41,878 nt of DNA from Candidatus Acetocimmeria pyornia (GTDB lineage: Bacteria; Bacillota; Sulfobacillia; UBA3575). This document shows positions 1-41,878 of this stretch, piece after piece. Numbering within the stretch: position 1 is the first letter of the stretch; each line of letters begins with the position of its first letter. The stretch is from assembly GCA_004367365.1 (NCBI GenBank), contig SESX01000004.1, positions 1 through 41,878 on the forward strand, in the 5' to 3' direction. The position numbers and the translations under genes are program-made. The notes under the pieces were generated by a model. It was not told where the DNA came from and made no database searches. It was given only the letters and a program-made list of their open reading frames with translations.

Positions 1-155
1 TGGGTCTCACCTATGCCTAAAGAGGTCCCCAACAACACAAGCACCTACGGTGGGCCTTTCTAACAGTTAAGACGAAAGGAAACGCAAAAGGGGTACAAAA
101 AGTGCGAGATGCCAACAACAATCTTTCACAAGGTAAATGCTTAAGGTAACAAGTC

Positions 156-189
156 AAAAAAAGAGCAAGGATCTCTCTTTTCCTTGCCC
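156..189 (-). terminator. Intrinsic terminator after the small membrane protein gene
   Basis: On the minus strand GGGCAAGG (182-189) pairs with CCTTGCTC (163-170), with one mismatch, across an 11-nt loop. A run of seven T follows at 162-156. This is a classic Rho-independent terminator, placed to end transcripts from the gene at 392-949 and from the propeller gene upstream of it. Confidence 0.8.
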
Positions 190-263
190 TTCCCTTATTT
201 CATTCCAGGTCACAACTTTATGCCCTTTATCACTTCACAACTTATTCCATCGAGACAGGGTCC
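156..263 (-). repeat. Two-copy repeat, copy A (terminator plus conserved flank)
   Basis: This segment matches 3566-3692 along its length. Both copies have a G/C-rich hairpin, then a tract containing tcacaactt, then an identical end, attccatcgagacagggtc. The two hairpin stems differ by a paired change (CAAGG/CCTTG here, CGAGG/CCTCG in copy B), so base pairing is kept. Both copies lie 3' of a minus-strand gene. It could be a dispersed 3'-UTR/terminator element or the relic of a mobile element end. Its nature is not known to me. Confidence 0.7.
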
Positions 264-391
264 TGTTTCCGGGTAAGTAAGGTTGTGAACTGAGAGGCTC
301 CAATTGTCATCGGCACTTCCCACAAGGAATCCCCTCAGTCACGAACTCATTATTCGACCCAATAAGAAGATAACAATTCACCTTTCCTATT

Positions 392-949
392 TTACTGACC
401 AGCCGTCTCTTGTGAACGCTCTTGTGAACGCTCCAAATCCTTGATTTGACGGGCTAGATGCGTCATTCCTTCAAGAATCTCACCAGCATTTTTTGAGACA
501 TACGGGTACAGCATGACAGCCTCACGATCTCTGATAAGAACGTTGGAGCCAAGTGAAATCTCTTTCTGTACGGGAAGACCGTGTTTCATCCTAATGGCCG
601 TCACATTGTTTATGTCCAGTGCAGACCACCCCCCTTCGCCTGAAAGCGATGTCAGTAATGTCCCAATGCCAGCTTCGTTACTGCTGTACACGCCGACCTC
701 TGTGTCATAGCCCTGAAAACTGCCGCTAAGCCGGTTGTATGCACCGTGTTTTCTAACTACGTTGAGGCCAGACTGGCGAGCAACCTCTTTGAACACTTGA
801 TCTATTTGTTTCTTGCTGCCTCGCATCCACCAAAACGCGCCAGCGTACACAAGTGTCATGAATACTCCCATCACAGGATGGATGAAGTAAAAAAGGGCAA
901 GTGCACCTAACAGCAACAGAGCAAGTAATAAATATCCGACGGTTTTCAT
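392..949 (-). CDS. Small membrane protein, unknown function
   Basis: A 185-residue protein with two adjacent hydrophobic helices at roughly residues 5-21 and 24-41, followed by a positively charged turn (RGSKKQ) and a soluble domain of about 140 residues that is probably cytoplasmic. I recognise no catalytic motif or family. The start ATG is preceded by a ggagtgagg-type ribosome binding site. The C-terminus carries two near-identical ERSQE units. It lies 41 bases downstream of the propeller-protein gene on the same strand, so the two may be co-transcribed and end at the terminator at 156-189. It is probably real because of its length, start site and helix pattern, but its role is unknown. Confidence 0.7.
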   Translation of the reverse strand: MKTVGYLLLALLLLGALALFYFIHPVMGVFMTLVYAGAFWWMRGSKKQIDQVFKEVARQSGLNVVRKHGAYNRLSGSFQGYDTEVGVYSSNEAGIGTLLTSLSGEGGWSALDINNVTAIRMKHGLPVQKEISLGSNVLIRDREAVMLYPYVSKNAGEILEGMTHLARQIKDLERSQERSQETAGQ

Positions 950-990
950 AACCTCACTCCTTTCTCAGTATACAAGACTTTGTGATGACT

Positions 991-2562
991 TTAAGAAAAA
1001 GGTTCATAGGTGAGAGTAATCACATACTCTGCCTGGATCATCCCTCCTAATTCGATCTCGTTCTTTTCTATAGTTTCCACGAAGACTTTGTAGACCTTAC
1101 TATCCCGTCCCTTCACGAGGTATGTGTGTCCTTCCTTGAGGTCAGCCTCGCCGAACTCCCCGGAGGCATTAATGACCTCATCAAAAGAAACCTTGCCCAT
1201 ATCAATGATCCGCTCGTGTACGTGAGGATGTGGCATCCAGGGAACGACGAAGAGATCTGCTTTCTCATAATCGTTCGTATACTGTGCTGTAGAGAAGATA
1301 AACCCGTCTTTCTCGTCAGTGATAAGGGTAAATGTCCTGCTTCCCACAGCGGTTTGTGGCTTTTCATCCTGGCTCTTGGTTTCTGTAGGATAGAATGCTC
1401 CCACTGTATCCACTGTGCCTGTGTTCTTAGTGTCATGGTGAATTTTTGGCCAGGGGGTAGAAGCAAGGCTACCCGAACCGTGTATTGCTCGAAGGTAGTT
1501 GTCACTTCCACCGGTATAGATAGTCCCATCCGCACCTATTGTAGGAGTGGAGAAAACTACCCCTACAGCGGTGTGGTCCCACTTGAGGGTGCCGTCGTCG
1601 GGATTCAGAGCAAGGAAACTCCCCCCGGAACCAGGGATATAGATCGTCCCATCAGACCCAATCGCAGGAGAAGAACTCCCGAGGACGCCAACATGCTCCC
1701 ACTTGAGGGTGCCATCGGTATTCAGAGCAAGGAGAATAGGATATGGGGTATCAGCATGTACCGCAATATAGATCGTCCCATCAGACCCGATGACAGGGGA
1801 TGCGTTTAGATGTCCTCTGGTATCATACCGCCACTTGAGGGTGCCGTCGGGGTTCAGGGCATAGAGGTAGTGGTCCCATGACCCGATATAGATCGTCCCA
1901 TCAGGCCCAATCGCAGGAGAAGCACTCACCGTTCCAGTTTTATGCTTCCATTTGAGGGTGCCGTCGGGGTTCAGGGCATAGAGGTAGTCATCGTTGATCC
2001 ACGTGTTCTCCGATGCCCCGAAGTAGATCGTCCCATCAGACCCAATCGCAGGAGAAGACCAGGCAGCGGGCAGGTCCCCTTCTACCTCATACCGCCACTT
2101 GAGGGTACCGTTGGGGCTTATGGCGTAAAGACTGTAGCCTGCTGTCACATAAATCGTCCCATCAGACCCAACCGCAGGAGGAGAATCCACCTTGGCTTCA
2201 ACCTCATACCGCCACTTGAGGGTGCCATCGGGGTTCAGGGCATAGAGGAGGTTGTCGATAAACACATCCTCCGCTCCCCCGAAATAGATCGTCCCACCAA
2301 ACCCGATCACAGGAAAGGTCAGTACCTGGTATCCGACTTCATACCGCCACTTAAGGGTGCCGTCAGGGTTTAACGCGTAGAGGTAGCCGTCCTCTGAACC
2401 GGCATAAATCGTCCCATCAGACCCAATTGCAGGGCAGTGACGGATATACCCTCCGGTCTCATACGCCCACTTGAGAGTGCCTTCCTTCCCGCCGGCGCTT
2501 GGCTCTGCCGAGGTGATGAGGATAGTCTGGGTTTCTCCAATCCACTCCACGCCTGCCCCCAA
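991..2562 (-). CDS. PQQ-like beta-propeller protein, C-terminal part of a frameshifted gene
   Basis: This frame encodes the end of a copper-amine-oxidase-type stalk domain (up to about residue 20), then eight tandem blades of about 42 residues. Each blade has a GSDGTIY-like strand and a DGTLKW-like strand, the signature of PQQ-like/PQQ-repeat propellers. A C-terminal domain of about 110 residues follows, which I do not recognise. No catalytic residues are visible, so an extracellular binding or structural role is the safest reading. The apparent start (TTG at 2562) is not natural. The true N-terminus, with its signal peptide, is in the other frame at 2927, and one missing C near 2592 separates the two. 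If that base is a sequencing error, the real gene is 991-2927. Confidence 0.75.
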   Translation of the reverse strand: MGAGVEWIGETQTILITSAEPSAGGKEGTLKWAYETGGYIRHCPAIGSDGTIYAGSEDGYLYALNPDGTLKWRYEVGYQVLTFPVIGFGGTIYFGGAEDVFIDNLLYALNPDGTLKWRYEVEAKVDSPPAVGSDGTIYVTAGYSLYAISPNGTLKWRYEVEGDLPAAWSSPAIGSDGTIYFGASENTWINDDYLYALNPDGTLKWKHKTGTVSASPAIGPDGTIYIGSWDHYLYALNPDGTLKWRYDTRGHLNASPVIGSDGTIYIAVHADTPYPILLALNTDGTLKWEHVGVLGSSSPAIGSDGTIYIPGSGGSFLALNPDDGTLKWDHTAVGVVFSTPTIGADGTIYTGGSDNYLRAIHGSGSLASTPWPKIHHDTKNTGTVDTVGAFYPTETKSQDEKPQTAVGSRTFTLITDEKDGFIFSTAQYTNDYEKADLFVVPWMPHPHVHERIIDMGKVSFDEVINASGEFGEADLKEGHTYLVKGRDSKVYKVFVETIEKNEIELGGMIQAEYVITLTYEPFS

Positions 2563-2927
2563 GGATTCCGAGACGAAGCGCAGGGCACCAGAGTTCTGCC
2601 GCTCACTATTTTAGCGGGAACGTCCAGCTCAATTGGAGTCCCATCCCTGTAAGCCGTCCTGACGCCGATGGTCAATATGACCGTCGTCCCGTTCTTGACT
2701 GCCGTAACCGTCCCGGTAGAACCATCCCAGTCCACTTCGGCACCGAGGGCCTCAAAGATACCCCGGAGGGGGACCAGCGTGCGGCCTCCTTCGATCATCG
2801 GTGGGACATCGAACGAAAGCTGTTCACCATCAAGAAACGCTCTTGGTGCTGCCAAACCAGATGCCGTGAAGACGAAAAAGATAAGCGTCATCATCACGGC
2901 GATATAAACAAAGCGTTTGAAGTTCAT
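2370..2927 (-). pseudogene. N-terminal part of the stalk/propeller protein, out of frame with its body
   Basis: The ATG at 2927 has a strong aggagg ribosome binding site (2934-2940) and starts a signal peptide (FVYIAVMMTLIFFVFTASG). A copper amine oxidase N-terminal/stalk domain follows, with two RTLVP signatures typical of secreted Clostridia proteins. After the second RTLVP the frame becomes nonsense (CASSRNPWG), whereas the +1 frame reads LRFVSESLGAGVEW, the expected continuation of this domain, and runs into the propeller frame. Adding one C to the ccc run near 2592 restores a single protein of about 645 residues. Upstream in-frame starts exist but lack a ribosome binding site. It is either a real frameshift or a homopolymer sequencing error. 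Confidence 0.75.
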
Positions 2928-3099
2928 ATGCAGTCCTCCTAACTTTTTTGGGCAATGTCGAATAAGAGACTTAATGTCAAATATAATTAGAGCTCTTAAA
3001 CCATTAAGGGTTTGATCTTTAGAAATCTTCATTTCTCATTCGGCTCTTATTCTATACCACCTTTTTTGGAACAGCATTCGCTGCGCTGCAAAAAATTTC

Positions 3100-3248
3100 C
3101 TTCTGGAAAATACAGAAATTAGCCAGTATTTAGAAGTTACTATCGAAATAATGTGGTTGTTTAATCCCTGGAGAGAGAAGTCCATGTTGCTGTTTCCTTC
3201 ACTCTCCAGTCTTCTCCCCCGGTGTACTGCTGAATCATCTTGGCAGCC
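3100..3248 (-). pseudogene. nrdD: Fragment of anaerobic ribonucleotide reductase (NrdD)
   Basis: Read on the minus strand, this stretch spells QQYTGGEDWRVKE, then after one missing A NSNMDFSLQGLNNH, then TSKYWL. These blocks, in this order, are the conserved DWRVxENSNM..SLQGLN..YWL region near the N-terminal part of the class III NrdD catalytic domain. A second frame disruption follows about 10 codons later. The remainder of the roughly 600-700-residue enzyme is absent and the upstream side is fused to group II intron sequence. It is a dead remnant; a functional nrdD must be elsewhere if the cell needs one. Confidence 0.65.
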
Positions 3249-3452
3249 ATTGAGCTTGGGCTTCGTTGTTGTGCAAGCTCATCCAGCTGCCACTAGCCTC
3301 ACCTAGGGTTCGTGGTCCTCGGGCCGGAGGCTTGCCGCCGGCTTCCTTCAGATTCTGCGTCGCCGCAGACACCCTTGCCTTGAGCTCACGGCTACTGCTA
3401 CCTTCGCCGTTCGGGACTTTCACCCTAGCGACAACGCCCATGCCGGGCGCAC
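3249..3452 (-). mobile_element. Group II intron fragment, 5' end and domain I part
   Basis: On the minus strand the segment begins at 3452 with GTGCGCCCGGCATGGG, the usual bacterial group II intron 5' end. The landmarks of domain I follow in order: GGGTGAAAGTCCC, TCTGAAGGAAGCCGG, GGTGAGGCTA, and a GGATGAGCTTGC..AACGAAGCCC block. The reverse transcriptase gene and domains V-VI are missing, and the sequence passes directly into an nrdD remnant at about 3248. It cannot splice. A protein frame of 86 codons crosses this RNA but has no relation to any enzyme I know. The subclass is uncertain. Confidence 0.75.
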
Positions 3453-3453
3453 A

Positions 3454-3486
3454 CAAACGCGGAGCGGGTCCTTCGAAGACCCGCTC
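3454..3486 (-). terminator. Terminator-like hairpin at the intron 5' junction
   Basis: A perfect 9-bp stem (gagcgggtc 3462-3470 with gacccgctc 3478-3486) closes a 7-nt loop. On the minus strand it is followed by ccgcgtttgt and then immediately by the intron 5' end. Some group II introns insert just 3' of terminator stems, so this is probably the original insertion context. The T-tract is weak, so terminator activity is uncertain. Confidence 0.45.
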
Positions 3487-3565
3487 GCTATGCACCGCGC
3501 ATTACGGTTCATAAGGCTTATCCTTGCCAGGAGGCAGGCACTAACTAAACCTTAGCTCAAATCTA

Positions 3566-3602
3566 AGAAAAGTGAGGGCGAGGCCACATCTTTTCCTCGC
3601 CC
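3566..3602 (-). terminator. Intrinsic terminator of the cdaA-cdaR-glmM-glmS operon
   Basis: On the minus strand GGGCGAGG (3595-3602) pairs perfectly with CCTCGCCC (3576-3583) over an 11-nt loop and is followed by tcacttttctt. It lies about 110 bases after the glmS stop and is the likely end of the operon transcript. Confidence 0.7.
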
Positions 3603-3692
3603 TTTCCTTCATTTCAATCCAGCTCACAACTTTCCGCCCCGGTTCACGACTTTATACTCACTTCACAGCGTCATTCCATCGAGACAGGGTCC
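3566..3692 (-). repeat. Two-copy repeat, copy B, just downstream of glmS
   Basis: This is the homologue of 156-263. It begins 20 bases after the glmS stop codon, so it forms the glmS 3' UTR. The shared parts are the terminator stem, tttcaatccagctcacaactt and attccatcgagacagggtc. Copy B has an extra stretch of about 15 bases (ggttcacgactttat), which resembles a second unit of the tcacaactt motif. Confidence 0.7.
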
Positions 3693-3711
3693 ACCGCAGC
3701 CTGACGGCCCC

Positions 3712-5532
3712 TCACTCCACCGTCACACTCTTGGCCAGGTTCCTGGGCTTATCAACATCACAACCCCTCTCTACCGCCGTGTGGTAGGCCAGCAGCTGGA
3801 GCGGGATCACCGCCAGGGGAGCCGTCAACATGGGATGGGTCTGGGGGATGGGTATCACGTGGTCCACGTACTTGCCCATCTCGGGCCCGTTTTCCCCGGT
3901 GACAGCGATCACTTCAGCTCCCCGGGCTTTCACTTCGGTGATGTTGCTGACCATCTTCTCGAAAAGACCCGGCTGGGTGGCCACCGCCACCACTGGAACC
4001 CCCTCTACGATCAGGGCCAGGGTTCCGTGCTTCAGTTCCCCTGCAGCATAAGCCTCGGCATGGATGTAGGAAATCTCCTTTAGTTTAAGCTGCCCCTCCA
4101 GGGCAACGGCATAATCCAGGCCACGGCCGATGAAGAAGGTATCCTCCCAGCGGGCACACTTTTTTGCAAACCTCTTGATGGCTTCTTCCCGGTCCAGGAT
4201 TTCCTGCGCTTTCTCGGGCAGTCGGGTCAGTTCCTCCAGGAAATCACCCAAATCCTCTTTCCCGACTGTTCCACGTGCCTGGGCCAGGTAGGCCGCGAAA
4301 AGGGCCAGGCACACGAGCTGGGTGGTATAAGCCTTCGTAGAAGCCACGGCGATTTCCGGACCGGCCCAGGTATAAATCACATCGTCAGCCTCTCGGGCCA
4401 CCGAACTCCCCACGACATTGGTAATGGCCACTACCCGGGCTCCCCTCTTCTTACCTTCCCGAAGGGCAGCCAGGGTGTCGGCCGTTTCACCCGACTGGCT
4501 GATTACCAGCATCAAAGTCCCTTCATCAACAAGGAGGTCGCGGTAGCGGAACTCAGAGGCCAGATCGGCTTCCACCGGAACCCGGGCCATTTTCTCGATC
4601 AAGTACTTCCCGACCAACCCTGCGTGGTAGGCGGTTCCGCAGGCAACCGCATAGATCCGGCGGATGTTGGCCAGTTGACCGGTATCCAACCCTAACTCAT
4701 CCAGGACCACTTCCGCGTCACGGACCCGGCCCCTCATGGTCTCCCTGATGGCCTTGGGTTGTTCGTGGATCTCTTTAAGCATAAAGTGTTCGTAGCCCTG
4801 TTTTTCCGCCATCACCGCGTCCCAAGGGACCTCGAAGACCTCTTTCTTTACCTCCCTGCCTGCACGATCACTAATCCTCACCCCACCCGGGGAAACGGAA
4901 GCCATCTCCCCGTCATCCAGGATCAGGACCTGCCTGGTGTAGGGTAACAAGGCCGGGATGTCAGAAGCCACGTAGTTTTCGCCCTGCCCCAGGCCGACAA
5001 CCAGGGGGCTCTCCTGGCGGACGGTAACCAGTTTCCCCGGTTCTTCCGCAGAGATGACCACCAGGGCGTAAGAACCCTCGAGCTTATCCCGCACCTGCCG
5101 CACGGCTTCCTCCAGGTCCCCTTGGTAATAGTGTTCGATGAGGTGGGGGATGACCTCGGTATCGGTCTCCGAACGAAAAGTATGGCCTTCTGATTGAAGC
5201 CATTCTTTCAGGGAGAGGTAGTTTTCAATGATCCCGTTGTGAACCACCGCAAAGCGACCTGAACAATCGGTATGAGGGTGGGCGTTGCGATCTGAAGGTT
5301 TACCGTGGGTGGCCCAACGGGTATGGCCAACACCGGTAATACCCCTGGGTAATCCATTGAGGCTGGCCTCCAGGGTCTCAAGCCGGCCCTTTTTCTTCCT
5401 GATATTAATCTTACCGTTTTGCAGAACAGCCACCCCGGCCGAATCATATCCCCGGTACTCTAGACGCGCCAAACCGTCGACCAGGTAGTCCAGGGCAGCG
5501 TCCTTCCCGACGTACCCAACTATTCCACACAT
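3712..5532 (-). CDS. glmS: Glutamine-fructose-6-phosphate aminotransferase
   Basis: GlmS makes glucosamine-6-phosphate from fructose-6-phosphate and glutamine, the first committed step of UDP-GlcNAc and cell-wall synthesis, in the cytoplasm. I chose the ATG at 5532 because it gives MCGIVGYVG, placing the catalytic cysteine at position 2 as the N-terminal nucleophile requires. An ATG seven codons upstream would bury it. The 606-residue protein has the class II glutaminase domain first (HTRWATHG, HNGIIENY), then two SIS sugar-isomerase domains (SQSGETADT, STKAYTTQ), and ends in the family signature DKPRNLAKSVTVE. It is the last gene of the operon and is preceded by a glmS ribozyme at about 5665-5835, so glucosamine-6-phosphate should repress it by mRNA self-cleavage. 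Confidence 0.97.
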   Translation of the reverse strand: MCGIVGYVGKDAALDYLVDGLARLEYRGYDSAGVAVLQNGKINIRKKKGRLETLEASLNGLPRGITGVGHTRWATHGKPSDRNAHPHTDCSGRFAVVHNGIIENYLSLKEWLQSEGHTFRSETDTEVIPHLIEHYYQGDLEEAVRQVRDKLEGSYALVVISAEEPGKLVTVRQESPLVVGLGQGENYVASDIPALLPYTRQVLILDDGEMASVSPGGVRISDRAGREVKKEVFEVPWDAVMAEKQGYEHFMLKEIHEQPKAIRETMRGRVRDAEVVLDELGLDTGQLANIRRIYAVACGTAYHAGLVGKYLIEKMARVPVEADLASEFRYRDLLVDEGTLMLVISQSGETADTLAALREGKKRGARVVAITNVVGSSVAREADDVIYTWAGPEIAVASTKAYTTQLVCLALFAAYLAQARGTVGKEDLGDFLEELTRLPEKAQEILDREEAIKRFAKKCARWEDTFFIGRGLDYAVALEGQLKLKEISYIHAEAYAAGELKHGTLALIVEGVPVVAVATQPGLFEKMVSNITEVKARGAEVIAVTGENGPEMGKYVDHVIPIPQTHPMLTAPLAVIPLQLLAYHTAVERGCDVDKPRNLAKSVTVE

Positions 5533-5613
5533 CAAGATCGTGCCCCTTTCCATTTCTTGTTACACTGTCTTGGAACTAGCAGTCATTACCACTGGGACAG
5601 TTCCCCCGGGGCA

Positions 5614-5654
5614 CAAAAATCGTGTCCCGGGAGCACCAGTACCCGAGGGACACG
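5614..5654 (-). terminator. Terminator-like hairpin between glmS ribozyme and glmS
   Basis: On the minus strand CGTGTCCC (5647-5654) pairs with GGGACACG (5621-5628), with a further CGGG/CCCG helix inside, and is followed at once by ATTTTTGTG. It has the layout of an intrinsic terminator, placed about 80 bases before the glmS start codon and just 3' of the ribozyme. It could be an attenuator, or simply a stabilising 5' hairpin on the cleaved mRNA. The T-run has only five residues. Confidence 0.5.
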
Positions 5655-5664
5655 ACTGTAGGGC

Positions 5665-5835
5665 AGGGAAAGGCAAGACGTCACCTTTTTCCACCAGGTT
5701 CCCTTTGTTCCTGTAATCGCTCACAGGGTTTGTAGAACCCTAACGGTCGTGGACAACCGTGGGGCATCCGCCGAAAACTTCGATAAACCCCATCCTCGTC
5801 AACTGGTACTTTTCACCAGTACCAGTCCAGGCGCT
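5665..5835 (-). ncRNA. glmS ribozyme/riboswitch
   Basis: The minus strand matches the conserved glmS ribozyme core in order. AGCGCC at 5835-5830 contains the cleavage site between A5835 and G5834. TTGACGAGGATGGGG, TTTATCGAAG, TTCGGCGGATGCCCC and a following C/G helix (ACGGTTGTCC..GACCGT) come next. The P4 region with ACAAAGGGAA then closes the motif. The catalytic and glucosamine-6-phosphate-binding core elements of the family are all present, and the gene downstream is glmS. The 3' limit is approximate. It lies in a gap of 540 bases between glmM and glmS. Confidence 0.95.
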
Positions 5836-6072
5836 TGAAACCAACCCGGTGCACAACAGGGTTAGACAGTTGCTTTTCCCTTTTTTTTCGTAACTCTTCC
5901 CTCAGCCGAATCCCTAATGATAGGTTTACTCAAAAACGCACCCTTTAGCCATCAAGAATTTCGCCACGGCATCCCCTCTCTTGCTTACCCCTCTTGAAGC
6001 AGGATTTTTCTCAATCTATTCTACGCGGCTGACCCCAAGTGTGAAACCAAGAGCCAGTCAGCCAGCCACTCC

Positions 6073-7431
6073 TTACCCTTCAACCGGGCCCCCACCCAGT
6101 TCCTTCCGGATGGTGCAGGCTACCCTATCTGCAAGGGCCTTCAGTTTATCCTCGTCCTTCCCTTCCAGCATCACCCGTACCACCGGTTCTGTCCCCGAAG
6201 GTCGGACGACAATCCTGCCCAGCTCACCCAGTTCCTCCTCGGCCCGGGCCACAGCCTCCCGGATGCGCTGGTTTTCCGCCAGGAGTTCTTTCCCCTTGAC
6301 CCTGACGTTAACCAGAACCTGGGGGAATCTTTCTACCAGTGAAGCCAGCTCTGACAATGGTTTCCCCTTTCGCACCAGAACCTGGAGAAGCTGCAGGGCG
6401 GTCAAGATCCCGTCTCCAGTCGTGGCCAAGCGCCGGAAAATAATGTGGCCTGATTGTTCCCCACCGAGGTCAAAACCGTTCTTCACCATTTCCTCCAAAA
6501 CATAACGGTCCCCGACCCGGGTGCGCCGGATCCGGCCACCGGCCTTTTTCAGGGCCACCTCCAAACCCAGGTTGCTCATCACCGTGGCCACCACCGTCCG
6601 GTGCGCAAGCTTGCCCCTTTCCATGAGGTCTACACCGCAGATGGCCATGATGTGATCCCCGTCCACGATCCGGCCCTTTTCGTCCACCGCAATCACGCGG
6701 TCTGCATCACCATCAAGAGCCAGCCCCAGGTCCGCCCCCCGTGCCATCACTTCGCCAACCAGGTGCCTTGGGTCTGTAGACCCGCAGTTCAGGTTGATAT
6801 TGAGGCCGTTGGGCTCATGGTTTATGGTATGAACCAGGACCCCCAACCGTTCGAGAACCTCAGGGGCCAGGCCGGCAGCAGCACCATTGGCACAGTCCAC
6901 CACGACCTTGAGGCCAGACAGGTCAACCTCAACCGAATCCATTAAGTACTGAAGATACTTCTCCCGGGCACCTTCTGCCTCTTCAACCCGGCCCAGGCCC
7001 TTCCCCGTGGGACGAGGCAGTTCATCATCCTCTGCCTTAACCATGGCCTCCAGCCGGTCCTCAACTGCATCCGGCAGTTTATAACCTCTGTGGTCGAAGA
7101 ACTTGATCCCGTTGTATTCGGCCGGGTTGTGGGAAGCGGAAATCATCACCCCACCCTGAGCCTTCATGGCGGCTACCAGGTAAGCCACCGCCGGGGTGGT
7201 AATGGTACCCAGCAAGACCGCATCCCCCCCGGCAGAACAAATCCCAGCCACCAAGGCCCCTTCGAGCATCCCCCCGGAAAGACGCGTATCCTTTCCCACC
7301 AGAATGACGGGTCTGGCCGTGCCGTTGCGTAGTATTTCACAACCGGCCCGGCCCAACCGGAAGGCCAGTTCCGGGGTAAGGTCATCATTGGCGATGCCGC
7401 GTACACCGTCGGTTCCGAACAATCTCGTCAT
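6073..7431 (-). CDS. glmM: Phosphoglucosamine mutase
   Basis: GlmM converts glucosamine-6-phosphate to glucosamine-1-phosphate for UDP-GlcNAc synthesis. The ATG at 7431 gives the typical start MTRLFGTDGVRG. An ATG six codons upstream also exists but overlaps the likely ribosome binding site (gagaggga). The 452-residue length is normal. The phosphoserine loop ISASHNP has its serine at residue 100. The metal-binding loop DGDADR and the C-terminal RPSGTEPVVRVM phosphate-binding loop are intact. It follows cdaR by 32 bases on the same strand. The cdaA-cdaR-glmM cluster is widely conserved in Firmicutes, where CdaA, CdaR and GlmM are known to interact and GlmM can restrain c-di-AMP synthesis. Confidence 0.97.
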   Translation of the reverse strand: MTRLFGTDGVRGIANDDLTPELAFRLGRAGCEILRNGTARPVILVGKDTRLSGGMLEGALVAGICSAGGDAVLLGTITTPAVAYLVAAMKAQGGVMISASHNPAEYNGIKFFDHRGYKLPDAVEDRLEAMVKAEDDELPRPTGKGLGRVEEAEGAREKYLQYLMDSVEVDLSGLKVVVDCANGAAAGLAPEVLERLGVLVHTINHEPNGLNINLNCGSTDPRHLVGEVMARGADLGLALDGDADRVIAVDEKGRIVDGDHIMAICGVDLMERGKLAHRTVVATVMSNLGLEVALKKAGGRIRRTRVGDRYVLEEMVKNGFDLGGEQSGHIIFRRLATTGDGILTALQLLQVLVRKGKPLSELASLVERFPQVLVNVRVKGKELLAENQRIREAVARAEEELGELGRIVVRPSGTEPVVRVMLEGKDEDKLKALADRVACTIRKELGGGPVEG

Positions 7432-7463
7432 CTGACAATCCCTCTCCACAAGCGATGTTAACC

Positions 7464-8807
7464 CTATTCGACCGTCCCTTTTCCACCCCGAACACCGAGG
7501 GTATCCCCGGCATCGTCACCAGGTGCAGGTTCTGGCTGGGCGGTGTCTCCGCCTTCCGAAGGCTCCCCTTCAGGCGGCGCCTCCTGTCCTTCAGGCGGTC
7601 CTTCAACCTCGGGAGCCAGTTTCAGCCCTACTTCCTCGGGCTCCATCACCACCGAAATAATTTCTTCCGGTAGCACCAATTCCACCGGGACCAGGTGCTC
7701 TCCAGCCGCCAACCCAGATGCGTCCACGTAAGGCTTGAGGTCGGCAGCAGTCAGACCGCCCATCACGTCCACCGGCCCAACCAAACTTACTTTAATCTCT
7801 TGAACACCCAGTTCCGCTTCCATCCCCTCGGGAAGATTCCGTATTTCCACCGGGAGGTTCTCCCATGATTTCTCCTGAACATCCTCAAGGATTTCAACCA
7901 GAACCATGACGTCTTCAGGTTCAGCGCTGGCAACCCCTTCCGGCAGGATGAGCTTGGTTTCGGCAGAAACATTCCCCCGGGCGCCGCTGATATCCACCGG
8001 CTCTGTTTTGATCTCCTCGAGGTCCTTGATTACTTCCTCTGGACCACGAATGGTTACCTGTGCCGGCTCTACCAAGGGGTCTGACACGAAACGGAAGCCT
8101 TCAGCCGGCTCACCCGTGATCTGCGGGACCACTGCCACCCGTTTTGCCGGGGGCAGTTTCTCAACAGGGATAATGACCTTCACACTAGCAGGGGATAGCT
8201 CGAGGCCGTTGATCTCAGAACCACGCCGGTCTACCGGAACCACGGCCACCTCGGTTTGAAGGTCTGATTTGGTCCCCGTGATGTCTAGGGTGCCCCGAAC
8301 GGTATCAACCAATTTCAAAATACTACTGGGGCCTTCAACCCACACCTCCTCTGGTTTAACACGCATCGGGTGGGTCCGGTAGTCACGACCAACTGAACCC
8401 GTAAGCTGGATCCGAACCGGGATTTCCCTGGCCATCAAAACATCCACCTCCAGGGAAATACTTCCCGGTGAAACCTCAAGGAGCTGAACCCCTTTAGGAA
8501 CCGAAACACTCACCAGGTAGGAATGGGTTCCAATCTGGGCCCCCCGAAGGTCAACAGTGGCCGCAAAACCTTCACGGTCCATCCTCCCGATGAGCTGTCC
8601 CGGACCCCGAACCGCTATTTCCACCGTCTCTGGCGGGGTATTCAAAACCACGAAATCCCCACCAAGGTTCACCAACCTCAAGGGAACCCCTTCAATCCGT
8701 TTCGTTGTCTCCAGGCTTTCCCCACCGGCCACCTGGAACCACAAGAAAACGGCCAAGATAACGGAGAGAATTCTTACAAAGAGGTTGTTTTCCAACCACC
8801 TATCCAT
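7464..8807 (-). CDS. cdaR: CdaA regulatory protein CdaR (YbbR)
   Basis: A membrane-anchored protein with one N-terminal helix (about residues 8-25, FVRILSVILAVFLWFQVAGG) followed by about four YbbR repeats outside the membrane. YbbR/CdaR proteins bind and modulate the diadenylate cyclase CdaA. I chose the ATG at 8807 (MDRWLENNLF) because it shares one base with the cdaA stop codon (TGATG), a translational coupling, and gggggt lies upstream as a ribosome binding site. The annotatable upstream start seven codons earlier would overlap cdaA more. The last 45 residues are rich in Pro, Glu and Gly and probably unstructured, which is longer than in many homologues. Confidence 0.92.
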   Translation of the reverse strand: MDRWLENNLFVRILSVILAVFLWFQVAGGESLETTKRIEGVPLRLVNLGGDFVVLNTPPETVEIAVRGPGQLIGRMDREGFAATVDLRGAQIGTHSYLVSVSVPKGVQLLEVSPGSISLEVDVLMAREIPVRIQLTGSVGRDYRTHPMRVKPEEVWVEGPSSILKLVDTVRGTLDITGTKSDLQTEVAVVPVDRRGSEINGLELSPASVKVIIPVEKLPPAKRVAVVPQITGEPAEGFRFVSDPLVEPAQVTIRGPEEVIKDLEEIKTEPVDISGARGNVSAETKLILPEGVASAEPEDVMVLVEILEDVQEKSWENLPVEIRNLPEGMEAELGVQEIKVSLVGPVDVMGGLTAADLKPYVDASGLAAGEHLVPVELVLPEEIISVVMEPEEVGLKLAPEVEGPPEGQEAPPEGEPSEGGDTAQPEPAPGDDAGDTLGVRGGKGTVE

Positions 8808-9631
8808 CAGCCAGACCCCCGCTGCCACAGCCCGAAACTTGAAGGCTTCCTGGGCCTGAGTATCGCCCTGAGCATCTCTCCCAGGGTCTTACCATCAACA
8901 TTGCGGATCAGTTTCCCACCGTTGGCCAGGGAAATGGCCCCGGTTTCCTCGGAAACCACCACTGCCAGTGCATCGGACTCCTCTGTAATCCCCATGGCAG
9001 CCCGGTGCCGGCTCCCCAAGCCCTGGGTAACGTACGAAGCATCAGTTAATGGAAGAAAACAGCCTGCAGCCATCAACCGGTTGCCACGGATGATTACGGC
9101 TCCGTCGTGTAAAGGTGATCTCGGCATAAAAATGTTGACCAATAACCCAGCTGAAACCAATCCTTCAATTTTCGTCCCTGATTCTATGATATCAGAGAGC
9201 CCTGTTTCCCTTTCGAGGACAATCAGGGCCCCGTACTTTTCCTTGCTCAAGGCTTCAACCGCCCCTACCACTTCCTTGACCAGTTCATCGACACCCTCTT
9301 CACCAAAGGCAAAAAGGCCTCCCGCGATGAGTTTTCCGCGCCCGAGTTGTTCCAGGGCCCGCCTCAACTCCGGCTGAAAAACAATGGGGAGAGCGATTAA
9401 AAGCATCACCTCAACATTGCGTAAAAGCCAGTTAAAGGTAACCAGGTTCAGCCAGTCACTGACCGTAGTGGCAATGACCAAGACTACGATGCCCTTGATG
9501 AGCTGTACTGCCCTGGTCCCCCGGATGAGGATGATCCCCCTGTAGACCACGTAGGCCACGATGGCGACGTCTATAAGAGCAATAATGATGTCTTTGATGC
9601 TTAAAAAGGCCAGCTGCTCGAGCATTTCCAC
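8807..9631 (-). CDS. cdaA: Membrane diadenylate cyclase CdaA
   Basis: CdaA makes cyclic di-AMP from two ATP. The 274-residue protein has three N-terminal transmembrane helices within the first 90 residues (for example IIIALIDVAIVAYVV, IKGIVVLVIATTV, VEVMLLIALPIVF), then the DAC domain. Both active-site motifs are intact: DGA at 176-178 (LHDGAVI) and RHR at 208-210 (GSRHRAAMG). It is the first gene of the operon with cdaR, glmM and glmS, linking c-di-AMP to cell-wall precursor supply. No c-di-AMP riboswitch is visible upstream. The 340 bases in front hold only the terminator of the previous operon and an unassigned promoter region. Confidence 0.96.
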   Translation of the reverse strand: MEMLEQLAFLSIKDIIIALIDVAIVAYVVYRGIILIRGTRAVQLIKGIVVLVIATTVSDWLNLVTFNWLLRNVEVMLLIALPIVFQPELRRALEQLGRGKLIAGGLFAFGEEGVDELVKEVVGAVEALSKEKYGALIVLERETGLSDIIESGTKIEGLVSAGLLVNIFMPRSPLHDGAVIIRGNRLMAAGCFLPLTDASYVTQGLGSRHRAAMGITEESDALAVVVSEETGAISLANGGKLIRNVDGKTLGEMLRAILRPRKPSSFGLWQRGSG

Positions 9632-9787
9632 GCACTCCGTCCCTGGAACGGGTTTTCAATTGACATGAAACGTAATTATTACACTAGGTTTCTACAACCG
9701 TCTGCAAATAACCTTTCAGGGTACCTGCAGGCCCAGATCCAAATTAAGCTATCCTTCCAGGTCCCCTGCAAGCCAAAAATCACAGGC

Positions 9788-9813
9788 AACAAAAATAACC
9801 CGGATCCCCGGGT
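9788..9813 (-). terminator. Intrinsic terminator downstream of kdgK
   Basis: On the minus strand ACCCGG (9808-9813) pairs with CCGGGT (9798-9803) around a GGAT loop, followed by TATTTTTGTT. It lies between the kdgK stop and the cdaA start, so it separates the eda-kdgK operon from the cdaA operon. The rest of the interval 9632-9970 shows nothing else I can assign. Confidence 0.75.
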
Positions 9814-9970
9814 CCACTTCCTTCGGAACCTGGCGAAGCTTATCTTGGCTTACCACCCAGCCTTCCCGCTTGAAACCCTTTGAACACCTAAACCCTCCCC
9901 GGAGAGCACCTCAACGCCCTTGACTCTGTACCATGTATTTCCTTTTCTAATTAATGTCCTCTCATATCCT

Positions 9971-10915
9971 CTATTTCCGACCTCCAAAAGCCAGGGAGAC
10001 AACCTCTTCAAAGGATCGAGGGAGTGATTCGTAGTCTCCTTCTGTCCCCAGAACCATGGCCGCCGTGGTGTTTGCAAGTTTCAAACAGTCGGCCAGTGCA
10101 TACCCGCGGAGCTTCCCCGCCAGGACCCCGGCCGCAAAACTATCCCCCGCCCCAACGGTATCAACGATCTCCTCGACCCTCCGGGCGGGCTCAAAAACCT
10201 CCTCTTCATGGGTTTTCGCCACGGCACCTTGTGCACCCAGCTTCATGATGGCCGTACAGCATCTCCCTTCCAGAAGTCGTGGTAAAACCTCTTCCGGTTC
10301 CCGGGTTCCAAATAGGATCTCGGCCTCCTGGTGGTTAATAAAGACCAGGTCGCTTTTGCGGGCAATTTCCAGGAGCATATCCCGGGTCTCCTCCCCTTTC
10401 CAGAGGGGAAGGCGAATATTAAAATCAAAAGACACGGTAACCCCGGCGTCTCGTGCCGTCTTTAGGGCCTCGAAAACAGCCCGGCGGCAGCTTGCACTCA
10501 AGGCCGGGGTAATCCCGGTGAGGTGAATAAAGCGGGCGGACTTGAGGTAATCAGGGTCAAGATCACTAGGCTGGATTCTGCTGGCTGCCGAATTGGACCG
10601 GTAGTAGTAAACCTTTTCCCTTCCCGGCCCGCGTCGCTCCTTGAAATAGATCCCTGTCGGAGCCCCAGGATCAACCTTTACCTGGGATACGTCAACCCCC
10701 TCACCCCTGATGCTTGAGAGCAGAAACCGGCCGAATTCGTCGTCTCCCACCCTGCTTATCCACCCTACCGAGTGGCCGAAGCGCACAAGGGCAATGGCCA
10801 CGTTGGATTCCGCCCCACCAACCCTTTTTTCAAACCGGTGAACATATCGCAGCGGAAGGTTCTTGTCGGGTACAAACAAAACCATTGTCTCTCCCATGGT
10901 AACTACCTGCGGCAA
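9971..10915 (-). CDS. kdgK: 2-keto-3-deoxygluconate kinase (PfkB family)
   Basis: A 314-residue PfkB/ribokinase-family sugar kinase. The substrate-side glycine motif (KRVGGAESNVAIAL, about residues 30-43) and the ATP-side catalytic signature DTVGAGDSFAAG, with its catalytic aspartate, are intact. 2-Keto-3-deoxygluconate is assigned as substrate because the gene lies 50 bases downstream of a KDPG aldolase gene on the same strand. The pair would phosphorylate KDG to KDPG and cleave it to pyruvate and glyceraldehyde-3-phosphate, an Entner-Doudoroff branch. Another sugar (fructose or ribose type) cannot be excluded by motif alone. A terminator follows at 9788-9813. Confidence 0.87.
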   Translation of the reverse strand: MPQVVTMGETMVLFVPDKNLPLRYVHRFEKRVGGAESNVAIALVRFGHSVGWISRVGDDEFGRFLLSSIRGEGVDVSQVKVDPGAPTGIYFKERRGPGREKVYYYRSNSAASRIQPSDLDPDYLKSARFIHLTGITPALSASCRRAVFEALKTARDAGVTVSFDFNIRLPLWKGEETRDMLLEIARKSDLVFINHQEAEILFGTREPEEVLPRLLEGRCCTAIMKLGAQGAVAKTHEEEVFEPARRVEEIVDTVGAGDSFAAGVLAGKLRGYALADCLKLANTTAAMVLGTEGDYESLPRSFEEVVSLAFGGRK

Positions 10916-10965
10916 TAAAACGACCCCCCAAAAAAAAGCTCACCCCGGCAGGTTAGGCAAAAAAC

Positions 10966-11607
10966 CTATCTCCCGACAAGCCTGGCTATCCTGGCCACCC
11001 GTTCCTTCAAGAGGTCCCAGGACGGGTTTTCCCAGTCGATTCCCCTTGTCAGGTATCCCCCAACACCCAGGATCCTGGCCCCCGCCTTTAGGTAGTCCTG
11101 GCCGTTTTCAGGGGTGATCCCCCCGGTTACCATCAACCGGGCCCATGGATAGGGCCCAAGCAAGGACTTGAGATACGACGGTCCGACCGCCTGGGCCGGG
11201 AATAACTTGATATAGGTGGCACCGGCAGCCCCGCACGCCGCCACCTCTGTTGGGCTGAAAGCCCCCGGAATAACCACCTTGTCGTAACGGTGGCAGAACT
11301 CAATCACCTCGGGAACAAAATGAGGAGCCACGATAAAGTCGGCCCCTGAAAAGAGAGCCGCCCTGGCGGTCTCGGCCTCCACCACCGTCCCCGCTCCAAC
11401 GAGAAGGCCTGTCTCCTTCCTCATGGCTACCAGTTCCTCCAGGGAACGGGAGGCATCGAAGGTGGAGAAGGTTACTTCGATGTTGGTAATCCCCTCTCCA
11501 ACCAAGATCATGGCAACATCCCGGACCCGGGAAGGCGGAACCCCCCGCAGAATGGCCACCACTTTCTGGTCTTCCAGCCGCTGCATGACCGTCGTCTTGT
11601 CGTTCAC
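10966..11607 (-). CDS. eda: KDPG aldolase (2-dehydro-3-deoxyphosphogluconate aldolase)
   Basis: A 213-residue class I aldolase of the KDPG/KHG family with the expected TIM-barrel length. The Schiff-base lysine is Lys134 in TYIKLFPA, and the catalytic glutamate is Glu44 in NIEVTF. The phosphate-binding GG motif (VTGGITPEN) is present. It cleaves 2-keto-3-deoxy-6-phosphogluconate to pyruvate and glyceraldehyde-3-phosphate. Its partner kinase kdgK follows after 50 bases. No uronate or hexonate dehydratase, transporter or regulator for the pathway lies in the window, so the inducing sugar acid is unknown. Some family members also use KHG. Confidence 0.93.
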   Translation of the reverse strand: MNDKTTVMQRLEDQKVVAILRGVPPSRVRDVAMILVGEGITNIEVTFSTFDASRSLEELVAMRKETGLLVGAGTVVEAETARAALFSGADFIVAPHFVPEVIEFCHRYDKVVIPGAFSPTEVAACGAAGATYIKLFPAQAVGPSYLKSLLGPYPWARLMVTGGITPENGQDYLKAGARILGVGGYLTRGIDWENPSWDLLKERVARIARLVGR

Positions 11608-11655
11608 AGTACAGTATCGCCTCCCCCTTGTCGTCCCCGCAGCTTGACCGGTCTC

Positions 11656-11880
11656 TCAGGAGCAGCCCAGGCCTTTGAGCATACCCATGAACCACCACTG
11701 TGTGAACATCCAGGCACCACTGGCTACTGGCTTGTCATTAGCTACCTGGTCGGCCACAGCCGGTACAGCTTGTCCCAAGGCACACCGGCTCACCAAGCCC
11801 AAGGACTGGCCCCAAAAACCAGTATGGGCAGAATTCATCTCCCCGGTGGCAGTCACTGTCTTCTCTTCTCGTTTCTTCAA
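11656..11880 (-). CDS. Possible small protein upstream of eda
   Basis: A 74-codon frame starting at TTG (11880), with a ggggaa-like ribosome binding site, lies between the small membrane protein gene (11926-12267) and eda. The N-terminus is charged (KKREEKTVTATGE). The C-terminal half is apolar and tryptophan-rich (GAWMFTQWWFMGMLKGLGC), so it could be a single-span membrane peptide. I know no homologue. It is the only frame that fills the 318-base gap, and spacing to both neighbours (45 and 48 bases) would suit an operon. It could equally be a chance frame. Confidence 0.3.
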   Translation of the reverse strand: MKKREEKTVTATGEMNSAHTGFWGQSLGLVSRCALGQAVPAVADQVANDKPVASGAWMFTQWWFMGMLKGLGCS

Positions 11881-11925
11881 TACTTCTATTCTTCCCCAGG
11901 AACAAGATCCCTGCCCTGGTGCAGT

Positions 11926-12267
11926 CTAGAAGAGCTTCGTATCCACCAGGCCGGCCTTTTTGGCCAGGTTCCTTTCCATCCCGGCAATGAAGGCGACAAT
12001 GAGGCCTGAGAAAATCTGGTCCACGTACACCCCCCAGGGCACGGCAAACTTCATCCCCCTGGCTGAAAGGTAGGAAGTTCCCGAAATCAAGCAGTAAATG
12101 ACACCAATGGTGATGGCAATCAGGTCTCCGTGCTTTTCCCCGTTCGGCACGTATTTCCCTAAGAGTTGTTTAATCTTCTGGGTGACGACAAAGGTTAGGG
12201 TGGCAATAAAAATCAGGCCGCTGAAGGATTCCCCGAAAAGTAGGTTTAAGATCCCATCTGCCTCCAC
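11926..12267 (-). CDS. Small three-helix membrane protein, holin-like topology
   Basis: The GTG at 12267 follows an agggggt ribosome binding site and gives 113 residues. There are three hydrophobic segments at about 11-27 (FSGLIFIATLTFVV), 46-64 (LIAITIGVIYCLISG) and 80-100 (VYVDQIFSGLIVAFIAGM), separated by short charged loops (KIKQLLGKYVPNGEK) and a basic tail. Size and topology resemble phage or toxin-type holins, but I recognise no specific family and no lysin gene lies nearby. A longer in-frame start at 12477 would add about 70 residues of low-complexity sequence that does not look like protein, so I reject it. Upstream, 12268-12698 separates it from the divergent nuclease gene. Confidence 0.6.
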   Translation of the reverse strand: MEADGILNLLFGESFSGLIFIATLTFVVTQKIKQLLGKYVPNGEKHGDLIAITIGVIYCLISGTSYLSARGMKFAVPWGVYVDQIFSGLIVAFIAGMERNLAKKAGLVDTKLF

Positions 12268-12698
12268 CCTTTTGTACCCCCTTTCCCGATCGTCCCAGCT
12301 TACTCCCCCACCCGTCCCCCTGTTCCCCGGTTCCCCGGTCTGGGGCCCGAAGACCGTCTCCAACGGAACACATGGGACTGTCAGAGCTCCCATTCTCAGC
12401 GCGTGGAGGGTCAAGGAGGGGTCTGGTTGATTGGAGTTAACCTGCGCGCAGCAATCCGCCATATTCTTATGCCGCAACCACAGTGCTCAGACCACTTACC
12501 AGTTTAAATAAGCCGGGAAGGGGGAGGTATCACCGGTATTGCCCTGGAATTATGTATCATCAAGTGGTATGCTGGCTGGGTTCGTCATTCTCCATGCGCG
12601 CCAACCCGCATAGTCGAAGGGTGCTCGCCGTACTGGACCACAAGAAAGCTGCCGAGTGGGTCGGCAGGCGAAAAAAGCCTAGGCCGGGAGACAGTAGA

Positions 12699-13379
12699 AT
12701 GCGACCACAGAGAAAACGTCCACCTACAAACTTGCTGCTGGTTCTCCTTATTCTATCCCTGCTCTTTGTGGGTCTGTACCTCATCTCGGGGGGCATGAGA
12801 GGCGTAAAAGAGAATCATCTTGGCCGAACCCCGGAAGATGAAAAAGCCCAGGCCCTGGTTTCAGTCACACCCGGGCAGCTCGCCGGTTATGTCTCTGGCC
12901 TGGTGGAACGCGTCGTGGACGGTGATACCATCATCGTCCGCTTTAACCCCAACTCGCGCCGTTTAACGCCCACAGGACCTTGGTCAGACCACCGCTACAT
13001 CATTTCCCAGGCAGGTAAGCAATTCCAGGTGGCCGGAAGGGAAAGGGTCCGTCTCATCGGGGTCGATGCGCCAGAAACAAAACACCCGCAAAAAACCGTG
13101 GAGGCTTACGGAAAAGAGGCAGCTGCCTTCACCGAGGACCTCGTGGGCCGCCGGCAGGTCTTTCTGGCTTTCGACGTCGAGGTCCGCGACAAGTACGGTC
13201 GGCTGCTGGCTTATGTTTATCTATCTGACGGGACCTTTGTTAACGCCGAGCTGGTTGGCCGGGGCTATGCCCAGATCATGACGGTCCCTCCCAATGTGCG
13301 CCATGCTGAACTTTTCCTGGAACTCCAGAGAAAGGCCCGGGCAGCAGGCTTGGGATTGTGGGGGTTGGAGAGGGAATAA
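12699..13379 (+). CDS. Membrane-anchored thermonuclease-family nuclease
   Basis: Staphylococcal-nuclease-like (TNase) enzyme, 226 residues from the ATG at 12699, which has a gggag ribosome binding site 8 bases upstream. Earlier in-frame starts have none. Residues 11-31 form a membrane anchor or signal (NLLLVLLILSLLFVGLYLIS). The SNase fold follows: VDGDTI, then RLIGVDAPE, with Arg118, Asp123 and Glu126 matching Arg35, Asp40 and Glu43 of the staphylococcal enzyme, and DKYGRLLAYV with Arg168 matching Arg87. All catalytic residues are present, so it should be an active Ca2+-dependent nuclease facing the outside. It is one of two plus-strand genes in the window. An insert of about 30 residues after VDGDTIIVRF is unusual. 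Confidence 0.9.
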   Translation: MRPQRKRPPTNLLLVLLILSLLFVGLYLISGGMRGVKENHLGRTPEDEKAQALVSVTPGQLAGYVSGLVERVVDGDTIIVRFNPNSRRLTPTGPWSDHRYIISQAGKQFQVAGRERVRLIGVDAPETKHPQKTVEAYGKEAAAFTEDLVGRRQVFLAFDVEVRDKYGRLLAYVYLSDGTFVNAELVGRGYAQIMTVPPNVRHAELFLELQRKARAAGLGLWGLERE

Positions 13380-13401
13380 CGAAACACCTAGCCCTGTTTC
13401 G
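13380..13401. terminator. Small hairpin between convergent genes
   Basis: cgaaaca (13380-13386) pairs with tgtttcg (13395-13401) directly after the nuclease stop codon and before the convergent ANTAR gene end. Flanking T-runs are weak on both strands, so it may be a poor bidirectional terminator. Confidence 0.35.
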
Positions 13402-13450
13402 GCTTCTTGGTACTCTCTTCCCCACCCAGGTACCGGACCATTAGAACAGC

Positions 13451-13996
13451 CTAAGCCACTTCCTTAAGGGGCTTGCGGGTATTCATGGCCTGACGCTGCA
13501 GCCGGCGATACGCTTCTGAATCCTTGAGCCCGAACTGGTCCATCAAGACCCCCTTGGCACGTTCTACCAGTTTCCTGGTCTCCAGGTCTTCCTTGAGCTC
13601 CTCGACCTTCTTAAGCAGGGCTTTCCTCTCCTCGAAGACCATTCCGGCCAGTCCGACGGCAAATTCAAAAGCCCAGACGTCCACTTTTTCACCAATCTCC
13701 ACTACTCCGAGGACCCTGGCTTCGAGGGCCTGACGCACCAACTCTTCAGACCAGTTACGGGTAAACCACACCACAGGGGCCAATGCCTCAGAGTAAATCT
13801 CTAACGCTACCGGTAAAGCACCTTCCCCTGACGCCTCGAGCAGAACGAGTTCAACAGGTTCCCTCCGGACCTTCTCGAGAAGGGAATCATATCCCGAGGG
13901 TTGGACCACGGTATAACCCAGAGTCTTCACTGCCCGCAGGAGGGCATCCTTCAGTCTGGCATCTTGCCCCATGATGATTGCCCTTCGAGACGTCAC
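13451..13996 (-). CDS. ANTAR-domain antiterminator with degenerate receiver domain
   Basis: A 181-residue protein made of an N-terminal receiver-like domain, a central coiled coil (about 118-140, FEERKALLKKVEELKEDLE), and a C-terminal ANTAR RNA-binding domain (RKLVERAKGVLMDQFGL..EAYRRLQRQAMNTRKPLKEV). ANTAR proteins bind two-hairpin RNA motifs and prevent termination, often in nitrogen genes. The receiver has lost its acidic pocket: the phospho-acceptor site is Glu54 (LVLLEASG) instead of Asp, and the usual Asp pair and the conserved Lys are also missing, so it is probably not controlled by phosphorylation. It lies 32 bases after a glnA remnant, matching the common glnA-ANTAR order, and is the only intact gene of that nitrogen locus. 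The GTG at 13996 is the likely start. Confidence 0.88.
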   Translation of the reverse strand: MTSRRAIIMGQDARLKDALLRAVKTLGYTVVQPSGYDSLLEKVRREPVELVLLEASGEGALPVALEIYSEALAPVVWFTRNWSEELVRQALEARVLGVVEIGEKVDVWAFEFAVGLAGMVFEERKALLKKVEELKEDLETRKLVERAKGVLMDQFGLKDSEAYRRLQRQAMNTRKPLKEVA

Positions 13997-14028
13997 GGTA
14001 ACAACCCCTTCACTTTACTTTCCGGCCC

Positions 14029-14313
14029 TCAGTAGGCCGACAGATACTGCTCCAGTTCCCAGGGGTGAACCTGAGTCCGGTAGACGTCCCACTCGATTTC
14101 CTTGGCTTCCACAAAATGCTCGAAGATGTGGTCGCCGAGGGCCGACTTGATAAGTTCACTCCCCTTAAGTTCTTCCAGGGCCTCACCTAGACTACCCGGT
14201 AAGCTCTGGATCCCTAATTCCTCCCTTTCGGCGGCGCTCATCTCGTAGATGTTCTGGTTCACCGGTTCTGGTGGAAGGATCTTGTTCTTGATCCCATCAA
14301 GCCCGGCCTTCAA
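14029..14313 (-). pseudogene. glnA: C-terminal fragment of glutamine synthetase
   Basis: These 94 codons match only the end of type I glutamine synthetase: [56 protein letters not shown] and [12 protein letters not shown]. The full enzyme has about 440-470 residues. The ATP-grasp-like active site, metal ligands and oxyanion loop are all missing, so it cannot make glutamine. The fragment begins at the point where glnR sequence stops, implying one deletion that removed the end of glnR and most of glnA. The apparent TTG start has no biological meaning. Confidence 0.93.
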
Positions 14314-14434
14314 GGTCTACCCTCGAAAAAAGACGTTGGTTACCTTTCGTCCGGTGCGGAGAGATTAATCCAGTCTTGTCGTAGTACCGTATCTGCCGCT
14401 CCGATAACCCTGTCAGTTCCCTTACAACCCTCAT
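14297..14434 (-). pseudogene. glnR: N-terminal fragment of GlnR (MerR-type nitrogen regulator)
   Basis: The minus strand from about 14449 reads GPLFPMRVVRELTGLSERQI, then RYYDKTGLISPHRTKGNQRL and FSRVDLE, the winged-helix MerR-like DNA-binding domain typical of GlnR/TnrA. The frame then runs into a stop at 14297 after crossing the junction with glnA. The C-terminal part that senses feedback-inhibited glutamine synthetase is gone. The 45-codon frame is too short for usual gene callers. A monomeric or unstable DNA-binding domain might still be made, but a pseudogene is more likely. Confidence 0.88.
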
Positions 14435-14455
14435 GGGAAATAACGGTCCACAACT

Positions 14456-14899
14456 TCAGTATCCGTCATCAGGGTGTTTGCGCCCGAGATAGGTTCGGAG
14501 TTCCATTGGCTCCCGCAAAGGATCAATGGAAGGATTGGTCACCTGGCAGGCATCAAGGAGCAAGTGGTCCCAGTAGATGGGATAGGGGAGGTCATTCCCC
14601 ATGCCGGTCAACAACATCCCACCGGTCTCCGCCTGCTTGTAGATGTTCTTCCTGATGTTCGGGGTCCAATTGGAGTTTTCCTTGAAGTGAAGCGGGTTCT
14701 TTTCTACGTTTACGGCCCCCTCCGGGCAAATGGAAACACAGCGGTGACACCCTGCACAGTTATCGTCATCGGTAATGACACGGCCTTCGAACCTCAGGGC
14801 ACTCCAGCCGCAATTCATGACACAACGCTTGCACCTGATACAGAGCTCACGGTCAACGCGTACCTTAAACTCCGGTGGATAGATCCTTAACATGGACAC
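14456..14899 (-). pseudogene. N-terminal fragment of ferredoxin-type glutamate synthase domain protein
   Basis: The 147 residues start with two [4Fe-4S] motifs (CIRCKRCVMNC and CAGCHRCVSICPEGA) and continue with the beginning of the FMN-binding glutamate synthase domain: NSNWTPNIRKNIYKQAETGG, MLLTGMGNDLPYPIYWDHLL, QVTNPSIDPLREPMELRTYL. This is the archaeal-type GltB central subunit found in many Clostridia, normally around 500 residues. It stops abruptly after YLGRK, before the FMN, substrate and 3Fe-4S sites, so it cannot work as glutamate synthase. Its stop codon is shared with the sequence that runs into the glnR remnant, so this is another deletion junction. A stand-alone ferredoxin role is possible but unlikely. 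Confidence 0.88.
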
Positions 14900-14987
14900 T
14901 TCAACCCCAACCTTTCCTTGCTTAACTCCTCGTTGCTCCTGGTTTATCCAGTCCTATCGCTCTACCTGGACAGATTTTTCCTGCTTG

Positions 14988-15704
14988 TCAGGCCTGCTTG
15001 CTTTTCATCAATGCCCCAAGACTGCTGGCTTCCCTCCCGGCTCTGGTCCTTCTGCCCGCGAGGTCCCCTTCTTTTTCGTACCCAAGGGACCTGGACAGGA
15101 TGGCCGACGTTTCCATAACAAGTTGTGCGATCTTTTGGTTGATGACCCGGTCAGTCAACCGAAAACTAGGCCCGGAAACACTAAGGGCGGCAATAGCCTG
15201 GCCGGTAAGGTCGAAAATGGGTGCTGCCACACACTTCACCCCTATTTCCCGTTCTTCGTCATCCACAGCATAGCCCGCGATCCGGATCCTGTTGAGGACC
15301 TGCTTGAGTTCCTGAACCGACTTGATGGTTTTCTCGGTGAAGGTTTCCAAAGGCCCGGTTCCGTACAGTTCCTCTACCTCTTTCGGGTCTCGGTAAGCCA
15401 GGAGGGCTTTCCCTCCACCGGTGCAGTAGGCAGGAAGACGTGCCCCTGTCTCGGCCATGGTTTTGACCATGCTGGAGGACTCCATCTGGTCTACGTAGAC
15501 GGCGTCGCCGGCATCGAAAACCACAAGGTTGGTGGTTTCATTGCACTGTTCAACAACATATTCAAGATAAGGTCGGGCGATAGACCTGATGTTGATGGAT
15601 TTTATCGCCGCTGCCCCTAACTGGAGATTCTTGAGGCCGAGGCCGTACTTACCTGTGGCCTGGTCCTGGTACACAAATCCCTTGCGCAGCATGGTGTGCA
15701 GCAA
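14988..15704 (-). pseudogene. IclR-family regulator lacking most of its DNA-binding domain
   Basis: The 238-codon frame contains the whole IclR effector domain (GLGLKNLQLG, then ARPYLEYVVEQCNETTNLVV, YVDQMESSSMV, AYCTGGGKALLA, GYAVDDEEREIGVKCVAAPI). Of the helix-turn-helix it keeps only the recognition helix and wing (NITTAHRLLHTMLRKGFVYQ). A complete member has about 250-260 residues with a winged HTH of about 65 residues. Upstream, the frame runs into a strong terminator hairpin at 15748-15780 and no good start is present, so the 5' end was lost by deletion. With TTG 15704 as start it would be an effector domain without DNA binding. I call it a probable pseudogene. Confidence 0.75.
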
Positions 15705-15747
15705 GCGATGTGCGGTGGTGATATTGAGGTCTACATTACACCTCCCG

Positions 15748-15780
15748 AAAAAATCCGCCGGGCCGCTTGAAAGGCCCGGC
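15748..15780 (-). terminator. Strong intrinsic terminator of the fixABCX operon
   Basis: On the minus strand GCCGGGCC (15773-15780) pairs perfectly with GGCCCGGC (15757-15764) over an 8-nt loop, followed by GGATTTTTTC. It lies 103 bases after the fixX stop. Another hairpin at 15842-15880 sits between them. Confidence 0.88.
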
Positions 15781-15882
15781 AGACGCGTGATGTCGCTGGT
15801 CTGGTTTTGACCCTACGGAAAAGAAGTCCAGGTGCTCTAGCCCCGGGATAAAAACCCGGTCTCGTCCGCATTCGGACGACGG

Positions 15883-16164
15883 CTAACCGAACTTATACAT
15901 AACCCCGTACCCGCCCCTGGGGTTACCCCAGTCAATGTTGCTGTAGGGACACCCGTAGAGGCAGGCTCCACACTCCAGGCACCCTTCGTAGGCCATGATG
16001 ATCTGTTCCCTCTCCTCGTTCCAGGCGTAAACCTCGGCCGGACAGATATAGGTACAGGGTTTCATGTCACACTTTTCCAGGCAGGCTTTTGGGTCGGCAA
16101 TTTCCAGGTGGGAGTGGTTATCGGGCCGGTAGCGGTTCCAGTAAAGCTTGTCTTCTACCTTCAT
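15883..16164 (-). CDS. fixX: Ferredoxin-like protein FixX
   Basis: FixX is the small iron-sulfur partner of FixC in the FixABCX bifurcating complex and passes electrons between the flavoproteins and the quinone-reducing FixC. The 93-residue protein from the ATG at 16164 has the motif pattern of ETF:quinone oxidoreductase ferredoxin domains: CDMKPCTYICPAEVY and CLECGACLYGCPYSNIDW. The start shares one base with the fixC stop codon (TGATG), supporting translational coupling. A start 12 codons upstream would overlap fixC with no benefit. It is the last gene of the operon. Confidence 0.95.
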   Translation of the reverse strand: MKVEDKLYWNRYRPDNHSHLEIADPKACLEKCDMKPCTYICPAEVYAWNEEREQIIMAYEGCLECGACLYGCPYSNIDWGNPRGGYGVMYKFG

Positions 16165-17456
16165 CAACCCATCACCCTCCAGGCACGGAAAAGGTCCCAC
16201 CCAATTCCAGCCAGCGAGATTTCTGCGCGAATTCGCTTCAGGATTTCGGCCTGTTTCTTCTTTTTTGGCACCCCGTCCACGGTCACAAACTGGTAGGCAA
16301 CCTCGTTAACCAACCGCGGATACTTGCTGAAAAACTGGGGGTTTTCTTCAAAAAAGCTCATGGTATTCCGGTACTTTCTCAAATCCTGGAGAACATAGGT
16401 TTTCTCCAGCCTGCGCCGGTAAGCCGATAAGAATTCCTCCGAAAACTCTCCGGCATCCCAAGCCTCAACAGCTGTTTCCCCGGCCAGCCGGCCGGAGGTG
16501 GCGGCCATATTGGAACCCTCGCCGTGAATCGCATTAACCAGCATCGCCGCATCCCCCACCACCATCAGGCCGTCTCGGACCAGTTTGGGGATGTTGCGGT
16601 AGCCCCCTTCTGGGATCAGGTGGGCCGCGTATTCCTTGCTTTCGCCCCCTTCAATCAGGGGTTTGACCACGGGGTGATTTTTCAATCCTTCCAGGATGTC
16701 ATTGGGACTGATCTCAGCTTGGATGATGTCGGAAAGTAGGGCCCCAAAGCCGATGGAGATAGAATCCCGGTTGGTATAGATAAACCCGGTTCCTACCAAC
16801 CCTCGGGTTGCTGCGCCGACAATCTCGATGCTGACCCCTTCGTCTTCCTCGAGATTAAACCGGTCCTCGATCCTTTCCTTGGGAAGAAAAACCACCTCTT
16901 TCACCCCGACCGCCAGGTGCTGTGGTGGGATATCCCCGCGCATCCCTGCTTTCCTCGCCAGGAGGGCGTTGACCCCCTCTGCCAGCACCACCACGTCGGC
17001 CCGGAGATCACCGTCTTCACGGTCAGTCCTGACCCCCACGATGCGCCCGTCTTCATAGAGAAAGTCTTCTACCACTGTCTCGCTAATCACCAGGGCTCCT
17101 GCTTCCTGGGCCCGGTCGGCGTACCACCGGTCAAACTTCGCCCGGAGCACCGTAAAGGCATTGGGCTGGTCCTTGTACACCGGGTTTCTGTACCCTGCCG
17201 TAACGGCCGAGTCATCATCCAAAAGCCAGAGCCTCTTTTCAATGACATTTCGTTCAAGAGGGGCTTCTTTCCAGAACTCGGGAACTAGTTCCTCAGTCGC
17301 ATGCCGGTAGATAACCCCGCCCATGACGTTCTTGGAGCCGGGGTACTCGCCCCGTTCCAAGACCACGACTTTCATCCCCGCCCGGGCCATGGTTAGCGCC
17401 GCCGAAATACCTGCCGGACCGGCTCCGACTACCGCAGCATCAAACTTTTCGTCCAC
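16164..17456 (-). CDS. fixC: FixC, ETF:quinone oxidoreductase-type flavoprotein
   Basis: A 430-residue FAD protein. The Rossmann dinucleotide motif lies at residues 9-14 (VVGAGPAGISAA), and a second FAD signature sits near residue 310 (DGLMVVGDAAMLVNAIHGEG). FixC accepts electrons from FixAB and, with FixX, delivers them to the quinone pool at the membrane. The arrangement fixA-fixB-fixC-fixX is complete, so the complex could oxidise NADH with simultaneous ferredoxin and quinone reduction, as described for FixABCX in diazotrophs. No nitrogenase genes occur in the window, so here the ferredoxin may serve other reductions. It overlaps the 3' end of fixB by 28 bases. Confidence 0.95.
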   Translation of the reverse strand: MDEKFDAAVVGAGPAGISAALTMARAGMKVVVLERGEYPGSKNVMGGVIYRHATEELVPEFWKEAPLERNVIEKRLWLLDDDSAVTAGYRNPVYKDQPNAFTVLRAKFDRWYADRAQEAGALVISETVVEDFLYEDGRIVGVRTDREDGDLRADVVVLAEGVNALLARKAGMRGDIPPQHLAVGVKEVVFLPKERIEDRFNLEEDEGVSIEIVGAATRGLVGTGFIYTNRDSISIGFGALLSDIIQAEISPNDILEGLKNHPVVKPLIEGGESKEYAAHLIPEGGYRNIPKLVRDGLMVVGDAAMLVNAIHGEGSNMAATSGRLAGETAVEAWDAGEFSEEFLSAYRRRLEKTYVLQDLRKYRNTMSFFEENPQFFSKYPRLVNEVAYQFVTVDGVPKKKKQAEILKRIRAEISLAGIGWDLFRAWRVMG

Positions 17457-18580
17457 GGTCTTCCCCCTTTCGCCCCGGCTCTCGGCGAACTTAACTTTGC
17501 TTTAAACTCTCTGGTCAAAGCCGGTACAATCTCAAAGAGGTCACCTATGATACCGTAAGTAGCCACTTTGAAGATTGGAGCCTTCGGGTCGTTGTTGATG
17601 GCAACGATGACATCAGAGGTCTGCATCCCCACCAGGTGCTGAACTGCTCCCGAAATACCAATGGCAAAATACACCTTGGGACGCACCGTGATCCCCGTCT
17701 GCCCTACCTGGTGTTCCGCTGAGATCCATCCGGCATCCACCGCCGCCCGTGAGGCCCCCAGGGTCCCTCCCAAGACATCGGCCAGTTCCTTCAAGAGCTC
17801 GAAATTGGCCGCATCACCGAGACCTTTCCCGCCGGCCACGATCACCTCGGCTTTATCCAGGTAGACAGCTTTTCCCTTTTCCTCGATGGTCTCGAGCACC
17901 CAGGTTCCAATCTCGTCTTCGGCAAGAAAGAGGTCTTCACGCACAACCTCCCCGGAACGTGATCCATCTTTTTTGGGCATCTCCATCACCCGCGGCCGCA
18001 CTGTTGCCATCTGGGGGCGGTGCTTCTTGCAGATGATGGTGGCCATCACGTTGCCGCCAAAGGCAGGCCTGGTCTGCTTGAGAAGGCGTGTTTCCGGGTC
18101 AACTTCAAGCCTGGTACAGTCAGCGGTGAGACCGGTCTCCAGTTCCGTGGCCACTGCCCCAGACAAGTCCCTGCCGAAGGTGGTCGCCCCCATGAGCAGA
18201 ATTTCGGGCCGGTACTTCCTCACCAGGTCGACGGTGGCCCTGGTGTAAGGGTAAGTACGGTACGTGGCCAGTACCGGGTCATCTACCAGGTAGACCTTTT
18301 TCGCCCCGTAGGCAATGGCCTCGCCGGCCAGGTGTTCTACCCCATCCCCAAGAACTACCGCTTCCAGCGGCACCCCGAGCTCAGAAGCCAGCTTTGTTCC
18401 CACCCCCATCAGTTCCCAGGAGACTGGGGCGCCCTCACCAGCAGTCTGCTCCACAAGAACCCATACTCCCCGGTAGCTTTCCGCAGCCGCAGGCGGCTTG
18501 TAACCCCTTACTGCAGCTCTCCTGTAAGCCCTTCTCAACCGGCGCACCAGCACACCATCCTCCAAACCGAAGTTCACCAT
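17429..18580 (-). CDS. fixB: FixB, electron transfer flavoprotein alpha subunit
   Basis: A 383-residue EtfA-family protein. The C-terminal FAD-binding domain carries the family signature (VGQTGITVRPKVYFAIGISG, followed by AVQHLVGM and VAINNDPKAPIF), with the N-terminal alpha/beta domain before it. An N-terminal extension of about 37 residues (RLRRAYRRAAVRGYKPP) is basic and arginine-rich, and not typical of simple EtfA; its role is unknown. With FixA it forms the bifurcating heterodimer that takes electrons from NADH. It lies between fixA (142-base gap) and fixC (overlap). A second EtfA, with a ferredoxin domain, is encoded at 35476-36693. Confidence 0.94.
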   Translation of the reverse strand: MVNFGLEDGVLVRRLRRAYRRAAVRGYKPPAAAESYRGVWVLVEQTAGEGAPVSWELMGVGTKLASELGVPLEAVVLGDGVEHLAGEAIAYGAKKVYLVDDPVLATYRTYPYTRATVDLVRKYRPEILLMGATTFGRDLSGAVATELETGLTADCTRLEVDPETRLLKQTRPAFGGNVMATIICKKHRPQMATVRPRVMEMPKKDGSRSGEVVREDLFLAEDEIGTWVLETIEEKGKAVYLDKAEVIVAGGKGLGDAANFELLKELADVLGGTLGASRAAVDAGWISAEHQVGQTGITVRPKVYFAIGISGAVQHLVGMQTSDVIVAINNDPKAPIFKVATYGIIGDLFEIVPALTREFKAKLSSPRAGAKGGRPWTKSLMLR

Positions 18581-18722
18581 ACCGTCCTTCGCTTCGATCC
18601 CCAGGCCGTCTTCAGCACAGCCGTGCCAGCCCCACCTTGGACCATGAACCCTGCTCGTCCGGAATCAACCCTTGGCCCAGGCCTCACGGCAACAAAGCAG
18701 AGGAAACAGACAATCTTACAGT

Positions 18723-19541
18723 CTAGATGTCAGCAATAACCTTCTCCACCACCAAGAGTTCAACCAGCCTGGCAGCAGCTTCCTCGGGGTCATCCCCCTC
18801 CCGGGCAATAATTTCACCACGGTCACGCGGTGCGGGCGGGAAAATTTTCGTCACCGCCGTCGGTGACCCTTTGAGCCCCATTCTTTCAACTTCACCATCA
18901 AGGTCCTTTTCATCCCAGACCTCGATTTCGGACCGGGCCGCTTTGATCATGTTGGGAAGCGAAGCCCGGCGCAGCTCGTTTATTTCCTTAACCACCGTCA
19001 GCAAAGCCGGGAGGCGTGCCCTTACCCTTTCCCGGGCACCGTGGAGCTTGCGCTGGACGATGATCTCCCCCTTGGTAAAGTCAACAGCTTCAATCTCCAT
19101 GACATAGGTAAGTTGGGAAACCCCCGTCCGGGTGGCAATACCCGGTCCTACCTGGGCCGTGTCCCCATCAATAGCCTGTTTCCCACAAAAGATCAGGTCA
19201 ATCCTCTCTTCGGCATCAATCTTCTCCAGTGCTTCTGCCAAGATATAGCTCGTGGCCAGGGTATCCGAGCCGGCAAAGACCCGGCTCGAAAGGAGGATCG
19301 CCCTGTCGGCACCAAAGGTCATCGCTTTCTTCAATGCGTCCCGTGCCTGGGGTGGACCCATGCTGAGCAGGGTGACGGTACCGCCGTACTTTTCCTTGAG
19401 GCGAACCGCCTCTTCTACCCCGTGGACATCGTAGGGGTTAATGATTGACGGAACACCTTTACGTTCAAGGGTACCGGTCTTACGGTTAATCTTTACCTCG
19501 GTGGTATCGGGAACTTGTTTGATGCAGCAGACGGCGTGCAC
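18723..19541 (-). CDS. fixA: FixA, electron transfer flavoprotein beta subunit
   Basis: EtfB-family protein of 272 residues. I chose the GTG at 19541 because it gives the family N-terminus VHAVCCIKQVPDT and follows a ggaaggaggggca ribosome binding site. Longer frames would add 39 residues with no ETF similarity. Family motifs present are KRKGVPSIINPYD-like sequence near 25-40 (ERKGVPSIINPYDVHGVEEA), SMGPPQAR and CGKQAIDGDTAQVGP (AMP or FAD site of bifurcating Etf). In bifurcating complexes FixA carries the flavin that splits electrons. It starts the fixABCX operon. The region upstream (19542-19872) has no gene. Confidence 0.94.
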   Translation of the reverse strand: MHAVCCIKQVPDTTEVKINRKTGTLERKGVPSIINPYDVHGVEEAVRLKEKYGGTVTLLSMGPPQARDALKKAMTFGADRAILLSSRVFAGSDTLATSYILAEALEKIDAEERIDLIFCGKQAIDGDTAQVGPGIATRTGVSQLTYVMEIEAVDFTKGEIIVQRKLHGARERVRARLPALLTVVKEINELRRASLPNMIKAARSEIEVWDEKDLDGEVERMGLKGSPTAVTKIFPPAPRDRGEIIAREGDDPEEAAARLVELLVVEKVIADI

Positions 19542-19872
19542 ATTGCCCCTCCTTCCTGCAGCCTCCCAATGGAAAACTTCCTGCACATGTTGCTCCCCAT
19601 GCAGGCCCGGTCTTGTTCCTGCGTTCACACGCCCCGTGAAAATATGAACCATGGGCAATTTCCATTCTCCAGGGTGGTGTCCCGTTTTGGCAACATGGGC
19701 AGCCCGTCTTCCTCTTCCCCCAAATGCCTACCACCTTAAGTAGTTTCTCCATCGAGAACTATTTTTATTGAAAACCATCCCCCCACCACCCACGGTTCCC
19801 AGGATTTTTTCTCTTTCCTAAATTCCCCAACCAAACCGGCCCGGAAAAGAAGCCCTGCCCGGCCAACCGCGG
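19542..19872. other. Intergenic region upstream of fixA, no gene seen
   Basis: I find no convincing coding region here. Its left part must hold the fixA promoter and leader. Its right side is bounded by the terminator of the YbjQ gene. A minus-strand frame continues upstream from fixA, but its composition does not look protein-coding. Confidence 0.5.
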
Positions 19873-19901
19873 ACAAAAAGAAAGACCCCCCCGCGGAGGT
19901 C
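19873..19901 (-). terminator. Intrinsic terminator after the YbjQ gene
   Basis: On the minus strand GACCTCC (19895-19901) pairs with GGGGGTC (19884-19890), the central TC/GG step excepted, in a GC-rich hairpin followed by TTTCTTTTTG. It lies 43 bases after the stop of the YbjQ gene. Confidence 0.75.
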
Positions 19902-19944
19902 AATGATGGCCGCAAAAATCCTGGCCCACAAGAAAAGGCGCTGG

Positions 19945-20259
19945 TTACTTGAGTTTAACAGCTGTCCCGTAAGCCATGATCTCGGCCGCCCCGGAAAGAA
20001 CGTAAGAGGTACTGAAACGAATGTTGACAATAGCATCAGCACCCATGGACTCAGCCTGGGCGACCATGCGCTGGACCGCCCTGCTACGGGCCTCATCCAG
20101 CATTTCAGTATATTCCCTGATCTCTCCACCAACCAGTGTCCTGAAAACGGCCAGAATGTCCTTGCCCAGGTGTTTGGCCCGGATCGTGCTGCCGCGCACC
20201 AGTCCCAGTGCCTCTGCAGTTTCTCTACCCGGTACGCTTTCAGTACTTACCAAAATCAT
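19945..20259 (-). CDS. YbjQ/UPF0145 family protein
   Basis: A 104-residue protein of the YbjQ (UPF0145, heavy-metal-binding-like) family. Visible signatures are a start like ILVSTESVPG, the central LGLVRGSTIRAKHLGKDI, and AVQRMVAQAESMGADAIVNI followed by RFSTSYV. The fold forms pentameric rings in solved members; the cellular role is unsettled. The ATG at 20259 has aaaggag 8 bases upstream. A GTG three codons earlier would sit on top of that ribosome binding site. It overlaps the end of the zinc-finger membrane protein gene by 20 bases, so the two form a small operon, ended by the terminator at 19873-19901. Confidence 0.9.
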   Translation of the reverse strand: MILVSTESVPGRETAEALGLVRGSTIRAKHLGKDILAVFRTLVGGEIREYTEMLDEARSRAVQRMVAQAESMGADAIVNIRFSTSYVLSGAAEIMAYGTAVKLK

Positions 20260-20686
20260 CCTTTTCACTCCTTTGCTCCCTTATTCTTTCAACAATTAAA
20301 ACCGTAAGGATGATCCCCGTTCCCAGCAAAGCCGCAGCAAAGACAGCCTTAAGCCAGACCGGGATGTCAGAGACCTTGAAAAACTCAAATACCCCGAGAC
20401 CGCTTACAACTACCAGGGAAAAAATGATCAGGATTACTCCCAGTGTCAAGGCCGAGCTTCTTCTCCTTGTTGCCTTCAGCTCTGTCCTTCCCTCTTCTCC
20501 TCCTTGCGCTGGTTTTTCCAGGTCTTTCGGCAGTTCCCAGCCCGGCTTGAGGTCCACGGCTAGTTTCCGGCATGCCGCGCACGAGGCCAAGTGATAAGTG
20601 ATTTCCCGGTCAGTTTCCGGCTGCACCTTTCCATCTAGAAAAGCCGCCAGCAGGTCCTGGACCACGCAACATTTCAGCTCACCCAT
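20240..20686 (-). CDS. Zinc-finger (anti-sigma-like) membrane protein
   Basis: A 148-residue protein with an N-terminal zf-HC2-type zinc finger (C, then about 25 residues, then HLASCAAC), as in anti-sigma factors. An acidic linker follows, then two membrane helices at about 80-103 (ALTLGVILIIFSLVVVSGLG) and 112-133 (WLKAVFAAALLGTGIILTVL), and a basic cytoplasmic tail. The ATG at 20686 has a ggaggtgag ribosome binding site. Anti-sigma factors of this type usually sit beside an ECF sigma factor gene. None is present here, so its partner, if any, is elsewhere. It is coupled to a YbjQ gene by overlap, suggesting a joint role I cannot name. Confidence 0.8.
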   Translation of the reverse strand: MGELKCCVVQDLLAAFLDGKVQPETDREITYHLASCAACRKLAVDLKPGWELPKDLEKPAQGGEEGRTELKATRRRSSALTLGVILIIFSLVVVSGLGVFEFFKVSDIPVWLKAVFAAALLGTGIILTVLIVERIREQRSEKDDFGKY

Positions 20687-20899
20687 TGGCACTCTCACCT
20701 CCTGAGGAAAAACTTCGCTGTCTCTTTATCAGTTCCAGGCCAACGAGAATAAATTCAGCCCCAGCAATTTACTCACCCGGAGCCCCCGGGGTAGCAAATT
20801 ATCGGCGATAAAAGACAAGGCACCGGCACAGAGCACCTCTTTCGGCCTGACATAAGCTCAACTCAAGTTTATTTAAAATAGTTATAAACATGAACCCAT

Positions 20900-20943
20900 A
20901 AAAAAACCACATGCCATGCGTCCTTTGACATTTCGCACGCGGT
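20900..20943 (-). terminator. Probable terminator of the polyprenyl synthase gene
   Basis: On the minus strand ACCGCGTGCG can pair with CGCATG and GTGGT, with wobble pairs and a small bulge, followed by seven T. It lies about 50 bases after the stop of the gene at 20992. The rest of 20699-20899 shows no gene. Confidence 0.6.
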
Positions 20944-20991
20944 TTCACCTACCCCCATGAATCTTTTCCTCCCAAAACGAACCGTCTACCC

Positions 20992-21969
20992 TCAGAAATC
21001 CCGCCTGAGGACAAAATCGGCCACTTCACGAAGGGTATTGCGGGTCGAACCCTCCGGCAAGACCATCAACTGCTCTTTCGCCTGGCTGATAAAACTTCCA
21101 GCCATATCGTAGGAGTAGTCAAAAGAACCGCTTCTCTTCAGGATGGAAACAACCTCCTCAATCTCTTCCTCCCCGATGGGGTTGTCCAGTAACAGGGCCA
21201 GGCGGTCACGCTCCTTAGAAACCCGAAGGGAATAGATGACCGGCAGGGTCAGCACCCCACCCCTTAGGTCACTCCCCACCGGCTTTCCCAGGCGCTCGGC
21301 AGTCGAGGTAAAGTCGAGGATGTCGTCAATGATCTGGTAGCCCATTCCAACCCCATAACCGTACCTCTCCAAGGCCTGACAGTGTTCGACACTGGCCCCG
21401 GAGGCCAGGGCCCCCAGCTCACAGCACTTGGCAATAAAAAGAGAAGTCTTCTTCTCAATCCTCTCCAGGTAATCCCGCTCAGACTGGTCCAGGCGGCAAG
21501 CACTCGAAAGCTGATCGATTTCCCCGGTGGACATTTCATATACGACTTTCGCCATGAGGTTTACCACCCGGTTATCACCCTGGGCAGAAAGTAAAGAAAA
21601 GGCATGGGCAAACAGGTAATCACCAATAAGGATCGAAATCTCTTCATTCCACTTGGCATTGATGGTAGGCCATCCCCGCCTGATGAAAGCCCCATCAATA
21701 ACATCATCATGGACCAGGGTCGCCATGTGGATCAGTTCAACGGCCGCCGCCAGCGGAACCAGTTTTTCCAGGTCGTAGGAGTTGAATTTTCCGGCCAGGA
21801 GTACCAGTGCCGGTCGAAGCCTTTTTCCTCCGGCCTTTAACAAGTGAAGGGCCACTTCGTTCAGGAGCGCGTCTTCATTTTCAAGGGTATTCCGGATCTT
21901 GCCCTCGACCAGCTCAAGGTCTTCAGAGACTTCAGACAGAAGCCCTGGTATCTTCGGCTTTGCTTCCAC
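20992..21969 (-). CDS. Trans-polyprenyl diphosphate synthase
   Basis: Long-chain all-trans prenyl diphosphate synthase, about 325 residues from the GTG at 21969, chosen because gaggtg lies upstream and the family N-terminus is short. Conserved features are GGKRLRPAL, the first aspartate-rich motif in LVHDDVIDGA (region 1), and the second in QIIDDILDFT. It condenses isopentenyl diphosphate units onto a short allylic primer. HepT/IspB-type enzymes make the side chain of menaquinone or related lipids. Product length cannot be read from the motifs. It lies directly downstream of flxA (52 bases), so it may be co-transcribed with the hdr-flx operon. A link to quinones would fit the nearby FixABCX, but that is inference. 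Confidence 0.9.
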   Translation of the reverse strand: MEAKPKIPGLLSEVSEDLELVEGKIRNTLENEDALLNEVALHLLKAGGKRLRPALVLLAGKFNSYDLEKLVPLAAAVELIHMATLVHDDVIDGAFIRRGWPTINAKWNEEISILIGDYLFAHAFSLLSAQGDNRVVNLMAKVVYEMSTGEIDQLSSACRLDQSERDYLERIEKKTSLFIAKCCELGALASGASVEHCQALERYGYGVGMGYQIIDDILDFTSTAERLGKPVGSDLRGGVLTLPVIYSLRVSKERDRLALLLDNPIGEEEIEEVVSILKRSGSFDYSYDMAGSFISQAKEQLMVLPEGSTRNTLREVADFVLRRDF

Positions 21970-22021
21970 CGCAGCACCCACCTCAACAAGTAACGTTCTC
22001 CCGGCCGGGGTAAGTACTCCC

Positions 22022-22861
22022 TCAGAATTCGTCGGGCAGAGCCTGCAGTTGGTCCACAGAGAAGACGGGACCATCGACGCAGACGTACTTATCCCCGATG
22101 TTGCAGCGACCACATTTCCCGATCCCGCACTGCATCTTCATTTCCAGGGTAGTTATTATCTGGTCATCAGTATAACCCATCTTGGCCAATGACTGCAATA
22201 CAAATTTGATCATTACCGGTGGCCCACAGGTCACAGCCACCGCACCTTCGGGCGAAGGGTTGATCTCCTCCAGGTAGGGTGGGACAAATCCCACCGGGCC
22301 CTTCCACTCCTCATCCCCCGCGTCAACAGTTACGTACACGTGCGTGTCTTGGTATTTCGGCCAGTTCTGGAACAATTCCTCCTTGAAAACCAGATCCTGT
22401 GGGGAACGGGCACCGTAAATAATATCCACCCGTCCGTATTCTTTTCGGTTATCCAGCACATTATTTATCAGCGAACGCAGTGGGGCCAGCCCGATTCCAC
22501 CCCCGACAAAAACCAGGTTTTTCCCTTTCATCTTCTCCAAGGGGAAGCAATTCCCGTACGGCCCCCGGAGTCCGATCTTGTCACCCTCCCGGGCCTCGTG
22601 AAGGGCGTCTGTTACCCGGCCCACCTTCTTCACACTGAATTCGAGGAAACCCGGCCGGGTAGGGGTCGAAGTGATGGAAATCATGCACTCACCAACACCA
22701 AAGACCGACAGCATCGCACACTGTCCAGACCTATAGGTGAAACCCTCGGCCAGGGATGGATCGTCAAAGACCACCCTGAAGGTTTTTACGTCCCCGCTCC
22801 CTGTTTCCGAAGTGATTTTCGTGATGGTGGCTGGGTTTGGAACCATGGGGTTTTTACTCAT
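22022..22861 (-). CDS. flxA: FlxA, NAD(H)/FAD oxidoreductase subunit
   Basis: A 279-residue ferredoxin:NADP reductase-like subunit. The flavin-binding barrel is at about 45-75 (SGQCAMLSVFGVGECMIS), followed by the nucleotide-binding half with GGGIGLAPLRS and CGPPVMIKFVLQSL. A C-terminal cysteine cluster (CGIGKCGRC..YVCVDGP) resembles the [2Fe-2S] site of PyrK/AsrB-type proteins. It would exchange electrons with NAD(H) and pass them to FlxB, FlxC, FlxD and then HdrA. In Desulfovibrio vulgaris FlxABCD-HdrABC links NADH to a thiol/disulfide pair during ethanol metabolism. It is the last flx gene here; its start overlaps the flxB stop by 8 bases. Confidence 0.88.
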   Translation of the reverse strand: MSKNPMVPNPATITKITSETGSGDVKTFRVVFDDPSLAEGFTYRSGQCAMLSVFGVGECMISITSTPTRPGFLEFSVKKVGRVTDALHEAREGDKIGLRGPYGNCFPLEKMKGKNLVFVGGGIGLAPLRSLINNVLDNRKEYGRVDIIYGARSPQDLVFKEELFQNWPKYQDTHVYVTVDAGDEEWKGPVGFVPPYLEEINPSPEGAVAVTCGPPVMIKFVLQSLAKMGYTDDQIITTLEMKMQCGIGKCGRCNIGDKYVCVDGPVFSVDQLQALPDEF

Positions 22862-23897
22862 TTACGGCCACCTCCCTTGTCCCGGAGTCGTTGACCTTCT
22901 CGATGACATGGACCATGGTCAGGCCGACCGGGCATTTTTCCAGGCACCGGCCGCACCCGGTGCAGAGGTATCTTCCGAACCGGTGCACGTAGTAGTTAAG
23001 CTTATGCATGAAGCGTTGGCGCACCCGCTCCTTTTTTGTGGGCCGCGGGTTGTGCCCGCCTGCCATCCTGGTGAAATCCGAGAACTGGCACGAATCCCAG
23101 CACCGCAAACGAACACCCTGGTCACCGCGCACTTCATCGGTCATGCCGAAGCAGTGGCACGTCGGACACAGGTAGGTGCAGATTCCACAACCCAAGCACC
23201 GCGGTGATAACTCCGCCCAGACGGGGTGTTCAAACATTCCGTCCAGTTTGGCAGCTACACCATCTACGCTGAGGTGATCACCCAGAGGAACCTTGAGGCC
23301 TTCAAATCGCCCCTTAACTTCCGCAAGGTCAACGTCCTGATCCTCTAGGAGGGTTTCGGTTTGTTGGGCCAGGGCCTCTCCTTTTTCAGTCAGGACCTCC
23401 ACCACAAACCCTTCTCCATCAGGGTAAAGCATGAGATCAGCGCCTTCAGGTGACCCCGGGGTGATCCCGAAGGTCGTGCAGAAACAGGTGGGTCCTGGGC
23501 TGCTACAGGCCAGGCCAACCACCGTGGTGTTTTCGCGCCGGGCGAGGTAGTAAGTTTCCTCGTATTCCCCTTCCTGGAAGACACGGTCGATAAGTTCCAG
23601 GCTCCCAAGGTCACAGGGCCGGACCCCGAAGATTACCCTTTTCCCCTGCCAAGTGGTCTCTTCCACCCGGATCTTCCCTTCTGTTTTTTGAAAACGGAAC
23701 ATCCTCTCTGTTTGCGGGAAGAAAAAATCCTTGGGGGAAGTGACCGTGTTGAGGTAGTCTGTGACCACGGCCTCGGGGTCGGCAGTCGGCTTGAGAACCA
23801 CCACCCCGTCTTCCCGCACCGGGGCCACCAGGGAGTACTTATCCATGGTATCCTTCAGAAAATCCTTAAGTTTTCCTTGAGGCAGCACTTTCGTCAT
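22854..23897 (-). CDS. flxB: FlxB, 4Fe-4S electron-transfer subunit
   Basis: A 347-residue protein related to anaerobic sulfite reductase subunit A and the iron-sulfur subunits of some hydrogenases. The N-terminal two thirds have the FGVRPCDLGSLE and GLACSSPGPTCFCTTFG signatures. The C-terminal third carries two 4Fe-4S binding motifs (CLGCGICTYLCPTCHC and CTGCGRCLEKCPVG). It would relay electrons between FlxA and FlxC/FlxD. The letter B is assigned by its position beside flxA in the mirror image of the Desulfovibrio order. No membrane segment is present, so the complex is cytoplasmic. Confidence 0.82.
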   Translation of the reverse strand: MTKVLPQGKLKDFLKDTMDKYSLVAPVREDGVVVLKPTADPEAVVTDYLNTVTSPKDFFFPQTERMFRFQKTEGKIRVEETTWQGKRVIFGVRPCDLGSLELIDRVFQEGEYEETYYLARRENTTVVGLACSSPGPTCFCTTFGITPGSPEGADLMLYPDGEGFVVEVLTEKGEALAQQTETLLEDQDVDLAEVKGRFEGLKVPLGDHLSVDGVAAKLDGMFEHPVWAELSPRCLGCGICTYLCPTCHCFGMTDEVRGDQGVRLRCWDSCQFSDFTRMAGGHNPRPTKKERVRQRFMHKLNYYVHRFGRYLCTGCGRCLEKCPVGLTMVHVIEKVNDSGTREVAVNE

Positions 23898-23920
23898 CAG
23901 ACAAGACCACCTTCTACCGG

Positions 23921-24877
23921 TTAGTTAAATTCATCCGGGTCGCCCAAACGAAATTGGCCCAACGGTTCCACTTCCGTGGGAATCTCGGCCTGAGGGACAT
24001 GGAACAGTGCACCGATATCCTTGGCCAGTTTCTTGTTCAGCTTCATGAGGGGAATGTTGACAGGACAAACCCGTTCGCATTCCCCGCACCCCGTACACCG
24101 TCCGGCCACATGCATGGCCCGGGTAAAATGGAACATTTCCTGCTCATCCAGGGAGGTACCTTTGCCCAGCCATCGAGGTTCGGCCACATCAAAACAACAA
24201 ACCCGGCAGTTACAGGCCGGACAGACGTTCCGGCAGGCATAACACCTCAGGCACCGTTCAAACTGCCTGGTCCAGTACCGGCGCCGTTCACCGGGGGCCC
24301 ATTCCTCCAAGGCACGGACGTCAGAGTAATCCTCTTCAGCCAACGGGCCGTTCGCCACCTTTTCCCCCAGCAGCAAATCGTAGAATTCCGGATTGTGGTC
24401 CGGGCAGGTCAGACACCGGGGGAGAAGGTATTCCTTCCTTGGGACTCGTTTGTCACCTGTTTCTCCCCGCAGAATGACCTCTTCACCCTCTTCAACCACC
24501 TCTACCAGGCCAGCCGGGTAGACCTCCTGGACCTTCTTCCGGTCGTAGATACCAATGCAGGGGAGGCCAACCACGAAAACCCGCCCTCGCTCCACGCGGT
24601 GGTCGGTTAACAACCTTTTCAATGCCCGAAGGTCACAACCCTTGGCCAGAACCCCCACCACCTCGTCACCGGCCAGGTAATCCAGCAGGTACTTGGAGAG
24701 GTTGTGGGCGCAAAAGTTGTTCAAAAAGAGGTTTTCCACATGCTCAGCTGTAGTGAGAAAAAAGGGTATGGGCTCCACTTGGCTGTGACCGGCCTGGTAG
24801 GCGATGAAAAAGTCTACCGTACGGTCTTTCAGCAGGCGTGCCACCGTCTCCTTCAGTTCAGAGAGTTTCTCCTTCAC
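23921..24877 (-). CDS. flxC: FlxC, FrhB-like 4Fe-4S electron-transfer subunit
   Basis: A 318-residue iron-sulfur protein with similarity to the FrhB-like/4Fe-4S dicluster families. The N-terminal half contains VLAKGCDLRALKRLL and VVGLPCIGIYD. Cysteine-rich segments follow: CLTCPDH, CLRCYACRNVCPACNCRVCC and CTGCGECERVCPVN, giving at least two [4Fe-4S] clusters. It starts with GTG in a 4-base overlap with the flxD stop (GTGA), so translation is coupled. It probably bridges FlxB and FlxD. The C letter is by position in the operon. Confidence 0.8.
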   Translation of the reverse strand: MKEKLSELKETVARLLKDRTVDFFIAYQAGHSQVEPIPFFLTTAEHVENLFLNNFCAHNLSKYLLDYLAGDEVVGVLAKGCDLRALKRLLTDHRVERGRVFVVGLPCIGIYDRKKVQEVYPAGLVEVVEEGEEVILRGETGDKRVPRKEYLLPRCLTCPDHNPEFYDLLLGEKVANGPLAEEDYSDVRALEEWAPGERRRYWTRQFERCLRCYACRNVCPACNCRVCCFDVAEPRWLGKGTSLDEQEMFHFTRAMHVAGRCTGCGECERVCPVNIPLMKLNKKLAKDIGALFHVPQAEIPTEVEPLGQFRLGDPDEFN

Positions 24878-25332
24878 ATGACATCCCTCATTTTATCCAT
24901 CTTGGCTGGCCCCAGGGCTTTAACCTGCTCGGTTATTTCCGCCACGACATCGGCGAACTTTTGCCCTTCGGACCCAGAAATCCAGCGTACCTGGAACCGG
25001 CGCGGTTCGATCCCCAGGTATTCCAACAGCCTTTTCACCAGCAAGAACCGGCGCCGTGTGAAGTAGTTTCCTGTTGAGTAGTGGCAATCACCGGGGTGAC
25101 ACCCGGCCACCAGGACACCATCCGCCCCCCGCTGGAAGGCCCGGAGCACGAATTGGGGGTTGACCCGGCCCGAACAGGGAACGCGAATGATGCGAATATT
25201 ACAAGGATAAGGGATCCGGCTGGTCCCGGCCAGGTCCGCCCCGGCGTACGAACACCAGTTGCAGCAGAACCCAATGATCTTCGGTTCCCAACCGGCGGTG
25301 CTGACCCCTGTTCCCGCCCGTTCTACAGACAT
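24874..25332 (-). CDS. flxD: FlxD/MvhD-type subunit
   Basis: MvhD-family protein of 152 residues with the [2Fe-2S] cysteine pattern of that family (CCNWCSYAGADLAG, then RVPCSGRV and AGCHPGDCHY). MvhD proteins dock to HdrA and pass electrons to its bifurcating flavin. The ATG at 25332 lies within the end of hdrA (10-base overlap), and its own stop overlaps the next gene, so hdrA, flxD and flxC are translationally coupled. An mvhD gene beside hdrA occurs in both hydrogenase-linked and Flx-linked complexes. The flx genes downstream, and the absence of hydrogenase genes, argue for the Flx type. Confidence 0.9.
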   Translation of the reverse strand: MSVERAGTGVSTAGWEPKIIGFCCNWCSYAGADLAGTSRIPYPCNIRIIRVPCSGRVNPQFVLRAFQRGADGVLVAGCHPGDCHYSTGNYFTRRRFLLVKRLLEYLGIEPRRFQVRWISGSEGQKFADVVAEITEQVKALGPAKMDKMRDVM

Positions 25333-27302
25333 ATGGCTTCAACCTCCGCCAGAATTTGTTCGTTGGTGAATCCCTTCAGGTTCATCGCCCCTGACCGGCA
25401 GGCCACCGTACAGGCGCCGCACCCCTGGCAGAGGCCGGTGTTCACGGTAGCCACGCGGCGTGAAACGGTCCTCTTGCCCACCCTTTCTTCGATGGTCTTG
25501 ATATCGATGGCACCATAGGGACAGGTGGGCTTACACCATTCACAACCCGAACAGGTACCCTCATCCACGGTAGCCACCATCGGGTTGGTTTCCAGCTCAT
25601 CCCGCGAGAAAAGCATGGCCACCTTGACCGCCGCCGCACTCGCCTGGGCCACGGTATCGGGAATATCCTTGGGGCCCTGGCAGGCACCGGCCAGGAAAAC
25701 CCCGGCGGTATTGGTTTCCACCGGGCGCAGTTTCGGGTGGGCCTCGGTGAAGAAATGGTACTGGTCGTAGGAAAAGCCGATCCTCTGGGCCAATTCAGCC
25801 GCGTCACGGCGAGCGACCATGGCCGTCGCAAGGACCACCAGGTCGGCTTCGATTTCGACCTGTGCGCCGACAAGGGTGTCCTCACCCCGAACCACGAGCT
25901 GATCCCCCTTGGGATAGATCCTGGCCACCCGGCCCCGCAGGTAGTTGACCCCGAATTCCTCTGTAGCCCGGGTGTAAAACTCTTCGTAACCCTTCCCAGG
26001 GGTGCGCACATCCATGTAAAAAACGTAGGCTTCCGCCTCGGGCATTTTCTCCCGCAGGAGGATTGCCTGTTTGGCAGTGTACATACAGCACGTCCGCGAA
26101 CAGTATGGAAAGCCTTTGGCCTCGTCGCGGGAGCCGACACACTTGACAAAGACCACGGTCTTGGGGATCTTCCCGTCGGAAGGCCGTTTCAGTTTACCTC
26201 CCGTCGGGCCGGAAGCGTTTATCAAGCGCTCAAACTCCAAGCCGGTGATGACATCGGGGTATTTTCCGTACCCGTATTCCCCGTAAACCGAATGGTCGAA
26301 CAACTCGTAACCGGTAGCCACGACAATGGCCCCAAACCTCTCCCGGAGCAGCTCGTCTTCCTGTTCAAAATCCACCGCCCCGGCAGGGCAGACCTTCTTG
26401 CAGACCCCACATTTGCCCTTGGTGAAGTAGCGGCAGTTTTCGCGGTCGATCACCGGCTTATTGGGAACCGCCTGGGGGAAGGGGATGTAGATGGCCTTCC
26501 GCTCACCCAGCCCACAATCAAACTCGTTCGGGGCTTTACTGGGGCATTTACTCCAACAAATTCCGCACCCTGTACATACGTCCTCGTTAACCGAGCGCGC
26601 TTTCTTACGGATGGTAACCTCAAAGTTGCCGATGTAACCCCCAACCTCCTCAATTTCGGCGTAGGTGAGGAGCCTGATCTTGGGATGCTGCGCTGCATCC
26701 ACCATCTTGGGGGTGAGAATGCAGGCCGAACAATCCAGTGTCGGAAAGGTCTTGTCAAGTTGGGCCATCCGGCCGCCGATGGTGGGTTCTTTCTCAACCA
26801 AGACCACCTGGTGCCCGGCATCCGCAATATCTAGGGCCGCCTGGATCCCGGCGATCCCCCCACCGATCACCAGGGCCCGCTTTTCGACAGGAATGGTGGA
26901 AGTAGTGAGGGGAGTATTCCTGATCACCTTGGCCACGGCGGCTCGAAGGAGGTCAATGGCCTTGGGGGTGGCTTCCTCCACGCTTGTGTGCACCCATGAG
27001 CAGTGCTCCCGGATATTGGCAATTTCCAGGAGGTAAGGATTCAAACCCGCCTTGGCCACAGTACGTTGAAAGGTTTTCTCGTGCATCCGGGGGGAACAGG
27101 CGGCAACTACCACCCGGTCAAGGTTATGCTCCCGGATTCCCGCCACAATCTGCGCCTGACCAGGTTCCGAACAGGTATACTTGTTCTGCTCGACATGAAC
27201 CACGTTGGTGAGTTTTTCGACGGCCTTCTGCACCCGGTCCAGGTCAACGGTAGACGCAATGTTGGAACCACACCAACACAAAAATACTCCAACCCTTATC
27301 AC
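25323..27302 (-). CDS. hdrA: HdrA, bifurcating flavoprotein of heterodisulfide reductase-like complex
   Basis: HdrA carries the FAD that splits electron pairs between a low-potential and a high-potential branch. The 659-residue protein starts with the conserved cysteine block FLCWCGSNI, has the FAD motif VIGGGIAGIQAALDIADAG at about 145-163, a TLDCSACILTPKM segment, and four further cysteine clusters: CTGCGICWSKCP, CGVCKKVCP, CSGCEWCKPTCP and CQGCGACTVAC. Length and order match class HdrA proteins. It sits between hdrB (upstream, 40-base gap) and flxD (overlap). The GTG at 27302 begins the family N-terminus, VIRVGVFLCWCG. No methanogen partner genes are present, so the disulfide substrate is unknown. 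Confidence 0.95.
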   Translation of the reverse strand: MIRVGVFLCWCGSNIASTVDLDRVQKAVEKLTNVVHVEQNKYTCSEPGQAQIVAGIREHNLDRVVVAACSPRMHEKTFQRTVAKAGLNPYLLEIANIREHCSWVHTSVEEATPKAIDLLRAAVAKVIRNTPLTTSTIPVEKRALVIGGGIAGIQAALDIADAGHQVVLVEKEPTIGGRMAQLDKTFPTLDCSACILTPKMVDAAQHPKIRLLTYAEIEEVGGYIGNFEVTIRKKARSVNEDVCTGCGICWSKCPSKAPNEFDCGLGERKAIYIPFPQAVPNKPVIDRENCRYFTKGKCGVCKKVCPAGAVDFEQEDELLRERFGAIVVATGYELFDHSVYGEYGYGKYPDVITGLEFERLINASGPTGGKLKRPSDGKIPKTVVFVKCVGSRDEAKGFPYCSRTCCMYTAKQAILLREKMPEAEAYVFYMDVRTPGKGYEEFYTRATEEFGVNYLRGRVARIYPKGDQLVVRGEDTLVGAQVEIEADLVVLATAMVARRDAAELAQRIGFSYDQYHFFTEAHPKLRPVETNTAGVFLAGACQGPKDIPDTVAQASAAAVKVAMLFSRDELETNPMVATVDEGTCSGCEWCKPTCPYGAIDIKTIEERVGKRTVSRRVATVNTGLCQGCGACTVACRSGAMNLKGFTNEQILAEVEAICL

Positions 27303-27342
27303 ACATCATCGCCCCCGAGAATCTGATTTGGCGTGGATGGAT

Positions 27343-28212
27343 TCAAGCTAGCTCCTTCTCCCTCAGGAGGCGGAGGGACTCCACCATGTGTGTGCCCAGT
27401 CCAAGGGAACGGGGCTCGAGACCAAGCGCCAGGCCCAAAAGCTCGGTAATGTAATAAATGGGCATGTTATAGGTGGTGCCGAACTGTTTTTCGATGGCCT
27501 TCTGGCGCATGTCAAGGTTGGCCTGACAAAGTGGGCAGGCAGTAGCAATACAGTCCGCCCCGTTAGACTTGGCAGCAGCGAGAATATCATTGGAGAGTTT
27601 TTCCACGATATCCACCCGGGCGAAGGCAAAACTCCCACCACAGCACTCTGTCTTGTGGGGCCACATAACAGCTTCGGCCCCTGAAGCCTCCACCAGGGCA
27701 TCCATGGTAGTGGGGTTCTCAGGGTCGTCAAACTTTGTAACTTCCGGGGGACGCACCAGGAGACACCCGTAGTACGAAGCCACCCGCAGTCCCTTGAGTG
27801 GTTTGGTAACCATCTCCCGGACCTTTTCTACACCGAAATCTGTGGCCAGGACCTCAAGCACTGCTTTCACTTTAACGGTACCCTGGTACTCCCCTTCCAC
27901 TACCTGTTCCACCTTACCCTTCAACCTGGCGTCCTGTTCCATCTTGTGCTGGGCCGTAACCAGGCGGTTAAAACAAGCCGCACACGGGGCAACCAGGTCC
28001 AGACCCTGTTTTTCCGCGATGACCAGGTTCCTGGTCGGAAGGGCTACCGCCAGCAGGTGGTTGGTTGTATGCGCGGAACTAGCCCCGCAGCAGCTCCAGT
28101 CCGGGAGTTCTTCCAGCTCAATACCCAGCGCGCGGAAGGTGGCCCGGGTGGACAGGTCGTATTCCTTGGCCGTACCTTCCAGGGAACACCCGGGGTAGTA
28201 CGCGTACCTCAT
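27343..28212 (-). CDS. hdrB: HdrB, disulfide-reducing subunit with two CCG domains
   Basis: HdrB carries the catalytic non-cubane 4Fe-4S clusters that cleave disulfides. The 289-residue protein opens with the typical YYPGCSLEGTAKEY and has two CCG domains: one around SCCGASSAH with a later PCAACFNRL, and one around ECCGGSFAFA with a later ACPLCQANLD. All expected cysteines are in place. The start ATG overlaps the hdrC stop (ATGA). In bacteria with Flx-Hdr the disulfide substrate is not established. DsrC-type proteins or other small thiols have been proposed. Confidence 0.95.
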   Translation of the reverse strand: MRYAYYPGCSLEGTAKEYDLSTRATFRALGIELEELPDWSCCGASSAHTTNHLLAVALPTRNLVIAEKQGLDLVAPCAACFNRLVTAQHKMEQDARLKGKVEQVVEGEYQGTVKVKAVLEVLATDFGVEKVREMVTKPLKGLRVASYYGCLLVRPPEVTKFDDPENPTTMDALVEASGAEAVMWPHKTECCGGSFAFARVDIVEKLSNDILAAAKSNGADCIATACPLCQANLDMRQKAIEKQFGTTYNMPIYYITELLGLALGLEPRSLGLGTHMVESLRLLREKELA

Positions 28213-28784
28213 TGGACATCCCCCTCAAGTTCCTTGCATTTTTCGAATATCTTCCGAACGCTCTCTGCTCCTTTTACCTTGGGACCGAAAAGCCTCAGTT
28301 TCCCCTGGAAGAACATTCTCCGCCCCAGGTCCACGTCCTGGAACAAGTTCCCCGTCGCAATCTTGTAACGGGCAGCCAGCTGAAACTCGTGCTGCCGTCC
28401 CCCCTTACGAATGATATCAAGAAAGAGGTCATGGAACAGGGGAACCTTCCGTTCCCTGATGGGACGGTTTTCCTTCCGGCAGATCATTCTCAGGGCTTCC
28501 ATAACGCCGGCGATATCTACCTCCCTGGGACAGCGGGTTGTGCAGGTCATACAATGGGCACAAAGCCAAATGGTGGAGGTCGAAAGGACCTTGTCTTTCA
28601 TGCCCAGCTGCACCATCCGCATCACCTGCCGGGGTTGATAATCCATGGCATACGAGACCGGACACCCGGCAGAACACTTCCCGCACTGGTAACAGGAATT
28701 GACATTTTTCCCGCCGTGCTTCTCGACTTCGTCAATAAACTCTTTTCGGTTCCGAACGATTTCGGTAAGATTTACAACCGCCAT
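28209..28784 (-). CDS. hdrC: HdrC, ferredoxin-like subunit of heterodisulfide reductase
   Basis: HdrC transfers electrons from HdrA to HdrB through two [4Fe-4S] clusters. The 191-residue protein shows CYQCGKCSAGCPVSY (about residues 33-47) and CAHCMTCTTRCPREVD (about 76-91). The length is typical. The ATG at 28784 has an agagggg ribosome binding site 5 bases upstream. It is the first gene of the hdrCBA-flxDCBA operon. The promoter must lie in the structured region 28785-29727, which I cannot resolve further. Confidence 0.95.
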   Translation of the reverse strand: MAVVNLTEIVRNRKEFIDEVEKHGGKNVNSCYQCGKCSAGCPVSYAMDYQPRQVMRMVQLGMKDKVLSTSTIWLCAHCMTCTTRCPREVDIAGVMEALRMICRKENRPIRERKVPLFHDLFLDIIRKGGRQHEFQLAARYKIATGNLFQDVDLGRRMFFQGKLRLFGPKVKGAESVRKIFEKCKELEGDVQ

Positions 28785-28877
28785 CTAAACCCCTCTTCCC
28801 TTCCTGAGCCCAGGAGTTATCTGCACTAAGAACCCGACCAGACGGCATCTCTTCTACGAACATACCACTACCTGCCT

Positions 28878-28966
28878 CGCCAGGGGTGCTCCTCCACTCG
28901 CCTTTCCTATTCCTCGGCCCTCCGGGCCTGCGGCATAACCGGTCTCGCCCCGGAGCATCCCTGGCG
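28878..28966 (-). other. Long stem-loop upstream of hdrC
   Basis: cgccaggggtgctcc (28878-28892) pairs with ggagcatccctggcg (28952-28966) over 15 positions with a single wobble. The 59-base interior contains a second stem, ggccc/gggcc. No T-run follows, so it is not a simple terminator. It is too structured for chance in this GC range. It could be an untranslated-RNA hairpin, a MITE-like inverted repeat, or part of the larger structured region beside it. Confidence 0.65.
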
Positions 28967-29029
28967 TGCAACTCATGTTCCTACCCGATCAAAAGCCCGC
29001 TGAATACCGGGTCCAATTTTCATTCTTCG

Positions 29030-29400
29030 TGGTGCCGCCGCGCCGCAAGGCGGCATGGAGCACTTCCACGAAAATGCCCCACCGGCGCCGGCCTTCCTTC
29101 GCGGCGTCACGCTCACCGTATACTTGTAATGAACCTCGGCGGCTCCGGGCCGCAGCCGCCAACTCACCCTCCGGGCCTAAACAGGTGGCTGCGGCTGGTC
29201 CTCCGCCGCCTGTGGTTCTCGAACTCGTTCGCTGATGGCCGCTCAGGAAGCCCGCGCCTCCCCGTTCGTTGCCACCCCTGATGGACACCACAGTAACCGG
29301 CTTGTTCCTGATTTTCGTGCTTCCCCTCCCTTCTTCCTTTACGGCATCGTGCCGAGACCAGAACTTCAAGCTACCCTTCCCGGCGTGAGGGAGCATGGGA
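29030..29400 (-). ncRNA. GC-rich hairpin-rich region, possible structured RNA of unknown type
   Basis: Three closely spaced stems are visible: tgccgcc/ggcggca (29033-29039 with 29049-29055), ggcggct/agccgcc (29138-29144 with 29154-29160), and caggtggc/gccgcctg (29182-29189 with 29205-29212, one wobble). Frames crossing the region are low-complexity and unlike any protein family I know. A HEARO/omega-RNA-type element left by an IscB/IsrB-like transposon, with no protein gene retained, is one possible explanation. A remnant of another mobile RNA is a second. The strand and borders are guesses; only the hairpins are observed. Confidence 0.3.
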
Positions 29401-29727
29401 CTACCTGCAGGACAAAAAAGAGAAAAAGAGTTCTTTCACGAGTCCCCCTCAACATCCCCACTCTTCTCCCTCTCCGCTACAGGAACAAGAATACCTTTTT
29501 CCGGCCGGGCCTGGCCCTGTCCAGCGTCAAAATGGTACAGAAGACAGGATTCTTACAGGACTTACCCGACGATGAAGTTTCGGAAGTTTCGTAACACTGT
29601 TGTTAGGCTTTGTACTTACCGCCTGGCACCTCATTGGATTCATTCAACGAATCTGCACCATTTCCTTCTTCTCCCCAAAGGGTATCAGGCAGGCCTGATT
29701 TTCACGAGGGACGAGAAAGCTCAACAG
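29400..29727. other. Intergenic region downstream of the sensor kinase, no gene seen
   Basis: I see no convincing gene. A short palindromic stem (atcaggc/gcctgat at about 29686-29701) lies 25-40 bases after the kinase stop codon but has no T-run. A pyrimidine-rich stretch occupies 29405-29480. Confidence 0.5.
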
Positions 29728-31212
29728 CTACCCCCCTGCACCCATTGGCCCCGCCACGGGCAGGATAAAGGTGAAGGTTGTCCCTTTCCCCAGCATGCTT
29801 TCGACACTGATTTCCCCCCCGTGCGCGGCGATGATCCCCTTGACAATCGCCAGGCCCAGTCCGGTTCCTCCGCCTTTGCGCGTCCTGGCCTTATCAACTT
29901 TGTAAAACCGCTCCCAGATATACGGAAGCTCATCTTCCGGAATTCCCTCTCCTGTATCAGATACCTTCACTTGGAGCCGTCCCGCCCGGTCCTTCACTTC
30001 AATCCGAACCACGTCACCACTCCCTGTGTACTGGAGGGCATTACTGACCAGGTTGATGAGCACCTGCTCCAAGCGGTCGGCATCACCGGCAACGAGGGGA
30101 AGACCTTCCGGTACAATGGCCTCGAGCTTAATCCCGTTTTCCCTGGCCCTGGGCTCCAGTTTGGATACCACAACTTTGATGAGTTCATCCATGGCCACCG
30201 GGCCGCGCTCGAGGACGAGTTTTCCTTCCTCAATCCGGTGCAGGTCAAGGAGGTCGTCTACCAGTCTCCTTAATCTCAAGGTTTCGTCGTGAATAATGCT
30301 CAGGTAGTTGCTGCGCTCTTCCTCGGTTTTCGGAAGATCATCCTTCAAGGCTTCAGTATAACCCTGAAGGTAACTCAACGGGGTTCTCAGTTCGTGGGAA
30401 ACATTGGCCACGAATTGGCGCCGCCTCTGCTCGATCCTTTTTTCGGCCGCGGTCTTCTTTTTCAATTCCTGGCTCAGGTAATTCAAGCTCCTGGCGAGGG
30501 CACCTATTTCGTCCCGTGAATCCTCCGGAACCTGGCCGGTAAAATCCCCACGGGCCATATCGAGGGCAATGCGGTTCATCTTGAGCAAGGGGCGCGTGAT
30601 CTTTCGGGAAAGCACCAAGCTCAAAACCGTCGCCACAACAATGGCCCCGCCGCCGGCGTAAAGGATCAAGAGACGAACGGTTTTAATGGTCTCGGAAATC
30701 GGTTCCATGGGAGCATAGAGCAAGACAGCCCCCGCGATCTCGCCGTCCCGGATGATGGGTACAGCGGCAGTAAGAAGGGTGGTCTCGAAATCCTGGTGGT
30801 AGCCACGCTTGACCACCACGTTGCCCTTCAAAACCTCGTTCACCTCATCGGTATTGAGGCGCACCCCGTGCTGCATCATCATCATCCCGGTCATGCCCCT
30901 GTGGGCACTCCTACCCATATACCCGGAGCCTGAACACATCCTGACCATTCCCTCTGGGTCGATGATAGTTATGTTGGCGTCAACAAAGGAAGCCATGAAC
31001 TCGACCTGCCGGCCAACCATCGGGTTGCTGATGGGATACTCGGCCAGAATTTCGGCCAGGCGGGTCCCATCGTCCACCAGTTTTTCTGACTTCAGTTCAT
31101 AGTAAAAACCGGCAAAAAGCTCGGAGAAAACCAGGCCCAGAAAGAGCAGGATGATAACGGCGAAGACAATAAAGCTTATCCAGAGTTTCCCAACTATACT
31201 GCGGAAAAACAT
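29728..31212 (-). CDS. Sensor histidine kinase with Met/His-rich extracytoplasmic loop
   Basis: A 494-residue kinase from the ATG at 31212. TM1 is at about 10-32 and TM2 at about 181-203; the sensor domain between them contains a striking Met/His/Cys segment at about 89-115 (VRMCSGSGYMGRSAHRGM, then TGMMMMQH). A HAMP domain (203-255) leads to the HisKA box with His273 (VSHELRTPLS), the N box at Asn391, the G1 box DTGEG and the G2 box GGGTGLGL. All catalytic motifs are intact. Met/His clusters suggest metal sensing, such as copper. The small Met-rich secreted protein encoded just upstream supports a shared theme. No response regulator gene is adjacent. An ATG six codons earlier is an alternative start. 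Confidence 0.92.
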   Translation of the reverse strand: MFFRSIVGKLWISFIVFAVIILLFLGLVFSELFAGFYYELKSEKLVDDGTRLAEILAEYPISNPMVGRQVEFMASFVDANITIIDPEGMVRMCSGSGYMGRSAHRGMTGMMMMQHGVRLNTDEVNEVLKGNVVVKRGYHQDFETTLLTAAVPIIRDGEIAGAVLLYAPMEPISETIKTVRLLILYAGGGAIVVATVLSLVLSRKITRPLLKMNRIALDMARGDFTGQVPEDSRDEIGALARSLNYLSQELKKKTAAEKRIEQRRRQFVANVSHELRTPLSYLQGYTEALKDDLPKTEEERSNYLSIIHDETLRLRRLVDDLLDLHRIEEGKLVLERGPVAMDELIKVVVSKLEPRARENGIKLEAIVPEGLPLVAGDADRLEQVLINLVSNALQYTGSGDVVRIEVKDRAGRLQVKVSDTGEGIPEDELPYIWERFYKVDKARTRKGGGTGLGLAIVKGIIAAHGGEISVESMLGKGTTFTFILPVAGPMGAGG

Positions 31213-31330
31213 CACGTCACCCGCTTTCATACCAGGACCGTTTGGTCACCTTCTCAAATATTTACCTCAAATCCTCAGCTGCGGCTCACTACTTGCTCGT
31301 TGTTCCTTGCTTTGCTGCGAAAATGCCGTT

Positions 31331-31423
31331 TTACCTTTTCCCCTCTTTGTGGCCGCCTTCTGAAGCAGTATCTTCGGCCAACCAATCAGTTTTAGGGTAT
31401 TTTGATCCCATGATTTTCTCCAT
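31331..31423 (-). CDS. Possible 30-residue peptide gene
   Basis: A short frame starting at ATG 31423 reads MEKIMGSKYPKTDWLAEDTA and ends SEGGHKEGKR. It is preceded by a purine-rich agaagag. The composition looks protein-like, and it lies alone in the 280 bases between the terminator at 31512-31549 and the kinase gene. I know no relatives, so it may be chance or a fragment. Confidence 0.2.
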   Translation of the reverse strand: MEKIMGSKYPKTDWLAEDTASEGGHKEGKR

Positions 31424-31511
31424 GGTCTCTTCTTTTCACCAACCCCGTGACACCGGGTCGAAGAAGAACAAGTAACCAGCCAACCCATCTTATATTGTAG
31501 CACTCCCGGTC

Positions 31512-31549
31512 GAAAAACCAAAGGCATCCCCGCATCCATGGGGAATGCC
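31512..31549 (-). terminator. Intrinsic terminator after the Met-rich secreted protein gene
   Basis: On the minus strand GGCATTCCCC (31540-31549) pairs with GGGGATGCC (31523-31531), with one bulged base, followed by TTTGGTTTTTCG. It separates the small secreted protein gene from the histidine kinase, so the kinase needs readthrough or its own promoter. Confidence 0.78.
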
Positions 31550-31652
31550 TCTGGTAGGGTGAAGAGGAGTATTGCCGTATATTACTTCTATGTTGAGTGT
31601 ACCGCTCAGTACCGCTGCAGACCTTCTGTCTGGCATCAATTACTTACTGCCA

Positions 31653-32051
31653 CTACTGGGCCGAACCAAAGCCCGGAGTAAGCGTCGGTGCAAACCCGCC
31701 GCGCCAGCCCATCTGACCGTAACCCATCATTCCGTAGCCCATCATTGGGCCGTATCCAGCCGGGCCAAAGCCCATCATACCGCAACCATAACCGTAGCCA
31801 TACCCGGCATTGGGGTTTTGCTGCCAGTACTTGTAGTTAAGGTCCAAGCGCTCCTTCAGAAAGTTCCCCTGTTCCGGTGTTATGAACCCTAGAGCAACGT
31901 ACTTGTCAAGAATCTGCTTCCGGATGTTCACCAGCTGTTGGTACAGGTCAGCCAGCTCCTGGTCGATCCCTTCTTCGGCCGCCAGGGCAGTCGGCACAAA
32001 GAACGCAACAAGCAGCAGCACCGCCAGCCCGATTACAATCTTCTTTTTCAC
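31653..32051 (-). CDS. Secreted DUF2680-like protein with Met/Gly/Tyr-rich tail
   Basis: A 132-residue protein with a signal peptide (KKKIVIGLAVLLLVAFFVPTALA), then a helical DUF2680-like domain (ELADLYQQLVNIRKQILDKY, then GFITPEQGNFLKERLD). The tail of about 45 residues is very rich in Gly, Tyr and Met, including CGMMGFGPAGYGPMMGYGMM. Such tails can bind soft metals or self-assemble; the function is unknown. I chose the GTG at 32051 because gggagg lies 8 bases upstream. A GTG three codons earlier overlaps that site. Three direct repeats at 11-bp spacing lie about 65 bases upstream, so an OmpR/PhoB-type regulator probably controls it. Confidence 0.8.
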   Translation of the reverse strand: MKKKIVIGLAVLLLVAFFVPTALAAEEGIDQELADLYQQLVNIRKQILDKYVALGFITPEQGNFLKERLDLNYKYWQQNPNAGYGYGYGCGMMGFGPAGYGPMMGYGMMGYGQMGWRGGFAPTLTPGFGSAQ

Positions 32052-32115
32052 AGGTTTCACCTCCCTCCATGTCCGTGATTTCGATTTTAATTTTAGACAT
32101 GACTTTTGTTAGTTC

Positions 32116-32143
32116 TGTGAGGGAAAGGTGAAGAATTTGTGAA
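32116..32143 (-). promoter_or_regulatory. Three direct repeats at 11-bp spacing, OmpR/PhoB-type operator
   Basis: On the minus strand TTCACA (32138-32143), TTCACC (32127-32132) and CTCACA (32116-32121) occur exactly one helical turn (11 bp) apart. This is the layout bound by OmpR/PhoB-family response regulators. A possible -10 element, TAAAAT, follows about 20 bases downstream, and the secreted DUF2680-like gene starts about 65 bases downstream. The sites probably activate that gene and may serve the neighbouring kinase. Confidence 0.6.
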
Positions 32144-32265
32144 ATTTGCCCACGCCCCTTTCAGAAACCAGACCCGGCATCGGCCCCTTCCTCGCCACCG
32201 GGTCATGGTTGCAAAATCCGACCTCCTGTTGTGAAGGCTGCCGTTGAAAAAGCCCTGGCCCAAAG

Positions 32266-33228
32266 CTAGTGGACGTCGGAGTGGCCCGCTAGGCCTGGAG
32301 ACCTGTTCCCAGGTTCTTTTTTCCTGAGCACTTCTGCCAGTTCCTTAAGGCGCCGCAGCCGGTGGTTAACCCCTGATTTGCCCAGGGGTGGTTCCAGCAG
32401 TTCCCCGAGTTCCTTGAGACTCGCCTCCGGGTTCTTGAGCCGCAGCCATGCCATCTCTCTCAGCGCCGGCGGCAGGTTTTCGAGTCCCTTTTGTCGGTGG
32501 ATCAGCTCGATATCTTGAACCTGCTGCAGGGCTGCGTCAACAACCTTGTTCAGGTTCGCCGTTTCACAGTTAACCAGGCGGTTCACCGCGTTTTTAATTT
32601 CCTTATACACCCTCAGGCTTTCAAATTCCAGCAGGGCGGCGTGAGCCCCGACGACATTCAAGAACTGGGCGATGGCCTCAGCCCCTTTCAGGTATATCAC
32701 TCTGCCTCCCTGGCGACCGGTCGTACCGGGTTGGATCTCGTAACAACCCATCAAACCCATAAGAAAAGCAGTTTTCGACCCGTCCCTGGCAATCAGCTCC
32801 AGGTGATAACCCCGTCGCGGGTCACCTACTGACCCTGCACTCAGGAAGAATCCCCTCAGGTAGGCCCGTCGGCAGCAGTCCCTTGCCCTGCCGTCGTAAG
32901 AAAGACGGTCTATCCACGGAAAGTCTTCCGGCCATCCGTTTGGGACCTCAGCCGGTTCAACCCCCTTACCTACCACATAAAGCTTGTTTGCCCTGGAAGA
33001 ATTCCTCGTCCTCACTGCTACCGGTGGATGAACCCCGTAAACACGGTTGAACAGGGTGATTACCTTTCTGGCCACGGCAGCATTGGCAGTCAGGTAAATG
33101 GCCGGTGCTCCTCCCCCGGAAAAACAAGGCCTGGCATCCAGTAAACCCTTGAGTTCAGCCCGCTGGCAGCATTCCAGTCCCGGTATCAGCCTGGCAAGTT
33201 CGTTCTTGACCTGCGTAGAAAAGGACAA
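32266..33228 (-). CDS. whiA: WhiA, sporulation/division-type DNA-binding protein
   Basis: A 320-residue WhiA homologue with an N-terminal LAGLIDADG-like domain (AYLRGFFLSAGSVGDP, near 120-135) and a C-terminal helix-turn-helix (ASLKELGELLEPPLGKSGVN, then HRLRRLKELAE). I chose the TTG at 33228: it gives the family start LSFSTQVKNEL, and aggtgag lies 5 bases before it. A longer frame from 33357 adds 43 residues of non-family sequence. In most Firmicutes whiA follows rapZ and yvcK; here its neighbours are a LarA-like gene and the DUF2680 gene, so the usual cluster has been broken up or this is a displaced copy. WhiA affects cell division and chromosome segregation in Bacillus. Confidence 0.92.
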   Translation of the reverse strand: MSFSTQVKNELARLIPGLECCQRAELKGLLDARPCFSGGGAPAIYLTANAAVARKVITLFNRVYGVHPPVAVRTRNSSRANKLYVVGKGVEPAEVPNGWPEDFPWIDRLSYDGRARDCCRRAYLRGFFLSAGSVGDPRRGYHLELIARDGSKTAFLMGLMGCYEIQPGTTGRQGGRVIYLKGAEAIAQFLNVVGAHAALLEFESLRVYKEIKNAVNRLVNCETANLNKVVDAALQQVQDIELIHRQKGLENLPPALREMAWLRLKNPEASLKELGELLEPPLGKSGVNHRLRRLKELAEVLRKKEPGNRSPGLAGHSDVH

Positions 33229-33316
33229 CCTACTCACCTCGGCAGTCGGTGCCACCCGGGGTGAAACACAACCCGGCCTCAGGGCCGGGTCGACACTTTC
33301 CCTCTTTCCCCCTGCC

Positions 33317-34588
33317 CTAACCCCGGTTGTCGACCTTAAGCTTGGGCAAACTACCATCAGCCAGAAAGCTCATTTCCACCGGTTCGCCGGCAATCTCCAC
33401 GTGCTCCTTGCCCCGCAGTTCATCCAGCATCGTCTGGGATACTTCGAGAACCTCCAGCTCAAAGGTGTTCTTGATCCGAACGACCCTTGCCTCTTCGGGT
33501 GAAATGAGCCCAAGGGAATTCAGTGCTGCATCCACTGCTTCCCGGTCGGTGGGAAAAGTCATCGGGAGGTGGGCCTTACGCACCAAAAGGGCCGTAAAGG
33601 CATTGGTATAGGTGGCATGGTAATCGATCTTCTTGGCAAGCCGTTCCACGGTAAAGTCGGCTGCCCCGATCCCCAAGGCATTGCCTTCCGCTTCCTTGGT
33701 AAGGTCAAGGACTACAATGCGCCGGATCCTTGGCGTTTCGGGTTCTTCACTGTACTCGCTCATCACCCGGCCGACTACATTGGGGTCCATTCCGACTCCA
33801 CTGATATTCTTGCCTATTTCATCAACAATGAGAACATCAATATCCTCAACCGGCAGCTTGGGAAGAAGGTCCTTGGCTTCCTGTTGAAGTTCTTCTTCCT
33901 TTTCCTTGATTTCGCCAGGGGTCAGCCCAACAATTCTGGCAGTCTCATCATAGCCGTTTTCCACGATGGCCAAGCCACCGAGAACAGGTGCCTTCTCCAT
34001 TACTACTCCTGAAACGGTCCGAATCACCCGTTCGAAACCGTACTGCACCGCTGCCCGGTGGTACAAGGATGCCCCTTTATGTTTGCCAAGGCCGATGGCC
34101 ATCATCTTCATCAGCCCGCTCTCAATCTTCCCTGTGAAATCGGTATGGGGCTTGACCCGGTTGAGGAGTAAAATATGGTCCGCCTCAGAAGCATTTCGGT
34201 CCAGGTACACCGGTATTCCGTCCTCCGTTTTCCCCATCTCGACCACTTCCATGGAGGAACGGATCGGTGCCCCAACTGCTTCCTCGGTTATTCCGAAGTG
34301 TTTGATGATCTCAACCTGCCCCTCGTCTGTAGCCCCCCCGTGGCTGCCCATGGAAGGAACAATATAGACATCTGCGCCGGTTTTCTTCACCTCGGCTACC
34401 ACCGTGGAGACCATGGTCTGTAAATTGGTGATTCCCCTGCTCCCAACCGTTAGGGCCACTGTCTCCCCGGGCTTGATGGCTGAGTAAATCCCAAGATGGG
34501 AGAGCCCCTCTCTCACGGCTGCCGGAATATCTTTCACTACCGGCCTTGGAAAATGCTGCCACACTCTCGCCATTTTTGGAAATCCCAT
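33317..34588 (-). CDS. LarA-like (DUF2088) protein, possible nickel-pincer enzyme
   Basis: A 423-residue member of the DUF2088/lactate racemase N-terminal domain superfamily. Histidine and lysine positions expected in this fold are visible: SMGSHGGATDEGQ near residue 85, RVKPHTDFTGKIESG near 150 and GLGKHKGA near 170. LarA itself uses a tethered nickel-pincer nucleotide cofactor to racemise lactate, but many relatives have other 2-hydroxyacid substrates and the exact reaction here is unknown. No larB, larC or larE genes lie in the window. The start at 34588 follows a ggaggg-like site. It is transcribed toward whiA, 88 bases upstream of the whiA start. Confidence 0.85.
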   Translation of the reverse strand: MGFPKMARVWQHFPRPVVKDIPAAVREGLSHLGIYSAIKPGETVALTVGSRGITNLQTMVSTVVAEVKKTGADVYIVPSMGSHGGATDEGQVEIIKHFGITEEAVGAPIRSSMEVVEMGKTEDGIPVYLDRNASEADHILLLNRVKPHTDFTGKIESGLMKMMAIGLGKHKGASLYHRAAVQYGFERVIRTVSGVVMEKAPVLGGLAIVENGYDETARIVGLTPGEIKEKEEELQQEAKDLLPKLPVEDIDVLIVDEIGKNISGVGMDPNVVGRVMSEYSEEPETPRIRRIVVLDLTKEAEGNALGIGAADFTVERLAKKIDYHATYTNAFTALLVRKAHLPMTFPTDREAVDAALNSLGLISPEEARVVRIKNTFELEVLEVSQTMLDELRGKEHVEIAGEPVEMSFLADGSLPKLKVDNRG

Positions 34589-35002
34589 TCACCTTGCCCT
34601 CCCTCGTATATTTTGATAAGTGTCATCATGAAGGCTGCTGGCATAAGTACCGAGATTGGTGATACTTGGTCTGGTCCTTTATTAAACTTTTTTAGCCTTG
34701 AGTTATTTATTCCCATTTCTTGGCCCTTGAGTCTTTGCCGAGGGCTTACTTCCATAAATTCACCAAGGGGGTTACATCTCCTGCCTGCAAAGTTACCCAC
34801 TAATCCTAACCCGCCCACGCCAGTTACCTTCAGCAGTCCCGTCAAACATCTCTAGCCACAAGTACTTAAGCCCCTTGATTTTCCAACTCTTGCATTAGCC
34901 CCCCGGGAGGCAGGGTCTTGTCTTGGCCGGACCACCCGCCGCGATGATCCGGCCGCTATTCCAGTATGTAGTCTCTTTTGCTGCCCAATAATTGCAAAAT
35001 AA
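34589..35002. other. Intergenic region upstream of the LarA-like gene, no gene seen
   Basis: I find no gene here. It must contain the promoter of the LarA-like gene. A stem of seven pairs (ggccgga/tccggcc at about 34925-34954) is present. Base composition turns AT-rich toward the right end, where the plus-strand orphan begins. Confidence 0.5.
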
Positions 35003-35386
35003 TTGATAGATTCATTCACAAGCGGTACAATATACATTGGTAAGTCCACAACAGCAATTCATGGCAAGTATAAATTCATACAGGTCTTCGCCAAAGACCT
35101 GTCAGAAGCAAATAAAGATGCAAAAGGAGTAATTGAAGCATTGGACGGTGATGGACATTTATGGTTATCATCCTATCCGAAAGGAACTTCCAAAAAATAT
35201 AAATCAGACATCAACAGGGCAAGAGCATGGGAAGTATTTGCTCCCTATGAGTTTGAGCCCGTAACGCAAGTTGCTATTGATGATGATTGGTCAGCAATGC
35301 GTTTTAGATATGTTGACTATATTAAAACAATGAAAAGGAAAACTGCGGTAACTAAAAAAGGTAAAGAAAGAATAAAAAAGCAATAA
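35003..35386 (+). CDS. AT-rich orphan ORF, unknown
   Basis: A 127-codon frame on the plus strand, opposite to all its neighbours. Its base composition is much richer in A and T than the surrounding operons, with many AAA/AAT/ATA codons, which points to horizontal transfer. The frame begins at TTG just after a stop, with no ribosome binding site. The protein is basic at the end (KRKTAVTKKGKERIKKQ) and has no motif I know. It reads as protein-like (GDGHLWLSSYPKG, RARAWEVFAPYEF), so it may be an intact short gene or the 3' remnant of a longer acquired gene. There is no transposase nearby. Confidence 0.5.
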   Translation: MIDSFTSGTIYIGKSTTAIHGKYKFIQVFAKDLSEANKDAKGVIEALDGDGHLWLSSYPKGTSKKYKSDINRARAWEVFAPYEFEPVTQVAIDDDWSAMRFRYVDYIKTMKRKTAVTKKGKERIKKQ

Positions 35387-35423
35387 GTCCCTCTAAGATA
35401 GTCCTTTCCCGACAGCACCGCAA

Positions 35424-35446
35424 CGGCCGGGCAGCCACCCCGGCCG
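35424..35446. terminator. Perfect GC inverted repeat after etfA
   Basis: cggccggg (35424-35431) pairs perfectly with cccggccg (35439-35446). It lies 30 bases beyond the etfA stop. There is no clear T-run on the minus strand, so it may act as an RNA stabiliser or weak terminator for the etf operon. Confidence 0.35.
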
Positions 35447-35475
35447 CTGAATGCTGAGAACGGGCACAGGTCACC

Positions 35476-36693
35476 TCAGCCGGTGCTTCTTTTCCGGTAA
35501 GCTGTATTACTTTCTTGCAGGGCCTCCAGAAGTTCCTTGACCACGAGGCGGTAATCCCCCACGATACCGAAATCCGCAACTTGAAAAATCGGTGCCTCCG
35601 GGTTCTTGTTGACCGCCACCACCCATTCTGAACCCTGCATCCCGGCCACATGTTGAATGGCACCCGAGATTCCGCAGGCGAGATAAAGCCTGGGGCGTAC
35701 CGTCTTGCCCGTCTGTCCCACCTGTCGTTCCTTGGAAACCCACCCGGCCTCCACCGCTGCCCGGGAGCCAGCCACCTCCCCGCCCAAGGCATCTGCCAGT
35801 TCCTGCAGGAGGGCAAATCCCTCGCGCCCTCCAACCCCACGACCCCCAGCCACCAGGAACTCAGTGTTCTCTATCCCCCCGCCCTGGGATGGCTTCCTCA
35901 CGTACTGGACTACCTGGAGAACCAGGTCCGAAGGAGCAAACTCTACTTCCTCTCTAACCACCCGACCTGTTCTTTTCGGGTCAGGAGTGGCCGGGGTAAA
36001 TGTCCCCGGACGTACCGTGGCCATCTGGGGCCTGTGGTTGGGGCAGGTAATGGTGGCCATCAGGTTTCCCCCGAAGGCCGGCCTGGTCTGAAGCAAAAGC
36101 CTGGTTTCTGGATCCAGGTCGAGGGCCGTACAGTCGGCAGTTAACCCGGTCCCCAGGCGCGCGGCAATCCGCGGGGCCAGGTCCCGTCCAAGATGGGTTG
36201 CACCCACCAGGATAATTTCCGGCCGATACTTCTCTATCAACCGGGTGCATGCCGTGGCGTACGGGCCAGTACGGTAGTTGGCCAGTGCTTCATCCTCAAC
36301 GAGGTAGACCGTATCAGCTCCAGACCAGAGCAGGTCTTGGGCCAGGTCAGCCACCTGGTCGCCAACCAGGACAGCCGCCACTTGAACTTGGAGTTCATCG
36401 GCCAGACGCCGCCCTTCAGCCAGGAGTTCCCTGCTCACCCTGGCCAGGTTCCCGTGCCTTTGCTCGGCCAGAACCCAAACCCCTTCCCACCGGGCCCTTG
36501 GTTTCTCGCCCTGGACCTGGTCGGCCGGCTGGGAAAGAGCCCCCTCCGGGCACTTTTCGACACAGGCACTGCAGTCCGTACAGGCTGGACTGATCCAGGC
36601 GATCCCGTGGACAATCTCGATTGCTTCAAAAGGGCAAGCCTCAACACATACTCCACATCCAGTACATGCACTGCGTTCTACCGTCACCGTCAC
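35476..36693 (-). CDS. etfA: Electron transfer flavoprotein alpha subunit with N-terminal 2[4Fe-4S] ferredoxin domain
   Basis: A 405-residue fusion. Residues 1-60 form a ferredoxin domain with two motifs (CTGCGVCVEACPFEA and CTDCSACVEKCPEGA). The rest is a full EtfA with FAD-binding signatures (QVGQTGKTVRPRLYLACGI, then SGAIQHVAGM). Such ferredoxin-EtfA fusions occur in anaerobes with bifurcating acyl-CoA dehydrogenases or similar complexes; the extra clusters could pass electrons to or from ferredoxin. It follows etfB by 22 bases and ends an operon with an acyl-CoA dehydrogenase. It is distinct from fixB at 17429, which lacks the ferredoxin domain. The GTG at 36693 is the start. Confidence 0.94.
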   Translation of the reverse strand: MTVTVERSACTGCGVCVEACPFEAIEIVHGIAWISPACTDCSACVEKCPEGALSQPADQVQGEKPRARWEGVWVLAEQRHGNLARVSRELLAEGRRLADELQVQVAAVLVGDQVADLAQDLLWSGADTVYLVEDEALANYRTGPYATACTRLIEKYRPEIILVGATHLGRDLAPRIAARLGTGLTADCTALDLDPETRLLLQTRPAFGGNLMATITCPNHRPQMATVRPGTFTPATPDPKRTGRVVREEVEFAPSDLVLQVVQYVRKPSQGGGIENTEFLVAGGRGVGGREGFALLQELADALGGEVAGSRAAVEAGWVSKERQVGQTGKTVRPRLYLACGISGAIQHVAGMQGSEWVVAVNKNPEAPIFQVADFGIVGDYRLVVKELLEALQESNTAYRKRSTG

Positions 36694-36715
36694 TTCAAAT
36701 CCCCCTCACCGTCAG

Positions 36716-37498
36716 TCAGATCACTTTCCGCTCCCGAAGCCTGGCAAGCAGGGCCCGAGCCGCTTCACCCGGGGAGCCGGGAATTACCTCTCCTTCCCCC
36801 CTGGGCTTCGGGGTATAAGTCTTGTTGACTTTGGTAGGCGAACCATCGAGACCAGCCTGTCCCTGCTCAATACCCAGGTCCCGGCTGTTCCAGGTGATGA
36901 TCTCCATCTTCACCGCCTGGACAATCCCCCTGATGGAAGGGTACCTGGGGCTGTTAATCTCTTCGGTCACTGTCACCAGCGCAGGTAACCTGGTCTTGAC
37001 CTTTTCGAACCCATCCTCTAGGGCCCGTTCAGCCACCAGGCAGCCGTCTTCTAGATGCAGTTTACAGGCATAGGTAACCTGGGGAACACCGAGATACTCG
37101 GCAAGCTGCGGCCCCACCTGGGCCGTATCACCGTCGATGGCCTGGCGACCGCAAAGGACCAGGTCCCAGTCCCTGATCTTGCGGACCGCCGCCGCCAGCA
37201 CCTGGGCAGTGGCATGGGTATCTGATCCCGCAAATGCCCGGTCGGTCAAAAGGACGGCCCGGTCACCCCCCATGGCCAGGGCCTCACGCAGGGCCTTCTC
37301 GGCCTGTGGGGGTCCCATGGTAACTACTGTTACCTCGCCCTGGCACCTTTCTTTGATCCGCAAGGCCTCCTCCAGGGCATGCTTGTCCTCGGGGTTGATA
37401 ATCGACGGGACCCCTTGGCGGATCAGAGTCCCTTTCTTGGGATCGATCCGGACCTGAGAGGTGTCAGGTACCTGTTTGATACATACGATGATTCTCAC
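36716..37498 (-). CDS. etfB: Electron transfer flavoprotein beta subunit
   Basis: A 260-residue EtfB from the GTG at 37498, which gives the family N-terminus VRIIVCIKQVPDTSQV and is preceded by aggggtg. The longer frame (up to 37816) overlaps the acyl-CoA dehydrogenase gene and has no ETF similarity. Conserved blocks are VTMGPPQAEKAL and LCGRQAIDGDTAQVGPQL. With the ferredoxin-EtfA fusion it would supply or withdraw electrons for the acyl-CoA dehydrogenase encoded just upstream. Bifurcation to ferredoxin is likely for an anaerobe but not proven by sequence. It sits 23 bases after that gene. Confidence 0.94.
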   Translation of the reverse strand: MRIIVCIKQVPDTSQVRIDPKKGTLIRQGVPSIINPEDKHALEEALRIKERCQGEVTVVTMGPPQAEKALREALAMGGDRAVLLTDRAFAGSDTHATAQVLAAAVRKIRDWDLVLCGRQAIDGDTAQVGPQLAEYLGVPQVTYACKLHLEDGCLVAERALEDGFEKVKTRLPALVTVTEEINSPRYPSIRGIVQAVKMEIITWNSRDLGIEQGQAGLDGSPTKVNKTYTPKPRGEGEVIPGSPGEAARALLARLRERKVI

Positions 37499-37521
37499 CC
37501 GGCCCACCCCTTTTCCAAGAT

Positions 37522-38661
37522 TTAACGGAGAATGTTTCCGGCAATGACCATCCGTTGAACCTCTGACGTGCCCTCGTAGATCTCGGTAATCTTGGCGTCG
37601 CGCAGGTATCTTTCCACCGGGTAATCGGTCATGTAGCCGTAACCACCGTGTACCTGAAGGGCTTTCACCGTGTGCCTCATGGCCATCTCCGAGGCATACA
37701 GTTTGGCCATGGCCGCTTCCTTGGTATGGTTCAGTCCACGCCCGCGCCGGTAGGCCGCCTGGTAGGTCAAGAGGCGGGCCGCCTGGATTTCGGTCGCCAT
37801 GTCGGCGATCATCCACTGGATGGCCTGGAAACGGCCGATGCTCCTCCCGAACTGTTTCCGCTCCCGGGCGTACTTCACTGCTGCTTCATGGGCCGCCTGG
37901 GCAATCCCGACCGCCTGGGCGGCAATGCCAATCCGCCCGCCATCCAGGGAAGCCATGGCCAGCCTGAAGCCCTCTCCCGGTTTCCCCAGGATATTCTCCC
38001 TGGGAATCCGGCAGTCGTCAAACACGAGCTCGGCCACGGCGGAAGCCCTGATCCCGAGGGTCTTCTCCGGCAGCCCAACGGCAAAGCCAGGGGTACCCTT
38101 TTCCACCAGAAAGGCCGAGATTCCCTTGATACCCTGGCTCCTGTCGGTCTTGGCCATCACCACGAAGATATCCGCCAGCAGGGCGTTGGTAATAAAGATC
38201 TTGGTACCATTAAGAACCCAGGTGTCCCCGTCAAGAACGGCAGTGGTTTCCAGGGCCCCCGCATCAGAACCGGCGTTGGGCTCGGTCAAGGCAAAACCGC
38301 CAATTGTCTCCCCCCGGGCCAGGGGAGCCAGGTATTTCCTTTTTTGTTCCTCGGTACCGTAGTGATAAATCGGTTCGGCACAAAGGCTGGTGTGGGTTTC
38401 ACAGGCTACCTCCAGGGCGGCACAAACCCGCGCCAGTTCCTCCATGGCGATGATATAGCTCAGGTAACTGGCCCCAGCACCCCCGTACTCCTGGGGGATA
38501 GGAATACCCCAGAAATTGTACCGGGACATTTTCTTGACAAGTTCTTCGGGAATTCGCCCCTTCTCATCCATCTCCGCGGCAATGGGGGCAATCTCCCTCT
38601 CCGCAAATTCCCGCACCATCTCGCGAACCATTTCCTCTTCGCGGTCCAGGCTAAAATCCAT
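37522..38661 (-). CDS. Acyl-CoA dehydrogenase, probably butyryl-CoA type
   Basis: A 379-residue FAD-dependent acyl-CoA dehydrogenase. The ATG at 38661 (MDFSLDREEE) has ggggag 9 bases upstream; two earlier starts exist. Family blocks are GGFALTEPNAGSDAGAL, VLNGTKIFITNA, the FAD/dimer segment RKQFGRSIGRFQAIQWMIAD and the catalytic-base region ITEIYEGTSEVQR with its glutamate. It sits between thiolase and etfBA, and with the 4-hydroxybutyryl-CoA dehydratase of the same operon it should interconvert crotonyl-CoA and butyryl-CoA. Whether it oxidises or reduces in vivo depends on the Etf. Substrate length is inferred from context. Confidence 0.92.
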   Translation of the reverse strand: MDFSLDREEEMVREMVREFAEREIAPIAAEMDEKGRIPEELVKKMSRYNFWGIPIPQEYGGAGASYLSYIIAMEELARVCAALEVACETHTSLCAEPIYHYGTEEQKRKYLAPLARGETIGGFALTEPNAGSDAGALETTAVLDGDTWVLNGTKIFITNALLADIFVVMAKTDRSQGIKGISAFLVEKGTPGFAVGLPEKTLGIRASAVAELVFDDCRIPRENILGKPGEGFRLAMASLDGGRIGIAAQAVGIAQAAHEAAVKYARERKQFGRSIGRFQAIQWMIADMATEIQAARLLTYQAAYRRGRGLNHTKEAAMAKLYASEMAMRHTVKALQVHGGYGYMTDYPVERYLRDAKITEIYEGTSEVQRMVIAGNILR

Positions 38662-38820
38662 GATCATCCTCTCCCCTTCCCCTGCAACCATGAGTCCCAG
38701 CAATCACTTTCCATCACCCTAGATTCATGCCCAAATGGAGAACCAGCCGGCCACAGGCGAGGCCGGCCGGATCGGTTCAAGTACGCAGGCCTTTGTTCTC
38801 GGTCCGTTTCGCTCTTCGGG

Positions 38821-39999
38821 TCAACGTTCCACGACCATTGTGATCCCTTGTCCTCCACCGATACAGAGGGTGGCCAAACCCAGGTGTGCATCCCTCTTCT
38901 CCATCTCATACAAGAGGGTCACCAGGATTCTCGCCCCACTGGCCCCGATGGGATGACCGAGGGCAATAGCACCACCGTTGACATTAACCCGGTCCATGTC
39001 AAAACCCAGTTCGCGGGCGACCGCCACGCTCTGGGCTGCAAAGGCCTCGTTGGCCTCGATGAGGTCCATGTCCTCCACCCTTAAACCGGCTTTCTTCAGC
39101 GCCTTTCGGGTTGCCGGGACAGGTGCAATCCCCATGATTGCAGGGTCTACACCAGCCGATGCATAAGACCTGATGACAGCCTGGGGTTTCACTCCCAGTT
39201 CCCTGGCTTTTTCAGCCGACAAAACCACCACGGCAGCAGCCCCGTCGTTGATTCCGGAGGCATTACCAGCGGTAACTGTACCTCCCTTTTTGAAAACCGG
39301 CGTCAGTTTCGCCAGCTTTTCCACCGTAACCCCGGGCCGCGGGTACTCGTCCTGGTGGAAAACCACAGGGTCACCTTTTCTCTGGGGAACGGTTACCGGA
39401 ACGATTTCATCCTGGAAGCGCCCCTCAGCCAGGGCCTTTTCCGCCTTGTTCTGGCTAGCAGCAGCAAAGGCGTCCTGGTCTTCTCGGCTCACACTGTACC
39501 TTTCGGCTACATTCTCAGCCGTGATCCCCATGTGGACATTGCCAAAGGCACACCAGAGGCCGTCCTGGATCATGGCATCGAGGGCTTGGGCGTGTCCCAT
39601 ACGGTACCCCCAGCGGGCTTTCTGGATGAGGTAGGGGGCCTGACTCATGTTTTCCATTCCTCCGGCCACCACGACTTCGGCGTCCCCGGCCGCAATGGCC
39701 TGGGCCGCCATGGCGACTGCCTTCAGGCCGGAGCCGCATACCTTGTTAATGGTTACAGCCGGAACCCGGTAGTCCAGCCCCGCCTCAACGGCTGCCTGGC
39801 GCCCGGGGTTTTGACCCAGCCCCGCCTGGATCACGTTTCCCATCAGAACCTCGTCCACCAAGCCCGGATCCACCCCTGCCCTGTTGAGGGCTTCCTTGAT
39901 GACCACAGCCCCCAATTCCTGGGCAGAAACCGTCGACAGGGACCCACCATAGGACCCTACGGCAGTACGCACCGCACCGGCCAGAACCACTTCAGCCAT
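38821..39999 (-). CDS. Acetyl-CoA acetyltransferase (thiolase)
   Basis: A 392-residue class II (biosynthetic-type) thiolase. The acyl-accepting cysteine is Cys88 in [12 protein letters not shown]. The catalytic histidine lies in [11 protein letters not shown], and the second cysteine in [10 protein letters not shown]. Signature blocks NAAFAA-like ([10 protein letters not shown]) and [14 protein letters not shown] are present. It would split or make acetoacetyl-CoA from two acetyl-CoA. It lies between abfD (12-base gap) and the acyl-CoA dehydrogenase, as expected for a crotonyl-CoA to acetyl-CoA route. A 3-hydroxybutyryl-CoA dehydrogenase is not in the window. Confidence 0.96.
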
Positions 40000-40011
40000 T
40001 GGTTTTCCCCC

Positions 40012-41463
40012 CTAGTTTTCGATTCCAGCCAGTTCCCTGGCCAGATTTTTCTTGTGTTCCAGGTTGGCCTGCCTTGAAATCATGACCCTTTGCGCCTGCG
40101 GTGATCCTGCCCCGTGCATGGACTCTGTACGGTACCCGACTGCCGCCGAACCCAGGGTCAGGTTCTCAATGAGCCGCAGGATGCGCATCCGGCACTCAGC
40201 CGAAACATCGGCAACCCCTTTAAGGTACTTGGCAACATATTTTCCCAGCTTTTCGTGCTTCAGGTCAGCCTCGGACGGCATGGTAACCATGAGACCGCCG
40301 GCGATGTCCTCGGCCAAACGGGCGATTTCATAGGGGAACCGGGTAACGTTGAGCTTGGTAACATTGGCAAGGAGCTGGTTCACAAGGTAGGTTCCCGAAG
40401 CTGTGCCCGTGCCTTCCGTGGAACAGGCCAGACCGCAGGCGTAGAGGGTTTCATTCAGATGCACCATTTCGATCAGTTTATCCCGAATATGTGAGGCCCG
40501 GATAACCCCGTTGTACTCTGCAGCGAGGGCCGTGGCCCCAATCAGGACATCACCCACCCCAACCTTACACCCACCGTAGCTCTGGCGGTGGTATCCCGCA
40601 AAACGTTCCACCAGCATTCCGGCATACTTGTACTCCCGGCACATAAAGACCCTTTCCCAGGGAACAAAAACGTCATCAAAAATCATCAGGGCTTCCTGGC
40701 CGCCAAACTTGCTGTTTCCCCGGTCAATTTCCCCGTCATACATTTTCCGGAGGTCTGAGGCCTGGCGGCCGTAGAGATAGAAAAGCCCCTTGGCATTGGA
40801 CGGCACGGCAAAGGATACCGCGTAATCGGCATCCTCCTCCTTCATGGCCATCGTGGGCATCACAAGCACCCAGTGGGAGTTGACGGCCCCTGTTTGGTGG
40901 CACTTGGCTCCCCGCACGACGATCCCGTCCCTGTTTTCTTCTACCAGGTGCAGGTACAGGTCTGGATCCCCTTGTTGGCTGGGCCTTAAGCTCCTGTCTC
41001 CCTTTGGGTCCGTCATGGCCCCGTCACAAACAAGGTCTTCCTCCTGGACCATTTTCAAAAAATCTAGGAACCGGTTGTAATAGTCGGTACCAAGTTCCTG
41101 GTCCATTTCATAGGTTACACTGGACAGGGCATTGAGGGCATCCATCCCGACACAGCGCTGAAAACAAGAGCCTGTCTTCTGTCCAAGCAGCCTTAACATC
41201 TTGACCTTTTTCACCAGGTCCCCGGTGTCTTGGTGCAGGTTTGTAAAACGGTTGATTTTCCGGCCCGTGAGGTGGGACCAGGCACACATCAGGTCCTCGT
41301 ACTCGGGGTTTCGGGCCAGTTCGTAGGTCTTGGCCACGGCATTGAGCGAGGGGCGGATCATTGGGTGGTCCACCGGGTCGGCAACCCGTTCCCCGGCCAG
41401 GTAAACTTCATGTTTTAGCTCCCTGATGCTTTCCAGGTACTCCTCCGGTGTCTTCAAACTCAC
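40012..41463 (-). CDS. abfD: 4-Hydroxybutyryl-CoA dehydratase/vinylacetyl-CoA isomerase
   Basis: This enzyme converts 4-hydroxybutyryl-CoA to crotonyl-CoA by a radical mechanism that uses FAD and one [4Fe-4S] cluster. The 483-residue protein has all cluster ligands at exactly the positions described for the Clostridium aminobutyricum enzyme: Cys100 and Cys104 (SCFQRC, one residue later than Cys99/103), His292 and Cys299 (YHRQSYGGCK). The isomerase activity on vinylacetyl-CoA usually comes with it. The GTG start overlaps the maoC stop by 4 bases (GTGA). Crotonyl-CoA could then go to butyryl-CoA by the acyl-CoA dehydrogenase, or to acetyl-CoA via hydration and thiolysis. Oxygen sensitivity is expected. 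Confidence 0.94.
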   Translation of the reverse strand: MSLKTPEEYLESIRELKHEVYLAGERVADPVDHPMIRPSLNAVAKTYELARNPEYEDLMCAWSHLTGRKINRFTNLHQDTGDLVKKVKMLRLLGQKTGSCFQRCVGMDALNALSSVTYEMDQELGTDYYNRFLDFLKMVQEEDLVCDGAMTDPKGDRSLRPSQQGDPDLYLHLVEENRDGIVVRGAKCHQTGAVNSHWVLVMPTMAMKEEDADYAVSFAVPSNAKGLFYLYGRQASDLRKMYDGEIDRGNSKFGGQEALMIFDDVFVPWERVFMCREYKYAGMLVERFAGYHRQSYGGCKVGVGDVLIGATALAAEYNGVIRASHIRDKLIEMVHLNETLYACGLACSTEGTGTASGTYLVNQLLANVTKLNVTRFPYEIARLAEDIAGGLMVTMPSEADLKHEKLGKYVAKYLKGVADVSAECRMRILRLIENLTLGSAAVGYRTESMHGAGSPQAQRVMISRQANLEHKKNLARELAGIEN

Positions 41464-41878
41464 GAATCACCCTCCCTCCGCCGCATTTTCCGCGGCACCA
41501 TGATCATTGCCTTCCCGTCGATCACCTGGTCCCCTTTTTGGTTGAAGCACCGGGTACTCAACACCAGGATCCCCTTCTCCGGGCGGACCTCTGTCACCTC
41601 AACCTCGGCCGTAATGGTATCGTCAATAAAGACCGGGTTTATGAATCTTACTTCCTGTGCAAGGTAGATGGCCCCGGAGGCCAGTTTCGTAATCGCCGCT
41701 GATATCAGCCCGGTAGTAAGGATACCGTGCACCACCCGCTTTCCGAACCGGGTGCCGGCCGCGTACTCCCGGTCAACGTGGACCGGGTTGAAATCACCAC
41801 TAAGGCCAGCAAAAAGCACGACGTCCGCCTCAGTAATCGTCTTGGCGTGTTGTACCACTTGGCCAGTCCGATACGCCT
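41460..41878 (-). CDS. MaoC-like enoyl-CoA hydratase, 5' end beyond the window
   Basis: A hot-dog-fold (R)-specific enoyl-CoA hydratase of the MaoC/PhaJ type. The catalytic Asp/His block is GLSGDFNPVHVD and the following GxVVHGILTTGLIS loop is intact. A GTG at 41858 would give 132 residues, but the open frame continues to the window edge with family-like sequence (YRTGQVVQHAKTITEADV), so the true start lies outside. It could hydrate crotonyl-CoA to 3-hydroxybutyryl-CoA, fitting the abfD-thiolase-acyl-CoA dehydrogenase operon, which begins at or beyond this gene. Confidence 0.88.
   Translation of the reverse strand, partial: AYRTGQVVQHAKTITEADVVLFAGLSGDFNPVHVDREYAAGTRFGKRVVHGILTTGLISAAITKLASGAIYLAQEVRFINPVFIDDTITAEVEVTEVRPEKGILVLSTRCFNQKGDQVIDGKAMIMVPRKMRRREGDS

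Follow-up and report, generated by a model that had tools for sequence, protein, structure and literature searches.

A sensor kinase with a methionine-rich loop and a secreted DUF2680 protein as candidate sensor and target of one envelope-stress two-component system

The locus

The window, by which we mean the whole stretch of 41,878 nucleotides that was analyzed, carries a sensor histidine kinase gene and, upstream of it and separated by a gap of 422 bp, a gene for a small secreted protein of the Pfam family DUF2680. An earlier note on this DNA, made from the letters alone, had set a kinase with a Met-rich loop beside a secreted protein with a Met-rich tail. Both genes are confirmed where the note had them, and the loop and tail sequences that it quoted are exact. 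The window also includes a CdaA-CdaR-GlmM run and WhiA, which we take to be in keeping with Bacillota. The features under study are the following.

29728-31230, minus strand: sensor histidine kinase, 500 amino acids (Pfam)
30868-30939, minus strand: Met/His/Cys-rich sensor loop, kinase residues 98-121 (sequence and family alignment)
31231-31652: spacer of 422 bp between the kinase gene and the DUF2680 gene
31653-32060, minus strand: DUF2680 secreted protein, 135 amino acids, GTG start, signal peptide (PF10925, E 4.7e-15)
31656-31805, minus strand: Met/Gly/Tyr-rich tail, residues 86-135 (sequence; pLDDT <50, predicted disordered)
31818-31961, minus strand: DUF2680 helical hairpin, residues 34-57 and 62-81 (Pfam match at 34-82 and single-sequence AlphaFold)
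32090-32095, minus strand: -10-like TAAAAT, exactly 31 nt after the second half-site of the box, with the start codon 29 nt further on
32116-32143, minus strand: candidate box with three direct half-sites, TTCACA-N5-TTCACC-N5-CTCACA, 11-bp period

The spacer lies in the position where relatives with the same gene order have a response regulator. The earlier statement that no response regulator is present holds for the neighborhood, as a tblastn search of the spacer with 91 regulators finds no remnant of one (just chance matches of 14-15 residues), but it does not hold for the genome, where a candidate sits on another contig. The region between the two genes has no Rfam match to an RNA element either. 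As for gene boundaries, the kinase possibly starts at the Met at residue 7, as its relatives do; and position 32143, the end of the stretch that the earlier note singled out, is also the first base of the box.

The kinase and its sensor loop

The kinase consists, in order, of a transmembrane segment, an extracytoplasmic PAS/sCache-like domain, a second transmembrane segment, HAMP (Pfam E 1.6e-14), HisKA (1.7e-22), and HATPase_c (3.2e-33). With HAMP, HATPase_c, and a HisKA phospho-acceptor, H279, that is invariant in the family alignment, it has the make-up of an OmpR-type two-component sensor kinase. Against curated kinase models it has many matches, none of which reaches a listed cut-off. It is not a member of TIGR01386, which describes the heavy-metal sensor kinases CzcS/SilS/CopS/CusS (189.1 bits vs. 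a cut-off of 292.55), nor of the WalK model NF033092 (339.4 bits vs. 725).

An AlphaFold model of kinase residues 1-260, made with 16 aligned sequences, has a mean pLDDT of 82 and shows the first transmembrane helix, a mixed alpha/beta extracytoplasmic domain, and the second transmembrane helix. The best folds that Foldseek finds for the sensor domain are WalK/YycG extracellular domains and PDC-type sensors. The Met/Cys/His loop MCSGSGYMGRSAHRGMTGMMMMQH (residues 98-121, nt 30868-30939) connects strands 2 and 3 of this domain and is the lowest-confidence, probably flexible part of the model.

In the nearest kinase family, the Met cluster is a motif that keeps to one position, V(D/N)xxGLVxxC-(G/S)-x-M-M-x-M-x-x-G-(M/T), and M117 of the window kinase is invariant in ten aligned sequences. 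The enrichment can be counted. We observe at least 3 Met per 20 sensor-loop residues in 15 of 25 kinases linked to DUF2680 vs. 4 of 45 unlinked controls (Fisher p 8e-6, a value that is optimistic because the sequences are related). Counting Met, His, and Cys together, 16/25 linked and 6/45 unlinked kinases have at least 4. Two of the four Met-rich unlinked kinases belong to the same kinase family.

The secreted DUF2680 protein

The secreted protein matches DUF2680 (PF10925) with 55.9 bits and an E-value of 4.7e-15, above the gathering score of 25 bits, and it is the single copy in its genome. To our knowledge, DUF2680 is a Pfam family of no assigned function, and it is nearly absent from the searchable open-access literature, where we find a single incidental mention. 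Of the 398 genomes sampled from the phylum, 140 have a member of the family. In a single-sequence AlphaFold model, the signal helix is followed by a helical hairpin (pLDDT 78-95) and then by a disordered tail at residues 86-135 (pLDDT <50), within which sits CGMMGFGPAGYGPMMGYGMMGYGQM. A structure search with the hairpin gives no informative fold match.

We considered whether DUF2680 is a distant homolog of ZraP and CpxP, and rejected it. Neither PF07813 (CpxP/Spy) nor PF13801 (ZraP/CnrX) is listed on the window protein up to E 10. When the full DUF2680 profile is compared to the PDB sequences, ZraP (3lay) ranks first with E 0.02. A small test for this superfamily gives rank 1 of 147 E. coli ORFs, at E 0.016. 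The similarity seen with the full profile is lost, however, once the tail and the signal peptide are removed: a domain-only profile does not recover ZraP from the PDB, and the hhalign value against the ZraP/CpxP superfamily goes from 90-94% with tail and signal to 4% with the domain only. Because the similarity fails without tail and signal, we do not file DUF2680 under ZraP/CpxP.

DUF2680 genes recur beside regulator-kinase pairs

The search for DUF2680 covered 154 genomes at the level of the class and 398 at that of the phylum, and the surroundings of the hits were retrieved. The resulting 91 loci were picked by DUF2680 alone, and regulators and kinases were then scored with profiles built in this analysis. 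A regulator and kinase pair lies within 1.5 kb of DUF2680 in 29 of the 91 loci, where the expected fraction is about 1-5% (P of 1e-17 or lower, made optimistic by phylogeny). Regulators are concentrated close to the DUF2680 genes, with 31 in the 477 kb of DNA within 2.5 kb vs. 3 in the 428 kb beyond. Conserved co-occurrence, whose absence the earlier note had named as part of what would refute its idea, is thus present, and it recurs in several separate regulator clades, though related genomes are not independent. In one genome (G019), the gene that follows a related regulator-kinase pair is not DUF2680, but one of the PF07813 family (LTXXQ, Spy/CpxP).

Could the two genes simply be chance neighbors that share a compositional richness in Met? 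The gap of 422 bp with no intervening regulator would fit such a reading, as would the fact that DUF2680 proteins without a linked kinase can also have Met/Gly tails. The rate of linkage over what is expected, its spread over several regulator clades, and the enrichment of Met in the linked kinases all argue against it, and we regard it as very improbable. Judging from these genome comparisons, the pairing of DUF2680 with the kinase is not due to chance.

A candidate partner regulator on another contig

The closest homolog of the window kinase, 48% identical over the full protein, is found in genome G026, and there a regulator precedes the kinase. In the genome of the window, that regulator is best matched, at 62%, by an orphan regulator of the OmpR type, encoded on contig C316 (positions 2780-3481), where its gene comes after lgt. 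Looking for the partner elsewhere in the genome had been the advice of the first reading, and it leads to this gene. The best Blast matches of the C316 regulator are all regulators adjoining Met-motif kinases, with 60-65% identity. In a 68-sequence tree, it falls inside a clade of regulators paired with this kinase family (support 100/96), a clade that also takes in regulators from other DUF2680-linked loci. The DUF2680-linked regulators as a whole are spread over several clades rather than one.

The genome has four other OmpR-type regulators (on contigs C112, C37, C43, and C77), each beside a kinase of its own, and none of them falls in the C316 clade of the 68-sequence tree. The window kinase might phosphorylate another regulator, for instance one of these four, with C316 being an unrelated orphan. 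The fragmentation of the assembly into 327 contigs leaves room for that alternative; still, it is improbable given that C316 alone among the genome's own regulators belongs to the kinase-family clade. Because it is the one own regulator in the clade paired with Met-motif kinases, C316 is, by its sequence kinship, very probably the partner of the window kinase. The two would have been split by a rearrangement.

A conserved box at the DUF2680 promoter

On the minus strand, from 32143 to 32116, the DUF2680 promoter reads TTCACA-N5-TTCACC-N5-CTCACA. The score of these three half-sites is reached by 0 of 5000 shuffles, and this promoter is the one place in the genome with the core TTCACANNNNNTTCAC. 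Because the consensus was chosen after the window site had been seen, we tested the box in relatives. A box score of at least 15/18 is found in 30 of 97 upstream regions of DUF2680 genes; among 602 such regions that belong to other genes of these loci, 1 reaches it. Among 37 strong-box DUF2680 promoters, 20 have a -10-like hexamer at exactly +31, where shuffling leads us to expect 0.4. In a pattern search over the phylum, the +31 spacing appears in 38 of 81 rows, and a further peak lies nearer by one step of 11 bp, while the reversed control pattern gives 8 matches across all genomes. In 25 genomes, the exact 17-mer is found at 32 sites and its reversed control at 1.

The box is as frequent at unlinked DUF2680 genes as at linked ones. 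A strong Met-motif sensor is present in 15 of the 29 genomes that have a box with the exact spacing, compared to 58 of the 369 genomes lacking the box (p 2e-5). The box is similar to other boxes of the OmpR/PhoP type. It is operator-like, and we infer that it would be the binding site of the C316-type OmpR regulator. That assignment is indirect, because the box is seldom found in front of the gene for the regulator itself: just 2 of the 34 clade members tested, plus genome G209, in which it stands before a regulator that is 49-54% identical to the C316 clade. We therefore rejected autoregulation, seen in G209 and two others only, as a general proof that the regulator reads the box. The earlier note had suggested that the secreted protein is a buffer, a ligand carrier, or a target, and of these three roles the conserved operator-like box at its promoter favors the last.

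Other genes under the box

Besides DUF2680 genes, the box stands upstream of small Met-rich secreted proteins (L335, L343) and of HtrA-type proteases, which are the commonest non-DUF2680 genes seen under it. The latter appear at six loci (L346, L348, L358, L359, L404, and L405) in six genomes, and the three that were scanned all have Trypsin_2 and PDZ. Genomes G163, G280, and G357 each carry the box at a DUF2680 gene and at an HtrA gene, and G309, G333, and G427 carry it at an HtrA gene. We then find, in relatives only, a secreted accessory protein and an HtrA/DegP-type protease sharing one box, which is the mark of a Cpx-like regulon.

A second group of box genes points to metals. They encode an ATPase of the CopA type that has two HMA domains (L353), a DUF2933 protein rich in His (L390), a PF13801 Metal_resist/ZraP-family protein in genome G484 (L380), a GMMGG protein whose cupredoxin match is marginal (L375), and Met/His-rich proteins. 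Further genes under the box encode HlyD (L392), AcrB-type (L383), SHOCT (L407), and DUF3298 (L362) proteins, and by eye we add an SLH-like protein (L341). The sites L350, L356, and L364 are intragenic and probably due to chance. In the genome of the window, a relaxed search gives one additional candidate site, on contig C87 and with 3 mismatches. It lies behind the gene of a CsoR-family metal-responsive repressor (PF02583, 3.9e-32) and precedes a reading frame that has a good ribosome site, begins like a signal peptide, and runs off the end of the contig. Because about 2 chance matches are expected, this site is a lead only.

The two groups of genes bear on two more specific readings. One is a CusS-type dedicated response to Cu+/Ag+, in which the loop binds the metal, DUF2680 is a buffer comparable to CusF or a Met-rich scavenger, and HtrA is a side target. 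The window loop does have MMMM adjoining a His, plus a Cys, and there is the precedent of the copper-sensing loop of CusS (PMC10100754); the box at the genes of CopA and of DUF2933, cupredoxin-like, and Met/His-rich proteins, and the candidate site behind the CsoR-family gene, go in the same direction. The top non-DUF2680 gene under the box is however HtrA, a pooled Pfam scan of 122 neighbors finds no metal-transport family recurring beside the linked loci, and the kinase falls outside TIGR01386 (189 vs. 292.55 bits). We find this reading rather unlikely, and we do not assign the window kinase to the CusS type.

The other reading, to which we give similarly low odds, is a CssRS/CpxAR-type response to misfolding in secretion or at the envelope, with the Met-rich loop and tail being protein-contact or disordered segments instead of metal sites. 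It gains from the HtrA genes under the box in six genomes, since CssRS controls htrA (PMC12826053), from the LTXXQ-family gene that replaces DUF2680 in G019, and from the box at the Metal_resist (ZraP) gene of G484. But the position-specific C-x-GMM-x-M motif and the enrichment in Met, Cys, and His look like soft-metal ligands, and the box is on copper genes too. Taken together, the HtrA, CopA, ZraP-family, cupredoxin-like, and CsoR context leans toward a combined envelope/copper-type stress response over a response to one named metal.

A proposed mechanism

The reading that we prefer, with a probability of about 0.62, is that one Cpx/Zra-like two-component system, responding to envelope and soft-metal stress, has the kinase as its sensor and the DUF2680 protein as a target. 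Several of the results above speak against it: the spread of DUF2680-linked regulators over several clades, the equal frequency of the box at unlinked DUF2680 genes, its rarity before the regulator's gene and its likeness to other OmpR/PhoP-type boxes, the lack of a recurring metal-transport family beside the linked loci, the kinase score below TIGR01386, the domain-only profile that misses ZraP, and the mismatches of the site on C87. The PAS/sCache-like domain of the kinase would monitor the extracytoplasmic space, with the Met/Cys/His cluster in place of the usual loop, most likely as a detector of soft metal (Cu+/Ag+), of envelope damage, or of both. The kinase would phosphorylate the OmpR-type regulator encoded on contig C316, which would bind the TTCACA-N5 repeats and activate the DUF2680 gene. 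In relatives, the regulator would also activate genes for HtrA proteases, the copper ATPase, ZraP-family proteins, and Met/His-rich proteins. The secreted hairpin with its Met-rich tail may act as a chaperone or a metal buffer, and it may feed back on the kinase in the fashion of CpxP or ZraP. While the gene pairing, the kinship of the regulator, the box with its fixed spacing, and the make-up of the box genes are read directly from the genomes, it is from them that we infer the binding of this box by this regulator, the signal, the metal binding, and the feedback.

A broader proposal, which we hold tentatively and at somewhat less than even odds, is that this is a widespread and undescribed envelope-plus-copper regulon of Bacillota-like bacteria. 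In such a regulon, a C-x-GMM-x-M kinase would work with a regulator of the OmpR type that recognizes TTCACA-N5-TTCACA at a fixed distance of 31 nt from the -10, and DUF2680 would be both the signature target and a CpxP/ZraP-like feedback protein.

With DUF2680 tied to the box, to a candidate soft-metal kinase family, and to HtrA and copper genes, its function can be tested directly, and if the proposal is true, this would be the first function for DUF2680. The same ties suggest that Bacillota-like bacteria have an envelope response of the Cpx/Zra type, and the box would be a simple DNA signature from which the regulon can be read in any genome of the group.

Comparison with known systems

The zinc-stimulated chaperone ZraP of E. 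coli represses its own system when in the zinc-bound form (PMC10848872). The system proposed here resembles ZraP-ZraSR in having a small secreted helical protein with a Gly/Met/His/Cys-rich tail, its gene beside a kinase-regulator pair. It differs in that the regulator is here of the OmpR type and that DUF2680 lacks a PF13801 match. ZraR is a sigma-54 activator.

With CpxP-CpxRA, also of E. coli, the likeness is in the OmpR-type regulator and in a secreted helical target beside the system, and, for the Cpx regulon, in the HtrA/DegP-type proteases that share the box with the secreted protein. CpxP is a repressor of the Cpx response, and misfolded proteins titrate it off CpxA (PMC10848872). The sensor of the kinase and the sequence of the box are different, and DUF2680 is not PF07813.

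In CusS of the E. coli CusS-CusR system, copper sensing involves a flexible loop in the periplasm that contains a Met triad (M133-M135) and a stretch of His (136-148) (PMC10100754). The window kinase resembles CusS in its extracytoplasmic sensor, which likewise has a flexible Met/His loop; here, however, we see no CusCBA/CusF locus, and the sensor domain resembles the PAS folds of the WalK type. Two-component control of htrA genes in a Gram-positive bacterium is known from CssRS of B. subtilis (PMC12826053), for which neither DUF2680 nor a Met-rich loop is reported in the literature that we searched. The WalK/YycG and PhoR/PnpS kinases are similar in their catalytic half and in their extracytoplasmic PAS fold, but the window kinase stays under the listed equivalog cut-offs, and it has the Met/Cys motif in the place of the usual loop.

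Regarding gene order, cpxP and zraP of E. coli are both divergent from their own two-component systems. In the 29 linked loci, the DUF2680 gene is upstream and in the same direction in 16, downstream in 4, divergent in 5, and convergent in 4.

Variation among DUF2680-linked loci

The kinases of loci L170, L172, L178, L184 and L185 form a separate, second family linked to the secreted DUF2680 proteins, and because its sensor loop bears a Met/His motif of its own (MMQGMHGRRW-like), different from that of the window kinase, we suggest that the association between DUF2680 and kinases has more than one origin. Other loci in relatives are listed here.

L106 (genome G019), 4677-7515: regulator-kinase pair, then an LTXXQ (Spy/CpxP-family) protein
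L112, 4307-5197, and L113, 5320-6273 (G523, G398): DUF2680 proteins with three DUF2680 domains per chain
L152 (G275), 2077-2364: SHOCT-domain gene between DUF2680 and regulator

The G019 pair is kin of the window kinase, and the LTXXQ protein occupies the place that DUF2680 takes in other loci. The three-domain genes are oriented divergently to the neighbouring regulator-kinase pair. At L407, the gene for a different SHOCT protein, which includes a Met/Gly/Tyr stretch, has the TTCACA-N5 box.

Other features of the genome and window

L416 (own contig C87), 93-146: second candidate regulator box of the genome
Window, 16164-19658 and 35476-37816: two distinct sets of electron-transfer flavoprotein (ETF alpha/beta) genes

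The C87 candidate box has a CsoR-family repressor gene on one side and, on the other, a reading frame that starts like a signal peptide and is truncated by the contig end. Judging from translations only, as for both ETF sets, one set has a ferredoxin-like N-terminal extension (35476-36693). Downstream of the window kinase, the intergenic stretch 28785-29727 contains a dispersed repeat, with copies at 79-90% identity on own-genome contigs C317 (L081), C316 (L090), C112 (L076) and C301 (L084).
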